NCBI RefSeq assembly: GCF_017901135.1
Contig: NZ_CP072801.1
Location: 4,120,501-4,184,500 of the forward strand
Origin: Thiothrix litoralis
GTDB taxonomy: Bacteria; Pseudomonadota; Gammaproteobacteria; Thiotrichales; Thiotrichaceae
DNA length: 64,000 bases
Reading direction: 5' to 3'
Program-made: the position numbers and the translations under genes
Part shown: piece after piece, positions 1 to 64,000 of the stretch
How positions within the stretch are numbered: the stretch's first letter is position 1
Layout of the letters: each line of letters starts with the position of its first letter
The notes under the pieces: model-generated
What the model was told of the DNA's origin: nothing
Seen by the model: the letters and a program-made list of their open reading frames with translations, nothing else
Database searches by the model: none

Positions 1-170
1 TGGTTTTGCCCTGCACGATTACCGTGATCGAAGGGGAGGATGGCCAAGTGCAACTGTTGACGGGTAACGTGCAGGCCATGTTGACTCTGTTTGATAACCC
101 CAAACTGACCGCCGCTTTTCAGGATATGGAAGACAAGTATCAGGCGATTATTGATGAGGTGACACTATGA
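1..170 (+). CDS. DUF302-family protein, C-terminal part
   Basis: The reading frame is open from the window edge (codons from base 3) to TGA at 168-170. The last 55 residues contain VLPCTITVIEGEDG followed by a short amphipathic tail, which resembles the end of DUF302 domains, where an LPC motif precedes a strand and a C-terminal helix. The function of DUF302 is not established; the fold is thought to bind small ligands or metal. The stop overlaps the ATG of the next DUF302 gene in an ATGA arrangement, so the two are very likely co-translated. The N-terminus lies outside the window. Confidence 0.6.
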   Translation, partial: VLPCTITVIEGEDGQVQLLTGNVQAMLTLFDNPKLTAAFQDMEDKYQAIIDEVTL

Positions 171-646
171 AGTTTATAACAGCCGGATTCTGGGGGGTAT
201 TGGCAACGTGGTTGCTGCTTGCCCCGGTTCATGCCGATGAAAAGTTGCTGACAGTTCGTTCCTCGCAAGCCTTTGACGCTGCGTTGGAGCAAGTGCAGGA
301 AGTGTTGGAAAAGCATCACTTTGCGGTAGCGCATATCCAGAAATGTGACGGTGGTTTGCATGATATGGGCTACAGCACCGACAGTTACCGGATTGTGTTC
401 TTTGGGCGTCTCGACGAGGTGCGGGCGTTGAGCAAGACGCACCCGGAATTAGTACCGTTGTTCCCGTTCAAACTGGCGGTTTACGCCGAAGGCAAGGATA
501 CCTTGTTTTCGATCCTGAACCCCACCGAGCTGGTGCCGTTGCTGGATGCCGATAAGGACTTGCAGCAACAGTTAAGCGCATGGGAAAAAGATTTCCGTGC
601 CGTATTGGGTGAAATGCAGGCGGTGCAGGTCGCCCACGCCGATTAA
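167..646 (+). CDS. Exported DUF302-like protein
   Basis: A 159-residue protein with an N-terminal signal peptide of about 23 residues (hydrophobic core GVLATWLLLAPVHA), hence probably periplasmic. The mature part has a helix-rich start (AFDAALEQVQEVLEKHHFAVAHIQ), as DUF302 domains do, then a strand with FKLAVYAEGKDTLFSILNP that matches the LPxKxxVYEExGKxxxxxxNP core. The start ATG overlaps the stop of the upstream DUF302 gene (ATGA), so the pair forms an operon. Similarity to DUF302 is by pattern only. The role is unknown; a heterodimer with its neighbour is possible but is inference. Confidence 0.65.
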   Translation: MKFITAGFWGVLATWLLLAPVHADEKLLTVRSSQAFDAALEQVQEVLEKHHFAVAHIQKCDGGLHDMGYSTDSYRIVFFGRLDEVRALSKTHPELVPLFPFKLAVYAEGKDTLFSILNPTELVPLLDADKDLQQQLSAWEKDFRAVLGEMQAVQVAHAD

Positions 647-662
647 GTGCCTTTTAGCCCGC

Positions 663-2453
663 TTAAGCGGTTGCGTTGTAGATGCGTAACTGCTGTCCCA
701 ACTTTTGTAGCAGTGCATCGCGTTGCTGCATGGCTTTTTCCTTGTGCAGCAGTTGTTGGTTGAGCTGCGCAATGATGGTGTCTTTCAGGTTAAGTACCTT
801 GTCGCGTTGTTCCAGTTTTTGCTCAAAGCCGTGGCGTTCGGCCTCGCGTTGCTGATGTTGGCTGGTGATCGCCGCGAGGTTGTCGAGGTGCTGTAACAGG
901 CTGGCTTCACGGGTGGCGTATTCATGCTCCAGTGCTTCCAGATGGGTTTCACGTTGCTGCATTTTTTGCAAGGCTTTGATGCGGTCGGCTTCCTGTTGCT
1001 GGTGTTCGGCATTCAGGGCGCTGAGTATCTGGTGTTGTTGCAGTAAGGCAGTTTCACGTTCGGCGAATTGACGTTCTTTGGCTACCAAGTGCTGTTCGCG
1101 TTCTGCCAACTGTGCTTCGCGCTGTTGCAGGGTCTGTTGGAAGGTTTCGCGTTCGGCTTCCTGTAATTGTTGCTTCTCGGTAAGTTCGCTGAGGGCGGCG
1201 AGGTGTTGCAAAAGCAAGGCTTCGCGGCTGGTGTGTTGCTGTTCGCGTTCGGTCAGTTGGGTTTCGCGGGCGTGCAGGTCGGTTTCACGCTCGACTAGCT
1301 GTTGTTCGCGTTCACTGAGTAGGCGACCTTGCCCCAGAACATGCTGGTCTTTGGCTTGCAGGGTTTTGTCGCGTTCGCCGAGTTGTTGGGCGATTTCCTG
1401 CTGTTGTTGCTCTTGCTGCTGGATAAGTTGGTCTTTTTCGAGCAGCAAGGTGTCTTTGTTGCTGATGAGGGTGGCGTATTCGCTGAGGTGCTTTTCCTTG
1501 TCGAGTAACAGGTTTTCCAGTTCGGTGACACGTAGGTGATGGGTGTCGATGTGTTGTTGTTGTGCTTGCAGGCGTTGGTCAAGGGCATTGATATGGGCTT
1601 GCAGCTCGCTGATCGACTGGTCACGGCTTTGGATTTCTTTGTCGCGTTCCTGGAGTTGCAGGAATTGCGCGGTGATTTGTTCATCGCGGCGTTGCAGGTT
1701 GCGTTCGCGTTCGTTGATGGTTTGATCGCGCACGGCAAGGTGCTGGTCTTTGGCGAGTGTCTGGTTGCCTTGCTGGATGAAGAGTTGTTCGCGTTCTTGT
1801 GCAAGGCTGTCTTTTTCGTGTAGGAGCCGGGTTTGTTCGGCCAGTTGCTCATTGCGCAGGCTGATCTGTTCAACTTTGCGGCGCACCAGGCTGTCACGCT
1901 GGTGGATTTGCTGATCTTTCTGGAGGATCAGGTCGTCACGGCGTTGTAATAAGCGGTCAAAGTCGCGCTGGCGCATATCGCGGTTCTGGATGTGTTGGTC
2001 GCGTTCTTTCAGGTGGCGGTCACGGTCGGAAAGCTGCCGGTTGCGCTCACTGATGACTTGTTCCTGGGTGTAGATGCGCTGTTGATGGTCGCGTATCCAG
2101 CGGTTGAGTTCGTCTAGCTGTTGGCTGAGTTCCTGAATGCTTTCGTCGCGTTTGCCGAGTTGCTTGTCGCGGTTGTCGATTTCGCGGTCACGTTTGCCGA
2201 TGTGTTGGTCTTTTTCTTCCAGACGGCGGTTGCGGATGTGGATTTGGTCTTCACGTTCCAGAATGTACTTTTCTTTCTGGTTGGCGAGTTGTTCGATTTC
2301 GCGGGAACGGTTTCCCAGTTCGCGGATAATCTGGTCACGTTCCTGAATGACGGCTTCTTTTTGCTGGAGAGCAGTGTCACGTTGGGCAATCTGGTTATCG
2401 CGTTCCAGTGTATTGTTCTGGTTTTGTTGCAATAGGTGTTCTTTACGTTCCAT
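663..2453 (-). CDS. Large coiled-coil repeat protein
   Basis: A 596-residue protein made almost wholly of coiled-coil heptads. The pattern xRDxxIxxRDxxL recurs (ERDQHIQNRD, EKDQHIGKRD and similar), rich in E, R, Q, K and D and without recognisable globular domains, signal peptide or membrane segment. In the C-terminal third three longer repeats of roughly 45-55 residues begin REALLLQHL, RETALLQQH and REASLLQHL. Such proteins usually serve as cytoskeletal or scaffolding filaments; that is inference. The first ATG in frame is at 2453, but coil-like codons continue upstream to 2537 in the same frame, so the true N-terminus is uncertain. Transcribed divergently from rpoH. Confidence 0.7.
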   Translation of the reverse strand: MERKEHLLQQNQNNTLERDNQIAQRDTALQQKEAVIQERDQIIRELGNRSREIEQLANQKEKYILEREDQIHIRNRRLEEKDQHIGKRDREIDNRDKQLGKRDESIQELSQQLDELNRWIRDHQQRIYTQEQVISERNRQLSDRDRHLKERDQHIQNRDMRQRDFDRLLQRRDDLILQKDQQIHQRDSLVRRKVEQISLRNEQLAEQTRLLHEKDSLAQEREQLFIQQGNQTLAKDQHLAVRDQTINERERNLQRRDEQITAQFLQLQERDKEIQSRDQSISELQAHINALDQRLQAQQQHIDTHHLRVTELENLLLDKEKHLSEYATLISNKDTLLLEKDQLIQQQEQQQQEIAQQLGERDKTLQAKDQHVLGQGRLLSEREQQLVERETDLHARETQLTEREQQHTSREALLLQHLAALSELTEKQQLQEAERETFQQTLQQREAQLAEREQHLVAKERQFAERETALLQQHQILSALNAEHQQQEADRIKALQKMQQRETHLEALEHEYATREASLLQHLDNLAAITSQHQQREAERHGFEQKLEQRDKVLNLKDTIIAQLNQQLLHKEKAMQQRDALLQKLGQQLRIYNATA

Positions 2454-2550
2454 GTGCTGGTCATGTTCCAGTAGCGATTGTTTCAGTGTTTCAATAAGTT
2501 TGTCTTTGCTTTGCGATAAGTGTTTGTTCTTCTCTGTTCATGGCTATTTT

Positions 2551-2588
2551 GTTCAGCTTGTCCATTTGTTCAGCTTGTCCATTTGTTC
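2551..2588. repeat. 17-bp tandem repeat at the 5' end of the coiled-coil gene
   Basis: Two perfect copies of GTTCAGCTTGTCCATTT (2551-2567 and 2568-2584) plus a four-base partial third copy. Read on the minus strand each copy supplies ATG GAC AAG CTG AAC AAA, that is a potential start codon followed by coil-like residues. Because 17 is not a multiple of three, copy-number change would switch reading frame. Confidence 0.8.
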
Positions 2589-2671
2589 GCTGTTGTGGAT
2601 GATAATGTGCTAAAAATAACGTGGCATGAATCAATGGTAATGTCAGGATAGGGCGAAAACCATACGGGGTA

Positions 2672-2698
2672 TTAGCACTCTAAGTTTGAGAGTGCTAA
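2672..2698. promoter_or_regulatory. CIRCE element (HrcA operator) upstream of rpoH
   Basis: A perfect inverted repeat TTAGCACTC-N9-GAGTGCTAA, identical to the consensus CIRCE operator bound by the heat-shock repressor HrcA. It ends 33 bases before the rpoH ATG. CIRCE normally controls groESL and dnaK operons. The palindrome also overlaps the region where the rpoH 5' leader would be transcribed. Confidence 0.95.
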
Positions 2699-2731
2699 GA
2701 TTAGCAATAGAAGTATATTAGGAGACTACGC

Positions 2732-3601
2732 ATGACCAACGCATTGATGCTTAGAGGGCAGACACTTCCGGTTCCTGTCGGGAATCTGGAAAGTTACATC
2801 CATGCTATCCATGCCATTCCTGTGCTGGACACGGAAGAAGAGCGTGGCTTGGCTGACCGTCTTAAATACGCAAGTGATCTGGAAGCAGCGCGTCAATTGA
2901 TCCTGCACAACCTGCGCTTCGTGGTGAAGGTGGCTCGTGGTTACAGTGGCTATGGGCTGCCGCTGGGTGATCTGGTGCAAGAGGGTAACGTCGGTTTGAT
3001 GAAAGCTGTCAAACGTTTTGACCCTGAAATGAATGTGCGGCTGATTTCTTTCGCTGTACACTGGATTCGTGCGGAAATCCACGAGTTCATCCTGCGCAAC
3101 TGGAAGATCGTCAAAGTGGCGACCACCAAGGCGCAACGTAAATTATTCTTCAACCTGCGTAGCAGCAAAAAGCGGCTGGGCTGGTTGAATCACGAAGAAG
3201 CCGAGTCGATGGCTAGCGACTTGGGGGTTAGCACGGCTGAAGTGCTGGAAATGGAAAAGCGCATGAGCGCCCACGATGTCGCGTTTGATCTGGGTGTGGA
3301 TCAGGATGACGACGATGCTAGCAGTTTCTCACCCAGCCAGTATCTGGCGGCTGAGTCGGCTGACCCATCCGAAAGGTTAGAAGCGGAAGAGTGGGATACG
3401 TATACCCGTGAACGTTTTCAGGATGCAATGGAAGGGCTGGATGCACGTAGCCGTGACATTCTTGCCAGTCGTTGGTTGGCGGAAGAGAAAGCCACCTTGC
3501 ATGAGTTGGCAGACAAATACAGCGTATCTGCTGAGCGTATTCGCCAGTTGGAAAATGCTGCCATCAACAAACTGCGGCTAGCTGTTGCAGAAACAGCCTA
3601 A
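2732..3601 (+). CDS. rpoH: RNA polymerase heat-shock sigma factor RpoH (sigma-32)
   Basis: A 289-residue sigma-70-family factor that directs RNA polymerase to heat-shock promoters. Region 2 is clear ([24 protein letters not shown], about residues 75-98). It is followed by the RpoH-specific box QRKLFFNLR (residues 135-143), which distinguishes sigma-32 from RpoD and RpoS. Region 4 has the ending [17 protein letters not shown]. Length is typical. The start is supported by the ribosome-binding site AGGAG about eight bases upstream. A consensus CIRCE operator lies just upstream, suggesting HrcA repression of the sigma factor itself. A strong hairpin terminator follows. Confidence 0.96.
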
Positions 3602-3615
3602 GGTGGAAGCCCCAT

Positions 3616-3643
3616 AAAAAAGGCCGCTTACGCGGCCTTTTTA
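3616..3643 (+). terminator. Rho-independent terminator after rpoH
   Basis: Stem AAAAAGGCCGC / GCGGCCTTTTT with loop TTAC. It has A and T tracts on both sides, so it can also end transcripts from the small minus-strand gene downstream. Confidence 0.9.
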
Positions 3644-3660
3644 TGGATGGTGTTTGATGC

Positions 3661-3756
3661 TTAACCGAAAAAAGCGACCGACAGGAAGCTAAACCAAGCG
3701 AAAGCAATCAACCCAACCACCAACAACATCGGAATACCAAAATCCCAGCTAAACAT
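3661..3756 (-). CDS. 31-residue single-span membrane protein
   Basis: A short ORF with one strongly hydrophobic segment (GIPMLLVVGLIAFAWFSFL) and no charged residue except D5. A purine-rich GAGAGG lies nine bases before the ATG, and the bidirectional rpoH terminator follows its stop. The composition is typical of small single-pass membrane proteins that attach to larger complexes. It matches no family that I recognise. Its short length means coding is likely but unproven. Confidence 0.5.
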   Translation of the reverse strand: MFSWDFGIPMLLVVGLIAFAWFSFLSVAFFG

Positions 3757-3844
3757 ACCTATGCGCCTCTCAAATACTTATGTGTACGAGAGGATAAAGG
3801 AATAGCGCCTCCCTGACAAGATCAGGAAGTATACCATCGGCAAT

Positions 3845-4940
3845 TGAGAATTCGGTTTTCATATTTTGACGACCCTAAAATTATCGGTCATCAATGTGCT
3901 TAATTGTTGGTGATGCTTGCCAATATCCCGAAAGAAACCCAAGGTGGCATTTTTAAATTTCACGAAGGTATCGTAGTAAGTACCATAGATCACTTCGCGT
4001 TTGAAAAATCCCCACAAGCGTTCGATCAGGTTGAGGTTCGGGGAGTAAGGCGGCAAAAAATGTATCTGAATACGGCATCCCTCGGTTGCCAGATAGGCTT
4101 GCACCAATTTGGAATTGGTAGTAGCGTGCATTATCCGCAATGATGTGGATTTTCCCCGCTGGTTGTGCGGCTTCGAGGTCTTCCAGTAAGCGGATGGCAG
4201 CTTGGGCATTAATCGTTTTTTCGGTATGAATGAGAAGACGTAACGTCTTGAAAGAAAACGCACCATTGATGTTGAGGCATTCCCGTCCGGTGTTGGAGCG
4301 CAGGTTGAAATCTTGACCTTTGCGTATTCAGCCATAGCCCGCCTGGGTGTTGTGCTGGGGGTGCACCATGAAATACACATCATCCTGCTCACCAAGGTTA
4401 GCTTTCAGCGTTTCCCAATGCGCGATGAATTGCGTTTGGGCGGCGGCATCCGCTTTACCCGGCACGACTTTGGGTTTCTTGTGGGAAAACCCCAACCGTC
4501 CTAGCAAGGCTGATACACTGCGGGGTGCATGGGTCACTTGAAACTGTTGCTGGATGTACTGACCGACCGCTTTGCAAGTGCTATGCAGTGTTTCCGTCAC
4601 ATGCTGTTTGAGGGTCACTTGTTGGCCTACGCTCAGGTACGGCTTGCTGCCGCCCACTTGCCAGTACAGGAGTTGCTTTTGTCCACCCGCTTGATAAAGG
4701 TGAAACCCGTTACGGATCGTATCTTCATCCGCTAACAGGGCTTCCGAAACTTTTTGAGCTGTCCAACCACTCCCTAACAAGTAAACCGCTTTGAGGCGGT
4801 CGGCCAGGCGCCTTTTCTTTTCTTTGCGGTGGGCATCACGAAGCGTTGCCAATTCTGCAACAGAAAGTGTGTAATCCAACATCGGCAGCATCCTTGAGCG
4901 TTAGAGTATCTGAGGATAGTGTAACTTTACCGAATTCTCA
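3845..4940 (-). mobile_element. Degenerate IS630-family insertion sequence
   Basis: Bounded by a perfect 12-base inverted repeat TGAGAATTCGGT (3845-3856) and its complement (4929-4940). The single transposase gene between them is of IS630 type and is broken. Flanking TA duplications, expected for IS630, are not evident, so the exact tips are uncertain. The right end abuts the truncated metallopeptidase gene. Confidence 0.8.
3859..4891 (-). pseudogene. IS630-family transposase, inactivated
   Basis: The first part (4891 down to 4328) encodes an N-terminal helix-turn-helix region and the start of the DDE domain, ending GYG-stop. The same frame continues after the TGA with IRKGQDFNLRSNTGRE, so TGA very likely replaced a Trp codon. 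A second lesion, a frameshift near 4110 after IIADNARYY, moves the remainder (SKLVQAYLATEG, LPPYSPNLNLIERLWG) to another frame ending at 3859. The first catalytic Asp region reads VYFMVHPQHN, whereas IS630 enzymes usually have D-G/A-VHP, so two residues including the Asp appear deleted. Three independent lesions make it non-functional. Confidence 0.88.
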
Positions 4941-5388
4941 TTTACCACTGGTATACCTAGGCAAACAATATCTGCTGAAAGTGCTGGAAGACCCTAATGT
5001 CATGCCACAGGTCAAACTGTTGCGGGGCAAGCTGGAAGTTACGCTACGTCAGAAAAGCGCGGTAAAGGTGCAACAACTCGTGAACGACTGGTACAAGGTG
5101 CGTGCCAAGGAGGTGTTTGCCAAGCGTCTGGAAGCAATGCTAGAACAGACACTTTGGGTCGTGGAACGCCTGCCGTTGCGCATCCTTACCATGCAAACCC
5201 AGTGGGGCAGTTGTTCACCCCAAGGTAGGCTGACGCTGAACCCGCATCTGGTCAAAGCACCCAGAGAGTGCATTGATTATGTGATCTTGCATGAGTTGTG
5301 TCATCTTGCCGAGCATAACCACAGCGAACGCTTCTACCTGATAAAGGCTAGACTGGATGCAAGGGCGGGGGGTTATGTGTTGGCATGA
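4941..5388 (+). pseudogene. Truncated YgjP/DUF45-type metallopeptidase
   Basis: The reading frame leaving the IS630 end encodes YLGKQYLLKV, WGSCSPQGRLTLNPHLV and the zinc-binding HELCHLAEHNHSERF, the hallmark of the YgjP (DUF45, SprT-like) family. Compared with the usual size, about 70 N-terminal residues are missing. No trace of them is visible left of the IS, so the insertion was accompanied by a deletion. After NHSERFY the protein goes straight to LIKARLDARAGG, where the family normally has about a dozen more residues, suggesting a second in-frame deletion. No native start codon remains; the only upstream start lies within the IS. Confidence 0.75.
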
Positions 5389-5439
5389 AAACTGCTCTGT
5401 GAATCTGCAAACGTTATATTTCCTCTATTAGGTCGAGTA

Positions 5440-5886
5440 ATGCTTAAAATTGAACGTATTCTAGATAAAAGCAACGTACCACTGCGCCAGCCTTACCTGT
5501 CACTGACCTTGCCGCACGAACGCCGCATCATCAGCCGCCAGCGCGTGACGCTGGACGATGGTAGCGATGCAGGCTTGTTCCTGCCGCGTGGTTCCAGCCT
5601 GCAACACGGCGATTACCTGCAAGGCGAAAGTGGCGAGCTGATCCGCATTCAAGCCGCGCCTGAAACGGTTTCCACCCTGTATTGCGATGACCCGTGGCTA
5701 TTGGCACGCGCTTGCTACCATCTCGGCAATCGCCATGTGCCGGTGCAAATCATGCAGGGCATGATCCGCTACCAGCACGATCATGTGCTGGATGATATGT
5801 TGCACGGTTTGGGCTTGCATGTAGTGGTGGAACAAGCGCCATTCGAGCCGGAAGCCGGTGCATATGGCGGTGGGCATGAGCACTGA
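5440..5886 (+). CDS. ureE: Urease accessory protein UreE
   Basis: A 148-residue nickel metallochaperone that delivers Ni2+ to the urease assembly complex. The N-terminal UreE domain (LTLPHERRIISRQRVTLDDG, LFLPRGSSLQHGD) is followed by the metal-binding C-terminal domain with CYHLGNRHVPVQI and DHVLDDMLHGLGL, containing the conserved His. The tail GGGHEH is short compared with His-rich UreE tails. The gene overlaps ureF by eleven bases. No ureABC or ureD lies upstream; the preceding gene is a pseudogene. Confidence 0.95.
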   Translation: MLKIERILDKSNVPLRQPYLSLTLPHERRIISRQRVTLDDGSDAGLFLPRGSSLQHGDYLQGESGELIRIQAAPETVSTLYCDDPWLLARACYHLGNRHVPVQIMQGMIRYQHDHVLDDMLHGLGLHVVVEQAPFEPEAGAYGGGHEH

Positions 5887-6550
5887 TCTGGCGCTGCTGC
5901 GGCTGCTGCATCTGGTTAGCCCGACTTTGCCGATAGGTTCGTTTACCTATTCGCAGGGGATTGAATGGGCGGTGGAATGTGGCTGGGTGACATCCCCCGC
6001 TGATTTGCGCGAATGGCTGGAAAGCCAGTTGCACGGCAGTATCACTCAACTCGATATACCTGTGTTGCAACGGCTGTATCAGGCGGTGGAACAGCGTGAT
6101 ACCGCAAGGCTGGCGCACTGGATCGACATCCTCAACGCCAGCCGTGAAACCAGCGAATTATTGCTGGAAGAAAAAAACCGGGGACGCGCCCTCACCGATT
6201 TGCTGATTGCGCTGGAGATACCGCACGCTGCCGCGTGGAAACCCTTGTTGGCACAAAGCCAGTCCGCCGCTTTTGCCCTCGCGGCGGTGCATTGGCACAT
6301 TCCCTTGCAGGATGCGGCAGGCGGCTACGTGTGGAGCTGGCTGGAAAATCTAGTGTTGTCAGCGGTGAAAATCATTCCGTTGGGGCAAACGCAGGGGCAG
6401 AAAATTCTGCACCAGATGACGCCACTGATTCCCGCTGCCGTGGTGCAAGGCTTGCAAGTGGCGGATGACGACATTGGCGCGGCCTCGCCTGCCTTGGCGA
6501 TTGCCAGTAGCCGCCACGAAACCCAATACACCCGTTTGTTTAGATCGTGA
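5876..6550 (+). CDS. ureF: Urease accessory protein UreF
   Basis: A 224-residue helical protein that joins UreD and UreG in the complex activating urease. The characteristic [19 protein letters not shown] lies near residue 20, and the C-terminus ends [17 protein letters not shown] as usual. The start at 5876 ([13 protein letters not shown]) is chosen over ATGs at 5858 and 5864 because it follows GGTGGG at a plausible distance and gives the usual length. It sits between ureE and ureG with overlap or near-contact on both sides, so one operon. Confidence 0.94.
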
Positions 6551-6564
6551 AAAAAGGAAACACC

Positions 6565-7173
6565 ATGTCCAACCCCTTACGTGTCGGTGTCGGCGGCCCG
6601 GTCGGTTCCGGCAAGACCGCGCTGCTGGATGCCTTGTGCAAAGCCATGCGCGACACTTACGACATCGCTGTCGTCACCAACGATATTTACACGCAGGAAG
6701 ATGCGCAATTTCTGATGCGTAGCGAAGCCTTGCCGGTCGAGCGCATTGTCGGCGTGGAAACCGGTGGTTGTCCGCATACCGCGATTCGCGAAGATGCTTC
6801 GATGAATCTGGCGGCGGTGGAGGATTTGCAAATTCGCTTCCCGAAGCTTGACCTGATCTTCATCGAAAGCGGTGGCGATAATCTGTCAGCCACCTTCAGC
6901 CCAGAACTCGCTGACTTGACGATTTACGTAATTGACGTGGCGGAAGGCGAGAAGATTCCCCGCAAAGGTGGCCCCGGCATTACCCGTTCTGACTTGCTGG
7001 TGATCAACAAGATCGACCTTGCACCTTATGTGGGCGCGTCACTGGAGGTGATGGAAAGCGATAGCAAGCGGATGCGTGGCGAACGCCCGTTTGTGTTTAC
7101 CAACCTGCGCGAAAAGCTGGGCTTGCAGACGATTATCGACTTTATCGTCCACAAGGGTATGTTGCGAGCGTAA
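6565..7173 (+). CDS. ureG: Urease accessory GTPase UreG
   Basis: A 202-residue SIMIBI-class GTPase that powers nickel insertion into urease. The P-loop GGPVGSGKT is at the N-terminus. NDIYTQEDA, the nickel-binding [15 protein letters not shown] (CPH motif), [15 protein letters not shown] and the specificity motif [11 protein letters not shown] are all present. The ATG at 6565 follows AAGGA six bases upstream, and is preferred to the GTG at 6547. Third gene of ureEFG. A convergent gene, ubiK, follows within four bases. Confidence 0.96.
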
Positions 7174-7176
7174 GCC

Positions 7177-7440
7177 TTACGCGCCAGCTTGCATCTGGGT
7201 TTGCTGGGCTTCGAGTTCAGCAAGCCGCTTTTCCAGTGCTTCCAGCTTTTCACGGGTACGCAACAGTACCGCCGATTGAATATCGAATTCTTCCCGCGTT
7301 ACCAGATTCATCTTTTGCAGGCCGCCTTCGAGCAGGCCGCGCATGTTCTTTTCCACATCTTCCTGCATGTGCCGTACCGGTTCGGGCAGCAGGGCTGATA
7401 GTTTCTTTGCCAGATCGTCGAGGTTGCCAAAGTTTTGCAT
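7177..7440 (-). CDS. ubiK: Ubiquinone biosynthesis accessory factor UbiK
   Basis: An 87-residue BMFP-domain protein (formerly YqiC) that helps assemble the soluble Ubi complex making ubiquinone under aerobic conditions. It begins MQNFGNLDDLAKKLSALLP and ends in a C-terminal coiled coil LLRTREKLEALEKRLAELEAQ, as the family does. The start at 7440 is preferred because AAGGAA precedes it by seven bases; an upstream extension is possible but not family-like. Confidence 0.9.
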   Translation of the reverse strand: MQNFGNLDDLAKKLSALLPEPVRHMQEDVEKNMRGLLEGGLQKMNLVTREEFDIQSAVLLRTREKLEALEKRLAELEAQQTQMQAGA

Positions 7441-7535
7441 AGGGAATTCCTTAAAGTGAGTGAATGCCCCGGATTGTAGCAAATTCTGTAAAGGCAGGGT
7501 GTTTGTCTTCGATTCGGTGCATCAGGGTTGGCTAA

Positions 7536-7552
7536 TGCACTTTTATGGTGCT
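7536..7552. promoter_or_regulatory. NtrC-type binding site
   Basis: TGCACTTTTATGGTGCT matches the NtrC dyad (TGCAC-N7-GTGC with the preferred AT-rich centre). It lies about 110 bases upstream of a sigma-54 promoter, the usual enhancer distance. Confidence 0.8.
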
Positions 7553-7645
7553 TTTGCGCGGGAATGACGTGGAATAAACGCGATAAATTGCTGCTTTTTT
7601 ACAACAGTGTGTGTATTTATCTGATCTCAGTGGGCTTTTATAGGG

Positions 7646-7662
7646 TTGGCACGTCACTTGCA
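7646..7662 (+). promoter_or_regulatory. Sigma-54 (-24/-12) promoter
   Basis: TTGGCACGTCACTTGCA fits the RpoN consensus TGGCACG-N4-TTGCA exactly, with GG at -24 and GC at -12 spaced by 12 bases. It lies 48 bases before the porin start codon and drives the porin-glnK-amtB operon. Confidence 0.92.
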
Positions 7663-7709
7663 AGGTGTTGGTCGTTAAGCAAGAAATGTATTTTCGAGGA
7701 GATTATGTG

Positions 7710-8378
7710 ATGAACAAGACTTTGTTGACCGTAGCTATCCTAAGTTCATTGTTTGCTGGTGCACAAGCTCAAGCGGGTGCAAGCGCAAACATTGGTGTGA
7801 CTAGCGATTATATCTGGCGCGGTGTAACACAGACCGATGAAGGCCCTGCCGTGCAGGCTGGCTTGGATTATGAAGCTGATAATGGCTTGTATGTGGGTAC
7901 TTGGGCATCCAACGTGGATTTCCCGGATGTTTATAAAGGTGCGGAAGTAGATGTATACGCCGGTTATAAAAAAGACCTAAAAGGCGAGCTGAACTTTGAC
8001 GTTGGCGCTATCCGTTATATGTACCCCAGCGAAGACATGGCTTTGGATGTTACCGAAGTGTATGCGAAAGCCGGTTTGAAAGGGCTTGAAGCAGAAGTTT
8101 CCTATGGTGTTGATACCGAAGGTACGGATACGGATCAAGGCAATCTGTACTACGCCCTCGGTTACAGCGGTGAATTCAGTAATGGCATTGGTTATGGTGC
8201 AAAGGTTGGGCGGTTTGATTTTGAAGCCGCTGATTTGACCGATTACAACCATGCGCAGCTTTCCTTAAGCAAAGGTTTCGGTAAAGCTGGGGATGTGACC
8301 CTGGCGGTGGATGATTCCAGTTTGCCAGAGACTGATCCTTTGGTATCTGTATCCTGGGCTAAATCTTTCGATTTTTAA
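7710..8378 (+). CDS. TorF-family putative outer-membrane porin
   Basis: A 222-residue protein with a cleavable signal peptide (about 22 residues, ending AGAQAQA) and alternating beta-strand character. It contains the family signature NIGVTSDYIWRGVTQTDEGPAVQAGLDYEADNG near the mature N-terminus and ends SVSWAKSFDF with a terminal Phe typical of outer-membrane barrels. TorF (TIGR02001) proteins are often encoded beside ammonium transporters, as here. The ATG at 7710 follows GAGGAG. The sigma-54 promoter and NtrC site upstream imply induction on nitrogen limitation. Confidence 0.85.
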   Translation: MNKTLLTVAILSSLFAGAQAQAGASANIGVTSDYIWRGVTQTDEGPAVQAGLDYEADNGLYVGTWASNVDFPDVYKGAEVDVYAGYKKDLKGELNFDVGAIRYMYPSEDMALDVTEVYAKAGLKGLEAEVSYGVDTEGTDTDQGNLYYALGYSGEFSNGIGYGAKVGRFDFEAADLTDYNHAQLSLSKGFGKAGDVTLAVDDSSLPETDPLVSVSWAKSFDF

Positions 8379-8780
<402 letters not shown>

Positions 8781-8797
8781 ACGTAAGGGGGTTTTAC

Positions 8798-10126
8798 ATG
8801 AATATTCGTTTAGGTTTATTGATGCTGGTGGCTCTATTGGGGTTTTCCGGTATCGCGATGGCGGATGATGCCGTCGCGGCAGTTCCGGTACCTGATAAGG
8901 GGGATACAGCATGGATGATGCTGTCTACTTTGTTGGTTATCTTGATGATTGTGCCGGGTGTGGCACTGTTTTACGGCGGATTGGTTCGCGCCAAAAACAT
9001 GTTGTCGGTGCTGACACAGGTCATGGCGATTTTCTGCATGATTGCTTTGTTGTGGGCGATTTATGGCTACTCCTTGGCGTTTGGGGATGGCGGTAGCCTG
9101 AATTGGATGATCGGCGATTTTTCTAAGCTGTTCCTCGCGGGGATTACGGCGGATAGCACCGCTGCAACCTTCACGGATGGCGTGGTTATCCCGGAACTGG
9201 TGTTTGTATCATTCCAGTTGACCTTTGCTGCCATTACGGTTGCGCTGATCGTGGGCGGTCTGGCAGAACGGGTAAAGTTCTCGGCACTGATGGTGTTTGG
9301 CGCACTCTGGTTTACGTTCTCTTACCTGCCGATTACCCACATGGTGTGGGCAACGGGCGGTTATTTGTTTGAATCAGGCGATCTGGATTTTGCAGGTGGT
9401 ACGGTTGTACACATCAACGCGGGTATTGCGGCACTGGTTGGTGCGATTGTGTTGGGCAAACGGGTTGGTTACGGTCGTGACCCCATGCCGCCACACAACT
9501 TGCCGATGACCATGATTGGCGCTTCCTTGCTGTGGGTAGGCTGGTTCGGCTTCAACGCAGGTTCCAATCTGGAAGCGAACGGCGGTGCTGGTCTGGCGTT
9601 CATTAATACTATCCTGGCGACTGCTGCTGGTGGTATGGCGTGGATGTTGACTGAATCACTGTTGCGCGGTAAGCCTTCCATGTTGGGTGTGGCGTCTGGT
9701 GTGGTTGCTGGCTTGGTTGCCGTCACACCGGCGGCTGGTCTAGTGGGCCCAATGGGCGCTATCGCCTTGGGTGCTATTGCCGGTGCTGCGTGCTTGTGGG
9801 GCGTGACTGGCCTGAAGAAGATGTTCGGTTATGACGATAGTTTGGATGTGTTCGGTATCCACGGTTTGGGCGGCATTATTGGCGCTATCGGTACGGGTAT
9901 CTTTGTATCCCCCGCGTTGGGCGGTGTTGGTGTGGATGACTACACGATGATGGGTCAGGTATTCACACAGGCTAAGGGTGTGCTCTTAACCGTTGTCTGG
10001 TCAGGTGTGGTCAGCTTTGTGTTGTTCAAACTGATTGATATGACAATGGGTTTGCGTGTATCGGAAGAAGACGAACGTCAAGGTTTGGATACAGCTTCTC
10101 ACGGCGAGCGTGCTTATACCTTGTAA
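8798..10126 (+). CDS. amtB: Ammonium transporter AmtB
   Basis: A 442-residue Amt/Rh/MEP channel with an N-terminal signal peptide and eleven predicted membrane spans. The signature FYGGLVRAKNMLSVLTQ, the twin-His pore region (GTVVHINAG and DVFGIHGLGG) and the C-terminal tail GLRVSEEDERQGLD, which mediates GlnK contact, are present. It conducts ammonium across the inner membrane when external supply is low. Third gene of the porin-glnK-amtB operon, followed by a clear terminator. Confidence 0.97.
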   Translation: MNIRLGLLMLVALLGFSGIAMADDAVAAVPVPDKGDTAWMMLSTLLVILMIVPGVALFYGGLVRAKNMLSVLTQVMAIFCMIALLWAIYGYSLAFGDGGSLNWMIGDFSKLFLAGITADSTAATFTDGVVIPELVFVSFQLTFAAITVALIVGGLAERVKFSALMVFGALWFTFSYLPITHMVWATGGYLFESGDLDFAGGTVVHINAGIAALVGAIVLGKRVGYGRDPMPPHNLPMTMIGASLLWVGWFGFNAGSNLEANGGAGLAFINTILATAAGGMAWMLTESLLRGKPSMLGVASGVVAGLVAVTPAAGLVGPMGAIALGAIAGAACLWGVTGLKKMFGYDDSLDVFGIHGLGGIIGAIGTGIFVSPALGGVGVDDYTMMGQVFTQAKGVLLTVVWSGVVSFVLFKLIDMTMGLRVSEEDERQGLDTASHGERAYTL

Positions 10127-10163
10127 GCATGAGCTAGTCATTAACATTTTTGAGTAGATTGCT

Positions 10164-10190
10164 GGCGGGACTAACACTCCCGCCTTTTTT
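10164..10190 (+). terminator. Rho-independent terminator after amtB
   Basis: Stem GGCGGGA / TCCCGCC with loop CTAACAC, followed by six T. It lies between amtB and the convergent gspN. Confidence 0.9.
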
Positions 10191-10203
10191 ATGGGTGGGT
10201 TTA

Positions 10204-10965
10204 TTAGGGCAGTTTCCCTTGCTCGCGTATCTGGAAAGTGCCATCCGGCTGTGGCGGGACAATGAAGCTGGCGAGGAATTGTTTGGTGCCTTCGTCGATG
10301 CTGCTGCCCGGTCTCAGGTTTAATTCGCTTTTGTACTGGCCATTAGCTTGCAGGGTAATCGTGCCATTTAGGGAAAAAGCAGCGTCAGGGGCGGATGCAA
10401 GGCTGATTTGCTGGGCATCATTGGCAGCACTGTTAATAATGGCGGTGTAATTGCCGTAGCGTTGCGGCAGCATTTGCACGCCTGCTTCCTGCCATTCTCC
10501 GTGTCCGCTGAGTTGCGGGAAGGTTTGCTGATCCCATTCCAGACTGCTTAGGTTGGCTTGGAAGTTGCCACTTAGCGGCGGAATCATCAGGCTTTGCAAG
10601 TAGGGTGCAAGGGCTTGCGCAGGCAGGTTGCTGAGGTTCAGCGGGGCGCAGTGGAGTGTTTCAGCGAGGTTGATGCTGCAAATGCCATCGAATTGCCCGC
10701 CTTGTGCCAGTGTGCCGCGCAAGTCTGCGGCGAGTTGCCCTTTGAGTAAGGCACTCAGGTGCAGCTCCCATTGCAGGTTTTGAATTTGCACGCCTTGGCT
10801 GCTGAGGGTCGCTGCACCCCCTTGCCACAGGGTTCCGTTGATGCCTTGCAGTTGCACGGGAATATCGGCTGGCAGTTTTGACAATACCAGACTGGCAGGC
10901 AGTTGGGTGAGGGAGGCGAGCAGGAAGCTGCTGATGCCTGCAATAATCAGGGTGCGTGTTTTCAT
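10204..10965 (-). CDS. gspN: Type II secretion system protein N (GspN)
   Basis: A 253-residue bitopic inner-membrane protein. An N-terminal membrane anchor (TLIIAGISSFLLASLTQLPASLVL) precedes a periplasmic domain with GINGTLWQGGAATL and PLSGNFQANLSSLEW, typical of T2SS GspN. It is thought to assist assembly of the secretion machine but is absent from many systems. The start MKTRTL at 10965 lies just outside the TnpB element; the reading frame continues into that element only by chance. It is the last gene of slt-gspKLM-gspN, and the insertion now separates it from gspM by more than 1.3 kb. Confidence 0.85.
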   Translation of the reverse strand: MKTRTLIIAGISSFLLASLTQLPASLVLSKLPADIPVQLQGINGTLWQGGAATLSSQGVQIQNLQWELHLSALLKGQLAADLRGTLAQGGQFDGICSINLAETLHCAPLNLSNLPAQALAPYLQSLMIPPLSGNFQANLSSLEWDQQTFPQLSGHGEWQEAGVQMLPQRYGNYTAIINSAANDAQQISLASAPDAAFSLNGTITLQANGQYKSELNLRPGSSIDEGTKQFLASFIVPPQPDGTFQIREQGKLP

Positions 10966-10974
10966 CCATCTTGC

Positions 10975-12299
10975 GCGAGATACCCCGTCCTTCAGGTCGG
11001 GGAGGGATAGCGCGTCGGCGGAGCCGACCCTGTTCTCGCTCCTCTTTTCGTTTACGCTATTTTGGTTAAACAGGCACAACGAACACGGCATGGACTACAC
11101 TGTGAGTCATGCCAACGAAACGCGCCTACCAATTCCGGTTTTACCCAGACCCGCAACAAGAAAAGTTGCTGGCGCAGACGTTTGGTTGTGTGCGTTACGT
11201 GTACAACAGCATTTTGCGTTACCGCACGGATGCTTACGATCAGGCTCAGGAAAAGGTCAGTTACCTGGGTGCTAATGCGCGGTTGACCGCCATCAAGAAG
11301 CTGCCTGAACGGCTTTTTCTGAACGACGTTTCCAGTGTTCCGCTGCAACAATGCTTGCGGAACCAACAAACCGCGTTCAAGAACTTTTTTGAGGGCAGGG
11401 CAAAATACCCTGTCTTCAAATCCAAAAAGCACCGACAGTCGGCAGAATTTACTTACCGTGCTTTTACATACCGCAACGGTGAATTGAAGCTGGCGAAGTG
11501 CGATGCGCCGCTGAACATTCGATGGAGCCAGCCACTTCCTGCTGCCCCGACCACTGTCACCGTGTCCAAAGATCAGGCCGGACGCTACTTCGTGTCCTGC
11601 TTGTGTGAATTTGAATCCACGCTGTTGCCCGTCACCAACAAAAAGGCTGGCATTGACGTGGGCATCAAGGATTTGTTCGTCACTAGCGACGGCTTCAAGT
11701 CCGGCAATCCCCGCCATACCGCCCAACACGCGGTTAAACTGGCGAAGTATCAACGCCGTCTTGCCAAGAAGAAATTCGGCAGCAAGAATCGGCTGAAAGC
11801 TAAACGCAACGTTGCCCGTGTTCACGCGAAGATCTCCGATTGCCGGTCGGACAACTTGCACAAGCTGTCCCGCAAACTGATTAACGAGAACCAAGTCGTT
11901 TGCGCTGAAAACCTCGCTGTGAAAAACATGATTAAACACCCAACATTAGCCAAGCACATTGCCGATGCGAGTTGGGGGGAATTCACCCGCCAGCTTGAAT
12001 ACAAAGCCCACTGGGCAGGCAGGACGTATGTCGAAATCGACCGTTTCTTTCCTTCCAGCAAACGCTGTAACGGCTGCGGTTTCGTGAAAGAAAACATGCC
12101 GCTGGCCGTGCGGTCTTGGGAATGCCCGGAATGTGGCGCAACCCACGACCGTGACGTGAATGCAGCACGTAACATTTTAGCCGCCGGGCTGGCGGTGTTA
12201 GCCTTTGGAGAGAATGTTAGCGGTGATGGCATTTCGGTGTCGTTGTCCTGTTCTCGATGAATTAGGAATCCCCTTCCTTTAGGGAGGGGAGGAAGTCAA
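10975..12299 (+). mobile_element. IS200/IS605-group TnpB-only element (copy 1)
   Basis: The left end has the hairpin CCCCG-TCCTTCAGGT-CGGGG (10983-11002) preceded by the flank TTGC and GCG. The right end has the imperfect hairpin around CCCCTTCCTTTAGGGAGGGG and the terminal TCAA (12296-12299), resembling the IS608 right cleavage site. The same ends bound copy 2 at 30814-32287. No tnpA is present, so mobility would need a transposase in trans. Removing 10975-12299 recreates a 4-base ATGA overlap of gspM and gspN, which supports these boundaries. Confidence 0.85.
11109..12260 (+). CDS. tnpB: TnpB RNA-guided nuclease, IS605 family
   Basis: A 383-residue intact TnpB. The N-terminal KRAYQFRFYPDPQQEKLL is typical of this family. 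The RuvC domain carries catalytic Asp183 (GIDVGIKD), Glu267 (AENLAVKNM) and Asp349 (HDRDVNAARN), and a zinc ribbon with Cys320, Cys323, Cys339 and Cys342 is complete. TnpB enzymes cut DNA using an omega-RNA that overlaps the 3' end of the gene and the element right end, and help retain the element at its donor site. It is on the strand opposite to the gsp genes it separates. Confidence 0.95.
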   Translation: MPTKRAYQFRFYPDPQQEKLLAQTFGCVRYVYNSILRYRTDAYDQAQEKVSYLGANARLTAIKKLPERLFLNDVSSVPLQQCLRNQQTAFKNFFEGRAKYPVFKSKKHRQSAEFTYRAFTYRNGELKLAKCDAPLNIRWSQPLPAAPTTVTVSKDQAGRYFVSCLCEFESTLLPVTNKKAGIDVGIKDLFVTSDGFKSGNPRHTAQHAVKLAKYQRRLAKKKFGSKNRLKAKRNVARVHAKISDCRSDNLHKLSRKLINENQVVCAENLAVKNMIKHPTLAKHIADASWGEFTRQLEYKAHWAGRTYVEIDRFFPSSKRCNGCGFVKENMPLAVRSWECPECGATHDRDVNAARNILAAGLAVLAFGENVSGDGISVSLSCSR

Positions 12300-12775
12300 C
12301 GTTCCAGCGTAATTTGTGCGTCAACCGTGCCGGGTTTGCCTGCGGGTTTCAGGGTCATGGCGGTGGTATTGGCGGCGTGTTGGGTTTCCATCGTCGCCAG
12401 AAATTGCGCCAGAGTGTCGAAGGGCTTGGCTTCCAGTTTGAGGGTGACGGTTTTTTTGTCTTTTTCTTCGGACGTTGTGCCAGCGCCATCCAGTTGGAAT
12501 TGTTTGAGGGCGGCAATCACCGTGGTGTGCAAACTGCCACTTGCGGCGCTGGGTGAGCCTGCGGATGCGCCTCGGAGGGCGAGTATCTCGGTGCGGCGTT
12601 GTTGCATTTCCTCATGGGCGGCTTGCGCGTCTTGCAGGTCTTGTTGCAATAACTGGTGGTGGCTGTTCAGGGGTTTCCAGATGAACAGCCAGAGCATGGT
12701 CAGGCTGATGAGGATTGCGCCCCAAGTGACGAGTCGACGCTCAGAGGCTGCGAGGCTTTGCCACCATGCTTTCAT
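12296..12775 (-). CDS. gspM: Type II secretion system protein M (GspM)
   Basis: A 159-residue inner-membrane protein with a short cytoplasmic start, one membrane span (LVTWGAILISLTMLWLFIW) and a periplasmic domain with a coiled coil followed by a ferredoxin-like fold (VTLKLEAKPFDTLAQFLATME). It partners GspL in the T2SS assembly platform. It overlaps gspL by four bases. Its stop codon TGA comes from the terminal TCAA of the TnpB element; without the element the protein would end ERQDG rather than ER, so only three residues were lost and function is probably intact. Confidence 0.9.
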   Translation of the reverse strand: MKAWWQSLAASERRLVTWGAILISLTMLWLFIWKPLNSHHQLLQQDLQDAQAAHEEMQQRRTEILALRGASAGSPSAASGSLHTTVIAALKQFQLDGAGTTSEEKDKKTVTLKLEAKPFDTLAQFLATMETQHAANTTAMTLKPAGKPGTVDAQITLER

Positions 12776-13965
12776 GATTTGCCTCCCAGTGTCAGGGTTG
12801 CTTTGACACTGTCGGCGGTGCGTGAGGATTGCAGTTCCACCGGGTTGCCGAGGGCTTTTTCCAGCGTGTCGCGCAAGGTTTCGATGGCTTGCTGGTTTTT
12901 GGCTTGCAGATTGAGGGTGAGTGTGCCGCTTTGGGCGCGGATGTCTTCCACCGTCAACTCGCCTGCTTTCCCCATGGCGGCGGCAAAGGCGGACAGTTGC
13001 GGCAAGGGGCTGGTGCTTGCGCCCGCCGTGCTGCCTTTGCCGCGTACCCGTGCGAGTTCTGATGCGAGACGGCTTTTCAGGCCGCGCGGGTCAACGTCGC
13101 TGACGCCGGGGAACAGTTCGGCAAACAGTTGCAGGTTTTGTGCATCCACCGCGTCGAGTTGCTGTTGCAGGTGGTAGCTTTCCACCCCGTAAATACCGAC
13201 AGTCAGCAAGGCTGAAGCGGCGGCTAATCCGGCGGCGAGTCGCCAGCGTTGCCATTGCTGGTGCAGTTGAGCGCGATTTTCGTCTTGCAGGCCATTCAGC
13301 AGGTTGAGCTTGAGGGCGGGTTGCAAGCTGGCAGGCAACAGTTGTTCCGCCTGAGTTTCGGGGGTGATCACGAAACGGGTATCAGTTGTCCATTTGTCTG
13401 TCTGGTCGCTGTACAGTCGCAGGGGTATGGGGTCGGTTTTCCCGGCTGCCAGACTGTCGAGCAGTAAGGGTAAGGCCGCATCGCTACTGGTATAGCCGGA
13501 CAGTTCACCTGTCCTGACCCAGATGTGTTCGCCTTGTTGCCACAGGGTGGTGTCGGTTTCCCACGGCAGGGCGAACAGGTCGGGCAAAATGCTGGTAGTG
13601 CGTAACTGGTGAATTTGCAGGGCATTGACCCATTCGCGCAGGCGTGCGCGGCTGATAATGGCAACATCCACCAGCGCGGAATTGGCTTGGGTTTGCCAGA
13701 CGATGTGTTGATTGTCGAGGTCGTCGGCGATGCTGTCTTCCAGCGCAAACGGCACGGCTTGTTGCAATTGCTTTTGATTGCGCGTGTTGACGCTGGTTTG
13801 GGTGAGCAGGACTTCACGGCCAGGAATCAGCAATACCACATCTTGCCCACGAGCGGCGGGCAGCAGTTTTTCCCAGGAACCGTGTTGCCAGTCAGCAGGC
13901 TTGTTGGTCAGCACTGCCCAGGCTGGGTCAGGGTCATTCGGTGTTTGTAGGCGTATTACTAGCAT
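12772..13965 (-). CDS. gspL: Type II secretion system protein L (GspL)
   Basis: A 397-residue bitopic protein. The N-terminal cytoplasmic actin-like domain (LIPGREVLLTQTSVNTRNQKQLQQAVPFALED) recruits the GspE ATPase in known systems. A single membrane segment (WRLAAGLAAASALLTVGIYGVES, about residues 240-262) leads to a periplasmic ferredoxin-like domain that pairs with GspM. It overlaps gspK by 32 bases and gspM by four, consistent with translational coupling. Confidence 0.92.
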   Translation of the reverse strand: MLVIRLQTPNDPDPAWAVLTNKPADWQHGSWEKLLPAARGQDVVLLIPGREVLLTQTSVNTRNQKQLQQAVPFALEDSIADDLDNQHIVWQTQANSALVDVAIISRARLREWVNALQIHQLRTTSILPDLFALPWETDTTLWQQGEHIWVRTGELSGYTSSDAALPLLLDSLAAGKTDPIPLRLYSDQTDKWTTDTRFVITPETQAEQLLPASLQPALKLNLLNGLQDENRAQLHQQWQRWRLAAGLAAASALLTVGIYGVESYHLQQQLDAVDAQNLQLFAELFPGVSDVDPRGLKSRLASELARVRGKGSTAGASTSPLPQLSAFAAAMGKAGELTVEDIRAQSGTLTLNLQAKNQQAIETLRDTLEKALGNPVELQSSRTADSVKATLTLGGKS

Positions 13966-14995
13966 CGTTAGTCGTTATTGGTTGTTCATTAACCCGATCG
14001 AATTGGCGCATTATGACACGAACAGCCCCCTTTGGGTCACGCAATAACAGACTGTTGACGAAAACCCGCGCCCGGTTGATCTGTACTTCGCCCGTCAGGC
14101 GGAAATATTGGGTGGTTACGTCAAAGCTGTTCATCAGCACGTCATCTTTACCGGGGGTGAAAGCCATTTCTTGAATGAATTCGGCTTTGCTTCGATAGGC
14201 TTGTTTGAGTTTGCGTTTATCCAGAATCAGTGCGATTTGGTTGTCGCTGAGGCGCAGGGCTTTCAGCACTTCCTTGCTGGCGGTATTGGGGTTGATGGTG
14301 GTTTTTTGGAAAGGCAGTGTGGTGATGGTGGACAGGAACTGGCTCAGGGCTTTGTCCTTGAGGTTGGGGTCTTGCATTTCCAGCCGTAACAGGCGGACTT
14401 CGCTGGGGTCAGCAAACGGCATGTCGGCGGCAAGGTAGGGGATTGTGCCTGACAGGTAGTAATCACGCTCCGCACCGTCGACGCCTTGCGGTTGGGTATT
14501 GCTGTCCAGCCAGTCGGCAATGGCGTCGGTAAAACCGGAGGGCAGCCCGGCATCGGTGACGAAGGGCTTTAACTGGTTGAGGGCAGCGCCATCCAGTTTG
14601 CCGCGCAGTTCGCCGTCCTGACTGACCAAATTGTTGAGGTTGAAGCGCCCTTGCAAGTCTTCCAGCTTGCCGGTGAATTTGACGATCGCACCGCTTTCTT
14701 CCGTGAGTGTCTGGGTGGGTAGGGTGTAAGCCCAGCGGTCGCTGAGGGCGTCGTATTTATTGTCCTTGGCGTCGAGTTGCAGTTGTAGCCCGGCGTACTG
14801 TTCCATCATGAACACGTATTGCCAAGCACGTTCCAGTGACTGGAAATTGTCGGTCTGGCGCACGGCACGGCTTTGGCGGGCAAAAACGACTGCGGCCAGC
14901 GTCACGATCAACACGGCAATGACCAGTACGGAAAGGATGGCAATGCCGCGCTGCTGGCGGGGGAGCTTAGGGTGTGGTGGTTGCTTTAGGCGCAT
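13934..14995 (-). CDS. gspK: Type II secretion minor pseudopilin GspK
   Basis: A 353-residue minor pseudopilin at the tip of the T2SS pseudopilus. It has the prepilin peptidase site QQRG followed by IAILSVLVIAVLIVTLAAVV, then RQSRAVRQTDNFQSLERAWQYVFMMEQYA. It also has the GspK core ITTLPFQKTTINPNTASKEVLKAL. The residue after the cleavage site is Ile rather than Phe and position +5 lacks Glu, as is usual for GspK. ATG at 14995 is chosen; a TTG three codons earlier is also in frame. The start lies inside the end of slt. Confidence 0.92.
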   Translation of the reverse strand: MRLKQPPHPKLPRQQRGIAILSVLVIAVLIVTLAAVVFARQSRAVRQTDNFQSLERAWQYVFMMEQYAGLQLQLDAKDNKYDALSDRWAYTLPTQTLTEESGAIVKFTGKLEDLQGRFNLNNLVSQDGELRGKLDGAALNQLKPFVTDAGLPSGFTDAIADWLDSNTQPQGVDGAERDYYLSGTIPYLAADMPFADPSEVRLLRLEMQDPNLKDKALSQFLSTITTLPFQKTTINPNTASKEVLKALRLSDNQIALILDKRKLKQAYRSKAEFIQEMAFTPGKDDVLMNSFDVTTQYFRLTGEVQINRARVFVNSLLLRDPKGAVRVIMRQFDRVNEQPITTNDASNTPTNTE

Positions 14996-16916
14996 TAGGT
15001 GCAATCGGTTGTAAACGTTCGGACAGGCGTCGCCCTTTCCCCGGATTCAGTTTGTCATCGTAAATCGTGGTATAGGCCATGACCGCTTGTACGTAATCAC
15101 GGGTTTCATCAAACGGAATGCTTTCTACCCACTGGTCAGCGTTGATCAGTTTGTCCGGTGCCCATTGCGGCGGACGCCCCGGCCCCGCATTGTAAGCAGC
15201 GGTGGCTTGGGCGTAGTTACCGGAAAATTTCCCCAGCATGTCACGTAAGTAAGCGCTGCCCAGTTGCACATTGGTGGCGGGGTGCAAAATATCATCCCGG
15301 CCCTTGATGCTCAGCCCCAGTTTATTGCCGACGGCACGGGCGGTGGGTGGAATCAGTTGCATCAGGCCGAGGGCTTTCGCGCTGGATTCCACACCGGCGT
15401 CAAAGGCACTCTCGCGGCGCATCACGCCCATGATCCACGCAGGTTGAATGCCTTGGGTGCGCCCCTGTTCCATTGCTAGTTCGATGTGCACCAAGGGGAA
15501 ACGCAGGTTGATTTCATCCCATTCCTTGGCACGTGCGACTGTCCAGATCGCGAGGTTCGGGTCATTGGCACGGGTGGCCAAATCAGCCATCGCCAGGATG
15601 CCGTCTTTGTCCATTTGCTTGAGGACGCGGAACCATTCCTTGCGCCCCTGTTCGCGGTTGCCCAGTGCAAACCATTCAAATGCCCGCTGGACGGCAGCTA
15701 TTTTTTGCAAACCCGCCACCCGCTGGCTGCGGTCGATCGGTTTCAGTCGCAAACTGTCGTAGCTTTGCCCTAAATGGTCGGCGGAAAGGAAGCCGTAAAA
15801 CGTCGCTTGTGGGGCAATCTGGGTGTAAAGCGAGGTGGCTTCACGTTTTTTGCCGGTTTGTTCCAGCGCCCGTGCTTGCCAGTATTGCCAGCCTGCGGCA
15901 TCGCGAGCATTGTCGAATTTGAGCTGGCGGGTGGCATCCAGCAGTTTTTCCCAGTCACTGGTGCGGGCAGCAGCGCGTGCCATCCACAGGTTGCCGTCCT
16001 GCGTGCGTTGTGCAGAGGGAATGGCAGCCAACCGGGGCAGGGCAGCGGGGTCGCGGCGTAAGGCTTGGTACATGCCCAAGGCGCTTTCGACTTTGGCGGT
16101 TTCTTCCGGGGTAAATTTGAGTGTTTGGCGTGCTGTTGCCCACAAGGTTTCGGCTTGCTGCGGCTCTTTTTTGGCAAGGCGTTCCAGCCCGTAAGTAATG
16201 GCGTCCCGCAAATAAGGTGTATCGGTTTGCTGGATGGCGTTGGGCAAGGCATCAGCGGGGCTTTTGCGTATTTGCATCCAAGTATCGACAGCGCTACGGG
16301 CTTCGGGGGGTAAGTCAGCCGCCAATTGCGACGCCAGCGTGGTCTGGTTTTTGTCGAGTGCGGCGCGGATGCGTTCCCAGTAATCGCTGGTGGAGAGTTT
16401 TACATAGCGGCGCAGCAAATCGGTGACGGGCAGGCAGGCATTAGAAATACCTTTGGTGATGCCCATCCAGGTTTGCTTACCGGTGTCGAGTGCAGCTTGT
16501 TTTTGCCCGACAGCCATGAGTGCTTGGGTGCGGTAGCATTGGGTGTTGGTGTCGTCGAGGTCGGGTGGGATGGTGTTCAGCAGTTTTTGCCAGTCTTGCT
16601 TGTCTGCCAGCCGTTTGCTGAGTTGGGTGTAAAGCGCATCTGCCATCAGGGAGTTGGGGTTGCGCAAGGCAAAATCCAGCATCTGTGCATCGGAGAGCGT
16701 GTCAACGTTTTGTTTGAGGTAGCTGTATTCCAGCCAAGGGTAGAGTGGGTATTGCGTCATCCTGGCAGGCAGGGTGGCAAATCCGTCAGTGTTACCGGCT
16801 TGCAGTTTGCTATACGTTTGCTGGAATAGTTCGCGCTGGTTTTCCGGCAACTCCGCTAGGACGGGCGGGATGCAGGATAACGCGCAATAAATAAGTGTCA
16901 GTAAAAGTCGGCTCAT
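14967..16916 (-). CDS. slt: Soluble lytic murein transglycosylase
   Basis: A 649-residue periplasmic enzyme that cleaves peptidoglycan glycan strands to 1,6-anhydro products. A signal peptide is followed by a long superhelical U-domain and a C-terminal SLT (goose-lysozyme-like) domain. That domain carries the catalytic Glu in IMGVMRRESAFDAGVESSAKALGLMQLIPPTA, then AYNAGPGRP and FDETRDYVQAVMAYTTIY. The last codons overlap gspK by 29 bases, so it begins the gsp transcription unit; local wall opening for the secretion machine is a plausible but unproven link. Confidence 0.94.
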   Translation of the reverse strand: MSRLLLTLIYCALSCIPPVLAELPENQRELFQQTYSKLQAGNTDGFATLPARMTQYPLYPWLEYSYLKQNVDTLSDAQMLDFALRNPNSLMADALYTQLSKRLADKQDWQKLLNTIPPDLDDTNTQCYRTQALMAVGQKQAALDTGKQTWMGITKGISNACLPVTDLLRRYVKLSTSDYWERIRAALDKNQTTLASQLAADLPPEARSAVDTWMQIRKSPADALPNAIQQTDTPYLRDAITYGLERLAKKEPQQAETLWATARQTLKFTPEETAKVESALGMYQALRRDPAALPRLAAIPSAQRTQDGNLWMARAAARTSDWEKLLDATRQLKFDNARDAAGWQYWQARALEQTGKKREATSLYTQIAPQATFYGFLSADHLGQSYDSLRLKPIDRSQRVAGLQKIAAVQRAFEWFALGNREQGRKEWFRVLKQMDKDGILAMADLATRANDPNLAIWTVARAKEWDEINLRFPLVHIELAMEQGRTQGIQPAWIMGVMRRESAFDAGVESSAKALGLMQLIPPTARAVGNKLGLSIKGRDDILHPATNVQLGSAYLRDMLGKFSGNYAQATAAYNAGPGRPPQWAPDKLINADQWVESIPFDETRDYVQAVMAYTTIYDDKLNPGKGRRLSERLQPIAPNAPKATTTP

Positions 16917-16990
16917 TAAAACGGGTCATGCTACCAATAATGCGCCAAGAGTCTCATATATACGGTAAAGGGTTCAAATGAATGCTGCAT

Positions 16991-17494
16991 TCAAGCCGCA
17001 GATTCTTTGGGAATCAGCAAGTTGCTGCGGAACAATAAGTACCCATAGTGTTTGGCTTTGCCGGTTTTGTCACACGCGGTGAAACAGACACCTGCGAAAA
17101 TTTCACGACCGTCACGGCTGGGCTGGGTTTCCAGCATGATGATGTCACGGACTACCCCACCACGTTGTGCGCCGATCGGGTTGCTGTAGGCAATGTCACC
17201 GAATTCAATACCGTGGGTGGGTGCAAATTTGACAGCAGGGATACCGTTGGCGGGATAGCTGTGGGAGCCGGTCGAGATGAAGGCGATGTTGACGTGGCGT
17301 AGAATAAGATCGGGCCAGGGGTTAGAAATTTCGATGCTTAAGCGCTCATCTGGCATTCCCTGCATCCGGCGGCGGTGCATCCTGACTTTGGGCCAGTAGC
17401 GGATGGCTTCAGGGTGAGGGGATGCTTCGCACGGCGTGCATTCCTGTAAGTCGCTGTAAAAGCTGTCAGGAAGATGTAGTTGATGGACATTCAT
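16991..17494 (-). CDS. Conserved-looking hypothetical protein
   Basis: A 167-residue soluble protein with no signal peptide or membrane segment. It begins MNVHQLHLPDSFYSDLQECTPC and has several beta-strand stretches (LILRHVNIAFISTG, HYGYLLFRSNLLIP). GGAGG six bases before the ATG supports translation. I do not recognise the family; a PilZ-like fold was considered because of an RRR cluster near residue 40 but the other PilZ residues are missing. It stands alone between slt and rsgA. The 260 bases upstream show no other gene. Confidence 0.6.
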   Translation of the reverse strand: MNVHQLHLPDSFYSDLQECTPCEASPHPEAIRYWPKVRMHRRRMQGMPDERLSIEISNPWPDLILRHVNIAFISTGSHSYPANGIPAVKFAPTHGIEFGDIAYSNPIGAQRGGVVRDIIMLETQPSRDGREIFAGVCFTACDKTGKAKHYGYLLFRSNLLIPKESAA

Positions 17495-17754
17495 GGTGTT
17501 GCCTCCAATTGGCTTAGGGTGATTCCTAATAAAACTGTTTGATTACCTGCTTGACTGTACTAAAAAGCGTCAGGAATTAACGTGATGATGCTCACCTTAA
17601 TCTCAATGTCTGTGGGTAATCAGCCAGTTTCTGTGTGTGCCTTATTTTTGATTAATGTAAGGCAATTATAGTTCCGTTGCGCCTAAACAACAGATGAACC
17701 CTGACAGGCGCTACGATCTACGGTATGTAAGGTGGTGTGGGGCTGTTAGTGGCG

Positions 17755-18657
17755 TTACAAATCTGCCAACAGATTGAGGTAACGCGCAAAGCGGCGGGGG
17801 GGAAGTTGCCCAGCTTTGACGGCGGTTTTAATCGCACAACCCGGCTCGTGGTTATGGGTGCAGTTGTGGAAGCGGCATTCACCCAGAAACGGGCGGAATT
17901 CCGGGAAGCCCGTTTCCAGCGTGGCAAAGTCCATGCCGGTCAGGCCAAAATCACGCACACCGGGGGAATCAATCAGCGAGCCACCCAAGGGTAAGCGGTA
18001 CAGGGTAGCGGAGGTGGTGGTGTGGCGGCCTTCGCCGTTATCAGAAATCGTACCGACACGAATATCGGTGTCAGGCAGCAATTGCGCGGCGATGGATGAT
18101 TTACCCACCCCAGATTGCCCAACCACAATAGCAGTGCGCCCTTGAATCGCGGTAAGAATCGCGGCAACTCCCTGTTGCTGATCAGCCGAAACGTGCAGGA
18201 TCGGACAACCAATGCTGGCGTATTCTTCCAGACAGGCTTCTGCTGCGGCGCTGGCATGAGTGCTGCGCAGGTCAGACTTGTTCATGACCAGCAATACATC
18301 CGCCCGCAGACGGTTGGCGGCAATCAGGTAACGGTCGAGCATTTCCCACAGCGGGGTAGGTTGCCAACTGGTGACGACGATCAGCAAGTCAATATTGGCG
18401 GCAACCGGGCGTAATTTTCCCCGGAAATCGGGGCGTTCCAGCACGTTGCGGCGGGGGAGCATGGCAGTGACGGCGGCATTGCCTTGGGCTTGACCCTCCC
18501 ACTGGATGCGGTCGCCGCAAGCAAGGTTATCGAGTTTGCGCCGCGCGGTGCAGCGTAACAGATCCCCTTGGTCAGTTTCGATGAGAAAGTCAGCACCAAA
18601 GCGGGTAATAACCTGCCCAGCGCCTGAAGAAAGTGGTTGAGATGTGTTTTCCGTCAT
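17755..18657 (-). CDS. rsgA: Ribosome small subunit-dependent GTPase RsgA
   Basis: A 300-residue circularly permuted GTPase that acts in late 30S maturation. It has an N-terminal OB domain (GDRIQWEGQ). The permuted G-motifs follow in order: MNKSD (G4), GQSGVGKSS (G1), TTTSATLYRLP and DSPGVRDFGL (G3). The C-terminal zinc knuckle is CRFHNCTHNHEPGC. Length is normal. As in many gammaproteobacteria it lies close to orn, here divergent and separated by two genes. Confidence 0.96.
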   Translation of the reverse strand: MTENTSQPLSSGAGQVITRFGADFLIETDQGDLLRCTARRKLDNLACGDRIQWEGQAQGNAAVTAMLPRRNVLERPDFRGKLRPVAANIDLLIVVTSWQPTPLWEMLDRYLIAANRLRADVLLVMNKSDLRSTHASAAAEACLEEYASIGCPILHVSADQQQGVAAILTAIQGRTAIVVGQSGVGKSSIAAQLLPDTDIRVGTISDNGEGRHTTTSATLYRLPLGGSLIDSPGVRDFGLTGMDFATLETGFPEFRPFLGECRFHNCTHNHEPGCAIKTAVKAGQLPPRRFARYLNLLADL

Positions 18658-18698
18658 AACGTCCTATTGTGACGGAAAACAACGACGTTGCCCACGTA

Positions 18699-18977
18699 TT
18701 ACTGAAATTTGTAATACGCCTGATTGAGGTAAGCGACGACATCCTTGATTTCGTCGTCAAACCAGTTGGTGTCGAGGTTGGCATCACAACGACGCACTTG
18801 GCTTTCCAGTGCGGCGAGGTCGTTGACCTTGCGGTCGGCTTTGGTGAAGGCATCGGTGCCGTGACAGTTCAGGCACTGCGAAGCGGCAAACAGTTTTTGT
18901 CCGTTTACCGGGTCAGGCTCGGCCACTGCTGTCTGCATCAGCAATAGGCCAGTACAGAGAATCAACATAGCTTTCAT
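18699..18977 (-). CDS. Periplasmic c-type cytochrome
   Basis: A 92-residue protein with a signal peptide (ending QTAVA) and one haem c site CLNCH near residue 36. The mature protein is about 73 residues, at the small end for class I cytochromes. The motif DEIKDVVAYLNQAYYKF near the end resembles the C-terminal helix of such proteins. A distal Met ligand is not evident: the mature part contains no Met after the haem motif, so the sixth ligand is uncertain. It probably carries electrons in the periplasm; the partner is unknown. Confidence 0.85.
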   Translation of the reverse strand: MKAMLILCTGLLLMQTAVAEPDPVNGQKLFAASQCLNCHGTDAFTKADRKVNDLAALESQVRRCDANLDTNWFDDEIKDVVAYLNQAYYKFQ

Positions 18978-18988
18978 TTCACTACTCT

Positions 18989-20233
18989 TTAATCAGTTTG
19001 TTGTTGTAAATGCGCAATCCGTATCGCGGCTGGCGGATGCGAGTCATAGAACGCTGAGTACCAAGGATCGGGTGTCAAAGTACTGGCATTCTCCTTATAA
19101 AGACCCACTAACGCGGCAATCAGTTCCGTCCCACTGGATTGTTGTGCGGCAAACTCATCGGCTTCAAACTCATGTTTGCGTGACCACCACGCCATGATCG
19201 GGCCAATGAAGAAGGTGAAGGCAGGGCTGACCAGCACAAACAATAACAACGCCATGTAGGTGGAAGGTTGGCTGATGCTCAGGGAAGTATAGAACCATGT
19301 TTGCCCCATTAACCATGCCAGTACGGCAAAACCGGTTAACGTCATGATCATGGACAGTGCCATGCCTTTGACAATGTGCTTACGTTTGAAATGCCCCAGC
19401 TCATGCGCTAATACCGCTTCCACTTGTGCCGGGGTCAAATGCTTGAGTAGGGTATCGAAAAACACGATGCGCTTGTTTTTACCAAACCCGGTGAAATAAG
19501 CATTGCCGTGGGCGGAACGGCGCGAACCATCCATAATGAACACGCCTTTGCTGTTGAAGCCGGTACGTGTTAGCAGCGCATTGAGACGGTCGGCGACTTC
19601 GCCTTCTTCCAACGGGCTGAATTTGTTGAACAGCGGCGCAATGAATTTGGGGTATGCCCACGTCATCAGCAGCGAAAACGCGGTCAGCGCTGCCCACGCA
19701 TACAGCCACCACAGGCTGCCCGCCGATTCCATCAGCCACAGGATCAGCATCACCACTGGAATGCCGATCAGCAGTGACAGTGCCGCACCTTTCAGCAAAT
19801 CCATCAGGAAGGTGGCGGGCGTCATTTTGTTGAAGCCAAAGCGTTCTTCCAGCACAAAGGTGCGGTACAGCGACAGCGGCATGTCCAGTAGGCTGCCGAT
19901 GAGTATTAGGCTAATGATGACCGCCGTGCCGGTATACAGGTCGCCCCAGCCGAAGCTGCGCCATTGCTGATCCAGCCATTCCAGCCCGCCACCCAGTGTC
20001 CACGCCAGTAAAACAACCAGACCGATCAGCAGGTCGATGCGCCCCACGCCGCCTTTGGCGAGGGTGTAATCGGCGGCTTTCTGGTGTTCATCCAGCGTGA
20101 TTTTGTCGGCAAACGGGGCAGGAACGGCACTGCGGTGGGTGCTGACATGCTGCTTCTGGCGCAACGACAGGTAAATTTGTACCAGCGTCGAAGCCAGCAG
20201 GAAGGCGAGGAAAATGTAGGTAAAGGTTTGCAT
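18989..20233 (-). CDS. M48 family Ste24-type membrane protease
   Basis: A 414-residue integral membrane zinc metalloprotease of the CAAX-protease-like M48A family. Several membrane spans precede and follow the catalytic VLAHELGHFKRKH, and the third zinc ligand is the Glu in HEFEADEFAAQ. The N-terminal domain with RTFVLEERFGFNKMTPATF is typical of Ste24 homologues. In bacteria these enzymes are thought to act in membrane protein quality control. The start lies 49 bases from the divergent orn. Confidence 0.93.
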   Translation of the reverse strand: MQTFTYIFLAFLLASTLVQIYLSLRQKQHVSTHRSAVPAPFADKITLDEHQKAADYTLAKGGVGRIDLLIGLVVLLAWTLGGGLEWLDQQWRSFGWGDLYTGTAVIISLILIGSLLDMPLSLYRTFVLEERFGFNKMTPATFLMDLLKGAALSLLIGIPVVMLILWLMESAGSLWWLYAWAALTAFSLLMTWAYPKFIAPLFNKFSPLEEGEVADRLNALLTRTGFNSKGVFIMDGSRRSAHGNAYFTGFGKNKRIVFFDTLLKHLTPAQVEAVLAHELGHFKRKHIVKGMALSMIMTLTGFAVLAWLMGQTWFYTSLSISQPSTYMALLLFVLVSPAFTFFIGPIMAWWSRKHEFEADEFAAQQSSGTELIAALVGLYKENASTLTPDPWYSAFYDSHPPAAIRIAHLQQQTD

Positions 20234-20281
20234 AATGTCTGTTATATTCCAGATTCCCTAAAGTAATTACAGTGTAACCGA

Positions 20282-20827
20282 ATGAGCATGAATCAGGAAA
20301 ATTTGATCTGGATCGATCTGGAAATGACCGGGCTGGATACGTTCAACGATGTCATTATCGAAATTGCCACCGTCGTCACCGACAAAGACTTGAACGTGTT
20401 GGCGGAAGGCCCGGTGATCGCGATTCACCAGCCGGAGGCGACGCTGGCCAAAATGGATGACTGGAACCAGAAACAACACGGTGGTTCCGGCCTGATCAAA
20501 CGGGTACAAGCGAGCACTTTGTCAGAAGCGGATGCGGAACAAGCGACGCTGGCTTTCCTCAAGCAATACGTGCCAGTGGGGGCATCGCCGATGTGCGGCA
20601 ACAGCATTTGTCAGGATCGGCGCTTCCTCGCCCGTCAGATGCCAGAACTGGAGAGGTTTTTCCACTACCGCAATCTGGATGTGAGTACCTTGAAAGAATT
20701 GGCAAACCGCTGGAAGCCGGGGCTGGCGGCAGGTTTTAAGAAAGAATCACAGCATCTGGCGCTGGCCGATGTGCATGACTCGATTGATGAGCTGAAGTAT
20801 TACCGTGAGCATTTTATCCGGGTTTGA
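20282..20827 (+). CDS. orn: Oligoribonuclease
   Basis: A 181-residue DEDDh 3'-to-5' exonuclease that degrades 2-5 nt RNA and pGpG, and so also completes cyclic-di-GMP breakdown. The motifs [10 protein letters not shown], the [19 protein letters not shown] segment and the [16 protein letters not shown] segment contain the catalytic acidic residues and His. ATGs at 20282 and 20288 are both possible; length is normal with either. Confidence 0.96.
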
Positions 20828-20919
20828 GCATGTTGCAGCCCGTCGCCCCGGCATAGGCAAGGTTTGCGCCATCCTGTACAGTTTCTCCCAAACCCATCAA
20901 TAACAATAACGGATAAACG

Positions 20920-21855
20920 ATGACAACCGCAGCCCCCCAGCTTATCCAGGCTACGCTTGCGCAATTAAACAAGGTGATCCACGGTAAGGAGCAGCAAGTG
21001 CAACTGGCGCTGACCTGCTTGTTGGCGAATGGTCATTTGTTGCTCGAAGATTTGCCCGGCATGGGTAAAACCACGCTGGCACACGCGCTTGCCCATGTCT
21101 GTGGGTTGGAATATAAACGTGTGCAATTCACCAGCGATTTGTTGCCCGCCGACCTGATTGGTGCTTCGGTGTTTGAGCAGCAAGCAGGCCGTTTCCGCTT
21201 TCACCCCGGCCCGGTTTTCAGTCAGGTGTTTCTTGCCGATGAACTCAACCGCGCTACACCCAAAGCGCAAAGCGCCTTGCTGGAGGCGATGGAAGAGCGT
21301 CAGGTGAGTGTCGATGGCACGACGCACCCGTTGCCTGCGCCCTTTTTCGTGATCGCCACCCAGAACCCGCAAAGCCAGTCGGGAACCTTTCCTTTGCCCG
21401 AATCGCAGCTTGACCGTTTCCTGATACGCCTTTCCCTTGGCTATCCCAACCCAGAGGCTGAACGTGCCTTGCTGAGAGGCCGCAATGGCCGGATGTTGCT
21501 GGCGAGTATGCAGCAGGTATTAAATGAAAGCCGCTTGAAAGCCCTGCAATCACTGGTTCCACAGGTGAAAATGACTGATAACCTGCTGGATTACGTGCAA
21601 CGCCTGATTGCTTATACCCGCCAAACCGAGGTGTGCCATCTGGGATTGTCACCACGCGGGGCGCTGGCGCTGGTTAAAAGTGCGCAAGCCTGGGCACTAT
21701 TACAGGCACGTGGGCATGTGTTGCCAGAAGACGTGCAGGCGGTTTTCGTTGCGGTTGCTGGGCATCGCATTATCGGGCGGCAGGAGGCACAGGGCGAACA
21801 ACTGGCGCGGCAAATCCTCGGCAAAGTCGATGTTGTCGGGGGCGGACGTGGCTAA
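20920..21855 (+). CDS. MoxR-family AAA+ ATPase
   Basis: A 311-residue ATPase of the MoxR (AAA_3) group. Walker A is DLPGMGKTTLAHALA (about residues 44-58), Walker B is VFLADELNRATPKAQSALLEAMEE, and sensor 1 is FFVIATQNPQSQSGTFPLPESQLDRF. MoxR ATPases act as chaperones, often for proteins with VWA or related domains encoded beside them. It is followed by a DUF58 protein and a transglutaminase with overlapping starts, the common three-gene arrangement. Confidence 0.94.
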   Translation: MTTAAPQLIQATLAQLNKVIHGKEQQVQLALTCLLANGHLLLEDLPGMGKTTLAHALAHVCGLEYKRVQFTSDLLPADLIGASVFEQQAGRFRFHPGPVFSQVFLADELNRATPKAQSALLEAMEERQVSVDGTTHPLPAPFFVIATQNPQSQSGTFPLPESQLDRFLIRLSLGYPNPEAERALLRGRNGRMLLASMQQVLNESRLKALQSLVPQVKMTDNLLDYVQRLIAYTRQTEVCHLGLSPRGALALVKSAQAWALLQARGHVLPEDVQAVFVAVAGHRIIGRQEAQGEQLARQILGKVDVVGGGRG

Positions 21856-22810
21856 TGCCTTGCGGGCGCAACTCGATGGTTGGTTACGGCAGCGTTTGCC
21901 CAGCGCCCGCGAAACCACGCTCAACCAGCGTAAAATATTCATTGTTCCCAGCAATACCGCGTTAGGGTTGGTGGGGGTGATTGCCCTGCTGTTCTTGCTG
22001 GGCATCAATTTCCAGAATTCACTGGTGTACATCATCAGCTTTTGGCTGCTGGCCTTGCTGTTGCTCAATATTTTTTACACGTGGCGTAATCTCGCCGGTC
22101 TGACGCTGACCGCGATGGGGGTGGAACCCTGTTTCGCCGGGGAAAAAGCCGTGCTCGAAGTGGAGCTGAGCCGCCCCGTTAAGCAGACGAAATATGCGCT
22201 GGAACTGGCGTGGAAAGGGGAAGATCAGGTACAGGTCGATCTGATTTCCGCGCAAACCTTGCGGGTGAAACTGTCGCACAGCACCGAGGGACGCGGCTAT
22301 TTCAAACCGCCCCGCTTGCAGGTTTCCACCCGTTACCCGACGGGTCTGGCGGTGGCGTGGTCGTATGTGTATCTGGATGTGCAAGGGCTGGTCTACCCCG
22401 CGCCAGTGGAGAAGGCTTTTCAACCGATAGGTCAATCCCACGGCGTAACCACTGATGACGGGCTGGAAATTGCCGGTGGAACCAGTGATTTCAGTGGGGT
22501 TCGTGACTATCAGCACGGCGATGGTCCGAAACGTATCCATTGGGCTAAATTTGCCCAGACCGGCAAGCTGTACACCAAAACTTTTGTCGATTACGCCAGC
22601 CATGACTTGTGGTTGGATTGGGATGAATTGCCCATGCCGGGGATCGAGGTGCGTTTGTCGCACTTATGCCGCAAGGTGCTGGATTTCCACCAGGAGCAGC
22701 GCCAATACGGTTTGAAACTGCCGGGTAAAGTGATTGCACCGGGCAAGGGCGAGGCACACAAAGCCCGCTGTTTGCAGGCGCTGGCCTTGTTTGGGGTGGC
22801 GAGTGAATAA
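21830..22810 (+). CDS. DUF58 domain membrane protein
   Basis: About 326 residues. Two membrane segments near the N-terminus (VGVIALLFLLGINFQNSLVYIISFWLLALLLLN) precede a beta-rich region and the DUF58 signature FSGVRDYQHGDGPKRIHWAKFAQTGKLYTKTF. DUF58 resembles a VWA-like fold and is the usual partner of MoxR ATPases. The start at 21830 (MLSGADVAN) overlaps the moxR end by 26 bases; a GTG at 21848 is an alternative. The longer frame back to 21608 merely shadows moxR. Confidence 0.88.
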   Translation: MLSGADVANALRAQLDGWLRQRLPSARETTLNQRKIFIVPSNTALGLVGVIALLFLLGINFQNSLVYIISFWLLALLLLNIFYTWRNLAGLTLTAMGVEPCFAGEKAVLEVELSRPVKQTKYALELAWKGEDQVQVDLISAQTLRVKLSHSTEGRGYFKPPRLQVSTRYPTGLAVAWSYVYLDVQGLVYPAPVEKAFQPIGQSHGVTTDDGLEIAGGTSDFSGVRDYQHGDGPKRIHWAKFAQTGKLYTKTFVDYASHDLWLDWDELPMPGIEVRLSHLCRKVLDFHQEQRQYGLKLPGKVIAPGKGEAHKARCLQALALFGVASE

Positions 22811-24812
22811 ACAGATTACCTATACCGGTATGATTTGGTTGTTGGCAGCGCAATTGGTGGTGATGTTGCCATTTTTGTTCGACCTGCCGCTGTGGTTATT
22901 ACCCGTGTTGCTGCTGGTGGCATGGTGGCGTTTGCGGGTGTTAGCTGGCGCTGCCTCGCAACCGGGAAATGTGGTGAAGTTGCTGCTGATCGGGTTGGGC
23001 GTGGGTGGCTTATTATTGAGCGGTTTACGCTTCCCGTCGTTGGATGCAATGGCGACCTTGTTGCTGCTGGGATTTGCGTTCAAGTCGCTGGAAGTGGTGC
23101 AGCGCCGCGATGCGATTGTGGTGATTTTCATTGGCTATTTTCTGGTGGCGTTGCATTTTTTGTATACGCAATCGTTGATGGCGGCCTTGTACGGGATGGT
23201 GTCGATGGTGGTGCTGACCGGTGCATTGGTCGGCGTGCAGCAGGCGATAACTGAGTTTTCGACGGGGCAAAGTGTGCGTTTCAATCTGCGGTTGGCGGTT
23301 TTTATGCTGTTGCAATGCTTGCCGTTGATGATGGTGATTTTTGTGTTTGCACCACGTATAGCGCCGTTATGGAGTATTCCTTTGGCTAGTGGGCAGACGC
23401 AGACTGGTATGACGGATCGCATGGCTCCTGGCGATATTGAGAAGCTGGGTAAGTCGGATGAGCTGGCTTTTCGGGTAACGTTCAAGGGCAAGCGCCCGGC
23501 ACAGCATGAGTTGTATTGGCAGGGTTTGGTACTGAACCATTTCGATGGGCATGAGTGGCGGCAGTTTGATCGCGATTACGATGTGTACCAATTGAAAACC
23601 GCTTTGATGAGTCATTATCGCTGGCAGCCTGAACGTATGCAGGTGCAGGGCAATCCGGTAGCGTATGAAGCGGTATATGAAACCTCAGGGCAGCCGTGGC
23701 TGTTTACCCTCTCGCCCGCAGTGGAGGTGGAAGGTGATGTGTTGCGTGGCGCGGATTATCGGGTGATGGCGCAAGAGGCGTTGCAAGCGCCCTTTCTGTT
23801 GAAAGCGGTGAGTTACCCGGCGACACAGCGCGATGTTGCATTGCCGGAGTATTTGCGTACTCTGGCCTTGGGCTTGCCGTCAACAGGTGACAAGCGTAGC
23901 CGCGAACTGGCGCAACGTTTGCGGGGTGAGGCAGGTGGTGAACAGGCTTATATCGACAAGGTGCTGGCACGTTTCCATGATCAGGCATTTGAGTACACTT
24001 TGAACCCGCCGATGTTGGGGGGGCGGGACACGGTTGATGCTTTCCTGTTCGATTCAAAGCGTGGCTTTTGTGCGCATTATGCCGGGAGCTTTGTCTTCCT
24101 GATGCGAGCGGCGGGGATTCCAGCGCGGGTCGTGGTGGGTTATCAGGGTGGGGAATGGAATGCTGCTGGGCAATATCTGGCGGTACACCAGTACGATGCT
24201 CATGCGTGGACGGAAGTGTGGTTGGCGGGGCGCGGCTGGGTGCGGGTTGACCCGACCACGGCGGTTGCACCTAGTCGTGTCGAACAGGGGTTGGAAGTGG
24301 CGGTACAGGCGGAAGGCAGTTTTCTGGCGGATTCGGTATTGTCTGCCCGCAAGATTCCGTGGTTGAACGGGATACGTCAGCAGCTTGATACGGTGCAATA
24401 CGGCTGGCGGCGTTGGGTGCTGGGCTATGACCGTGAGGAACAGGCAGCGTTGTTGAAGTCTGTGCTGGGGGATTTGTCGGTGGGAAAGGTGGCTTTGTTT
24501 GCGGGTGGCCTGTTTGCGGCGATTGGCTTGTTCTGGTTGCTGGCCTTGGGCATGGCGCAGCGTAGGCAACCGGAAGCGCCCGAACATCGGCTTTACCGGC
24601 ATTTTTGCGAGGCATTGGCAAAGCGTGGGGCAAGGCGTGAACCGGGCGATGCACCGGGGGCGTTTGCCCATCAAGCAGCGGAACATTTGCCTGCTTTGGC
24701 AGAGGTGATCCGCGAGTTTACGCAGGTGTATGAGGGGATTTGTTATGCGCCGCCCGCCGACGGGCGTGTGGCTACCCGGCGGCTGAAAACGTTGTTGGGG
24801 AAGATCAGGTAG
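22803..24812 (+). CDS. tgpA: TgpA-type membrane transglutaminase
   Basis: About 669 residues. Five or six membrane spans at the N-terminus lead to a periplasmic transglutaminase-like domain with catalytic Cys in [33 protein letters not shown], His in [10 protein letters not shown] and Asp in WVRVDPT. One more span ([21 protein letters not shown]) precedes a cytoplasmic DUF4129-like tail. TgpA of Pseudomonas is essential and thought to modify the envelope. GTG at 22803 follows GGGGTGG and overlaps the DUF58 stop, so coupling is expected. Confidence 0.92.
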
Positions 24813-25761
24813 TTTGTTTGAACTTGCCGATCAATGCAGTGGTCGGTGCGATGATGGTGAGCAAGATTGCCCCGGCGAGTATGCCAAAGACACCGCTCAG
24901 CAAAGTGGGGGTGATGGCTTTTAAGGCATTGCCTGCCCAGCCAACTTGTTGCACAAACAGTTCCGCGCCGTGGGTGAATTCGTGTGAATGCGGGATACCG
25001 TGCAGCAAGATGCCGCCACCGACCAGAAACATGGCGGCTGTTCCCACCACGGACAAGGTTTTCATTAGCCACGGGGCGAACCACAAAATACCGCGCCCCA
25101 AGGATTGACGGAAGTCGTTCACGCCACTGGCTACGCGCTCCTTGATTAAATGATAGCCGAGGTCATCCAACTTGACGATGCCCGCCACCAACCCGTAAAC
25201 ACCAGCGGTGATGACGATGGCAATGACGGAAATGGTCAGGGCTTGGGTGATGAGTGGGGCGTTTTCCACCGTGCCCAGTGCAATCACGATGATTTCAGCC
25301 GAGAGTATGAAATCGGTGCGGATAGCGCCTTTGATTTTGTCCCGTTCAAACGCCACCATGTCGATGTCAGGGTTGCGGGCAGCGGCGAGAAGTTCGGCAT
25401 CTTCAGCGTGTTTTGCCGCGCCGCTGTGCATGAGCGCGTGGAAGATTTTCTCGAAACCTTCGTAACACAAATACGCGCCGCCGATCATCAGTAACGGGGT
25501 AATCAGCCACGGAGCCACCGCACTGATCAGTAGCGCAGCAGGCACCAGAATCAGCTTGTTGAGAAACGAGCCTTTCGCAACGGCCCATACGACTGGCAAT
25601 TCGCGCTCGGCGCGTACCCCGGACACTTGTTCGGCATTTAAGGCGAGGTCATCGCCCAGCACGCCAGCGGTTTTTTTCGCCGCTACCTTGGTCATGAGGG
25701 TAACATCGTCCAGTACGGTGGTGATGTCGTCGAGTAAGGCTAAAAGGCTTCCACCCGCCAT
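24805..25761 (-). CDS. DUF808 (YedI-like) inner-membrane protein
   Basis: A 318-residue polytopic protein starting [48 protein letters not shown], the strongly conserved DUF808 opening. Several hydrophobic spans follow, with ALMHSG and [28 protein letters not shown] in the middle. Function is unknown. Its 3' end overlaps the convergent tgpA end by eight bases. Confidence 0.93.
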
Positions 25762-25793
25762 GCAAAACTCCTGATTAGAATGATTTTTTGTCT

Positions 25794-26528
25794 TTAAGTC
25801 TGCTGATCGACGTAGGCTTGGGCTGCCGCCAGATCAATCGTACCCTCGTAAATCGAGCGTCCCAGAATTGCACCCATGATACCCTGATCTTCTACGGCAC
25901 ACAGTGCTGTGATGTCATCCATATTGGTAACACCACCCGAAGCGACCACCGGAATTTTGATGCTGGCGGCGAGCTTGGCGGTTTCTTCCACATTCACACC
26001 TTTCATCATGCCATCGCGGGCAATATCGGTGTAAACGATCGCGCTTACGCCTGCTTGCTCGAATTGCTTGGCCAGTTCTATGGCTGACACGGCTGATACT
26101 GCTGCCCAGCCATCGGTGGCTACCATGCCGTTTTTCGCGTCAATACCGACGATAATGTGGCCGGGGAATTGCTTACACAGGTCGATGACGAATTGTGGCT
26201 CTTGCACCGCTTTCGTGCCGATAATGCAATATTGCACGCCCGCATCCAGATACGCCGCGACGGTTGCCGCATCGCGGATGCCGCCACCAATTTGCACCGG
26301 GACATTCGGGAAACGTGCCGCGACAGCGCGAACCACGTCGCCATTTACAGGTTTGCCTTCAAACGCACCGTTCAAATCGACCAGATGCAGGCGGCGGGCG
26401 CCCGCGTCTACCCAGCGTTGCGCCACCTCGACGGGGTTGCTGGCGAATACCGTGGTGTCTTCCATGCGGCCTTGGCGCAGGCGCACACATTGGCCGTCTT
26501 TCAAATCAATGGCGGGGATCAGTAGCAT
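25794..26528 (-). CDS. hisA: Phosphoribosylformimino-5-aminoimidazole carboxamide ribotide isomerase HisA
   Basis: A 244-residue TIM-barrel enzyme for the fourth step of histidine biosynthesis (ProFAR to PRFAR). It has catalytic Asp8 in [16 protein letters not shown], and also [27 protein letters not shown] with the second catalytic Asp, and [13 protein letters not shown]. The start at 26528 follows AAGGA; the longer frame to 26600 runs into the queG leader. No other his genes adjoin it here. Confidence 0.96.
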
Positions 26529-26586
26529 AGTCACATCCTTGGTTGAGTTGCGGTATGCTACCGCAAAACAGGAGGTTCTGGGGAGT

Positions 26587-27636
26587 ATGATCGTTGACAA
26601 ACTTCAGGCGCTAGGCAAGGCGTTGGGATTTAACGCTGTCGGTATCAGCAATATCGACCTGTCGGTTGCTGAGCAACGTTTGCTGGATTGGTTGGCGCAA
26701 GGCTATCACGGCGATATGGCGTGGATGGCGCATCACGGCAGCAAACGCAGCCGCCCCGCCGAGTTGGTTCCCGGTACGTTGAGCGTTATCAGTGTGCGCA
26801 TGGATTATTTCCCGCCCGATAGCGTGGATGCTGAAATGCTGCTGAATCACCCCGAACGTGCTTACATCTCCCGTTATGCGCTGGGGCGTGATTACCATAA
26901 GGTGCTACGCCAGCGCTTGGAAAAATTTGCCCAGCAATTGCAGGCCGAGATCGGTAGTTTCGGTTATCGGGTCTTCACCGACAGTGCGCCAGTGCTGGAA
27001 AAGCCACTGGCAGTCAAAGCCGGGCTGGGCTGGATGGGTAAACACACCAATATTCTCAGCCGTGAAGCGGGTTCGTGGTTTTTCCTGGGTGAGATTTATA
27101 CGGATTTGCCGTTAGAAGAAACCAGCAGTGTTTCTGATCACTGTGGGCAATGCCGTGCCTGTATCGACGTATGCCCTACACAAGCCATTCTTGCCCCTTA
27201 CACGCTGGATGCGCGGCGCTGCATTTCTTACCTTACTATTGAGCATCAGGGCAGTATTCCGCTGGAATTGCGCCCGCTGTTGGGAAACCGCATCTATGGG
27301 TGTGACGATTGTCAGCTTATTTGCCCGTGGAATCGTTTCGCGCAAACGTCACCGGAAGCTGATTTTGCGGTGCGTAACGGTCTGGATAGCGCCCGCCTCG
27401 GCGAGTTGTTCCAATGGCGTGAAAGCGATTTCATGCGCAAACTGGAAGGCTCGCCAATCCGCCGTATTGGTTACGAACGCTGGTTGCGTAATATTGCGGT
27501 AGCGCTGGGGAATGCGCCTGCCAGTGATGAGACCCTTGCATTGCTACAGAAAAAGCAGGCAGAAATTGTAAGTGTGTTAGTGCAAGAGCATATTCAGTGG
27601 GCCGTTGATCAGCACAAACAAGGCGCTAGCAGCTAG
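26587..27636 (+). CDS. queG: Epoxyqueuosine reductase QueG
   Basis: A 349-residue cobalamin- and Fe-S-dependent enzyme that reduces epoxyqueuosine to queuosine in tRNA. Two 4Fe-4S binding motifs, [16 protein letters not shown] and [13 protein letters not shown], follow the cobalamin-binding N-terminal half ([32 protein letters not shown]). The start at 26587 is the one giving the usual length; the frame is open far upstream, across hisA, only by chance. Divergent from hisA with 58 bases between. Confidence 0.95.
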
Positions 27637-27745
27637 TCCCCACGCTTTATCTTTATTTTTTATCCGCACATCTGTAGTTTCTATGAAAGTTAAAATGTTT
27701 TGGGCATGATAGCCACATCGAAAACACAAATCCCCAAGTAACGCG

Positions 27746-28039
27746 ATGAAAATTAAAAGAATGAGTGTGTTATTGGCGCTACTGGCAGTGACAATATTAC
27801 CCGGTTGCGCAAGTGTCCAGAGCAATGCTTTATACAGTATGTGGCAAGAACGTGCTTATAGCGCTTACGGTATGCCAGCTCCACCCGCTGCCCGAAGCCC
27901 GTTTATGAGTGCTGTTATGCCTTATAGCCCGACTTTGAATAACCCGCTGGATACGGTGTCTGCCTCGATGATTAATGTGTCACACGCCGTATCTTCGCAA
28001 GAAGAAAAATTTATATCTCAATATTACTCATTGCAATAA
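27746..28039 (+). CDS. Small putative lipoprotein
   Basis: A 97-residue protein with a lipoprotein signal peptide and lipobox LPGC at Cys21. The mature part of about 77 residues contains YSAYGMPAPPAARSPFMSAVMPYSPTLNNP and a short helical end; no domain is recognised. ATG follows AAGTAACG weakly. It stands alone between queG and the candidate small RNA, and its stop is close to the putative RNA start. Confidence 0.6.
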   Translation: MKIKRMSVLLALLAVTILPGCASVQSNALYSMWQERAYSAYGMPAPPAARSPFMSAVMPYSPTLNNPLDTVSASMINVSHAVSSQEEKFISQYYSLQ

Positions 28040-28046
28040 TGTGGTA

Positions 28047-28167
28047 TAAGATAAGCCCTATTTGTTAGCCCCTGGAGTCCAACGCGGACTCCACTTTGAC
28101 GCAAAGGTCTTAGCCCTTCCTTTGTGTCTTTTTGGCCAGACCCGCTATTTTGGGTCTGGCTTTTTTA
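28047..28167 (+). ncRNA. Candidate small RNA with three hairpins
   Basis: A compact run of three stem-loops between the lipoprotein and pdxH. Hairpin 1 is TGGAGTCC-AACGC-GGACTCCA (28073-28093). Hairpin 2 is GACGCAAAGG / CCTTTGTGTC with an 11-base pyrimidine-rich loop (28098-28128). Hairpin 3 is the terminator GCCAGACCC / GGGTCTGGC plus six T (28135-28166). A TATAAG hexamer at about 28044-28049 could be the -10 box. It encodes no plausible peptide. It could alternatively be an attenuated 5' leader of pdxH. Confidence 0.5.
28135..28166 (+). terminator. Rho-independent terminator before pdxH
   Basis: Nine-pair stem GCCAGACCC / GGGTCTGGC, loop GCTATTTT, then TTTTTT. It ends 53 bases before the pdxH ATG, so it serves the upstream small RNA or lipoprotein gene, or acts as a leader terminator. 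Confidence 0.88.
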
Positions 28168-28218
28168 TTTTCAGGTAAAATCCACTCACACCACTGGCAA
28201 TCATTGGAAGTTAGAGAC

Positions 28219-28854
28219 ATGGATATTGCATCACTACGTAACGATTACACACAAGCTGGCCTGAGCCGTCATACACTAGACCCTGACCCTTACCAACAGT
28301 TCAGTCTGTGGCTGAAGCAGGCGATAGACGGTCAAGTACTGGAACCAACCGCCATGCAAATTGCCACCGTATCAGCGGCAGGCAAACCCACTTTACGCAC
28401 CGTATTACTGAAATCCTTTGATGCCAACGGCTTTGTATTTTTCACCAATTACCATAGCCAGAAAGCGCAGCAAATGGCTGAAAACCCTCAGGTTGCCCTG
28501 TTGCTGTTCTGGAAGGAACTGGAGCGTCAGGTGGAGATTACCGGGCGTGCGGAAAAAATCCCGACACTGGAATCCTTGCGCTACTTCACCAGCCGTCCGC
28601 GTGGCAGCCAGTTGGGAGCGTGGGTTTCTGCGCAGAGTTCCATCATTACCTCCCGCAAGTTGCTGGAAATCAAGCTGGATGAAATGAAGCGTAAATTCAG
28701 TGCCGGTGAAATTCCCTTACCCGATTTCTGGGGGGGCTACCGCATCGTGCCGGATAGCATCGAGTTCTGGCAAGGCCGCTCCAGCCGCTTGCATGACCGT
28801 TTTGAATACCGCCGCAATGGGGAAGGCTGGGATATTGAGAGGTTAGCACCATGA
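28219..28854 (+). CDS. pdxH: Pyridoxamine 5'-phosphate oxidase
   Basis: A 211-residue FMN enzyme that makes pyridoxal 5'-phosphate from the pyridoxine or pyridoxamine form. It has TLRTVLLKSFDANGFVFFTNYHSQKA (FMN site), ELERQVEITGRAEKI and the C-terminal signature PDSIEFWQGRSSRLHDRFEYRR. The start MDIASLRNDY at 28219 gives the usual length. It overlaps the following methyltransferase gene by four bases (ATGA). Confidence 0.96.
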   Translation: MDIASLRNDYTQAGLSRHTLDPDPYQQFSLWLKQAIDGQVLEPTAMQIATVSAAGKPTLRTVLLKSFDANGFVFFTNYHSQKAQQMAENPQVALLLFWKELERQVEITGRAEKIPTLESLRYFTSRPRGSQLGAWVSAQSSIITSRKLLEIKLDEMKRKFSAGEIPLPDFWGGYRIVPDSIEFWQGRSSRLHDRFEYRRNGEGWDIERLAP

Positions 28855-29315
28855 ATGCGTTGCAATTGAAGATTCCACCACCGGTTTACCTGCTGGCCTT
28901 TGTGGGCATGATGTGGGCAGCCGATCAATGGTTGCCGCTGCTTGAGCTGATTGCTTCGCCGTGGAACCGGCTGGGCTTGGTGCTGATCGCTGCTGCGGTG
29001 CTGATGGATTTCTGGTCGTTGGGTTTGTTTTTTCGGGCGCATACCACGTTTAACCCGATCCACCCCGAACGTACCCAAGCCCTTGTCACGCAAGGCCCGT
29101 ACCGTTATACCCGTAACCCGATGTACGTGGGTATGTTGATTATCCTGCTCGGCTGGGGTATCTGGCTGGGCAGTCTCAGCCCGTTTTTGCTAGTACCGCT
29201 GTTCGTGTGGGTGCTGACCCTGCAACAAATCATGCCCGAGGAAAAAATTCTGGAACAAACCTTTGGTGACGCGTATCTTGAGTACAAAACGCGGGTTTCC
29301 CGCTGGTTGTGGTGA
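28851..29315 (+). CDS. Isoprenylcysteine methyltransferase-like membrane protein
   Basis: A 154-residue protein with about four membrane spans and the ICMT/PEMT signature GPYRYTRNPMYVGMLIILLGWGIWLGS followed by EEKILEQTFGDAYLEYKTRVSRWLW. These residues form the S-adenosylmethionine-binding and active-site end of this family. The natural substrate in bacteria is usually unknown. It is translationally coupled to pdxH (ATGA). Confidence 0.88.
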   Translation: MNALQLKIPPPVYLLAFVGMMWAADQWLPLLELIASPWNRLGLVLIAAAVLMDFWSLGLFFRAHTTFNPIHPERTQALVTQGPYRYTRNPMYVGMLIILLGWGIWLGSLSPFLLVPLFVWVLTLQQIMPEEKILEQTFGDAYLEYKTRVSRWLW

Positions 29316-29324
29316 GGAAGGTTC

Positions 29325-30152
29325 ATGTTAGCAAGAGCGACTCTGTTGGCGGCGAGTGTGCTGCTGGTATCAGGCTGTAAACTGGAACTGCCGATTCTGG
29401 GTGGAAACAGTATCAGCGGGCCATTGAAACTGGAAACGGTAGAATTTCAGCGTGCCGGTGGGCCGCAATGCCCCGGTGCGCCGGAGACAACCCCGGAAAA
29501 TATCCGTTGTGCCAATTTGCAGTTGACCTATCCCAAGGTGTTGGCGGCGGGGAATCCTCAGGCTGCGGCAAAAATTAACCAGTTTATTCAGGAGCAAGTG
29601 CTGGAATACAGTGATGCCGAAGGCAAACCCCCCGCCACGCCGGAGGAGTTTGCCAGCATGTTTGCCAGTGCTTACAACGAAGTGCCGGATGCAATGGGCT
29701 TGTGGGAAATGGAGCGCAAGGTTGAGGTCAGTTTTGCATCCGACCACTTGGCTACCCTGAATTTCAGTGAATCCGGCTATACCGGCGGGGCGCACCCCTT
29801 TAGCGGGCAACGTTATTTTGTCCTCGATCTGGACAGTGGTAAGCAACTGACCCTGAATGAATTGCTAGCGGCAGGTTATGAAACAGAGCTGAATAAAGTG
29901 GGTGAACAGGCTTTCCGTAAGGCGCGTGGCTTGTCTGCCTCCACCAGTTTGGATGGGGCTGGCTTCTGGTTTGCCAATAATATTTTCAAGGTAAACACCA
30001 ACTTCGGCGTGTTGGGAAATGGCCTAGTGTTTAATTTCAACCCTTATGAAGTGGCCCCTTACGCGATGGGGCCGACTGATTTCACCGTGGCTTACGGGGA
30101 TATTCAGGGTCTGATTCCTGACACCAGCCCCTTGGCAACGGTGGCGAAATGA
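29325..30152 (+). CDS. DUF3298 domain lipoprotein
   Basis: A 275-residue lipoprotein with lipobox VSGC near residue 18. After a domain with YPKVLAAGNPQAAAKINQFIQEQV it carries the DUF3298 (RsiV/PdaC-like) region. That region includes FSESGYTGGAHPFSGQRYFVLDLDSGKQLTLNELL and FNPYEVAPYAMGPTDFTVAYGDIQGLI. Such domains bind or sense wall components in some bacteria; the role here is not known. It follows the methyltransferase gene by nine bases and is probably in the same operon. Confidence 0.85.
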   Translation: MLARATLLAASVLLVSGCKLELPILGGNSISGPLKLETVEFQRAGGPQCPGAPETTPENIRCANLQLTYPKVLAAGNPQAAAKINQFIQEQVLEYSDAEGKPPATPEEFASMFASAYNEVPDAMGLWEMERKVEVSFASDHLATLNFSESGYTGGAHPFSGQRYFVLDLDSGKQLTLNELLAAGYETELNKVGEQAFRKARGLSASTSLDGAGFWFANNIFKVNTNFGVLGNGLVFNFNPYEVAPYAMGPTDFTVAYGDIQGLIPDTSPLATVAK

Positions 30153-30161
30153 GCTTGGCTG

Positions 30162-30848
30162 ATGATTGAATACCTGCGTGACCCGGAGCGCATTCACCAG
30201 CAAAATGATGCGTTGCTGCGAGAACTGTTGGTGCTGGATGCTTTTACAGAGGAACAGCAACAGGTCGTTATCCAGATGGTACTGGCTTATGGCGACCCGT
30301 CGTTGGTGGAATCCATCCGCTTCAGTGAGCGGGCGTTAGCGGTGGCTCACAAGGCGATTAAGCTGCGTAATAACCTGCTGTATGACGTGGAACTGGTCAA
30401 TCAGGCGTTGAGCAAACGCTTGCTTTATCAGGAACCGTTCGGCTTTCTGGGCAAGGCATCGGTGATCTCCCAAGCGAAAAGCAGTAAACAGACCCGTGCG
30501 ATGACGGGGGTTGATTGCTGGAAACGCTACATGGCGGGGGGGATCGTGCTGATTGGGCAATCGGGCACGGCCTTGTTCCGCTTGCTGGAAATCCTCAAGG
30601 ACGGCGCACCACCCCCCGCCTTGGTGATTGCCTCCGCCCGTGGCTTTGTGAATGCCGAGGCTGCCAAACAAATGCTCTGGAAACAGCACGAAGATTTGGG
30701 GGTGGAATGCATCGTGGTCGAAGGCACGCGCGGCGGCGGGGTATTGGCCGCAGCAGCACTGAATAGCCTGTTGACAATGCAGCAGCAGAAATCGCCACCC
30801 TTGATCAGGTTGCGCGGCAAACCCCGTCCTTCAGGTCGGGGAGGATAG
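30162..30848 (+). CDS. CbiC/CobH-like protein lacking the catalytic His
   Basis: About 216 genuine residues resembling precorrin-8X methylmutase, which moves the C11 methyl group to C12 in cobalamin synthesis. Matches include YLRDPERIHQQ, SIRFSERALAVA, GGIVLIGQSGTALFRLLEIL, PALVIASARGFVNAEAAKQML and EGTRGGGVLAAAALNSLL. The catalytic His found in the family motif VHAC/IHAC is replaced: here VLAYGD, with Leu41. The last codons (RGKPRPSGRGG) lie inside the TnpB element left end, so the original C-terminus was replaced. No other cobalamin genes are nearby, so a non-enzymatic or altered role is possible. Confidence 0.8.
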   Translation: MIEYLRDPERIHQQNDALLRELLVLDAFTEEQQQVVIQMVLAYGDPSLVESIRFSERALAVAHKAIKLRNNLLYDVELVNQALSKRLLYQEPFGFLGKASVISQAKSSKQTRAMTGVDCWKRYMAGGIVLIGQSGTALFRLLEILKDGAPPPALVIASARGFVNAEAAKQMLWKQHEDLGVECIVVEGTRGGGVLAAAALNSLLTMQQQKSPPLIRLRGKPRPSGRGG

Positions 30849-30882
30849 CGCGGGTGGCGAAGCCGCCCTATGTTCGGAGTGT

Positions 30883-30993
30883 TTAGTGTGGTGTCTGCTG
30901 CTGCCCAATGTATTGGCGAATGAGAGAAATAGGTGCACCGCCACAGCTACCCGCAAAATAACTGGGCGACCATAAAGCGTCGTTGTCATTAAC
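30883..30993 (-). pseudogene. IS200-type TnpA, C-terminal remnant
   Basis: Thirty-six codons on the minus strand reading ALWSPSYFAGSCGGAP then IRQYIGQQQTPH-stop. This is the typical end of IS200/IS605 HUH transposases. The frame is closed by TGA at 30994-30996 and the rest of the gene, including the HUH and catalytic Tyr region, is absent. It is divergent from tnpB, as in complete IS605-type elements, so this copy descends from an autonomous element. Confidence 0.85.
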
Positions 30994-31026
30994 TCATAGA
31001 CCAAACTACACGGCGTAAACTACAAT

Positions 31027-32253
31027 ATGAGGATGCAACGACTCCAAGCCTTCAAATACGAACTCATGCCCAATAGTGAAACACAGCGTCAACTACGCCG
31101 TTTTGCTGGGTCATGCCGCTTCGTTTACAACAAGGCATTAGCGTTGCAGCAAGCCAACCATGGAGCGGGCGAAAAATTCATCGGTTACGTGGCAATGGCA
31201 AAACACCTGACGGCATGGCGCAATGGGGAAGAAACGCCGTGGCTGAAAGATGCCCCGGTTCACCCCCTGCAACACGCCCTCAAAGACCTCGATAAAGCCT
31301 ACCAAAACTTCTTTGCGAAACGTGCTGATTTCCCCCGCTTCAAGCGTAAAGGCAGCGGTGACAGCTTCCGTTATCCTGACCCCAAACAAATCAAGCTCGA
31401 CCCAGGCAATAGCCGAATTTTTCTGCCAAAACTCGGCTGGATACGCTACCGCAACAGCCGCGATGTGCTGGGAGAACTGCGCAATGTCACGGTTTCCAGC
31501 AAGGGCAGCCAATGGTTTGTCAGCATCCAAACTCAGCGGGAAGTGGAAAAAATTGCATCTCAAGCCACGACAGCCATCGGCATCGACCTGGGTATAGCCC
31601 GTTTTGCCACGTTCTCCGACGGTACGTACCTCGAACCGCGCAACAGCTTCAAAACCAAAGCCGCCAAACTCGCCAAATACCAACGGCGCATGGCGCACAA
31701 ACAAAAGTTCAGCAACAACTGGAAAAAAGCACAAGCCAACGTTCAAAAAATTCACATGCAAATCGCCAATGCCCGCCGCGATTTCCTGCACAAGGCGACG
31801 ACCACGCTCAGCCAAAACCACGCGCTCGTGTTCATCGAAGATTTGCAGGTCGGTAATATGTCGAAGTCAGCGGCAGGCACAGCAGAAAACCCCGGCAAGA
31901 ACGTTGCCCAGAAGTCTGGCTTAAACAAAGCCATTCTCGATCAAGGTTGGGGAGAATTTCGACGGCAACTCGACTACAAGATGGCATGGAAAGGCGGGAT
32001 GTTGTTTGCCGTGCCGCCGCATTATACCAGTCAAGAATGCCCAGAATGCCATCATGTGTCGGCAGATAACCGCCAGACGCAAGCCAAGTTTGTGTGCGTG
32101 AAATGCCACTATGAAAATCATGCCGATCATGTCGGCGCGATCAATATCAAAGAGCGGGGATACCGCTTGTTAGCCTGTGGAGATGCGGCCTTAAGCCGCT
32201 CTGTGAAGCAGGAACCCGCCGAAGTCAGTCAGCTATCTAGCGGAATGCAGTAG
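31027..32253 (+). CDS. tnpB: TnpB RNA-guided nuclease, IS605 family
   Basis: A 408-residue TnpB clearly different from copy 1 in sequence although the element ends match. RuvC residues are Asp187 (GIDLGIARF), Glu271 (FIEDLQVGNM) and Asp367 in HADHVGAINIKERG, where the more usual Arg-Asp is His-Val around the Asp. Zinc ribbon cysteines 338, 341, 357 and 360 are present. It ends in a tail of about 30 residues after the RuvC core. ATG at 31027 or 31033 are both possible. Confidence 0.94.
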   Translation: MRMQRLQAFKYELMPNSETQRQLRRFAGSCRFVYNKALALQQANHGAGEKFIGYVAMAKHLTAWRNGEETPWLKDAPVHPLQHALKDLDKAYQNFFAKRADFPRFKRKGSGDSFRYPDPKQIKLDPGNSRIFLPKLGWIRYRNSRDVLGELRNVTVSSKGSQWFVSIQTQREVEKIASQATTAIGIDLGIARFATFSDGTYLEPRNSFKTKAAKLAKYQRRMAHKQKFSNNWKKAQANVQKIHMQIANARRDFLHKATTTLSQNHALVFIEDLQVGNMSKSAAGTAENPGKNVAQKSGLNKAILDQGWGEFRRQLDYKMAWKGGMLFAVPPHYTSQECPECHHVSADNRQTQAKFVCVKCHYENHADHVGAINIKERGYRLLACGDAALSRSVKQEPAEVSQLSSGMQ

Positions 32254-32303
32254 GAATCCCCTTCCTTCAGGGAGGGGAGGATGTCAATGATCCCCTGTGA
32301 GCG

Positions 32304-34535
32304 TTACCATTTTTCCAGATTGGCATACCCCAGCACCAGCCATTTCACCCCGGCACTTTTGAAGTTTACCTGTACCCGCGAATGGACACCTGCACCCTCT
32401 GAATCGGTAATGACGCCATCCCCAAACTTGGCGTGACGCACTCGCTGCCCGACACGATAACCCGTTTCGTTGAAATGGGTGGTGCGGGTTACCGGTTTGG
32501 GGGCGGGCGCTGAGGGGCGGTAATGACCACCACCGCTAAAGCCGGTGCTGTAGGTTTTGACCTTGGGACGCACTTCTTCCACCAGTTCCTCCGGCAGTTC
32601 GCGCAGGAAGCGGGACGGCGGGTTGAATTGCGTGCGCCCGTGCAACTGGCGCTGCTCGGCGTAAGTCATCACCAGTTCTTTTTCGGCGCGGGTAATACCG
32701 ACGTAGCAGAGGCGGCGCTCTTCTTCCAGCCGTGCCGGGTCATCGGCGGACATCAGGTGCGGGAACAAGCCTTCTTCCAGTCCAGTCAGGAAAACCAGCG
32801 GGAATTCCAAGCCTTTGGCGGAATGCAGGGTCATCATTTGCACGCAATCTTCGCCCGCTTCGCCTTGGCCTTCACCGGCTTCTAATGCTGCGTGTGACAG
32901 GAAGGCGGAAAGCTCGTCCATTTCTGGTGGGTCTTCTTGACCTTCGCTCAGGGGGCGGTTGAGGGTGTTCAAATCGAAGCCTTGCGCGGCGGTGATCAGT
33001 TCGCTGAGGTTGTCGACCCGTGTTTGGCCTGCTTCGCCTTTTTCCTTGGCGAGGAAATGCGGTTTTAGCGTGGCAAGGTCGATGACGATTTCAACTTGTT
33101 CCCTGAGGGGCAGGCTGTTGATGTCGCTTGCCATGCGCTGGATGAGTTGGACGAAACCTGACACGCTATTGGCGGCACGCGGGGTAAATTCACCAATATC
33201 AGCGACTTGCTGGGCGGCTTCCCACAGGGAAACATTCATGGCACGGGCGTGGCTGCGCAGGATGTCGATGGTGCGTTCGCCGATGCCGCGTGGCGGGTGG
33301 TTGACGATGCGTTCAAACGACGCGTCATCCTGATGGTTGGCGGTGAGGCGTAAATAGGCCAGCGCATCCTTGATTTCAGCCCGCTCGAAGAAGCGTAAGC
33401 CGCCGTACACCCGGTAGGGAATGCGGTTTTCGTTGAAGGTGCTTTCAAACACGCGCGACTGGGCATTGGAGCGGTACAGAATGGCTATATCGCGACGCAT
33501 TCCGCCCTGTTCCTGCCATTTTTGGATGCGCCCGGCGATGAAACGCGCTTCGTCGATTTCGTTGAAGGCGGCGTACAGGTGCAGGCGTTCGCCATCCTTG
33601 CCGTCCGTCCAGAGTTTTTTGCCCAAGCGCCCACGGTTATTGTCGATCAGGGCGTTGGCGGCTTTGAGGATATTGGCGGTGGAACGGTAATTCTGTTCGA
33701 GGCGGATGGTTTCGCAGCGTGGGAAATGTTTGGTGAAATTGCGGATATTTTCGATCTTCGCACCACGCCAGCCGTAAATCGACTGGTCGTCATCGCCGAC
33801 GGCGAATACCGGGTTTTCATCGCCTGCCAACAGGCGCAGCCAAGCGTATTGCAGGGCATTGGTATCCTGAAATTCGTCGACCAGAATGTGGCGGAAACGC
33901 TTGCGGTAATGCAGTTGCAATTCCGGGTTGTCACGCAGCAGTTCCAGCGAGCGTAGCAGCAATTCGGCGAAATCGACCACGCCATTGCGCTGGCAGTTTT
34001 CTTCGTAGACCGTGTAAATGCGTACCAGTTGGCGCTGATTGAAATCGCCTTTGTCTTCGATATGGTGCGGGCGTGAACCTTCATCCTTGCGAGCATTGAT
34101 GAAGCTGGCAACCTGACGCGGCGGGAAGCGGGTTTCATCCAGTTCCAGCGCCTTGAGGATGCGTTTGACCATGCGCAACTGGTCTTCGGAATCGAGTATC
34201 TGGAAGGTTTGGGGGAGTTTTGCTTGCTGCCAGTGCAGGCGCAGCAGACGGTGCGACAGACCGTGGAACGTGCCGACCCACATGCCGCCGCTGGGTACTT
34301 GCAGCAAGTCTTGGATGCGCCCGCGCATTTCGTTGGCGGCTTTATTGGTGAAGGTCACGGCGAGGATGCTGAGCGGTGAAACATTTTCGACTTCAATCAG
34401 CCAAGCGATGCGGTGTACCAGCACGCGGGTCTTGCCACTGCCCGCACCCGCCAGTACCAGAATGGGGACGGGGGGCGCAGAAACGGCTTCGCGTTGCTGG
34501 GTGTTTAGGGGGTTGAGCAGCGGTGATATATCCAT
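32304..34535 (-). CDS. uvrD: DNA helicase II UvrD
   Basis: A 743-residue superfamily 1A helicase acting in nucleotide excision and mismatch repair. Motifs are in order: I LAGAGSGKTRVLVHRIAWL, II VDEFQDTNALQYAWL, III GDDDQSIYGWRGA, IV LEQNYRST, V MTLHSAKGLEFPLVFLTGLEEGLFP and VI RLCYVGITRAEKEL. The C-terminus has the Tudor-like GYRVGQRVRHAKFGDGVITDSEG and VQVNFKSAGVKWLVLGYANLEKW, characteristic of UvrD rather than Rep. The toxin gene precedes it by three bases on the same strand. Confidence 0.96.
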   Translation of the reverse strand: MDISPLLNPLNTQQREAVSAPPVPILVLAGAGSGKTRVLVHRIAWLIEVENVSPLSILAVTFTNKAANEMRGRIQDLLQVPSGGMWVGTFHGLSHRLLRLHWQQAKLPQTFQILDSEDQLRMVKRILKALELDETRFPPRQVASFINARKDEGSRPHHIEDKGDFNQRQLVRIYTVYEENCQRNGVVDFAELLLRSLELLRDNPELQLHYRKRFRHILVDEFQDTNALQYAWLRLLAGDENPVFAVGDDDQSIYGWRGAKIENIRNFTKHFPRCETIRLEQNYRSTANILKAANALIDNNRGRLGKKLWTDGKDGERLHLYAAFNEIDEARFIAGRIQKWQEQGGMRRDIAILYRSNAQSRVFESTFNENRIPYRVYGGLRFFERAEIKDALAYLRLTANHQDDASFERIVNHPPRGIGERTIDILRSHARAMNVSLWEAAQQVADIGEFTPRAANSVSGFVQLIQRMASDINSLPLREQVEIVIDLATLKPHFLAKEKGEAGQTRVDNLSELITAAQGFDLNTLNRPLSEGQEDPPEMDELSAFLSHAALEAGEGQGEAGEDCVQMMTLHSAKGLEFPLVFLTGLEEGLFPHLMSADDPARLEEERRLCYVGITRAEKELVMTYAEQRQLHGRTQFNPPSRFLRELPEELVEEVRPKVKTYSTGFSGGGHYRPSAPAPKPVTRTTHFNETGYRVGQRVRHAKFGDGVITDSEGAGVHSRVQVNFKSAGVKWLVLGYANLEKW

Positions 34536-34538
34536 TAT

Positions 34539-34892
34539 TTACAGTATTTTCCTTTCGATCAGGAGTTGGACGCCTGCAATGACTTCCTGCATCCGCTCGA
34601 CTGATACTTTACCAATCTTTTCAGTCAGGTCATGTTTGTTGAGGGTGTAGATTTGGGAAACATTCACCACACTGGCTTTCGACAGATTGGCTTCGCCCTT
34701 ATTCAGCAATACATTGCCGGGTGATTGTGCGCGTTTCAGGTTGGATGTCAGGGAACAAACGACAACGGTGTTGATCATGCTGGCATTAAATACATCATTT
34801 TGCAGCACAATATGGGGGTGTCGATAGCCTGGTTCTGATCCGCTCGGTTCCCCTAGGTCGACCCAGTAAATCTCCCCTTGTTTGATTACCAT
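34539..34892 (-). CDS. mazF: MazF/PemK-type endoribonuclease toxin
   Basis: A 117-residue toxin with the PemK/MazF fold: KQGEIYWVDLGEPSGSEPGYRHPHIVLQND at the start, VVVCSLTSNLKRAQSPGNVLL in the middle and SVVNVSQIYTLNKHDL with the conserved Ser/Thr region. Members cut single-stranded RNA at short motifs. It overlaps its antitoxin gene by seven bases and ends three bases before uvrD, so some readthrough into uvrD is possible. Confidence 0.93.
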   Translation of the reverse strand: MVIKQGEIYWVDLGEPSGSEPGYRHPHIVLQNDVFNASMINTVVVCSLTSNLKRAQSPGNVLLNKGEANLSKASVVNVSQIYTLNKHDLTEKIGKVSVERMQEVIAGVQLLIERKIL

Positions 34893-35149
34893 GCTTCAGT
34901 CTCAAGATTCTTGAGCTGTTTTTGCTTCATCTGTTGCTGGACTTGTGCCTCTTCAGCATCGGGAGTGTCATTGCCATGAGCGGCGTTGATTTGTGCTAAC
35001 AACTTACGATTTTTGTTTTTTTCGATGAAATCTTCCATTGCCATCACGAACAACTTGCTGCGGGAAATGTGCAGTTCTTGCGCCAGTTGATTGATGGTGT
35101 CGAATAAATCTTGCTGGATGGAAATGGCAGTTTTGATACTGGTGGACAT
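34886..35149 (-). CDS. Ribbon-helix-helix antitoxin
   Basis: An 87-residue protein. Its N-terminal half (TSIKTAISIQQDLFDTINQLAQELHISRSKLFVMAMEDFIE) is a ribbon-helix-helix DNA-binding domain, and its charged C-terminal tail (KQKQLKNLETEAW) would wrap the toxin. It neutralises MazF and should autorepress the operon through the palindrome at 35183-35219. The start at 35149 gives a normal RHH N-terminus; a longer start at 35173 is less likely. Confidence 0.88.
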   Translation of the reverse strand: MSTSIKTAISIQQDLFDTINQLAQELHISRSKLFVMAMEDFIEKNKNRKLLAQINAAHGNDTPDAEEAQVQQQMKQKQLKNLETEAW

Positions 35150-35182
35150 GGTGACACCTGCTAAAAGGGGCAAATTCTGCTG

Positions 35183-35219
35183 ATAGTATTGACGTTGGTT
35201 ATACTGATGTCAATACTAT
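35183..35219. promoter_or_regulatory. Symmetric operator with overlapping divergent promoters
   Basis: A perfect 11-bp inverted repeat ATAGTATTGAC-N15-GTCAATACTAT. Each arm contains a -35 hexamer for one strand and a -10-like AATACT for the other. Plus strand: TTGACG (35189-35194), 17-base spacer, AATACT (35212-35217), leading to yaiI. Minus strand: TTGACA (35213-35208), 17-base spacer, AATACT (35190-35185), leading to the toxin-antitoxin pair. The RHH antitoxin is the obvious ligand. Confidence 0.8.
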
Positions 35220-35247
35220 GGGAAATACTGCTTTCCAAGGAACTGCT

Positions 35248-35706
35248 ATGCAAATCTGGGTTGATGCCGATGCTTGCCCCAATGTGATCAAGGAAATCCT
35301 GTTTCGCGCTGCCGAACGGCTACAAATTCGTACTACTTTGGTGGCAAACCAGCCGTTACGCATTCCACCATCGTTGTACATCAAAACGATTCAAGTACCT
35401 GCCGGATTCGATGTGGCGGATAACCGCATTGTGCAGGATCTGGAGGCAGGCGATTTGGTGATCACTGCGGATATTCCGCTGGCAGCCGAGGTGATCGAAA
35501 AGCAAGGCCATGCGCTGAATCCGCGTGGGCAGTTTTACACCCCGGAAAATATTCGCGAACGGTTGCGCATCCGTAATGCGATGGAAGAAATGCGTAGCAG
35601 CGGCATGGTGACGGGGGGGCCTCCGGCACTGAATCAGAGTGATCGGCAGGCGTTTGCTAACCAGCTTGACCGTTTCCTTACCCGGTATGCGCAAAAGAAG
35701 GCGTAG
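35248..35706 (+). CDS. yaiI: YaiI/YqxD family protein
   Basis: A 152-residue member of UPF0178, related to PIN-like nucleases. It begins [24 protein letters not shown] and has [30 protein letters not shown] and the [14 protein letters not shown] segment. Acidic residues of the PIN-like site (DADAC, TADIP) are kept. Enzyme activity is not established. The start at 35248 follows AAGGA. It is divergent from the toxin-antitoxin pair, and its 3' end overlaps the convergent comF by 29 bases. Confidence 0.93.
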
Positions 35707-36379
35707 TGTCAGCCTCCGCTTTGCTGCGCAAAATGGTACGGGCGCATGACCAGATTTCGACCTGTTCGATGCCGTTGGCAAGCAATAAGGCAGCCAGTTC
35801 GCGAGCCGTTGCCCCGGTGGTGATGACATCATCGAAAATGGCGATGTGCCGATAGGGGGCAGCGGTGTGGAACTGAAACGCCTGTTGCAAGTTGTGTTGA
35901 CGTTGGCTGGAATCGAGTTCGGTTTGTGGCAGGGTGGCTTTGCTGCGGGTAATGGTGCGGGTCAGCAGTGGGATACCCAGTTGTTTTGCCAGCGGGCGAG
36001 CCAGTTCCAGTGCCTGATTGAAACCGCGTTTGTGTAAGCGGGCATTGTGCAAGGGTACGGGCAGGATGGCATCGGGTACTTTCGCTAGTTGCGGCAGGAT
36101 ACCTGTCGCGGTTAATTCACCCAAGGTGGCGAGTTCGCGCAGGTTTTTACCAAACTTGATACTGAGTAACAAGCTGCTGATCGGGGGCTGGTAAGCAAAT
36201 GCGCTTACGCTGGCGGGGCAACCGCCGGGTAGGGGTAAGTTTTGTTCTGGCGGCAACCACGGCAAATCTTCGTGGCAATGGGTGCATAGCGGGTAGCCCA
36301 CGATGCGTGGCAAGCCACAAAAGGCGCAGTTGGGCGTGAGGGTTTGCTGCAAGGCTTGCCAAACGGCGGCGGCTTTCAT
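35678..36379 (-). CDS. comF: ComF family amidophosphoribosyltransferase-like protein
   Basis: A 233-residue protein with an N-terminal zinc finger ([18 protein letters not shown]) and a C-terminal type I phosphoribosyltransferase domain with [18 protein letters not shown]. The central [22 protein letters not shown] is the ComF signature. It is needed for DNA uptake in competent bacteria. The start at 36379 overlaps the rhombosortase stop by four bases (ATGA). Confidence 0.93.
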
Positions 36380-36975
36380 GGTTTGAGCTGCTTTTGGAAG
36401 AGGGAGGCAATGCCCAACAGAATGCCGCCACTCATGCCGTACAGGTGGGCAGCATAGATAACCGGGGCGTCGATCAGTTCGGCAGACGGGGAAATGCCAC
36501 CTTGCTGCCAGTCCCACAGGGTTTTGCCCCCAATACCCAACAGGATGAGGGCAGCCATCAGCCAGTCTTTCTGGAATAATAGACGGATGCCCGCAAGCAT
36601 GAATAAGCCGTAGAGGATGCTGGAAAAGCCTACATACCAGATGACGCCCGGACTCAGGAGCCACAACCCAAGGCCAACGCAGGTGGCCAGCCAAACGATC
36701 TGCAATAATTGCATGGGTTTGCTGTCGGTTGAGGGGGCGATGAAGACCAGCAGCCAGGTTCCGGCGAGGTTAAGTGCCAGATGCCAATGGTTGGTGTGTA
36801 CCAAGCTGCCCGTCCAAAGACGCCAGATTTCACTGGCTTCGATCAGGTGGCGTTGATAATACAATTGATCATGAAAAAACTGTAATAATGGCAGCAATGC
36901 CGTACCCATAATGGCGATGAAGCAGGTGTTAAGATATTTGCCGGGCAAAGTAGTGGATTCTCTGGTGTGCAACAT
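36376..36975 (-). CDS. rrtA: Rhombosortase (rhomboid-family intramembrane protease)
   Basis: A 199-residue polytopic protein with the rhomboid-like features WRLWTGSLVHTNHWHLALNLAGTWLL, VGFSSILYGLFMLAG (candidate catalytic Ser in GFSS) and AHLYGMSGGILLG (candidate catalytic His). These are as in rhombosortases, which cleave GlyGly-CTERM tails of proteins exported by type II secretion. It is divergent from gspG across 55 bases, which supports this assignment over a generic rhomboid. No GlyGly-CTERM substrate is visible in the window. Confidence 0.82.
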   Translation of the reverse strand: MLHTRESTTLPGKYLNTCFIAIMGTALLPLLQFFHDQLYYQRHLIEASEIWRLWTGSLVHTNHWHLALNLAGTWLLVFIAPSTDSKPMQLLQIVWLATCVGLGLWLLSPGVIWYVGFSSILYGLFMLAGIRLLFQKDWLMAALILLGIGGKTLWDWQQGGISPSAELIDAPVIYAAHLYGMSGGILLGIASLFQKQLKP

Positions 36976-37030
36976 GGCTGACAGTATGCCAGAATCGTTG
37001 GGATGAAATCTTGTTTAGAGGATAAAGTGC

Positions 37031-37459
37031 ATGAGTATGAGTAAAGCGGCACGGCATCAGCCGGGGCAGGCGGGGTTTTCCTTGACGGAATTGATGATCG
37101 TGATTGTGATTATCGGCATCTTGTTGGGGTTGGTATTCAGTAACCTGAATGTGATGGGGGATGCACAAAACCTCAAAGCCAAAAAAGAAGTGGGCGACCT
37201 GAAAATCAAGCTGGAAATGTACCGCGCTGATAATGGCACGTTCCCGGCTTCCGGGGCGTTGAGTGCGTTGATCACGAACCCTGGCAATGCACCGCGCTGG
37301 CGTCAATACATGAAGGCGTTGCCGAAAGACCCGTGGGGCAACGACTACCGTTACCTGAATCCGGGTACGCGCGGTGGCGAAATCGACATTTACAGCATTG
37401 GGCCGGATAAACGTGAAGGCACAGAAGATGACGTCGGTAGCTGGCAACTCGAACAGTAA
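37031..37459 (+). CDS. gspG: Type II secretion major pseudopilin GspG
   Basis: A 142-residue major pseudopilin. It has a prepilin peptidase site G/FSLTELMIVIVIIGILLGLV with Glu at +5. It has the GspG core ALPKDPWGNDYRYLNPGTRGGEIDIYSIGPDKREGTEDDVGSW, including the calcium-binding loop. It forms the pseudopilus shaft. It is first of gspGHIJ, whose partners gspKLMN are 22 kb away on the other strand. It overlaps gspH. Confidence 0.96.
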   Translation: MSMSKAARHQPGQAGFSLTELMIVIVIIGILLGLVFSNLNVMGDAQNLKAKKEVGDLKIKLEMYRADNGTFPASGALSALITNPGNAPRWRQYMKALPKDPWGNDYRYLNPGTRGGEIDIYSIGPDKREGTEDDVGSWQLEQ

Positions 37460-37958
37460 ACCGGGTACGCTGCGGGGTTTTTCCCTGCTGGAAATGATGA
37501 TCGTGATCATGGTGATCGGCATCTTGTACTCGCTGGCAGGTTCGATGTTGAACCTGTCGGTTTCCGATCCGCTGAATGAGGAAGTGGCGCGTTTGCGTGA
37601 GCGCGTGGCGATGGCGCAGGATGAAAGCATCGTGCGTTCCCAAGCGCTGGCCTTGGGCTTTGGGGAAACCGGCTATGCCTTTTTTACCCAGAATGATCGG
37701 CTTCAGTGGGAACCTGTCGAGAAAGATGGCTTGTTGAAGACCTATGAGTGGGTCGGGCAGTATGAGCCGGTGCTTTACCTGCAAGGGCAGGCGGTGAGTT
37801 TGCCCAAAAACAAGGATATTCAGCCGCAAGTATTCATTTTACCTACGGGGGAGATGATGCCGTTTGAGTGGCATTTGCGAGATAAGGATGAGCGCGACAG
37901 TGTGCTCAAGTTCGACAACGTAGGCCGTTTGGTCGATATGGCAGCGGAGTCTGGTTGA
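37428..37958 (+). CDS. gspH: Type II secretion minor pseudopilin GspH
   Basis: A 176-residue minor pseudopilin with processing site G/FSLLEMMIVIMVIGILYSLAGSML and GspH-like RERVAMAQDESIVRSQALALGF. The start at 37428 overlaps the end of gspG by 32 bases; earlier in-frame starts lie deeper in gspG and are less likely. It forms part of the pseudopilus with GspI, J and K. Confidence 0.9.
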   Translation: MTSVAGNSNSKPGTLRGFSLLEMMIVIMVIGILYSLAGSMLNLSVSDPLNEEVARLRERVAMAQDESIVRSQALALGFGETGYAFFTQNDRLQWEPVEKDGLLKTYEWVGQYEPVLYLQGQAVSLPKNKDIQPQVFILPTGEMMPFEWHLRDKDERDSVLKFDNVGRLVDMAAESG

Positions 37959-38350
37959 TGATGCGGCAGCAGCAAGGCTTCAACCTGATCGAAATTATGT
38001 TTGCCTTGCTATTGCTGGGCTTGGTGATCACGGTGAGCGTGGAAACCAGTAGTGGTGATATTGCCAGCTATAATCGCATGAAAGACACTACCTTGGCGCG
38101 TTGGGTAGCGTTTAACCAGCTTGCGGTGGTGCAGACCAGTAAGGGCTTTCCTGCGATTGGCAAGACGGAAGGCAAGCTGGAGATGGGTGATGTGCCTTGG
38201 CAGTGGCGGCAGGAAATCCTGGCGACGCCTGATGTCGACTTGCGCAAGGTGAAAGTCAGCGTGTTCCGTGAAGGGCAGGAAAAGCAAATCTTGGCGGTTG
38301 AGTTGGCTTATGTGGCGAATCCGCAGCCTAAGCAGAGGAACGGGTTATGA
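37958..38350 (+). CDS. gspI: Type II secretion minor pseudopilin GspI
   Basis: A 130-residue minor pseudopilin with the processing site QG/FNLIEIMFALLLLGLVITVSV, where Glu at +5 is kept and Asn replaces the more common Thr. RWVAFNQLAVVQ follows, as in GspI. ATG at 37958 overlaps the gspH TGA by one base; 37961 is an alternative start. Confidence 0.9.
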   Translation: MMRQQQGFNLIEIMFALLLLGLVITVSVETSSGDIASYNRMKDTTLARWVAFNQLAVVQTSKGFPAIGKTEGKLEMGDVPWQWRQEILATPDVDLRKVKVSVFREGQEKQILAVELAYVANPQPKQRNGL

Positions 38351-38994
38351 GGTATGCGCTGCAACGCTCACACGGTTTCACACTGGTTGAGCTGATGATT
38401 TCCTTGGCGATTTTTTCCTTGATGATTAGCTTGGCGTACCAGTCAGTGGGTGTGCTGATGGATACGAGCAGGCAGGTGGAACAGCCGCAGGTTGAATTCC
38501 AGCAATTGCAACGGGCGCTGGTATTTGTGGAACGGGATATGCACCAGCTTGCCTGGTTACGCCCGACGAATAGCACGCTGAATAGCGCGGTGAGTACTGG
38601 TGTCGAGCAGCGTGAGAATAACAGTATTACCCAGCCTGATGAGATCGGGGTATTACTGGCGTTTACCCGTGGCGGCAACCCGGATGTGGCGTGGCAGTTG
38701 CGTTCTTCCGGGCTGATGCGCAGCGGCTTGCAACGGGTGCGTTACGTGCTGGAAAATGGCAAACTGTTACGCCAGACGTGGAATCTGGTGGATCATGTGG
38801 AGGCAGAGGAGCCAGTTTCACTGGTATTGCTGGAGGGTGTGGAAGGAGAGCCACGTTTTCGGTTTATGGCGACGCGGGGTGGGGACTTCAAGGATGACTT
38901 GCCCAAGGATCGGTCAATGTTGGTGGCGGTGGAGCTTTCCCTGAAGCATAAACGCTTTGGGGACATCCGGCGAGTTTTCACAGTATATTTATAA
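38347..38994 (+). CDS. gspJ: Type II secretion minor pseudopilin GspJ
   Basis: A 215-residue minor pseudopilin with processing site G/FTLVELMISLAIFSLMISLAYQSV. GspJ-type LQRALVFVERDMHQL and GLQRVRYVLENGKLLRQTWNLVDH follow. It overlaps gspI by four bases (ATGA). It closes the gspGHIJ cluster. Confidence 0.93.
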   Translation: MRYALQRSHGFTLVELMISLAIFSLMISLAYQSVGVLMDTSRQVEQPQVEFQQLQRALVFVERDMHQLAWLRPTNSTLNSAVSTGVEQRENNSITQPDEIGVLLAFTRGGNPDVAWQLRSSGLMRSGLQRVRYVLENGKLLRQTWNLVDHVEAEEPVSLVLLEGVEGEPRFRFMATRGGDFKDDLPKDRSMLVAVELSLKHKRFGDIRRVFTVYL

Positions 38995-39101
38995 GGACTT
39001 GCTAATGCTCTACGGCGAGCGACTGGAATTTGATGGATTTAAACGATATAGTTCTGCCACGCCTTTCGGCGTCACGCCGCTTCGAGGAAAACTGAACACC
39101 G

Positions 39102-40244
39102 ATGAGTATAAGAAAAAATACACTGAGGGCGCTGCTAATGCTGTGGAGTATTGGCTGGCTGCCTGCTGTGCATTGCGCTGAGATTGTCAGGGTGGAAACT
39201 GTTCAGTCACTGTCACGTTCTGTGCTGGGAAGCACGGTTATTCCGTATAAGGAAGTTACGTTATCCGCCCAGATTCCGGGGGCGGTCAAGTTTGTTGCGG
39301 GCGAAGCGGGTTCCGGTTTTCGTCAGGGTGATGTGATTATTCAGATAGATGAATCGCAGTTGATGGCCAAGCGTAATGCTATTCTGGCGCAGATTTCCAT
39401 TGCCCAGGCTTCCGTGCGGAATTCTCAGGCGCAATATACCCGCGAGTTGGTGTCCCCCCGTAGTAAGGATATTGGTGCAATGCCCGGTTTTGGCTTGCCC
39501 GCGATGTTTGACATGAACATGGTGCAGCCGTTCGCGAATTCCATGATGGGCAATTATGACTCTGATATGGGGCGTTATGGCGACTTGATGAGCAGCGCGA
39601 CAGGGGTGTCGCAGGCGCAGAGCAATTTGCAGCAGGCGATGTCGCAATTGCAGGAAATTGATGCGGCTTTGCGTGATGCCAAGTCGGTGGCTCCTTTTGA
39701 GGGTATCGTGCTGGAAAAAATGGTGGAGGTGGGCGATACTGTCCAGCCCGGTCAGCCTTTGATCAAATACGGTTACGTCAAGTACAAGCGCTTGCAGGCC
39801 GATGTGCCGTCAGGGTTAGTGAGTAATTTGAGCGTTGGCATGATTGTCCCTGCCAAGATTGACAGTGATGCTACCACGATGGTGAAAATCACCCAGATTT
39901 ACCCGGTGGCTGATCCCAGCCGCCATACGGTTACGGTGAAATTTGATCTGCCGGTGGATGCAGTCGCAGCACCGGGAATGTATGCCGAAGTCTATCTGCC
40001 CGAATCTAGGCAGGGTGATGCCAAGGTGGTCGTCATCCCGGAAACGGCATTGCTCAGGGGGCGTAGCCTGCCTAGCGTACTGGTTGTGACTAATAATAAT
40101 ACCTCGGAATTGCGCTTGGTGAGGCTCGGCGCAGAGCAAGAGGATGGTAAAGTAGAAGTGGTTTCCGGTTTGAGTGATGATGAGCGTGTTATTGATAATC
40201 CGCCCAGCACTGCTTCTTCTGGTTGGATGCCTCATGCAGAATAA
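39102..40244 (+). CDS. RND pump periplasmic adaptor (HlyD/MFP family)
   Basis: A 380-residue exported membrane fusion protein. A signal peptide (ending AVHCA) is followed by the lipoyl half-motifs VTLSAQIPGAVKFVAGEAGSGFRQGDVIIQID and VAPFEGIVLEKMVEVGDTVQPGQPLI, separated by a helical hairpin. The beta-barrel and membrane-proximal domains follow (VVVIPETALLRGRSLPSVLVV). The hairpin contains an unusual Met/Gly/Phe-rich insert (GAMPGFGLPAMFDMNMVQPFANSMMGNYDSDMG, about residues 127-160), which is not typical of the family. It pairs with the pump 38 bases downstream. No outer-membrane TolC gene is present. Confidence 0.92.
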   Translation: MSIRKNTLRALLMLWSIGWLPAVHCAEIVRVETVQSLSRSVLGSTVIPYKEVTLSAQIPGAVKFVAGEAGSGFRQGDVIIQIDESQLMAKRNAILAQISIAQASVRNSQAQYTRELVSPRSKDIGAMPGFGLPAMFDMNMVQPFANSMMGNYDSDMGRYGDLMSSATGVSQAQSNLQQAMSQLQEIDAALRDAKSVAPFEGIVLEKMVEVGDTVQPGQPLIKYGYVKYKRLQADVPSGLVSNLSVGMIVPAKIDSDATTMVKITQIYPVADPSRHTVTVKFDLPVDAVAAPGMYAEVYLPESRQGDAKVVVIPETALLRGRSLPSVLVVTNNNTSELRLVRLGAEQEDGKVEVVSGLSDDERVIDNPPSTASSGWMPHAE

Positions 40245-40282
40245 ATATGTGAATATGATTTCCCCCGCAAGGAACGTAAGTA

Positions 40283-43200
40283 ATGATGAATGACTCTCCG
40301 CACAACGCACCCAGCCCCCACCAGCATCATTTGGGCATGGCGGGTTCCATGGCCAAAGCCTTCATTACTTCCCCGCTGTCATTGCTGTTGCTGCTAGCGT
40401 TTTTTGCGGTCGGTATTTTGGGGATGTGGGTAACGCCTCGTCAGGAAGATCCGCAGATTTCCGTGCCGATGGTGGATATTTTTGTGCGTTACCCCGGTGC
40501 CTCCGCACAGGAGGTGGAAAACCTCATTTCCCGTCCGCTGGAAAGCATCATGTCGGAAATGACCGGGGTAGACCACGTTTACTCCTATTCCGCCCGCGAA
40601 CAGTCGATGGTGACAGTACAGTTCATTGTTGGTCAGCAGTTGGAACAATCGCTGGTCAAGCTGTATGACAAGCTGGCTTCCAATAAAGACCGTATGCCTA
40701 TCGGGGTGCAAGAGCCGCTGGTCAAGCCGAAAGGAGCGGATGACGTTCCCTTGGTGACCCTGACCCTGTGGTCAAATCAGGTCGATGATGCCAATTTGCG
40801 GCTGGTGGGGCTGGATGTCTTGCAGAGCCTGCGTGAAGTAAACAATACCAGCCAGAGTTTTATCGTCGACGGTCGTCATGACCAGTTGAAGGTGGAAATC
40901 CTGCCCGAACGTTTGGCGACGTTTGGCGTGTCGCTGGAGCAGGTGGCGAATGCCATCCGCATGGCCAATTCCGAGCGCAATACCGGGTCAGTGGAGCCTG
41001 ATGCGCGGGTGTTCCGGGTCTACAGTGGTGCTTTCCTGAGTTCTGGTGAAGATGTCAAACGCTTGATGGTGGCGGTGATTGACGGGCGTCCGGTTTACGT
41101 GCGTGATGTGGCAACCGTGACGGAAGAGCCCAGTGATGCTGGGCGTTCAGTGGGTTATTACTCTGGGTCTGCGGGCACTGAAGGGGAAGAGAAAGCTGAT
41201 AATGCCCCGGCTGTTACCTTAGCGATTGCCAAAAAACACGGCACGAATGGGGTGGATGTTGCCAGCGAAGTGCTGAGGAAACTGGATACCCTCAAAGGCC
41301 GGATTATTCCCGATAATGTCCACGTCGCGGTGACCCGTAACTACGGTGCAACAGCCAAAGCCAAAGTTGATGAGTTGATTTTCAAACTGTTCGTGGCAAC
41401 CGGCATTGTGACGATACTGGTCTGGTTCTTCCTCGGCTTGCGTGCGGCAGGGGTGGTATTGATCGTTATTCCAGCGGTTATTACCACGACGGTGTTTTCG
41501 GCGTGGCTGATGGGGATGACGATTGACCGGGTGAGTTTGTTCGCCCTGATTTTCTCCATTGGTATTCTGGTGGATGATGCCATCGTGGTGGTGGAAAATA
41601 TTTACCGACGCTGGTTGTTGACCGAAGACACCGACGTTGAAACGGCAGTGGATGCGGTACGTGAAGTGGGTAACCCGACCATTCTGGCAACGGGTACAGT
41701 TATTGCGGCCTTGTTGCCAATGGGTTTCGTCAGCGGCATGATGGGGCCGTATATGTTACCTATCCCGGTGTTGGGGTCGGTGGCAATGGTGATCTCCTTG
41801 TTTGCCGCGTTTGCGTTTACGCCGTGGTTGACCAACCGTTTCAAGCCTTCCCTGAAAAGCCTGCATGAGGCAGCAGAAAAGGAACACAAGCAAGCAGCGC
41901 GGATGGAAAAACTGTTCCGTGGCCTGATTGTGCCCTTGGTGACGAACAAGAAAAAAGGCTACGCCTTCCTGTTTGGGATCATTATCGTGTTCTTCGCTTT
42001 CATGCTGCTGTTCTATCCGCTCAAATCAGTGCGGGTAAAAATGCTGCCGCTGGATAACAAGCCGGAATTCAACGTGGTGTTGAATATGCCGGAAGGCACG
42101 GCACTGCCCGTGACGGCTAACATGCTGCATTCAATGGCAGCCAAGCTGAAAGAAATCCCGGAAGTGACTGCGTTGCAAACCTACACAGGGACTGCCTCGC
42201 CGTTTAACTTTAACGGTTTGGTGCGCCATTACTACTTGCGCCAAGAGGCATGGCAGGCCGATATTCAGGTGCAACTGACGGATAAGCATGACCGTAAGCG
42301 TACCAGTCACCAGATTGCGGTCGAGGCGCGTGCCTTATTGCAACCGTTGCTGAAAAATTCGGGCGGTAAGTTGCAAGTGGTGGAAATGCCACCAGGCCCG
42401 CCGGTATTGCAGTCCGTGGTGGCCGAAATCTATGGCCCTGATGCGAATACCCGCCGTCAGGTTGCTGCCGATATGACCAAATTCTTTGCGCAGGCTGAAA
42501 ACCTCGATGATGTTGATAACTTGATGGAAGAGGATCATGAAATCCTGCGTTTCATCGTCGACTCTGATAAGGCGCAACGTAACGGCATCACGGCGGAAGA
42601 TGTTAACCGCACGTTGGAAATGGCAATGGGTGGCTACATTCTGGGCGACATCAAGAAAAATGCCTTGATTGATCCAACCCGTATTGTGATGCAAGTACCG
42701 TTGAGTGCCCGTTCCCAGATTTACCGACTGTCACAATTGCCCGTGACCAATCACATAGGGCAGTTTGTGCCGCTGCATGAACTCGGCACGTTTGTGTTCG
42801 ATAAGCAGGACAAGCCAATTTACCGCAAGGATCTGCGTGCAGTCGAATACGTCACTGCTGAAACGGTCGGGCGTTTGGCAGCACCGGTTTACGGTCAGGG
42901 GCAAGTGGAAAAACTGCTGGCAGATGCCAATGATGGCAAGGGTTACATAACACCTGATGGTACGCGCTTACTGGATGAAGCCTACTGGTTGAAGTCACCG
43001 CAAGATGTCGAGAGCAAGTCTGCCTTTGAATGGGGCGGTGAGTGGACAGTAACGTGGGAAACCTTCCGCGACATGGGGATTGCGTTCGCCGCTGCACTGG
43101 TATTGATTTACATGCTGATCGTGGCACAATTTGGAAACTTTACCTTGCCAGCGATTATTATGGCACCGATCCCACTGACCTTGATCGGGATTGTGCCGGG

Positions 43201-44002
43201 GCATTGGTTGATGGATGCCGAATTCACCGCCACGTCGATGATTGGTTTCATCGCGCTGGCGGGGATTATCGTGCGTAACTCCATCTTGTTGGTAGACTTC
43301 GCCCGTGAGGCGGTGGTCAATGGCGAAACGGTGCTGGAAGCAGTTATCCGCTCATGTGAGGCGCGTACCCGTCCAATCATCATTACTGCCCTCGCGCTGT
43401 TTGGTGGTTCGATGGTTATCCTGTCTGACCCCATTTTTCAGGGGATGGCGGTATCGCTGATCTTCGGTGGTGCGGTGGCAACCCTGCTTACCCTGCTGAT
43501 TATTCCGTTGGGCTGTATCAGTGCGGGTGATTCACTGGGCGGTTCCCCCGGTGGAAATGGTGGCGGCGCAGCCGGGCAAGGTGGACATCCTTCCGGTACG
43601 GCGGGTGCTGCGCAGTCCGTGAATTCAGGTAAAGGTATTGGTACTGTTGCCAAGGATGCAGTAGTCTATACCGGACTTTATTTTGTATCCTTATTGACCA
43701 GCTTGGTCAGTGGGATAATCGGCATGTTTGCTGCTGGACGTAAGCACTTGCAAAAGCGCAAGGCACGTGGTGTCGAAAAGCAGCAAGCTGTACGTAAGCA
43801 AGCTAAGGCACAGGCTGCGGCTTCCGTTGCCAAGGTGGTGGCAGAAAAGAAACCTGCGACGCCTGCCGTGGAAGAGGTCACTGAGGAGATACAACAAGAA
43901 TCGTTAACACCACAAGATGATATGCATCCTGTTTCTGGTGAAGTTCAGGAAAGGAAGAAGCCGTCAGGCAGACGGGGCATAAAACTTAAGACAGACATTT
44001 AA
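40283..44002 (+). CDS. RND-family efflux permease with extended C-terminus
   Basis: A 1239-residue inner-membrane proton-driven pump. Motifs include SPLSLLLLLAFFAVGILGMWVTPRQEDPQI at TM1, FSIGILVDDAIVVVENIYRRW with the paired Asp in TM4, and MIGFIALAGIIVRNSILLVDFARE near TM10. It is of the AcrB-like group. After TM11 there is a Gly/Ser-rich stretch (GGSPGGNGGGAAGQGG), a last span, then about 100 residues of Lys/Ala/Glu-rich tail ending KKPSGRRGIKLKTDI. Usual length is near 1050, so the tail is an addition. Confidence 0.93.
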   Translation: MMNDSPHNAPSPHQHHLGMAGSMAKAFITSPLSLLLLLAFFAVGILGMWVTPRQEDPQISVPMVDIFVRYPGASAQEVENLISRPLESIMSEMTGVDHVYSYSAREQSMVTVQFIVGQQLEQSLVKLYDKLASNKDRMPIGVQEPLVKPKGADDVPLVTLTLWSNQVDDANLRLVGLDVLQSLREVNNTSQSFIVDGRHDQLKVEILPERLATFGVSLEQVANAIRMANSERNTGSVEPDARVFRVYSGAFLSSGEDVKRLMVAVIDGRPVYVRDVATVTEEPSDAGRSVGYYSGSAGTEGEEKADNAPAVTLAIAKKHGTNGVDVASEVLRKLDTLKGRIIPDNVHVAVTRNYGATAKAKVDELIFKLFVATGIVTILVWFFLGLRAAGVVLIVIPAVITTTVFSAWLMGMTIDRVSLFALIFSIGILVDDAIVVVENIYRRWLLTEDTDVETAVDAVREVGNPTILATGTVIAALLPMGFVSGMMGPYMLPIPVLGSVAMVISLFAAFAFTPWLTNRFKPSLKSLHEAAEKEHKQAARMEKLFRGLIVPLVTNKKKGYAFLFGIIIVFFAFMLLFYPLKSVRVKMLPLDNKPEFNVVLNMPEGTALPVTANMLHSMAAKLKEIPEVTALQTYTGTASPFNFNGLVRHYYLRQEAWQADIQVQLTDKHDRKRTSHQIAVEARALLQPLLKNSGGKLQVVEMPPGPPVLQSVVAEIYGPDANTRRQVAADMTKFFAQAENLDDVDNLMEEDHEILRFIVDSDKAQRNGITAEDVNRTLEMAMGGYILGDIKKNALIDPTRIVMQVPLSARSQIYRLSQLPVTNHIGQFVPLHELGTFVFDKQDKPIYRKDLRAVEYVTAETVGRLAAPVYGQGQVEKLLADANDGKGYITPDGTRLLDEAYWLKSPQDVESKSAFEWGGEWTVTWETFRDMGIAFAAALVLIYMLIVAQFGNFTLPAIIMAPIPLTLIGIVPGHWLMDAEFTATSMIGFIALAGIIVRNSILLVDFAREAVVNGETVLEAVIRSCEARTRPIIITALALFGGSMVILSDPIFQGMAVSLIFGGAVATLLTLLIIPLGCISAGDSLGGSPGGNGGGAAGQGGHPSGTAGAAQSVNSGKGIGTVAKDAVVYTGLYFVSLLTSLVSGIIGMFAAGRKHLQKRKARGVEKQQAVRKQAKAQAAASVAKVVAEKKPATPAVEEVTEEIQQESLTPQDDMHPVSGEVQERKKPSGRRGIKLKTDI

Positions 44003-44020
44003 TCTGGAAGGAAGACTAGC

Positions 44021-45658
44021 ATGATTATATTTAACAAAAAGCAACTGGCGACAGCGGTTGCCACAGTAGCTACTTCTGCTGCCGTGGTATTGTTTAGCGC
44101 CAACGTCTGGGCTGACGGCGCTGATTTACCACCACCACCACCGGGGCCATTTATTGTTGAAGGTGCAGCAGCATCAGCCGCAGCCGCAGCAGATACCCCG
44201 ATGAATGCACCTGTTGCACCAGCAGCACCGCAAGCACCCGAAGCGCCGGTAGCACCTGAAGCGCCTGCTAAATCTGAAGCTGCCGCAGCGCCGACTGCTG
44301 AGATTAAAACACCTGAAGCTCCTTCAGATCCGGCGGTTCCTACGGTTTCCGATGCATCAGCAGACACAGTTGAGGTGAAGACACCCGAAGCCCCCGAAGC
44401 CCCGGTAGCCGCTGAAGCGAAAGCGCCAGAAGCCCCGGTAGCCGCTGAAGCGCAAGCTCCGGCAGCACCCGAAGCCCCGGTAGCCGCTGAAGCACAAGCC
44501 CCGGCAGCACCAGAAGCCGCTGAAGCACAAGCTCCGGTAGCGCCCGAAGCACCACCGGTAGCCGCTGAAGCACAAGCTCCGGCAGCGCCCGAAGCCCCGG
44601 TAGCCGCTGAAGCACAAGCTCCGGCAGCGCCCGAAGCCCCGGTAGCCGCTGAAGCACAAGCTCCGGCAGCGCCCGAAGCCCCGGTAGTACCAGAAGCCGC
44701 TGAAGCACAAGCCCCGGCAGCACCCGAAGCCCCGGTAGCCGCTGAAGCACAAGCTCCGGCAGCACCAGAAGCCCCGGTAGCCGCTGAAGCACAAGCCCCG
44801 GCAGCCCCGGTAGCCGCTGAAGCACAAGCTCCGGCAGCACCCGAAGCCCCGGTAGCCGCTGAAGTACAAGCTCCGGCAGCACCAGAAGCCGCTGAAGCAC
44901 AAGCCCCGGCAGCACCAGAAGCCCCGGTAGCCGCTGAAGCACAAGCTCCGGCAGCACCAGAAGCCGCTGAAGCACAAGCCCCGGCAGCACCAGAAGCACC
45001 GGTAGCCGCTGAAGCACAAGCTCCGGCAGCACCCGAAGCCCCGGTAGCCGCTGAAGCACAAGCCCCGGCAGCGCCCGAAGCCCCGGTAGCCGCTGAAGCA
45101 CAAGCTCCGGTAGCGCCCGAAGCCCCGCCGGTAGCCGCTGAAGCACAAGCTCCGGCAGCGCCCGAAGCCCCGGTAGCCGCTGAAGCACAAGCTCCGGTAG
45201 CGCCCGAAGCCCCGCGGGTAGCCGCTGAAGCACAAGCTCCGGCAGCGCCCGAAGCCCCGGTATCCGCTGAAGTACAAGCTCCGGCAGCGCCCGAAGCCCC
45301 GGTATCCGCTGAAGTACAAGCTCCGGCAGCACCCGAAGCCCCGGTATCCGCTGAAGCGCCCGAAGCCCCGGTAGCCCCTGAAGCACAAGCTCCCGAAGCG
45401 CCAAAAGCTCCAACTGCACCCGAGGGGCTTCAGGTGGTAGTACCGGACGCAGCAGCAACCCAAGATGCAGCATCCGAGGTTCCGGCGGCTCCTGCTCAGC
45501 CAGAAGCACCTGCTGTGCCAGTGCAACCCGCAGAGCCGCCTAAGCCAGAAGTACCTGCAGCACCCGAAGTTCCGGCGGCTCCTGCTCAGCCAGAAGCACC
45601 TGCTGTGCCAGTGCAACCCGCAGAGCCGCCTAAGCCAGAAGTACCTGAGCAGAAGTAA
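44021..45658 (+). CDS. Exported Ala/Pro/Glu repeat protein
   Basis: A 545-residue low-complexity protein. A signal peptide (LATAVATVATSAAVVLFSANVWA) leads to DLPPPPPG and then a long run of 14-residue units of type AAEAQAPAAPEAPV, with small variants. The end carries two 30-residue repeats containing PAQPEAPAVPVQPAEPPKPEVP. It has no cysteine and no recognisable domain. It should be an extended, stiff, acidic chain in the periplasm, similar in style to TonB or Pro-Ala linkers. It follows the pump gene by 18 bases, so it is in the same operon, and ends with a terminator. Confidence 0.85.
   Translation: MIIFNKKQLATAVATVATSAAVVLFSANVWADGADLPPPPPGPFIVEGAAASAAAAADTPMNAPVAPAAPQAPEAPVAPEAPAKSEAAAAPTAEIKTPEAPSDPAVPTVSDASADTVEVKTPEAPEAPVAAEAKAPEAPVAAEAQAPAAPEAPVAAEAQAPAAPEAAEAQAPVAPEAPPVAAEAQAPAAPEAPVAAEAQAPAAPEAPVAAEAQAPAAPEAPVVPEAAEAQAPAAPEAPVAAEAQAPAAPEAPVAAEAQAPAAPVAAEAQAPAAPEAPVAAEVQAPAAPEAAEAQAPAAPEAPVAAEAQAPAAPEAAEAQAPAAPEAPVAAEAQAPAAPEAPVAAEAQAPAAPEAPVAAEAQAPVAPEAPPVAAEAQAPAAPEAPVAAEAQAPVAPEAPRVAAEAQAPAAPEAPVSAEVQAPAAPEAPVSAEVQAPAAPEAPVSAEAPEAPVAPEAQAPEAPKAPTAPEGLQVVVPDAAATQDAASEVPAAPAQPEAPAVPVQPAEPPKPEVPAAPEVPAAPAQPEAPAVPVQPAEPPKPEVPEQK
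44390..45370 (+). repeat. Tandem 42-bp-type repeats in the Ala/Pro/Glu gene
   Basis: The core unit is about 42 bases, beginning GCTGAAGCACAAGCTCCGGC, with point and length variants in multiples of three. The units encode AAEAQAPAAPEAPV. High identity between neighbours implies recent expansion and likely length variation among strains or assembly collapse. Confidence 0.9.
45479..45647 (+). repeat. 79-bp perfect direct repeat, 90-base period
   Basis: Bases 45479-45557 recur identically at 45569-45647, separated by 11 bases. Each copy encodes the same Pro/Ala-rich stretch at the C-terminus of the repeat protein. Confidence 0.9.
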
Positions 45659-45666
45659 AATAATAC

Positions 45667-45695
45667 AGCCCACCCTTTCTCACGGGTGGGCTTTT
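45667..45695 (+). terminator. Terminator after the repeat protein gene
   Basis: Nine-pair stem AGCCCACCC / GGGTGGGCT with loop TTTCTCAC, followed by TTTTG. It separates the pump-repeat operon from the ParA-like gene, although the T run is short and readthrough is possible. Confidence 0.8.
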
Positions 45696-45721
45696 GAATA
45701 ACCAGACGAAGTGAGTCGTGA

Positions 45722-46345
45722 ATGATTACGCTGATTGGCAACCTCAAAGGGGGAACCGGCAAAAGCACCATAACCTTTAATCTGGCGCTATGGGTAGCTA
45801 CCCGTCACAACAAGCATGTGATTGTGTATGACCTCGATCCGCAGGCGACCACGGCTGACGCTTTTGACATTCGTCAGGAAGAAGGTTTCTTGCCTGCGAT
45901 TGTACCCCGAACCTCGGTTGCCGATTTGGGTGCTGAAGACAACACGTCTGAAATTCTGGTGGACATGGGCTTGGCAGATATGGCGGCTGTTGAGGCGTCT
46001 ATCCGTAAAGCTGATCGTATTGTGGTGCCGGTTGCACCCAGTCAGGCAGATATATGGTCTACTCAACGTTTCCTGAGAACGGTTGAGGAGATTCGTGGTG
46101 GTCGTGCCGTTGAGATTCTGGGGATTATCAACCGGGCGGATACCCATCGTGCCGTAAGGGAAACGGGTGAAGCCGCTGAGGCGATGCAGATGCTGCCCGG
46201 CATTAAGTTGTTGGAGCCGCGCCTGTATATGCGCACCACTTACCGGCGTTCCTTCAGTGAAGGCTTGGCGGTATTTGAAATGGAGCCGCGTTCCAAAGCG
46301 GCATTGGAAATGGATGCATTGGGACGTGCCTTGTATCCGGTCTAA
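45722..46345 (+). CDS. ParA/MinD-family P-loop ATPase
   Basis: A 206-residue ATPase with the deviant Walker A motif KGGTGKST near residue 9 (signature Lys in KGGTGKS), YDLDPQATTADAF (switch I/A' region) and LVDMGLADMAAVE (Walker B). It is short compared with chromosomal ParA and lacks an N-terminal DNA-binding domain, like the small ParA-type proteins that position cell structures. No ParB and no parS-like repeats are seen beside it, so a role in replicon partition is unlikely. Phe-Arg-rich motifs YMRTTYRRSFSEGLAV near the end could contact DNA or membrane (inference). Confidence 0.9.
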   Translation: MITLIGNLKGGTGKSTITFNLALWVATRHNKHVIVYDLDPQATTADAFDIRQEEGFLPAIVPRTSVADLGAEDNTSEILVDMGLADMAAVEASIRKADRIVVPVAPSQADIWSTQRFLRTVEEIRGGRAVEILGIINRADTHRAVRETGEAAEAMQMLPGIKLLEPRLYMRTTYRRSFSEGLAVFEMEPRSKAALEMDALGRALYPV

Positions 46346-46386
46346 ACATTATTTTTAATAAATCTGGGGTTTTTAAGGAGATTCAG

Positions 46387-47007
46387 ATGCATATTTTACG
46401 TTGGTTAATGAAACATCCGATTATGCTGGCTTGGTTGCTCGCAATTGTCGCTATACTGTTGAATTTTGGTATAAGCAGCAAGCAGGGTGATGAACATGGT
46501 GAAGTCGCCGCCGGTCATGATGCAGCCCAAGTGGTAGCAGGAGAACATGCCCAAGCAGCTCCTGCGGCAGAAGCAGCGGCTCCGGTAGTAGAAGCTCCGG
46601 CTCAACAAGCAGCGGCTCCGGTAGTAGAAGCTCCTGCGGCAGAAGCAGCGGCTCCGGTAGTAGAAGCTCCGGCTCAACAAGCAGCGGCTCCAGTAGCACA
46701 AGCTACTACACCGACTGATTTATTGCGTGCGGCGCGTGAAGCTTATTGGGCTAACGAACTGGATCGCGCCATTGCGCTATACATTGATGTACTCAAACAA
46801 GCCCCGGACTCCCTTGAGTACAAAGGTGAACTGGCAAACGTTTACTGGAAGCAAGGTAATTCACAACAAGCAGCTACACTGTTTACTGAGATTGCCCCGC
46901 AGCTTGCCGCACAAGGCCGCACCACTGAAGCATTGAACATGAAGTTATATGTGGATATGGTGAGCCCTGAGCTGGCAAAGCAAATTGATGCTGCCCTGAA
47001 AAACTAA
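46387..47007 (+). CDS. Membrane-anchored protein with Ala/Pro/Glu repeats and TPR-like domain
   Basis: A 206-residue protein. One N-terminal membrane span (PIMLAWLLAIVAILLNFGI) is followed by repeats of AAPVVEAPAQQ / AAPVVEAPAAEA (about residues 60-105). A helical C-terminal domain (LLRAAREAYWANELDRAIALYIDVLKQAPDSLEYKGELANVYWKQG) looks like two tetratricopeptide repeats. The repeat linker echoes the larger protein upstream. It follows the ParA-like gene by about 40 bases with AAGGAG before its start. Probable role is protein-protein contact on the periplasmic side. Confidence 0.8.
   Translation: MHILRWLMKHPIMLAWLLAIVAILLNFGISSKQGDEHGEVAAGHDAAQVVAGEHAQAAPAAEAAAPVVEAPAQQAAAPVVEAPAAEAAAPVVEAPAQQAAAPVAQATTPTDLLRAAREAYWANELDRAIALYIDVLKQAPDSLEYKGELANVYWKQGNSQQAATLFTEIAPQLAAQGRTTEALNMKLYVDMVSPELAKQIDAALKN
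46559..46697 (+). repeat. Short tandem repeats in the TPR-like gene
   Basis: Alternating units of about 33-36 bases built on GCGGCTCCGGTAGTAGAAGC. They encode AAPVVEAPAQQ and AAPVVEAPAAEA and are similar in style to the 42-bp units in the gene at 44021. Confidence 0.85.
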
Positions 47008-47224
47008 AGCGGCGCGTATGCCGTGAATAGCTGGCAGGCTCAGGGTTCATAAATCTTGACCTGCCTTGCTATATCAGAAGAAAAAAGAATAAATTGGAAT
47101 ACCAAAGGTTATGTTAGAGATCATGTTATGAATAGCGCATTGGATAATGCGTGTCACGCATTCACAGTAGCCAGTCGGGTTGTTTGAGGAGATAAACAGC
47201 ACGCTGGAAAATCAGGAGCCATGT

Positions 47225-48010
47225 ATGAAAACGAATGACAAATCCGCAGGGATTAACGACATTGAGCACGACTTGCACGATGTCGAAGACGAGTTACAGG
47301 ATTTTGAGGAACGCCAGGTTAATGTAACTCGTACCTTGCAGATGATTGTTTATCCAGCAATGGTGGCTTTCATCATTCTTTCTGCTTATGGCTTCTATCT
47401 GGTTCAGTCCTTGACGACGGACGTTCATACGTTGACAGAGACCATTTCTGAAATGAACCGGACTGTCGATACCAATATGGGGCGTATGGCGAATAACTTG
47501 GATACCATGACCGGACAAATGGGCAGTTTGGTGCAATCGACAAGCGAGATGACCCATAATATTGTGGGCATGAACAGCAGCACTCAGGATATGGCGGGCA
47601 ATATGCAGCAAATGAATGCATCAACCCAGAATATGGCGGTTTCTACCTATAACATGCAACGTGATATGTGGAGTATGAATAAAAATATTTCCGGCCCGAT
47701 GAAAATGTTCAATAAATTTAGCCCTTTCGGAAGTGATAAAACTTCACCTTATGTCGTACCTCCTCCAGCAGCAACGGCAACACCTTACTATAATTATTAT
47801 ACTTGGCCACAAAGCGGTGTGGCTCAGCCACAACTAGCAGCGCCTGTTGCGGCGGTTATGTCGGAACAGCCTGCCGCCGTTGAGACTGCTCCTGCCCCAC
47901 CAGCAGCGGCACAGCAGCCTGTTCAGCCGAATGCGGCAACAGCCAAAGATGACCACAGTTCTGTGGAAGAGGAAAGCGACAAGTTCGTTGCCATGATGAC
48001 TAAAGGATAA
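47225..48010 (+). CDS. Membrane-anchored coiled-coil protein
   Basis: A 261-residue protein. An acidic N-terminal helix (DIEHDLHDVEDELQDFEERQ) precedes one membrane span (LQMIVYPAMVAFIILSAYGFYLV). A coiled coil rich in Met, Asn and Thr with 11- and 7-residue periodicity follows (MNRTVDTNMGRMANNLDTMTGQMGSLVQSTSEM and onward). A Pro/Ala-rich tail ends DKFVAMMTKG. It has the layout of a methyl-accepting-protein-like stalk without a signalling domain. ATG at 47225 follows AGGAG. It precedes the dynamin-like gene by four bases. Confidence 0.8.
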   Translation: MKTNDKSAGINDIEHDLHDVEDELQDFEERQVNVTRTLQMIVYPAMVAFIILSAYGFYLVQSLTTDVHTLTETISEMNRTVDTNMGRMANNLDTMTGQMGSLVQSTSEMTHNIVGMNSSTQDMAGNMQQMNASTQNMAVSTYNMQRDMWSMNKNISGPMKMFNKFSPFGSDKTSPYVVPPPAATATPYYNYYTWPQSGVAQPQLAAPVAAVMSEQPAAVETAPAPPAAAQQPVQPNAATAKDDHSSVEEESDKFVAMMTKG

Positions 48011-48014
48011 AACT

Positions 48015-49487
48015 ATGACACCCGCCAAGCGAATGGAGCAACGCCTCAAACGGTTGCAGGAACATCTCAAGCGCGAGAATCCGGTTCTGGTTGAGGCAGT
48101 TAACCAGTACCGTGAACTGGATGCGATTGCTAAAAAGCTTGGCTTGTTGGCCGGTGATGAGTCCTATGCTACCCAGATTTCATGGTGGCCGATGATTTCC
48201 GTTTTGGGAACATTCTCGGCGGGTAAGTCCAGCTTTATCAATACGTTTCTGGATCTGGACTTGCAACGCACGGGTAATCAAGCGGTCGATGACCGTTTTA
48301 CGGTGATTACCTTTAGCCCGGATGGTCAAGTGCGTACTTTGCCGGGTTTGGCGCTGGATGGTGACCCACGCTTCCCTTTTTACCAGATCAGCGAAGACAT
48401 TGAGCAGGTGTCCAAGGGGGAAGGGGCAAAAATCGACAGTTATCTCCAGATGAAGATTGCTCCCAGTGAGAAATTACGTGGCAAAATCCTGATCGACTCG
48501 CCGGGGTTTGACGCAGATGAGCAGCGCAAGGCAACCTTGCGGATTACCGACCACATTATTGAGTTGTCTGACTTGGTGCTGGTGTTTTTCGATGCACGCC
48601 ATCCTGAACCGGGTGCGATGCAGGATACCCTGGAGCATCTGGTGAAAGGGGCAATGCGTCGTAGTGACAGCAGCAAGTTCTTGTTTATCCTGAATCAGAT
48701 TGATACCTCGGCGCGGGAAGACAACCTCGAAGACATTGTGTCATCCTGGCAAAAAGCCTTGGTGCAGCAGGGCTTGTCGGCAGGTAGTTTCCACATCCTG
48801 TTCAATGACAAGCTGGCAGTGCCGGTGCCGAATGAAAATGTCTGGGCGCGTTATGTCGCCAAGCGCGATGCTGATTACACGCGCATTATGGCACGGGTGG
48901 AGGGGGTGAATACGGAGCGGGTTTACCGCATTGTGGGCGCGATGGAGTCGCAGGCCAATGAGATTGAGCAGCAAGCAGTACCACGTTTGCGCCAAGCGTT
49001 GCAGCGCTGGAAAAAACAGGTGTTGATGACCGATGCCTTTGCGTTTGGTTTGTTGGCGATTGTCTTGCTGACCATGAGTATTGAGTTTGAATATTGGGAA
49101 GGCTTTTTGTTTAACCCGCCGTGGCTCTCGTCGTTGGCTGGTAATATCTGGACAACGGGGGCGGTGATGACGGTTGTGGCATTATTAGCGTTGGGTTTGC
49201 ATTATCTGGTTCGTAACCGTCTTGCCAAACGTATTGCTGCTACATTGGGCACAGATGAGCCTTACGGTAATCTGTCGGCGGCTTTTCTGAAGAGTACCAA
49301 AGTCTGGCGCAGTATTTTTCAGACTACACCTGCAGGGTGGGGCAGGCGTACCCGTGGACGTTTGGATACTATTCGTCACACTACTGACCGCTTTGTCCAG
49401 CATTTGAATGACCGCTTTACCAGTCCTTCTGGTGATAAAAATCCTTCCGGTGATAAAGCCAAATCTGCTTCAAGTGCTCCAGCATAA
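48015..49487 (+). CDS. Dynamin-like GTPase with C-terminal membrane spans
   Basis: A 490-residue protein. The GTPase domain has G1 GTFSAGKSS (residues 65-73), switch Thr in RFTVITF, G3 DSPGF (161-165) and G4 NQID (227-230), the order and spacing of the dynamin superfamily. Helical regions flank two membrane segments (about residues 341-357 and 379-398), and a basic Ser-rich tail repeats PSGDKNPSGDK. Bacterial dynamin-like proteins remodel or repair membranes. This is a single gene rather than the tandem pair found in many bacteria. It is tightly packed with the coiled-coil gene. Confidence 0.9.
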   Translation: MTPAKRMEQRLKRLQEHLKRENPVLVEAVNQYRELDAIAKKLGLLAGDESYATQISWWPMISVLGTFSAGKSSFINTFLDLDLQRTGNQAVDDRFTVITFSPDGQVRTLPGLALDGDPRFPFYQISEDIEQVSKGEGAKIDSYLQMKIAPSEKLRGKILIDSPGFDADEQRKATLRITDHIIELSDLVLVFFDARHPEPGAMQDTLEHLVKGAMRRSDSSKFLFILNQIDTSAREDNLEDIVSSWQKALVQQGLSAGSFHILFNDKLAVPVPNENVWARYVAKRDADYTRIMARVEGVNTERVYRIVGAMESQANEIEQQAVPRLRQALQRWKKQVLMTDAFAFGLLAIVLLTMSIEFEYWEGFLFNPPWLSSLAGNIWTTGAVMTVVALLALGLHYLVRNRLAKRIAATLGTDEPYGNLSAAFLKSTKVWRSIFQTTPAGWGRRTRGRLDTIRHTTDRFVQHLNDRFTSPSGDKNPSGDKAKSASSAPA

Positions 49488-50511
49488 AACGCTAACCCTG
49501 GGGTTGGTGTTTTGTCTTGGTGTATGGCTGTTGTCCGCTTGTGGAAAACAGCCATCAGCAATGCGTCTGGAAGGGATGCAGGGGACGGCACTCTGGCACG
49601 TTACCCTGACGCACCCACCCGCTACTATCAGCGCCCCCGAACTTCAGGCAGGTCTAAGCAAGACCTTCGCGGATACCAATCAATTGTTGGCGACTTGGGA
49701 TGATACTTCGGAAGTAGCTCGCTTCAACCGTTATCAAGGGACTGATTGGTTTAGTATTTCACCACCATTGGCGAAGCTGTTGGAGCTGACCTTGCAGGTT
49801 AGCAGGCAGAGCGGTGGCGTCTACGATGTGACGGTGGAGCCGTTGGTTAAGCTATGGGGTTTTGCCTCGCATGATGCGGGCAAGGATGTAGTGCCCGCCA
49901 AGGCTGACATTGACATAGCTCTAGCCAAGGTGGGTTATCAGAAGCTTCAGGTAAGACTTGACCCTCCGGCTGTGCGTAAGTCACAAGCCGATCTTCAGGT
50001 AGAACTGGCTTCGGTAGCAGATGGTTTTGCTGCCGATCAAGCGGGCTTGTATCTGGAGTCACTGGGTATTAGCGAATACATGGTGGAAATCGCGGGTGAA
50101 GTCCGTACCCGTGGTCTCAGTCCGCGAGGTGATGCTTGGCGTATTGCCATAGAAAAGCCGGTTGAGGAAGATCATGTGATTCAGAACGGGGTGAACCTGC
50201 GTGATGCAGGTTTGGCAACTTCTGGCGATTACCGTAACTTTTTTGTGCAGGGTGGCAAACGCTATTCGCATACGTTTAACCCGGTAACGGGTGCGCCGGT
50301 AACGCATAATCTGGCCTCTGTTTCGGTGATGTCGCCAGAAGCCACGCTTGCTGATGCTTACGCTACCTTGTTTATGGCATTGGGTGAGCAAAAGGGGAAA
50401 GCCTTTGCTGATGCTCATGCCATTAATGCCTATTTTATTTGGCGAACAGATAAAGGGTTTGAAACAGCCGATACAGTGGGATTTCACGGTCTATTAACTG
50501 GCAATCAGTAG
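49474..50511 (+). CDS. apbE: FAD:protein FMN transferase ApbE, lipoprotein
   Basis: About 345 residues. A lipoprotein signal with lipobox LSAC leads to the ApbE domain. Matches include YDVTVEPLVKLWGF, ASVADGFAADQAGLYLESLGISEYMVEIAGEVRTRG, LRDAGLATSGDYRNFF and YSHTFNPVTGAPV with the catalytic and Mg-binding residues. It attaches FMN covalently to Thr or Ser of periplasm-facing redox subunits such as NqrB, NqrC or RnfG. GTG at 49474 gives a proper lipoprotein signal and overlaps the dynamin gene by 14 bases; ATG at 49408 is an alternative. No obvious flavinylated target is next to it. Confidence 0.93.
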   Translation: MLQHKTLTLGLVFCLGVWLLSACGKQPSAMRLEGMQGTALWHVTLTHPPATISAPELQAGLSKTFADTNQLLATWDDTSEVARFNRYQGTDWFSISPPLAKLLELTLQVSRQSGGVYDVTVEPLVKLWGFASHDAGKDVVPAKADIDIALAKVGYQKLQVRLDPPAVRKSQADLQVELASVADGFAADQAGLYLESLGISEYMVEIAGEVRTRGLSPRGDAWRIAIEKPVEEDHVIQNGVNLRDAGLATSGDYRNFFVQGGKRYSHTFNPVTGAPVTHNLASVSVMSPEATLADAYATLFMALGEQKGKAFADAHAINAYFIWRTDKGFETADTVGFHGLLTGNQ

Positions 50512-50687
50512 TATTAGATTGATTTTTGGTCTATTTATAGCTGGCTGTTTTAATTGTAAAAAATTGCAGCGGCATCGTATTGTTGTGAAAATGTGCGGTC
50601 GATTTTTCTGGTCTGTGCTATAACCTTTTTTAGCCTCAATCATTATGGCTGAAATTTCTTTGTTTAGAATATATTAGGATAATAGCT

Positions 50688-51464
50688 ATGTCAGACATTT
50701 TCGCTCCCAAAGAAATCCCGGTAATTAAAACAAGCGGCCTGGTTCTGGCCATGGTTTTGTGTGCTTCCCTGTTAAGTGCCTGTGACTGTGATGGTGATTG
50801 CAATGCTGCTACCAGTGCAGTCAGTTCAACGCCAACGCCAACGCCAACGCCAACGCCAACGCCAACGCCAACGCCAACGCCAACGCCAACGCCAACGCCT
50901 CCAATTGCTGCAAAGTGCGCGGATGCCCGCTTCTGTAAGTTTGATAGCACTGGCACAATGTTGGATGATTCCGCTACTTCATGGTCGTGTGTGCAGGACA
51001 AACTTCTGGGTAACTTCTGGGAAGTAAAAACTGATGATGCTGGTTTACGTGATAAAGACTGGACTTACGCCAAGGCTGGTACTGCGGGTGCTTGTGGTGG
51101 TTCATTGGCAGTTTGTTCGCCTGATGCCTATGCGGCAGCCGTGAATGCAGCAGCTACCAAGCCTTGTGGTCCATTGGCTTGTAGGTTGCCTAGCCATGCG
51201 GAAATGATTTTCCTTAGTTTTCCCTCGACTTTCTTCCCTACCGCAGGGAAAACCACGCCAACCACTACGGGTTATGCTCCTCCAGTAGCATTCTTCCCTG
51301 ATCAGATCGCAGATGGTTTCTACTTCAATTCCACTGATGATCGTCAGGTCGCTTATGGGGTTTCCATCCCGGCAGGTAGTAGTGTTGATGCGATCAGTCT
51401 TCTTGGCATGGCTCCAGCAGTTGACCCTACTTTAGCGGGTCATGTTCGCCTGATTTGTAAGTAA
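50688..51464 (+). CDS. Lcl/DUF1566-like lipoprotein with Pro-Thr stalk
   Basis: A 258-residue lipoprotein. After lipobox LSAC the chain has a Cys-rich stretch (DCDGDCN), then about 12 Pro-Thr pairs, then a globular domain. That domain has FWEVKTDDAGLRDKDWTYAKAGTAG, CRLPSHAEMIFL and GHVRLICK, which resembles the DUF1566 (Lcl C-terminal) domain. Members occur on cell surfaces; some bind collagen-like or other ligands. It is paralogous to the gene at 51618. The Pro-Thr stalk would hold the domain away from the outer membrane. Confidence 0.82.
   Translation: MSDIFAPKEIPVIKTSGLVLAMVLCASLLSACDCDGDCNAATSAVSSTPTPTPTPTPTPTPTPTPTPTPTPPIAAKCADARFCKFDSTGTMLDDSATSWSCVQDKLLGNFWEVKTDDAGLRDKDWTYAKAGTAGACGGSLAVCSPDAYAAAVNAAATKPCGPLACRLPSHAEMIFLSFPSTFFPTAGKTTPTTTGYAPPVAFFPDQIADGFYFNSTDDRQVAYGVSIPAGSSVDAISLLGMAPAVDPTLAGHVRLICK
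50827..50898 (+). repeat. Hexanucleotide tract, 12 copies of CAACGC
   Basis: Twelve perfect units encode alternating Pro and Thr. The period is a multiple of three, so slippage changes stalk length without breaking the frame. Confidence 0.95.
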
Positions 51465-51473
51465 TTTTTGCTG

Positions 51474-51495
51474 AGGGGGAGGGCTTCCTCCCCCT
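51474..51495 (+). terminator. Hairpin after first Pro-Thr lipoprotein
   Basis: Nine-pair stem AGGGGGAGG / CCTCCCCCT with loop GCTT. The following TTCATCAT has few T, so it may act as a weak or Rho-assisted terminator. Confidence 0.65.
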
Positions 51496-51617
51496 TCATC
51501 ATAAAAAATACTACGTCCATATCAAAAAAAACCTCTTTCTTTCTGTACTGTGCTATAAATATTATTGTTGCGTCAGAATGGCAACTCATCAACTTATTTA
51601 TCTTATAGGGCAGAATT

Positions 51618-52523
51618 ATGGCTATGTTAACAACTCAGTTTAATACACTAGAATTTGGTCAAAATAAAAGCAGAATTTTTTTGGCGGTAGCGCTTTCAGC
51701 TTCCCTGCTGACAGCGTGTGGCGGTGGTAGTTCGTCGACGACTGTTGATCCGACTACTACAACGCCTGTTGAGCCAACGCCGACGCCGACGCCGACGCCG
51801 ACGCCAACGCCGACGCCGACGCCAACGCCAACGCCAACGCCAACGCCAACGCCAACGCCAACGCCAACGCCGACGCCGACGCCGACGCCAACGCCAACGC
51901 CCTCCTCAAGAACCTTTACTAAGCTAAATCTGACTGGCGCAGCTTATGTTCCAGATGGTGTGCAAACGATCGGTTGTGTGAAGGACTCCAAAGATAACAA
52001 ATATTGGGAAGTGAAAACCAACGCGGCTGATACTGTAAATTCAGATTTCCGCGATGTTGACTATGGTTATTTCTGGGGAGTTAATGTGGGTTCTACGGCT
52101 GGCACACCTGCTGGTTCTGGTGCTCTTATTGCGGCTAGCTCATGTTCAGGATCTGGTTCAACACTGACCAAATGTAATACAGATGCTTATGTTCAGGCGG
52201 TGAATGCGATGAATGCTGGCAAAGGGTTGTGCAACAAAACCACGTGGCGTTTGCCTACATCGGCTGAATTGTTAGGGTTAATGGACAGCAGTAAAACGAC
52301 TTCGCCTTATATCTATAACGATTTGGGCAGCACTGCTTTCGATGCCGCTGATACTGACGGGCGCGAGTATGTCTATGCTTATTGGTCTTCTACGCCTGTG
52401 ACGGGTGCTGAAGCTACAGCGCGTCAAGCAGTTAGCTTCTCTAATAAATTAGAGAATGGTCAGATTAAGTCTCACCAAATGGTTAATCAAATCAACGATC
52501 ACATTCGCTTGATTGCTGACTAA
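51618..52523 (+). CDS. Lcl/DUF1566-like lipoprotein with long Pro-Thr stalk
   Basis: A 301-residue lipoprotein, lipobox LTAC, with a Gly/Ser/Thr-rich start and about 21 Pro-Thr pairs. The following domain has KYWEVKTNAADTVNSDFRDVDYGYFWG, TWRLPTSAELLGLMD, YAYWSSTPVTG and DHIRLIAD, the hallmark order of DUF1566/Lcl_C. It is a paralogue of the upstream gene with a longer stalk. Its stop overlaps the end of the convergent feoC by four bases. Confidence 0.87.
   Translation: MAMLTTQFNTLEFGQNKSRIFLAVALSASLLTACGGGSSSTTVDPTTTTPVEPTPTPTPTPTPTPTPTPTPTPTPTPTPTPTPTPTPTPTPTPTPSSRTFTKLNLTGAAYVPDGVQTIGCVKDSKDNKYWEVKTNAADTVNSDFRDVDYGYFWGVNVGSTAGTPAGSGALIAASSCSGSGSTLTKCNTDAYVQAVNAMNAGKGLCNKTTWRLPTSAELLGLMDSSKTTSPYIYNDLGSTAFDAADTDGREYVYAYWSSTPVTGAEATARQAVSFSNKLENGQIKSHQMVNQINDHIRLIAD
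51775..51900 (+). repeat. Hexanucleotide tract, 21 copies of C(A/G)ACGC
   Basis: Twenty-one units of CAACGC or CGACGC encoding Pro-Thr. The A/G variants come in blocks, which suggests block duplication rather than uniform slippage. Confidence 0.95.
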
Positions 52524-52786
52524 GATTTGAGTGGGAACCACTGAAGCGGCACATCCCGCTTCACCCATTCGTAGTTCGTGGCGGCCTTGGTGCCGCCACA
52601 ACTTTTTCCGCCACACCCGCCAGAGCCACAAGCACTCGCTGCTAATTCACGGATTTTGCCTTTGCGCTGCCAGTAATTGAGCGCAAACTGCGCCGTATCC
52701 GGGGTAATGTCGAAATGAGTCGCTACATCGTTGAGACTAGCACTACCGCGCTGTTGCAGGTAGTCGCGGATTTCCCCCAACATCAT
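52520..52786 (-). CDS. feoC: FeoC-like protein
   Basis: An 88-residue protein with a winged-helix N-terminus (LGEIRDYLQQRGSASLNDVATHFDITPDTAQFALNYWQRKGKI) and a Cys-rich loop C-GSGG-C-GGKS-C, typical of FeoC, which regulates or stabilises FeoB and may bind an Fe-S cluster. The ATGATG start is preceded by AGGAGG and lies within the end of feoB, overlapping it by 44 bases. Confidence 0.9.
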   Translation of the reverse strand: MMLGEIRDYLQQRGSASLNDVATHFDITPDTAQFALNYWQRKGKIRELAASACGSGGCGGKSCGGTKAATNYEWVKRDVPLQWFPLKS

Positions 52787-55052
52787 GCTTATTGCCTCCT
52801 GCTAGATAAAACGCATAAATAGATGCCGTAAAACAGCCGAGTATGATCACAACCCAGAGTAATGATTGCACCGGGTGTTGGCCGATAGTGGCAAGCTGAT
52901 AGAACAGGGTCGCGGCTCCATAGCCCAGCCCGGTACTCCATGCCACGCCAAGCGTCGCCCAACGTGCCCCGACTTCACGGTACATGGCTCCAGTTGCCGC
53001 CACACACGGAAAATACATTAGGATGAACAACAGGTAGGCAAATGCGCCGATCTTACCGTCAAAATACTGGTTCATGGCACTGAAGGTGGCATTACTGACA
53101 TCCTGTTGCTCATCAATGGCACCGAAACCCAGCGGGTCGCCAACATGACCCAGCGCATCGCCAAGATTAGCGGGGATGGTGGCCACTGCTTCCTGCAAGC
53201 CTGCCCTGACACTGAAGGGTTTGGCTGTTTCTTCTGCCGCTGCTTCTGGGGTAGTGCCCATTTGGCTATACAGCGCATCCAGCGTGCCGACTACAACTTC
53301 TTTCGCCAGCAAACCACTGACAATACCAACCGTGGCGGGCCAGTTATCCTGCTCAATACCCATCGGTGCGAATACCGGCGTCACCCATTTTGCGGTCGCG
53401 CTGAGGACGGATTTCTCAGTATTCTGGTTGCCAAAGCTACCATCGGTTCCCACGCTGTTCACGACGTTGATCACCATCACCACTGCCACGATCAATTTGC
53501 CCGCGCCTACAATGAAGCCGCGCAATTTATTCCACGTATTGATCAGGATATTGCGTAAACCGGGAAGCTGATACGTCGGCATTTCCATCACGAAATGGTC
53601 AGCGCCGCCTTGCAACAAGGTTTTGCGCATGATTAGCCCGGTGAGGATGGCGAAGGCAATTCCCACCAGATACAGCAGGAATACGATATTCTGCCCGCCA
53701 CCCTGAAAGAAGGCCGCCGCGAACAGCGCATACACAGCCAGCCGTGCCCCGCAGGACATAAACGGTGCCATCAGTACGGTAAGAATGCGTTCCCGCTGGC
53801 TATCGAGGGTACGGGTCGCCATGATCGACGGGACATTACAACCGAAGCCCACGATCAAGGGCACGAATGCTTTGCCGGAAACCCCCAGCCTGCGCATGAA
53901 CTGATCCATCACAAAGGCTGCCCGCGCCATGTAGCCAGATTCTTCCAGCAGGGTAAGGAATAAGTACAGCGCGGCAATAATGGGAATGAACGTCGCCACG
54001 ACTTGCAGGCCGCCGCCCAAGCCATCCGCCAGCAGCGTAATCAACCATTCCGGTGTACCGAAACCTGTCAACACGTGCCGGACACCATCCACTGCAATGG
54101 TTTGCAGGGCAATGTCAAAGAAGTCGATGAAAGCCCCACCAAGGTTAATGCTGAACAGGAACAGCAAATACATCATGACCAAAAAGATGGGGATACCTGT
54201 CCAGCTTCCCAGCACCCAGCGGTCGAGTTTGTCGGAAAGGGTGCGGCTGATCTTGCCGCGTTCATGGGTGGCCTCACGCGCAATGCGAGTGGCGAGGTCA
54301 AAACGGCCATCTGCCAGCAGGAAATCGAACTCTTCGTGCGTTTCTGCCTCTATTTGCTGGTGCAGGGCTGCAATGGTGGGTTCGGTCTTGCAGGTTTGCA
54401 GGGCAAATAACGCATCCGCCCGGCTGATGTCGTCGGTTTGTACGCTCAGCAAGGCTTGTTCAACACTGCTGTGGTAAGGAATGTCAAAATGCAGGGTGGA
54501 AGTGCTGGGGATGTAATGGCAAATCGCGTGGTGAACCGGATGCAAGTCCTTATCCTGACGCAAGGAGATGGGGATGACCGGGCAGCCAAGACGTTCACTC
54601 AGGGCTTGCACATCCACCTTCATGCCGCGCCGTTCCGCCACGTCCATCATGTTCAGTAACACGAGCATAGGGACATTGAGTTCGCGCAATTGCAAGGTCA
54701 GGTATAGGCCACGTTCCAGCGTGCTGGCGTCAACAATATTGATGTAGAGAAAGTCAGGGTTTTGCTGCACGAAATCGCGGGCGACCCGTTCATCAGCAGA
54801 CGTATCGCTGAAATCAAGCGAATACGTACCGGGTAAGTCAACCACGTGCAGGTCTTCGTTGAGCAAGCGGCACTGGCCTTCCTTGCGCTCGACGGTGACA
54901 CCGGGCCAGTTGCCGGTACGCTGGCGTGAGCCTGTCAGTAGGTTGAACAGGGTGGTCTTACCGGCATTGGGGTTGCCCAATAAGGCGATTTCACGGTGTA
55001 ATGCCCCTTTAGGGCAGCGTTTTTCCTTGGCGTGACAGCATTCTTTTGCCAT
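52743..55052 (-). CDS. feoB: Ferrous iron transporter FeoB
   Basis: A 769-residue inner-membrane Fe2+ transporter. The N-terminal G domain has G1 GNPNAGKTT (residues 26-34), G3 DLPGTYSL and G4 LNMMD. The membrane part has the two Gate motifs, including FVPLIVGFGCNVPSIMATRTLDSQRERILTVLMAPFMSCGARLAVY with conserved Cys. The N-terminus adds a Cys/Lys-rich MAKECCHAKEKRC. Operon feoABC with feoA three bases upstream. Confidence 0.97.
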   Translation of the reverse strand: MAKECCHAKEKRCPKGALHREIALLGNPNAGKTTLFNLLTGSRQRTGNWPGVTVERKEGQCRLLNEDLHVVDLPGTYSLDFSDTSADERVARDFVQQNPDFLYINIVDASTLERGLYLTLQLRELNVPMLVLLNMMDVAERRGMKVDVQALSERLGCPVIPISLRQDKDLHPVHHAICHYIPSTSTLHFDIPYHSSVEQALLSVQTDDISRADALFALQTCKTEPTIAALHQQIEAETHEEFDFLLADGRFDLATRIAREATHERGKISRTLSDKLDRWVLGSWTGIPIFLVMMYLLFLFSINLGGAFIDFFDIALQTIAVDGVRHVLTGFGTPEWLITLLADGLGGGLQVVATFIPIIAALYLFLTLLEESGYMARAAFVMDQFMRRLGVSGKAFVPLIVGFGCNVPSIMATRTLDSQRERILTVLMAPFMSCGARLAVYALFAAAFFQGGGQNIVFLLYLVGIAFAILTGLIMRKTLLQGGADHFVMEMPTYQLPGLRNILINTWNKLRGFIVGAGKLIVAVVMVINVVNSVGTDGSFGNQNTEKSVLSATAKWVTPVFAPMGIEQDNWPATVGIVSGLLAKEVVVGTLDALYSQMGTTPEAAAEETAKPFSVRAGLQEAVATIPANLGDALGHVGDPLGFGAIDEQQDVSNATFSAMNQYFDGKIGAFAYLLFILMYFPCVAATGAMYREVGARWATLGVAWSTGLGYGAATLFYQLATIGQHPVQSLLWVVIILGCFTASIYAFYLAGGNKHDVGGNPRLPATAR

Positions 55053-55055
55053 GAT

Positions 55056-55295
55056 TTACTCCTGCACGTGAACCATGATATTGGCGGTAATGGTGCGCCC
55101 CAAGCTGATGCGGTTATTGCCATTACCCAGCACAATATCGCCGTTGCGGTTGCGCAGTATTTCAATGCGGGAGCCGGTGCCTATCCCCATGCCCAGCAGG
55201 CGGATACGGGTGGCGTTATCGGTCTTGACAGCGTAAATATGAGCGGAAAGGCTTTCCGCCAATGTAGAGAGTGGCTGTGCGTTGGCTGAGCTCAT
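55056..55295 (-). CDS. feoA: Ferrous iron transport protein FeoA
   Basis: A 79-residue SH3-like cytosolic protein that aids FeoB. It contains RIRLLGMGIGTGSRIEILRNRNGDIVLGNGNNRISLGRTITANIMV, typical of FeoA. It is first in the feoABC operon and lies directly downstream of a Fur box. Confidence 0.95.
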   Translation of the reverse strand: MSSANAQPLSTLAESLSAHIYAVKTDNATRIRLLGMGIGTGSRIEILRNRNGDIVLGNGNNRISLGRTITANIMVHVQE

Positions 55296-55314
55296 ACGAT
55301 GGCTACCTGCATGT

Positions 55315-55333
55315 GAAAATGATTCTCAAATGT
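55315..55333. promoter_or_regulatory. Fur box upstream of feoA
   Basis: GAAAATGATTCTCAAATGT matches the Fur consensus (GATAATGATAATCATTATC) in most positions, with the typical AATGATTCTCA core. It is 19 bases upstream of the feoA ATG. It implies repression of feoABC when iron is plentiful. Confidence 0.8.
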
Positions 55334-55433
55334 ATATGACATATTCTTAATATTCAAGTTCCAGTGAACATTTTAATGAATAGGCGTTCATGATCGGTGA
55401 TGCAAGCATTGACAAACTTTTCTACCACAGCTT

Positions 55434-56015
55434 ATGAGGGCTACTGTGAAAATAACCCATTATTGTCTTTCTGCGTTGCTGTTGTTCGCCGTGGCAGGTT
55501 GTGATCGGCTGGAACAAGACATGCTATCTGTACCGGATGATACCACGCTCGACCGCTACGGGCTGGATACGCTCAAACTGGGCGACAAACGTGCAGAAGT
55601 GGGCAAACAACTGGATGCCTTGCTGGATAAACCCATGCAATGCACACCAGGTAAAACCGGGCTGGGCGACAAACGCAAAGCCTATTTGCTGGAAGAATGC
55701 AGCGGGGTTCCTGTCGCGGGTGAAGTGGGCAAGTTGTGGGGCGAAAAGCTGAGCTTCTTCAAAGCCGTCTTTGTGGAAGACCAGTTGTGCAGTCTGGAGC
55801 TGCAACTGAAAACCTCCGGTGACTATGCGGCATTGTATGAGGCGCATGGCAAAAAGATTATCAACCTGTTTGGCAAGCCGGATGAGGCTAATGCCAAAGG
55901 CGTCAGGTGGCAGCGTGAAGGCGATGAAGCTGTCCTGAAAGACTTGGGTGATGGTAACATCAGCTTTGAAATCCGCAACAAGAAAGTCGTGCAGGCGCTG
56001 CATCACAAAGGCTAA
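55434..56015 (+). CDS. Putative lipoprotein
   Basis: A 193-residue protein with a lipoprotein signal and lipobox VAGC near residue 23. The mature part contains YGLDTLKLGDKRAEVGKQLDALL followed by CTPGKTGLGDKRKAYLLEEC, with four further Cys that could form disulphides, and ends NISFEIRNKKVVQALHHKG. The layout recalls small outer-membrane SmpA/BamE-like modules but I do not assign a family. It precedes rluE by nine bases and may be cotranscribed. Confidence 0.7.
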   Translation: MRATVKITHYCLSALLLFAVAGCDRLEQDMLSVPDDTTLDRYGLDTLKLGDKRAEVGKQLDALLDKPMQCTPGKTGLGDKRKAYLLEECSGVPVAGEVGKLWGEKLSFFKAVFVEDQLCSLELQLKTSGDYAALYEAHGKKIINLFGKPDEANAKGVRWQREGDEAVLKDLGDGNISFEIRNKKVVQALHHKG

Positions 56016-56024
56016 GAGCAATAC

Positions 56025-56561
56025 ATGTCCCGCATTCTTTTGTTTAATAAACCGTTCGATGTTCTCTGCCAGTTCACTGATCAGGACGGCAGAGTAACGC
56101 TGGCTGACTACATTTCGGTTCCCGGTGTGTACACCGCCGGGCGCTTGGATCGTGACAGCGAGGGCTTGCTATTGCTGACTGATGATGGCGCTTTGCAACA
56201 CCGCATTTCTGACCCCAAACACAAAATGAGCAAAACCTACTGGGTACAGGTGGAAGGTGCGCCGACGGATGCTGATTTGCAGCCGTTACGCGAGGGCATC
56301 CGTTTGAAAGATGGTATGACCCGTCCTGCGGGTGTACGCCTGATGGCTGAACCCCCCGGTTTGTGGGCGCGTATTCCCCCGATCCGGGTGCGTCAGGCGA
56401 TTCCCGATAGTTGGCTGGAAATCACCATCAGTGAAGGCCGTAACCGGCAGGTACGGCGCATGACGGCGGCGATTGGTTTCCCTACCTTGCGGCTGATTCG
56501 TTACCGGATAGGGTCGTGGACGTTAGATGACTTGGCAAGCGGGGAATGGCGTGACGCTTAG
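56025..56561 (+). CDS. rluE: 23S rRNA pseudouridine synthase RluE
   Basis: A 178-residue RsuA/RluB/E/F-family enzyme. It begins [27 protein letters not shown] and has the catalytic Asp in [22 protein letters not shown], then [13 protein letters not shown] and [28 protein letters not shown]. It lacks an S4 domain, as RluE does. Expected target is U2457 of 23S rRNA (E. coli numbering). Confidence 0.94.
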
Positions 56562-56857
56562 TAGCGGCTTTTGCTCAGGCAGCTTTCGATACAGAGCAGC
56601 ATTTGGCGTTCCATGGTTGGGGTGTCATTGATACGCATGTAAGCACTCAAAAAGGATACTACCCGACGTGCTAGCGATTCCGGGTTATCGCCGGGGGCAA
56701 TAACGGCCGCGTAGAGATCTTGATCGTGTTCCAAAAAACTGCAAATCAGGTTTTTGAAGGCGCTGCTATCCCTGTCGACGTGGATGGCGAGACTACGGGT
56801 ATGTTTGCTGATGATGACAAACTCATCGTTCCCCAACGTAATGACCGGGTTTTCCAT
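56558..56857 (-). CDS. Hypothetical protein
   Basis: A 99-residue soluble protein ([38 protein letters not shown]) with a mixed alpha/beta pattern and two Cys, one near the C-terminus in [12 protein letters not shown] do not recognise it. Its stop overlaps the rluE stop by four bases, convergent. AGGAGCAC precedes the ATG. Confidence 0.6.
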
Positions 56858-56944
56858 GATGTGCTCCTAGTGGTGTTGTCGATTATGCTGCTTGTTTCAA
56901 TTCGATGAAGAGCATAGCCCCGTCATGGTACAGGTGCAAATGAG

Positions 56945-56970
56945 TAGAGACGCAAGGTTTTGCGTCTCTA
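56945..56970. repeat. Perfect 11-bp palindrome TAGAGACGCAA-GGTT-TTGCGTCTCTA
   Basis: An intergenic hairpin with a four-base loop and no T run on either strand. Its sequence resembles interspersed palindromes with the TAGAGACGC core found repeated in many bacterial genomes. It may be a single copy of such a dispersed element. Confidence 0.7.
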
Positions 56971-57020
56971 GGTGGGTAGTTGGAAAATGAGTTGTGACCG
57001 CCACATGGTCATGAGCCGGA

Positions 57021-57230
57021 TCAGGAGGTTTTCTCGGCGGTGTTATCGCAGGCCACCTCTTTTTTTGTGCCATCTTCAAAATACAGGCGGCACATTTTAG
57101 TGTCAATCGGTTCATTTTTGATAATGACCGGTACGGTATTGCTGTTAGCTGTGGCGCTTGCTGGAACGCTATCGGCGCTGGCGGCGGCTGTTGCCATCAA
57201 TAAAACGGCAGAAAGAATAAACTTGAACAT
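57021..57230 (-). CDS. Small secreted Cys-pair protein (copy 1)
   Basis: A 69-residue protein with a signal peptide (MFKFILSAVLLMATAAASA) and a mature part of about 50 residues with VIIKNEPIDTKMCRLYFEDGTKKEVACDN. The two Cys could form one disulphide. It is a clear paralogue of the gene at 57452: both start MFKFI and share I/V-x-NE-x...CRLYFE-x-x-T-K-x-VACD. No family is known to me. Confidence 0.75.
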   Translation of the reverse strand: MFKFILSAVLLMATAAASADSVPASATANSNTVPVIIKNEPIDTKMCRLYFEDGTKKEVACDNTAEKTS

Positions 57231-57390
57231 GATAAAACCCCTTTACTATTGATATGCCCCGCAGCCGTGCGTAATTGGTTGTGCTGGCTGCTTGAGAATT
57301 ATTATGGTTTTTTTATTGGGTAAATTCCGTGATAGAGAACACCTTTTGACAGGGTTTTTTGGAGATAATTTTGAGAGGGCTAAACGCATT

Positions 57391-57428
57391 GCGCCTACCC
57401 CTCCAAGGTATCATGGTGGGGTAGGCGC
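57391..57428. terminator. Strong hairpin between the two small paralogues
   Basis: An 11-pair stem GCGCCTACCCC / GGGGTAGGCGC with a 16-base loop. It lies downstream of the minus-strand gene at 57452 and could end its transcript, but there is no T run. Confidence 0.5.
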
Positions 57429-57451
57429 CGGTGTGAAATTTGCAGGCTTGC

Positions 57452-57643
57452 TTAGTCGCAAGCAACGTCTTTAGTGGTATCGTTTTCAAAATACAGGCGG
57501 CACAGGCCGGGTGCAACTGCTTCATTTTGAACGATAACCTGAAGACCTTTCACTTGGGTGGGAGCCGCTGTCAGTTGATCAGAGCTGGCAACAGCAGCAA
57601 AAACAGTCAGTGACAAAGTGAGTGTTACGATGAACTTGAACAT
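57452..57643 (-). CDS. Small secreted Cys-pair protein (copy 2)
   Basis: A 63-residue paralogue of the gene at 57021. The signal peptide MFKFIVTLTLSLTVFAAVAS is followed by a short linker and LQVIVQNEAVAPGLCRLYFENDTTKDVACD, ending right after the second Cys and Asp. Conservation of the core but not the linker or signal suggests an old duplication under selection. The ATG is preceded by GGAGCCAC. Confidence 0.75.
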   Translation of the reverse strand: MFKFIVTLTLSLTVFAAVASSDQLTAAPTQVKGLQVIVQNEAVAPGLCRLYFENDTTKDVACD

Positions 57644-57849
57644 TTTGTGGCTCCTACGCTATGCGTCAGTCTGGCAATCAGGTGGTAATCGGTACTGTGT
57701 ACCGCATGAAAGTTATTATGCCGGAGCTATTAGGTTTTATCTGTGATGGTAAACACATTTGTATGTATTGCGAAAGAATCTTTGGCTGACATTATTTGAA
57801 AATCCTCCCGCCAGTTGGGCTGGCAGGGTGATTTTCGGAGTGGAGAGCT

Positions 57850-58008
57850 TTACTTTACGGTTGGTTTTGTCGCTGGCTTGGCTGCGGCTTTGTGTTTGGC
57901 AACATGCTTGGTCTTTTTTGCATGACTCTTGGCTTTTGGTGCTGCTTTCGCTTGTTTTTCAGGAGCAGCCTGTTGCATGGCATCGTGTTTCCCGGAAACT
58001 TCAGCCAT
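57850..58008 (-). pseudogene. Lys/Ala-rich tail, possible gene remnant
   Basis: A 52-codon frame (MAEVSGKHDAMQQAAPEKQ, then Lys/Ala/Pro/His-rich to the end) that is strongly biased and coding-like. There is no convincing ribosome-binding site, and in-frame coding character continues a few codons upstream (LTAKDK) to the end of a response-regulator fragment. It looks like the C-terminus of a longer, basic protein whose front was lost in a deletion. It could still be expressed as a small basic protein. Confidence 0.45.
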
Positions 58009-58022
58009 TTTGTCTTTGGCTG

Positions 58023-58067
58023 TCAAACCCCAATCATGGGGTTGTCTTCAACCAGTAAAATGCGCAT
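58023..58067 (-). pseudogene. Response-regulator N-terminal fossil
   Basis: The first 13 codons MRILLVEDNPMIG are the canonical beginning of an OmpR-class response-regulator receiver domain. They then run into Val and a TGA. The start is three bases after the stop of the upstream minus-strand gene. The rest of the receiver and output domain is missing, so a deletion joined this start to the Lys/Ala-rich tail. Confidence 0.6.
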
Positions 58068-58070
58068 GGT

Positions 58071-58658
58071 TTACCTTGGGTTGATGGCAGCCAGTTCTTG
58101 CCGGTAGGCTTCCACATCGCCGTAGTCGACGAAATGGCGGGAACGGTCATGCTGGCTCAGGGCACGGCGGGCGTGTTTGATCGGGCACCAGTATTGCTCG
58201 GTGCGGGCAATGATTTCACGGGTGTATTCCATCAGACCGCTGCCATAACCACAATACATGCAGTTGAGCTTTTCGATGGCATTGAGGTAGCCGAGGTGCT
58301 GGCGGTCGATGATGATGTAGTCAGCGCGTCGTACCCGGTCGATGCCATATACCCGGAAGCAGGCATGTTGGTAAACCGTCACCGCAAGGTCAAGCAACAT
58401 CAAGGGCAATAGGACACTGTAAATGATGGGTGCAGTCAGGATATGCGCCAGTTTAGCGCCCAGCAGGTATCGCCAGATGCCAGTACGGTGGCTTTGCTGG
58501 AATGTGCGGACACTCTGCTCGAAAATGACCCTGCCTTTGTCGAGGGTGTAGTGGAACTGTTGCTGTTTTTCTGCCAGCAGTTGATCGAACTCCTCCTCCA
58601 ACTGGATATGCAGGCGGTGGATACGCTCAAGAACTTCCTCAAGCTGGTTTTGGGGCAT
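58071..58658 (-). CDS. Membrane-associated protein with CxYCxYG motif
   Basis: A 195-residue protein. An N-terminal coiled coil (LEEVLERIHRLHIQLEEEFDQLLAEKQQQF) precedes one or two membrane segments (LAHILTAPIIYSVLLPLMLLDLAVTVYQHACF). A conserved-looking C-terminal part follows: RADYIIIDRQHLGYLNAIEKLNCMYCGYGSGLMEYTREI and TEQYWCPIKHARR, with Cys and His that could bind metal. I recall this C-terminal part as widespread in proteobacteria without assigned function, but cannot check it here. Confidence 0.75.
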   Translation of the reverse strand: MPQNQLEEVLERIHRLHIQLEEEFDQLLAEKQQQFHYTLDKGRVIFEQSVRTFQQSHRTGIWRYLLGAKLAHILTAPIIYSVLLPLMLLDLAVTVYQHACFRVYGIDRVRRADYIIIDRQHLGYLNAIEKLNCMYCGYGSGLMEYTREIIARTEQYWCPIKHARRALSQHDRSRHFVDYGDVEAYRQELAAINPR

Positions 58659-58782
58659 GATAGATTCCTTGGTAAGGTGAGGCGGGTGGTCGTTGCTGCT
58701 TAGGCTATTGCCACCTTGCTGCGAGCATAGTCTGCTTTTAGCTTGCCTGCATCAGGCGCTGAGCAAGAGATTTTTTCAATTT

Positions 58783-58815
58783 CTAAGTCAATACTAAGTT
58801 TTCGTGGTGTAAGCT
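58783..58815 (+). promoter_or_regulatory. Direct-repeat operator and promoter, site 1
   Basis: CTAAGT at 58783 and again at 58794 (11-base period), the second continuing as CTAAGTTTT. A -10-like TAAGCT starts 16 bases after the second repeat start. The same arrangement occurs at 62653. An 11-base direct repeat just upstream of -10 is typical of OmpR-family response regulators. Confidence 0.75.
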
Positions 58816-58871
58816 TGGGGTCGTGCAGAACACTTGCATGGAATATTGAAACCTTAACGGAGATTGAGACG

Positions 58872-59258
58872 ATGAAATTTTCAACAAAACTGGCAGTTGT
58901 ACTGTTGGCGAGCAGTGTGTTGGGTACGGCGTATGCGGCTGAAGTAGATGATCAGGCTGCGCTGGATGATTTGCAGGCCGTTACCAACGTCAGTGTTTCC
59001 ATGGTGGATGCGATCAATGCTGCCTTGAAAGAAGTCCCCGGTGTGCCTGCTGTTGCCGAGTTTGAAAACAGTGACGGCGAAGGGGCGGAAGCGCGCTGGT
59101 TTATTGAAATCATCTCCGGTAAAGCGGTAGTGGATCTTGAAGTGGATGCGGCTACGGGCAAAGTGACCCGTTTGGCGGACGATCCGGTGGATGCTGATGT
59201 GGTCGAGAGTGAAGATGTGTCGCCGCAAGAGGTTCCACCTGAAAAAGCTGACAAGTAA
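58872..59258 (+). CDS. Exported PepSY-domain protein
   Basis: A 128-residue periplasmic protein with a signal peptide (MKFSTKLAVVLLASSVLGTAYA). A PepSY-like domain follows: VDAINAALKEVPGVPAVAEFENSDGEGAEARWFIEIISGKAVVDLEVDAATGKVTRLADDP. The start at 58872 follows GGAGATTGAGACG; earlier in-frame codons lie in the promoter. PepSY proteins often accompany two-component systems and inhibit or sense. A paired direct repeat lies upstream. The stop overlaps the next ATG by one base. Confidence 0.9.
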   Translation: MKFSTKLAVVLLASSVLGTAYAAEVDDQAALDDLQAVTNVSVSMVDAINAALKEVPGVPAVAEFENSDGEGAEARWFIEIISGKAVVDLEVDAATGKVTRLADDPVDADVVESEDVSPQEVPPEKADK

Positions 59259-59692
59259 TGAACACTTCGGGTAACTGGTTTTTCTGGGCGGCGCTATCAG
59301 CGGTGTTTGCGGCGCTGACCGCTATTTTCGCCAAGATTGGCATTCAGGGTGTGAATTCTGATCTGGCGACGCTGATCCGTACCGCCATCATTGGCTGCAT
59401 ACTGGCGGCCTTTGTGTGGTTCACGGGTAAGTGGAGTGATCCTTTTACCTTGTCCCCGAAAACGTGGCTGTTCCTCGGTTTGTCTGGCTTGGCGACGGGC
59501 GCATCTTGGGTGTGTTATTTCCGGGCGCTGCAAATCGGTGATGCCTCCAAGGTTGCCCCGGTCGACAAGTTCAGTCTGGTGCTGGTGGCGGTGTTTGCGT
59601 TTGCGTTCCTTGGGGAACGCCCGTCATTGCATGAATGGCTGGGTATCGGGATGGTTGCGGCGGGTGTCGTGGTGCTGGCGCTGGGTCGCTAA
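59258..59692 (+). CDS. EamA/DMT-family transporter, single-domain
   Basis: A 144-residue protein with four or five membrane spans and one EamA repeat (ALSAVFAALTAIFAKIGIQGVNSDLATLIRT and FSLVLVAVFAFAFLGERPSLHEWLGIGMVAAGVVVLAL). Half-size EamA proteins work as dimers or as pairs; the substrate is unknown. It is coupled to the PepSY gene and followed eleven bases later by the DedA-PAP2 gene. Confidence 0.9.
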   Translation: MNTSGNWFFWAALSAVFAALTAIFAKIGIQGVNSDLATLIRTAIIGCILAAFVWFTGKWSDPFTLSPKTWLFLGLSGLATGASWVCYFRALQIGDASKVAPVDKFSLVLVAVFAFAFLGERPSLHEWLGIGMVAAGVVVLALGR

Positions 59693-59703
59693 AAGGAATC
59701 TTC

Positions 59704-61722
59704 ATGCAAGCCTTTTTCCAACATTTGCTGGATATTGTCGCCCAGAACCCGGTGTTGGCGGTGTGGTTGGCCTTTGCCGTGTCAGTGGCGGAAGCGGTGC
59801 TGGTGATTGGCCTGTTTGTGCCGAGCACCACCGTATTGGTGGGGATCGGTGGCTTGATCGGGCTGGGGAAGCTGCCGTTCTGGCCGATTTTTTGGGTGGT
59901 CGCGCTGGGGGCGGCGCTGGGCGATGCGATTTCTTACTGGATCGGGCATACCTATCGCGAACGCCTGTACGCAATGTGGCCGTTTTCCCGCTATACCAGC
60001 TTGCTGGCTTCCGGGCAGGAATACTTCACGGTGCATGGCGGCAAAAGCGTGGTGATCGGGCGTTTTATTCCCGGCGTGAAGGCGGTTGTGCCGGGCATTG
60101 CCGGGATGATGGGGATGAACCCGGTACGTTTTACCACGTTGAATGTATTGTCAGCCTTTGCCTGGGCGGCGACGCATTTGTTGCCGGGTATGTCCGCCGG
60201 TTGGGTCATGGCGCGTCTCGGGGCGATAAGCCAGCGCTTGGCGCTCATGTTCGGCGTGCTGCTGGTGCTAACGGTAGTATTAATCTGGGTAGGGCAATAC
60301 GGTCTTGTCGCCGGGCTGCGCTGTTTGCCGCGTTGGCAGATGGCTTTTTCACGCTGGGGCGAAACGTATGAAGGGTGGGGTAAGGGAGCCGTGCAGCGCA
60401 TGGTGCTGCCGCATCATGCCGATTTCCGTTTGCTGGTGCTGTTGAACTTGCTGGTAGTCATGGGCGTGGTGGGGATAGCTTGGTTGCTGGAAACCCTTTC
60501 CAGTCAGGGGATGATGTTCCAGCTTGATCATGCCTTCAGCCAGTCGGTGCAAGCCTTGCGCACCCAATGGACAGACCCGTTGATGCTGGCAGTTACTATG
60601 CTGGGGGATGCTGCCGTGGTGGTGGCGGTGTTGCTGGCCATGCTGCTGGTGCTGGCGTGGGAACGGCGCTGGTGGTTATTGGCGGGGGTTGCCTTGACCT
60701 TTACGGCGTCGATTGTGTTTGTGGATGGGATGAAATGGCTGGTGCAGACTACCCGCCCGGTGGCTGATTTGTATACCGGGGTGGCGGCGTTTTCTTTCCC
60801 CAGTGGTCATGCCACGGTGAGTTTTACCCTGTCGGGGTTGTTGGGCTGGTTTGTCTACCGAGGTGGCGGGGCGTGGATGCGTGCATTGCTCTTACCGCTG
60901 TTGGCAGTGCTGGCGGTATTGGTGGCCTTTTCGCGGCTTTATCTGGGGGCGCATTGGCCTTCCGATGTCATGGCGGGCTGGTTGTTCGGCATCGGGGTGC
61001 TGGCTGCGTTTGCACAGTTTTTCCGGCAGGATCGGGTGGAAAGGCGTTTGGCGGTGCGGATGCTTGTCGTTAGCGGGATGGCGCTGGTATTGGTCGGTGG
61101 TTTGCATCTCGATCAGGGCTGGGGGAATGCCACGGTGCAATATGCCCGGCGTACCCCGCCGCCCTTGTTATTGCCGCAGCCTTGGGAAGTGGGGGGCTGG
61201 GCGACATTGCCTGCTTACCGGACAGATGTGGTGGGCGAACATGAGGAGCCTTTCCTGCTGCAATGGCGGGGTAGCCCGCAAGCCTTGCAACAGGCATTAC
61301 CAGGCTGGGTTGCCGCGCCGGACTGGACGGTGCAGACCTTGAACCGTTTCGCTTTCCCCGATAGTACGGCGGAACAATTGCCCGTATTGCCAAAGCTGAA
61401 TGAGGGAAGAATGCAGGCGTATACGTGGGTCAAGCCGGGGACGTTGGCAAGCGTGGAAGGCCGCTATGTATTGCGCCTTTACCCGCAAACAGTCGCTGAG
61501 ACAGGCCAGCCGCCTGCGACCCTGTGGCTGGGAACGCTGGCGTTTGAAGGTTTGCATCACCCGTTTGGGCAATTAAGTTTGTTGTGGATGCCGGGTGAAA
61601 AGGTTGCGTGTGTGGGTTCGCCGCTGTTGTTGGCGTTGCCCCATGCGCAAGAAGTGGGCGCGATGCTGGAGGTGGTGGAAGGCCATGCTTGTAGCGGGCG
61701 TTTGGTATTGGCAGGAGAGTAA
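59704..61722 (+). CDS. DedA-PAP2 fusion membrane protein (LssY-like C-terminus)
   Basis: About 672 residues. The N-terminal DedA (SNARE-associated) domain has GLFVPSTTVLVGIGGLIGLG, GDAISYWIGHTYRERL and GRFIPGVKAVVPGIAGMM. The central PAP2 phosphatase has KWLVQTTRPVAD, FSFPSGHATVSF and SRLYLGAHWPSDVMAGW with catalytic His residues. The C-terminal periplasmic part resembles LssY. DedA proteins flip polyprenyl phosphate or phospholipid, and PAP2 dephosphorylates undecaprenyl or phosphatidic substrates, so the fusion would couple both steps in envelope lipid recycling. It is adjacent to the EamA gene. Confidence 0.92.
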   Translation: MQAFFQHLLDIVAQNPVLAVWLAFAVSVAEAVLVIGLFVPSTTVLVGIGGLIGLGKLPFWPIFWVVALGAALGDAISYWIGHTYRERLYAMWPFSRYTSLLASGQEYFTVHGGKSVVIGRFIPGVKAVVPGIAGMMGMNPVRFTTLNVLSAFAWAATHLLPGMSAGWVMARLGAISQRLALMFGVLLVLTVVLIWVGQYGLVAGLRCLPRWQMAFSRWGETYEGWGKGAVQRMVLPHHADFRLLVLLNLLVVMGVVGIAWLLETLSSQGMMFQLDHAFSQSVQALRTQWTDPLMLAVTMLGDAAVVVAVLLAMLLVLAWERRWWLLAGVALTFTASIVFVDGMKWLVQTTRPVADLYTGVAAFSFPSGHATVSFTLSGLLGWFVYRGGGAWMRALLLPLLAVLAVLVAFSRLYLGAHWPSDVMAGWLFGIGVLAAFAQFFRQDRVERRLAVRMLVVSGMALVLVGGLHLDQGWGNATVQYARRTPPPLLLPQPWEVGGWATLPAYRTDVVGEHEEPFLLQWRGSPQALQQALPGWVAAPDWTVQTLNRFAFPDSTAEQLPVLPKLNEGRMQAYTWVKPGTLASVEGRYVLRLYPQTVAETGQPPATLWLGTLAFEGLHHPFGQLSLLWMPGEKVACVGSPLLLALPHAQEVGAMLEVVEGHACSGRLVLAGE

Positions 61723-61728
61723 GCTGGA

Positions 61729-62640
61729 ATGGAACATCATCATCACGACCATCATGCCCCGGCATCATTCAACCGGATGTTTATTCTGGGGATTGCCCTG
61801 AATGCGGGCTTCGTCGCCATTGAGGCATTTTTTGGCTGGCAAATCAATTCACTGGCCTTGTTGGCTGATGCAGGCCATAACCTGAGTGACGTCGCTGGGC
61901 TGATTGTGGCGTGGGGCGGGTTGTTGGCGGGCGGCTTGTCAGCTAATGCACGCCACACCTATGGCTGGAAACGGGCTTCCATTCTGGCGGCGTTTGCCAA
62001 TGCGCTGTTTTTGCTGATGGCGATGGGGGCGTTGATGTGGGAAGCCTTTGGGCGGCTAGGCAGTCAGGCTGTCCCGGATGGTTATACCGTTATGTGGGTA
62101 GCGGGCGTGGGGGTTATGGTGAATACCTTGACGGCCTTGCTGTTCATGCGTGGGCAGTCGCATGACCTGAATATCCGGGGTGCTTTCCTGCACATGGCGG
62201 CCGATGCGCTGATTTCAGCCGGTGTGGTGGTGTCGGGCGCATTGGCGTTGTGGTTTGGTTGGGGGTGGTTGGATCCGGTGGTCAGTTTGGTGATTGCTGT
62301 CGTGATTGTGGTGGGAACATGGGGCTTGTTCCGCCAGTCACTGCACTTGTTGTTTGATGGCGTGCCGCACACGGTCAGTTTGCCGGATGTTCACGCCTAC
62401 TTGGCGGCATTGCCGGGGGTGGAACAGGTGCATGACTTGCATATCTGGGCGTTGGGGACTTCAGAAGTGGCATTGACGGCACATTTGTTGATTCCCGCCG
62501 GGTGTCCGGGGGATGCGTTTTTGGTGGATTTGGCTACTACGCTGCGGCAGAAGTTTGGCATCCATCACCCGACCATCCAGATTGAAACCTTACCGGCGGA
62601 ATGCGGCTGTCACCAACATTTTTTGTCCGGTGACGTGTAA
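61729..62640 (+). CDS. Cation diffusion facilitator (Zn/Co/Cd efflux)
   Basis: A 303-residue CDF antiporter of the CzcD/ZitB group. The His-rich start MEHHHHDHH is followed by six spans with the metal-site residues in LLADAGHNLSDVAGLI (TM2) and LHMAADALISAGVV (TM5). The cytoplasmic domain has VHDLHIWALGTSEVALTAHLL. It follows the DedA-PAP2 gene by six bases and is probably its operon partner. Confidence 0.94.
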   Translation: MEHHHHDHHAPASFNRMFILGIALNAGFVAIEAFFGWQINSLALLADAGHNLSDVAGLIVAWGGLLAGGLSANARHTYGWKRASILAAFANALFLLMAMGALMWEAFGRLGSQAVPDGYTVMWVAGVGVMVNTLTALLFMRGQSHDLNIRGAFLHMAADALISAGVVVSGALALWFGWGWLDPVVSLVIAVVIVVGTWGLFRQSLHLLFDGVPHTVSLPDVHAYLAALPGVEQVHDLHIWALGTSEVALTAHLLIPAGCPGDAFLVDLATTLRQKFGIHHPTIQIETLPAECGCHQHFLSGDV

Positions 62641-62652
62641 TCCATTCGCCTC

Positions 62653-62684
62653 CTAAGTCAGGGCTAAGTTTCGACGGTTAAGCT
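62653..62684 (+). promoter_or_regulatory. Direct-repeat operator and promoter, site 2
   Basis: CTAAGT at 62653 and 62664 (11-base period), the second continuing as CTAAGTTTC, with TAAGCT 15 bases after the second repeat start. It matches site 1 at 58783 in repeat sequence, spacing and downstream hexamer, and lies 81 bases before the COG4705-type gene. Confidence 0.78.
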
Positions 62685-62733
62685 CCTTGTCTATCCATTA
62701 CCGGATAGTTAAACCAATAAAAGGAGCCTGCCA

Positions 62734-63516
62734 ATGAACGCTATAACGGCCAATTCGGCGCTGATCAAAGTGCCGATTATTATCACCCTGTATTTCTGGG
62801 TCATCAAAATTCTCGCCACCACCGTCGGTGAAACCGGCGCGGATTTCCTGATTTTTAACCTGAACTGGGGGCTGCCCCTTACCTCTGCGCTGATGAGCGT
62901 GGTGCTGGTGGGGTTTCTGTTTGCGCAGGTGAAAACCAAAACCTATACGCCGTGGCTGTACTGGCTGACGGTGGTCATGGTGAGCATTGTGGGTACACTG
63001 ATTACCGATAACCTGACGGATAACCTTGGTGTGCCGTTAACGGTTTCTACCGCTGCTTTCAGTGCGGTGCTGGCGGTGACATTCTGGCTGTGGCATAAAA
63101 GTGAAGGTTCGCTTTCCATCCACAGTATCTACACCGCTAAACGTGAGTTGTTTTACTGGGCAGCAATCCTGTTTACTTTCGCATTGGGTACGGCGGCGGG
63201 CGACTTGCTGGCGGAATCCGTGGGGCTGGGTTACGCCATTTCTGCGTTGGCGTTTGGTGCGGTGATTGCGGTGATTACCATCGGCTTTTATGCCTTTAAA
63301 CTCAATGGGATTCTGGCTTTCTGGCTGGCTTATATCATTACCCGCCCGTTGGGGGCTTCGATCGGTGACTTGCTGTCGCAGAATGTGGGCAACGGTGGTC
63401 TGGGTTTGGGAACAATGGGAACCAGCGCGGTGTTTCTGGTGGCTATCGTGGGGTTGGTTTCTTACCTGACCCTGAGCCGTGTGGATGCGCCGAAAGCTGT
63501 TGAAGGAGCTGTGTAA
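62734..63516 (+). CDS. COG4705-type membrane protein (copy 1)
   Basis: A 260-residue protein with seven or eight membrane spans. It has a repeated module: IKILATTVGETGADFLIFNLNWGLPLTSALMS, LYWLTVVMVSIVGTLITDNLTDNLGVPL, FYWAAILFTFALGTAAGDLLAESVGLGYAISALAF and IITRPLGASIGDLLSQNVGNGGLGLG. These TxxGDxL segments are typical of COG4705 proteins, annotated only as uncharacterised membrane proteins. A tandem paralogue follows. GGAG precedes the ATG. Confidence 0.85.
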   Translation: MNAITANSALIKVPIIITLYFWVIKILATTVGETGADFLIFNLNWGLPLTSALMSVVLVGFLFAQVKTKTYTPWLYWLTVVMVSIVGTLITDNLTDNLGVPLTVSTAAFSAVLAVTFWLWHKSEGSLSIHSIYTAKRELFYWAAILFTFALGTAAGDLLAESVGLGYAISALAFGAVIAVITIGFYAFKLNGILAFWLAYIITRPLGASIGDLLSQNVGNGGLGLGTMGTSAVFLVAIVGLVSYLTLSRVDAPKAVEGAV

Positions 63517-63518
63517 GG

Positions 63519-64000
63519 ATGAATACGAATACAACGACGATAGATACTGGTGTTAAGTCCAGCGCAATGGGGGCGCTGGTTAACCGTGTACCGCACATTA
63601 TCCTGCTGTACTGGGTGATCAAGATTGCTTCGACTACGCTGGGTGAAACCGGGGCAGACATGGTTTCCATGACCTACAACTTCGGGTATGGAACCACCAT
63701 CCTGATGTTCATGGGGCTGTTTCTGGTTTTTCTGGGCATCAAACTGGCGATCAAACGCTATGAGCCAGTGACGTACTGGCTGACCTTTACCGCAACTGCC
63801 ATTGCCGGGACGGCGATTTCCGATTACATCGACCGCACCTTGGGACTGGGTTATGCAGCAGGTTCTGCTTTGCTGGTCACGCTGTTACTGATCGTGTTGT
63901 TGGCGTGGTACGTGCGGGAAAAATCCATCAATGTGGAAGTTATTACCAGCACACCATCGGAAGTGTTTTACTGGCTGGCGTTCTTGATTGCCAATACGCT
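63519..64000 (+). CDS. COG4705-type membrane protein (copy 2), partial
   Basis: The first 160 codons of a paralogue of the preceding gene, cut by the window end. It begins MNTNTTTIDTGVKSSAMGALVNRVPHIILLYWVIKIASTTLGETGADMVSMTYNFGYGT and continues with TYWLTFTATAIAGTAISDYIDRTLGLGYAAGSALLV. It starts two bases after the previous stop, so the two are cotranscribed. Confidence 0.85.
   Translation, partial: MNTNTTTIDTGVKSSAMGALVNRVPHIILLYWVIKIASTTLGETGADMVSMTYNFGYGTTILMFMGLFLVFLGIKLAIKRYEPVTYWLTFTATAIAGTAISDYIDRTLGLGYAAGSALLVTLLLIVLLAWYVREKSINVEVITSTPSEVFYWLAFLIANT

Follow-up and report, generated by a model that had tools for sequence, protein, structure and literature searches.

Introduction

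Sulfur globules were described more than a century ago, and the proteins that coat them decades ago. In the open-licence literature, which leaves most subscription papers outside its scope, we found no description of a machinery that places or shapes these globules, and a review of organelle positioning (PMC13052382) contains no word starting with "sulfur", "sulphur" or "globule". In Allochromatium vinosum, according to the sections of PMC10386293 available to us, the gene sgpD, which encodes the most abundant globule protein, adjoins a gene for an exporter of hydrophobic or amphiphilic compounds, and deletion of sgpD has no visible effect. Partners of ParA-type ATPases act via a positively charged disordered N-terminus, as stated in the available part of PMC10241942.

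Here we describe a locus of Thiothrix litoralis found in a window of 64,000 nucleotides (contig NZ_CP072801.1, positions 4,120,501 to 4,184,500). On balance we favor reading it as the form taken in Thiothrix by a conserved module for organizing periplasmic sulfur globules, with a ParA-type ATPase gripping the tail of an RND pump.

Gene content of the locus

Eight consecutive genes occupy positions 39102–50511 of the window, all on the forward strand, and every open reading frame is present where the earlier note on this DNA had placed it. Family-profile scans bore out its labels for the adaptor, permease, ParA, TPR, dynamin and ApbE proteins. The run starts with an RND periplasmic adaptor (39102–40244; HlyD_D23, E 4.9e-12) and an RND permease of 1239 amino acids (40283–44002; ACR_tran, E 2e-139), which score over the cut-offs of the RND families of tripartite pumps (RND_mfp TIGR01730 and ACR_tran, respectively). 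After TM12 the permease continues into a tail of 165 residues (PLGCISA..., 43505–43999), for which one long helix is predicted and whose end is disordered. Its motif RRGIKLK (consensus RRGIRLK), the proposed ParA docking peptide, is encoded at 43970–43990. The next gene (44021–45658) encodes a secreted protein of 545 residues with a signal-peptide-like start (by eye) and an Ala/Pro/Glu chain encoded by a 42-bp tandem array (44422–45357, 22.7 copies).

A terminator at 45667 had been proposed to divide the run. The terminator-like stem-loop between the repeat gene and parA (45667–45692) is real; the scan assigns it to the reverse strand, and a run of four T follows the stem on the forward strand also (by eye).

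The small ParA-type ATPase (45722–46345; CbiA, E 2e-13) has the deviant Walker A motif KGGxGKST with the signature lysine that characterizes this type. The T. litoralis sequence is NLKGGTGKST, and K9, G10, G11, G13, K14, S15 and T16 are invariant in six homologues. The closest solved structure is ParF (4dzz, E 4.6e-13, profile positions 7–202), and the NCBIfam model ParA_partition (NF041546) gives 114.6 bits, under its cut-off of 180 bits. As the earlier note had observed, neither TolC nor ParB is present: Pfam and NCBIfam scans recognized neither family, nor any other outer-membrane factor, among the eight proteins. A ParABS partition system was rejected, as no ParB was recognized in this set.

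Two anchored proteins follow. The first is a membrane-anchored TPR protein with Ala/Pro repeats (46387–47007; TPR_19 over the cut-off; 36-bp tandem array at 46557–46704), whose N-terminus would lie inside and whose TPR domain would be periplasmic. The second is a single-span coiled-coil protein (47225–48010) with no family over the cut-off in Pfam and NCBIfam scans. Its membrane segment, IVYPxxxAFIxLxxYGFxL, is conserved (by eye), and in our judgement its likely start is ATG 47225 rather than TTG 47180.

The gene at 48015–49487 encodes a GTPase whose domain and fold are those of the dynamin superfamily (Dynamin_N, E 6.9e-14, 52.7 bits against a cut-off of 27). Its structure model (pLDDT 84) is EHD-like: among the matches listed by VIA-align, EHD4 had Z 22.2 and rmsd 5.1 over 357 residues. 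An ApbE flavin transferase with a lipoprotein-like start (49408–50511; E 2e-75, 254 bits, cut-off 25.6) ends the run.

Conservation of gene order

The earlier note had taken gene order kept across several genera as support for joint function, and the order is indeed kept across genera of the Thiotrichaceae and beyond. A contig scan queried with the Thiothrix dynamin alone covers close relatives only. The order adaptor, RND pump, (secreted low-complexity protein), ParA, TPR protein, coiled-coil protein, dynamin was observed in 24 of 40 Thiotrichaceae loci and also in distant Gammaproteobacteria. The adaptor, pump, ParA and coiled-coil genes occur together in 24 of the 40 family loci, always in the same order and on the same strand (24/24). 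Among 57 class-level dynamin loci, 13 contain these four genes, 11 of them in that order; among 36 named loci, a few of which are from Thiotrichaceae, all four are found in eight, and all eight keep the order. Outside Gammaproteobacteria the pump, ParA and coiled-coil genes are also grouped. Taken singly, the adaptor is present in 26/40 family and 24/57 class-level loci, the coiled-coil protein in 30/40 and 22/57, and the TPR protein in 39/40 family loci. In ten of the 40 family loci, Leucothrix included, the stretch lacks both pump and ParA; two of these ten stretches end within 2 kb.

Since this order persists from genus to genus within the family and further out, the arrangement is beyond chance and the genes are a conserved unit. 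The claim that all eight genes act together is partly supported: the adaptor, pump, ParA and scaffolds form such a unit, but ApbE does not belong to it and the membership of the dynamin is weak. ApbE is encoded near the dynamin in 19/40 Thiotrichaceae loci and in 0/57 class-level loci, and a function built around ApbE and flavinylation was set aside for this reason. A link to type II secretion, considered for the gspG-J-like pseudopilin genes located just upstream, was rejected as well; these neighbors were taken as family-level synteny, given that GspG is present in 30/40 family loci and 0/57 class-level loci. A ParA-organized envelope assembly is the best reading of the locus.

The pump tail and ParA

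Tails of 133–357 residues were found in 54 pump homologues. The motif is not present in the eight other RND permeases of the T. litoralis genome, and a near twin among them ends directly after TM12. At the end of the T. litoralis tail (model residues 315–365, RND 1189–1239) the pLDDT is below 50 except for one residue. The motif with the 15 residues preceding it contains on average 8.0 K+R and 1.4 D+E (54 tails), and the motif arises in 0.2% of shuffled tails.

The pump end can be read in 56 ParA-positive genomes (26 of them from Thiotrichaceae), and all 56 carry the motif, as do all 10 readable pumps outside Gammaproteobacteria; in one ParA-positive genome (G118) it is visible in another frame only. 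For comparison, we took 34 genomes that lack ParA but have the dynamin or SGP; 17 of them had a pump match at E 1e-200. Pumps scoring at least 1290 bits (our own cut) were considered to be of the cluster type, which retained 10 of the 17; the motif count leaves out the seven weaker matches, as well as G224, whose pump gene runs off its contig, and two truncated copies in G403. The motif was found in one of the nine remaining ParA-negative genomes (G149, 88% complete). The lack of ParA in G149, G239 and G403 is uncertain, since these genomes are 88, 72 and 85% complete. The other six are at least 95% complete, three of them come from one family, and none has an intact motif; one (G202) keeps the tail with a degenerate motif. 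A stricter Fisher test of motif against ParA, on 30 and 6 genomes, gave p 5e-7 with G118 counted as motif-positive and kinship ignored. ParA and the pump motif are both absent from six well-assembled genomes of four families, and in two of these families (Thiotrichaceae and f141) sister genomes carry both.

From these sequence data we consider it rather likely that the pump tail is the ParA partner, docking via RRGIRLK. The N-terminus of the TPR protein was also considered for this role and rejected: it is short and varies across homologues, whereas the pump tail tracks ParA. The tail would have to be on the cytoplasmic side. Most homologues have a long hydrophobic helix after TM12, and should it form a thirteenth span, the motif would be periplasmic and contact with ParA impossible.

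The slot between pump and parA and the sulfur globule proteins

Between the pump and ParA genes, Thiothrix has the Ala/Pro/Glu chain, and relatives often have a gene for a Pfam sulfur globule protein (SGP). The earlier note missed this SGP gene within the cluster of relatives and also the pump tail in its probable role as the ParA partner. We found 96 slot ORFs outside Thiotrichaceae and scanned 83 of them with Pfam; ten of the 13 omitted are from repeat genomes, and the other three (L179 8558, L126 4667 and L141 5116) are apparent wrong-frame ORFs. SGP was matched by 16 of the 83 at E ≤1e-3 (best 6.5e-15, with 24736 families scanned). SGP is a low-complexity model; among control genomes, 0/14 matched at E 1e-3 and 1/14 at E 10.

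In 369 gammaproteobacterial genomes, ParA is present in 49 of 55 SGP-positive and in 16 of 314 SGP-negative ones (Fisher 4e-40, kinship ignored); three genomes with weak ParA matches near 110 bits were left out of the counts. The association holds at the genus level (p 2e-28) and at the family level (7e-22, taking 176 family labels as the total). Within dsrA-positive genomes the split is preserved, with ParA in 43/49 SGP-positive and 12/70 SGP-negative genomes; therefore ParA tracks globule proteins and not sulfur oxidation alone. Of the 150 SGP matches listed, 16 are no more than 15 kb away from ParA; every one of these is upstream of it on the same strand, and they come from 15 genomes of 11 families.

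Four genomes outside Gammaproteobacteria also have an SGP gene upstream of ParA, at a distance of no more than about 1 kb. One of these we take to be Magnetococcus marinus MC-1, and its match is over the cut-off (E 1.3e-17). Sulfur deposits have been reported for M. marinus MC-1 in the part of PMC6783814 available to us. Gly/Trp/Asn-rich secreted ORFs precede ParA in about 11 of 15 loci outside the class (by eye).

The T. litoralis genome carries dsrA and, elsewhere, two SGP-like genes (E 6.7e-5 and 4.1e-4), both under the Pfam cut-off; one of them fits TrAA12 better. Several observations count against the globule reading. The Thiothrix slot chain has no family match in Pfam and NCBIfam scans, SGP (PF17228) included; Pfam-level SGP occurs in only 5 of 38 ParA-positive genomes outside Gammaproteobacteria; and 10 of the 65 gammaproteobacterial ParA-positive genomes lack dsrA. 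The family loci that lack pump and ParA, and the sgpD deletion of A. vinosum with its lack of visible effect, weigh in the same direction.

Discussion

The module is probably linked to sulfur globules: a set of pump, ParA and scaffolds conserved in many sulfur-oxidizing bacteria, often with a gene for a globule coat protein, suggests a globule-organizing machine. We suggest that the pump, consisting of adaptor and RND permease, would reside in the inner membrane beside secreted low-complexity proteins, which may coat or fill the globule compartment, SGP in many relatives and the Ala/Pro/Glu chain in Thiothrix. Nucleoid-bound ParA would hold and space this assembly by gripping RRGIRLK at the end of the disordered cytoplasmic tail of the pump, in the way other ParA-type ATPases seize a disordered basic end of a cargo partner. 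On the periplasmic side, the anchored TPR and coiled-coil proteins would act as scaffolds that link the pump with the globule, and the dynamin, where present, may remodel the inner membrane around the globule. More tentatively, and with slightly more doubt than belief, we propose that ParA on the nucleoid positions and shares out periplasmic sulfur globules across the inner membrane, with the pump tail as the handle and the scaffolds as the link to the coat.

The locus could instead encode an efflux pump of the usual kind, exporting toxic sulfur or hydrophobic compounds and positioned by ParA, the SGP being needed together with it under sulfide and the globule not being its cargo. Nothing sets the pump and adaptor apart as members of their families, 16 gammaproteobacterial genomes and 33 of 38 others have ParA without Pfam SGP, and the A. 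vinosum gene after sgpD shows no sulfide regulation in the available part of PMC10386293. Against this reading, several families have SGP genes within the run itself, in the slot that separates pump and ParA, ParA tracks SGP among dsrA-positive genomes, and the anchored scaffolds are part of the unit; we regard it as unlikely. It is still less probable that the cluster merely marks a lineage of sulfur-oxidizing Pseudomonadota, a block inherited without joint function, with ParA serving something else. The sampled genomes are related and the counts have no tree-based correction, and the dynamin leads a life of its own; but the association persists at the genus and family levels, the cluster extends outside the class, gene order and strand are kept, and ParA and motif are missing jointly in genomes of four families, two of which have sister genomes with both.

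The dynamin itself may well be a general inner-membrane maintenance protein standing by chance at the end of the run, a view which we rate close to evenly balanced and which is compatible with the globule-organizing reading of the other genes. It is present in 60/63 Thiotrichaceae genomes, including those that lack pump and ParA; 34 of 90 dynamin genomes have no ParA, and 14 of 15 ParA loci outside Gammaproteobacteria show no dynamin. Since 27 of the 57 class-level loci have the dynamin without pump or ParA, it was set aside as the defining gene, although some of these 27 stretches are truncated where their contig stops and six of the genomes have ParA elsewhere. On the other hand, the dynamin strongly tracks SGP (50/55 SGP-positive against 40/314 SGP-negative genomes, p 5e-31, kinship ignored) and closes the run at the same place in the loci with an ordered core, 24 in the family and 11 at class level. 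The earlier note had treated it as an integral part of the module, a role that is weakly indicated.

If the globule-organizing reading is true, this would be, to our knowledge, the first case of a ParA system whose partner is an efflux pump and the first known machinery for organizing sulfur globules, and ParA positioning would extend to cargo beyond a membrane. The module supplies named genes and a seven-residue motif that are directly testable in cultured organisms.

Compared with tripartite RND efflux pumps, the module has the same adaptor and permease families and differs by the long RRGIRLK tail, the linkage to ParA and scaffolds, and the lack of an outer-membrane partner among the eight genes. 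With EHD and bacterial dynamin-like proteins the GTPase shares the Dynamin_N domain and the EHD-like fold; it has no EH domain (Pfam scan at E 0.1), and it has a C-terminal hydrophobic hairpin and NQxD as the G4 motif. The globule proteins SgpA-D of A. vinosum belong to the family whose genes are located in the module of Thiothrix relatives, and the regularly spaced prolines of SgpD recall the Ala/Pro/Glu chain of Thiothrix; the exporter encoded next to sgpD (Alvin_2515) is a candidate counterpart of the module pump and gives an independent lead, the A. vinosum account being concerned with the coat proteins (available part of PMC10386293). With McdAB of carboxysomes and PpfA of chemoreceptor clusters the module has in common that the gene of a ParA-type ATPase neighbors that of its putative cargo; a disordered basic peptide is present as well, on a protein that would be linked to this cargo (partner rule from the available part of PMC10241942), the pump being the presumptive partner here. 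In contrast to these systems, no McdB or ParB was recognized; ParA would act on an RND pump through its C-terminal tail, and the putative cargo would lie in the periplasm.

Gene content and conservation of the cluster

ORF calling and profile searches of the window, which comes from a complete genome (one contig, 4.28 Mb), bore out the eight genes of the locus 39102–50511 (+) at the described places and with the families claimed for them: adaptor, RND pump, Ala/Pro/Glu repeat protein, ParA, TPR protein, coiled-coil protein, dynamin and ApbE. The terminator-like stem upstream of parA was confirmed as well. Genes for gspG, H, I, J-like pseudopilins (37031–38994) end about 100 bases upstream of the adaptor gene; of 40 loci from Thiotrichaceae, GspG is present in 30, and of 57 class-level loci in none. 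Downstream of ApbE (50688–52523) lie two lipoprotein-like genes in tandem, both with extended Pro-Thr repeats, and several Thiothrix genomes carry related genes at the same place.

Dynamin was found in 60 of 63 Thiotrichaceae genomes, including all 46 good ones and all eight genera. The adaptor, pump, ParA and coiled coil occur together in 24 of the 40 fetched family loci, and the gene order described in the earlier note held in every one of these (adaptor-pump-ParA-TPR-coiled coil-dynamin, on a single strand). Neither pump nor ParA was found in ten family loci, Leucothrix among them, given the chosen cut-offs and the fetched stretch, which in two of the ten ends less than 2 kb upstream. All ten retain the TPR gene and dynamin, and in three of the four read fully a secreted low-complexity protein precedes the TPR gene. 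In one family genome with no pump at this place (L063) a short sequence matching part of ParA (74 bits, 51% identity) is located about 1.2 kb upstream of dynamin, at the place expected for parA; it is possibly a remnant.

The class sample comprised 369 gammaproteobacterial genomes, 90 of them with the dynamin family, and 57 dynamin loci were fetched. Pump or ParA is found in the same stretch in 30 loci and not in 27; adaptor, pump, ParA and coiled coil are all present in 13, of which 11 keep the family order. ApbE is not supported as a cluster member: it is near dynamin in 19/40 family loci and 0/57 class loci. Additional genes recurring outside the family encode DUF4412 (12/57 loci) and DUF302 (16/57). 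Dynamin family members with no pump or ParA close by were observed in many Gammaproteobacteria and in some MAGs with the record labels Alphaproteobacteria, Hyphomicrobiales or simply bacterium (L185–L235, the 27 loci of 57, and L130, L132 and L137). In 11 of 54 loci (including L117 9227–9622 and L179 1498–1926) there is a gene for a protein of some 131 residues that by eye resembles a sterol-carrier domain; it adjoins the adaptor gene in both loci looked at.

The slot between pump and parA usually holds a secreted low-complexity protein; an ORF is absent from it in three loci (L193, L206, L114). In the window the slot gene (44021–45658) is built from tandem copies of a 42-bp unit. Long antisense ORFs run across it (44340–45673) and are probably a by-product of repeat composition. 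By eye, slot proteins of Thiotrichaceae are mostly Ala/Pro-rich with a frequent DLPPPPPGPF-like stretch; those of other families are often Gly/Tyr/Asn-rich, and several belong by Pfam to the sulfur globule protein family (SGP, PF17228), with matches over the cut-off in L119 (7050–7493, E 1.9e-7) and below it in L124 (E 1.9e-5) and L127 (E 3e-4). In a Pfam scan (E 1e-3) of 83 slot ORFs, out of 96 listed, from loci outside the family, 16 matched SGP and 10 matched DUF4412. The Thiothrix slot protein is an SGP analogue by position only.

Pump tail and its terminal motif

In 54 homologues the pump runs on for 133–357 residues beyond its last normal span (PLGCISA). This tail is variable and Lys/Ala/Pro-rich, ending in RRGIRLK (RRGIKLK in the window), which lies at most 12 residues from the C-terminus in 50 of the 54; shuffled tails match the motif in 0.2% of cases. 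The motif is absent from the eight other RND permeases of the window's genome, one of which, a near twin of the pump, stops directly after PLGCISA (L263, G000:C1:1430119-1433271, ending PLGCISAGKSL).

The pump end could be read in 56 genomes that have ParA, 26 of which belong to the window's family; the motif is in frame in 55 and in another frame in one. Of nine genomes that lack ParA and have a cluster-type pump that could be read, eight are without the motif; the sole exception (G149) is 88% complete, and its contig stops nearby. The association remained in a stricter set of 30 ParA genomes outside the family and six ParA-negative genomes at least 90% complete (p 5e-7). These six represent four families, three genomes coming from one. 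Sister genomes keep both ParA and motif in two of the families (the window's and f141), hence joint loss is likely there; the other two have no ParA-positive sister in the sample. It is mainly because motif and ParA are present or absent together that the tail is proposed as ParA's docking site. Three copies of the cluster-type pump were observed in genome G403 (L268, L285, L289) and two in G379 (L271, L284), the readable ones without the motif.

The structure predicted for the window's pump end shows a membrane bundle, modelled with confidence, and one long helix (approximately RND residues 1119–1187); from residue 1189 on the end is disordered, and the motif lies in this part. The first part of the helix is hydrophobic in most homologues. 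The hydrophobic segment is absent from L206, L227 and L233, where ParA and motif are present; given the normal count of twelve spans, the tail would have to be cytoplasmic there. Judged by these sequences, a cytoplasmic position of the tail is favoured.

ParA and sulfur globule proteins

In the class sample dsrA was found in 119 genomes, window-type ParA (at least 189 bits) in 65 and SGP in 55, the latter by a low-complexity model that may both miss and over-call; none of 14 control genomes had SGP. Counts for both, ParA only, SGP only and neither were 49, 16, 6 and 298 by genome, 34, 11, 5 and 222 by genus, and 25, 7, 2 and 142 by family (with 176 family labels as the assumed total), all coming from genomes related by descent. 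Among dsrA-positive genomes ParA is present in 43/49 with SGP versus 12/70 without; dsrA is absent from 10 of the 65 ParA genomes. ParA or dynamin occurs in all 55 SGP genomes. Among the SGP matches listed (at least 150), 137 of 150 are in ParA-positive genomes, and 16 of 150 lie within 15 kb of ParA (15 genomes, 11 families), all upstream of it on the same strand.

The window's genome has dsrA and yielded no SGP at E 1e-3 in the class-wide search. A looser search gave two weak matches outside the locus (L290, L291; E 0.013 and 0.032), both by eye secreted and Gly/Asn/Tyr-rich. By Pfam the two weak SGP-like proteins score E 6.7e-5 and 4.1e-4, both below the cut-off, the second having a better match to TrAA12.

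ParA was found in 39 of 249 phylum genomes, that is, the window's and 38 from other classes. In the 15 of these 38 loci that were fetched, coiled coil is present in 14, dynamin in one and a pump with a readable end in ten, all ten carrying the tail motif. Pfam-level SGP is present in only 5 of the 38 genomes, which counts against the globule reading; in four of the five it lies about 1 kb or less upstream of ParA. Of the 15 fetched loci, about 11 have Gly/Trp/Asn-rich secreted ORFs, identified by eye, ahead of ParA. In a single-contig Magnetococcia genome (4,719,581 bases), by its length probably Magnetococcus marinus MC-1, two SGP-like proteins are encoded directly upstream of ParA; one match exceeds the cut-off (E 1.3e-17) and the other falls short of it (E 4.9e-4). 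Strain MC-1 is reported to contain deposits of sulfur (PMC6783814). In that locus a 2454-residue ORF follows the coiled-coil gene on the opposite strand (L297 12431–19795).

Proposed mechanism

We suggest that ParA may organise envelope assemblies at periplasmic sulfur globules via the pump tail. The pump would be the trans-membrane link and ParA would set its place. By eye, the TPR and coiled-coil proteins each consist of a short N-terminal section, a single span and a C-terminal body of larger size; these bodies, taken as periplasmic, would tie the pump to the globule coat. Dynamin has an EHD-like fold according to structure prediction and comparison, and may act by bending the membrane at bulging globules. 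Literature searches, mostly outside subscription papers, found no published description.

In the excerpted text of one account, ParA-type ATPases are nucleoid-bound and stimulated by partner proteins, whose positively charged disordered N-terminus is shown or suggested to be the acting part (PMC10241942). Excerpts of another describe the sulfur globules of purple sulfur bacteria as periplasmic and Sgp-coated; in A. vinosum SgpD, the deletion of whose gene had no visible effect, is the most abundant Sgp, and sgpD adjoins an exporter gene (PMC10386293).
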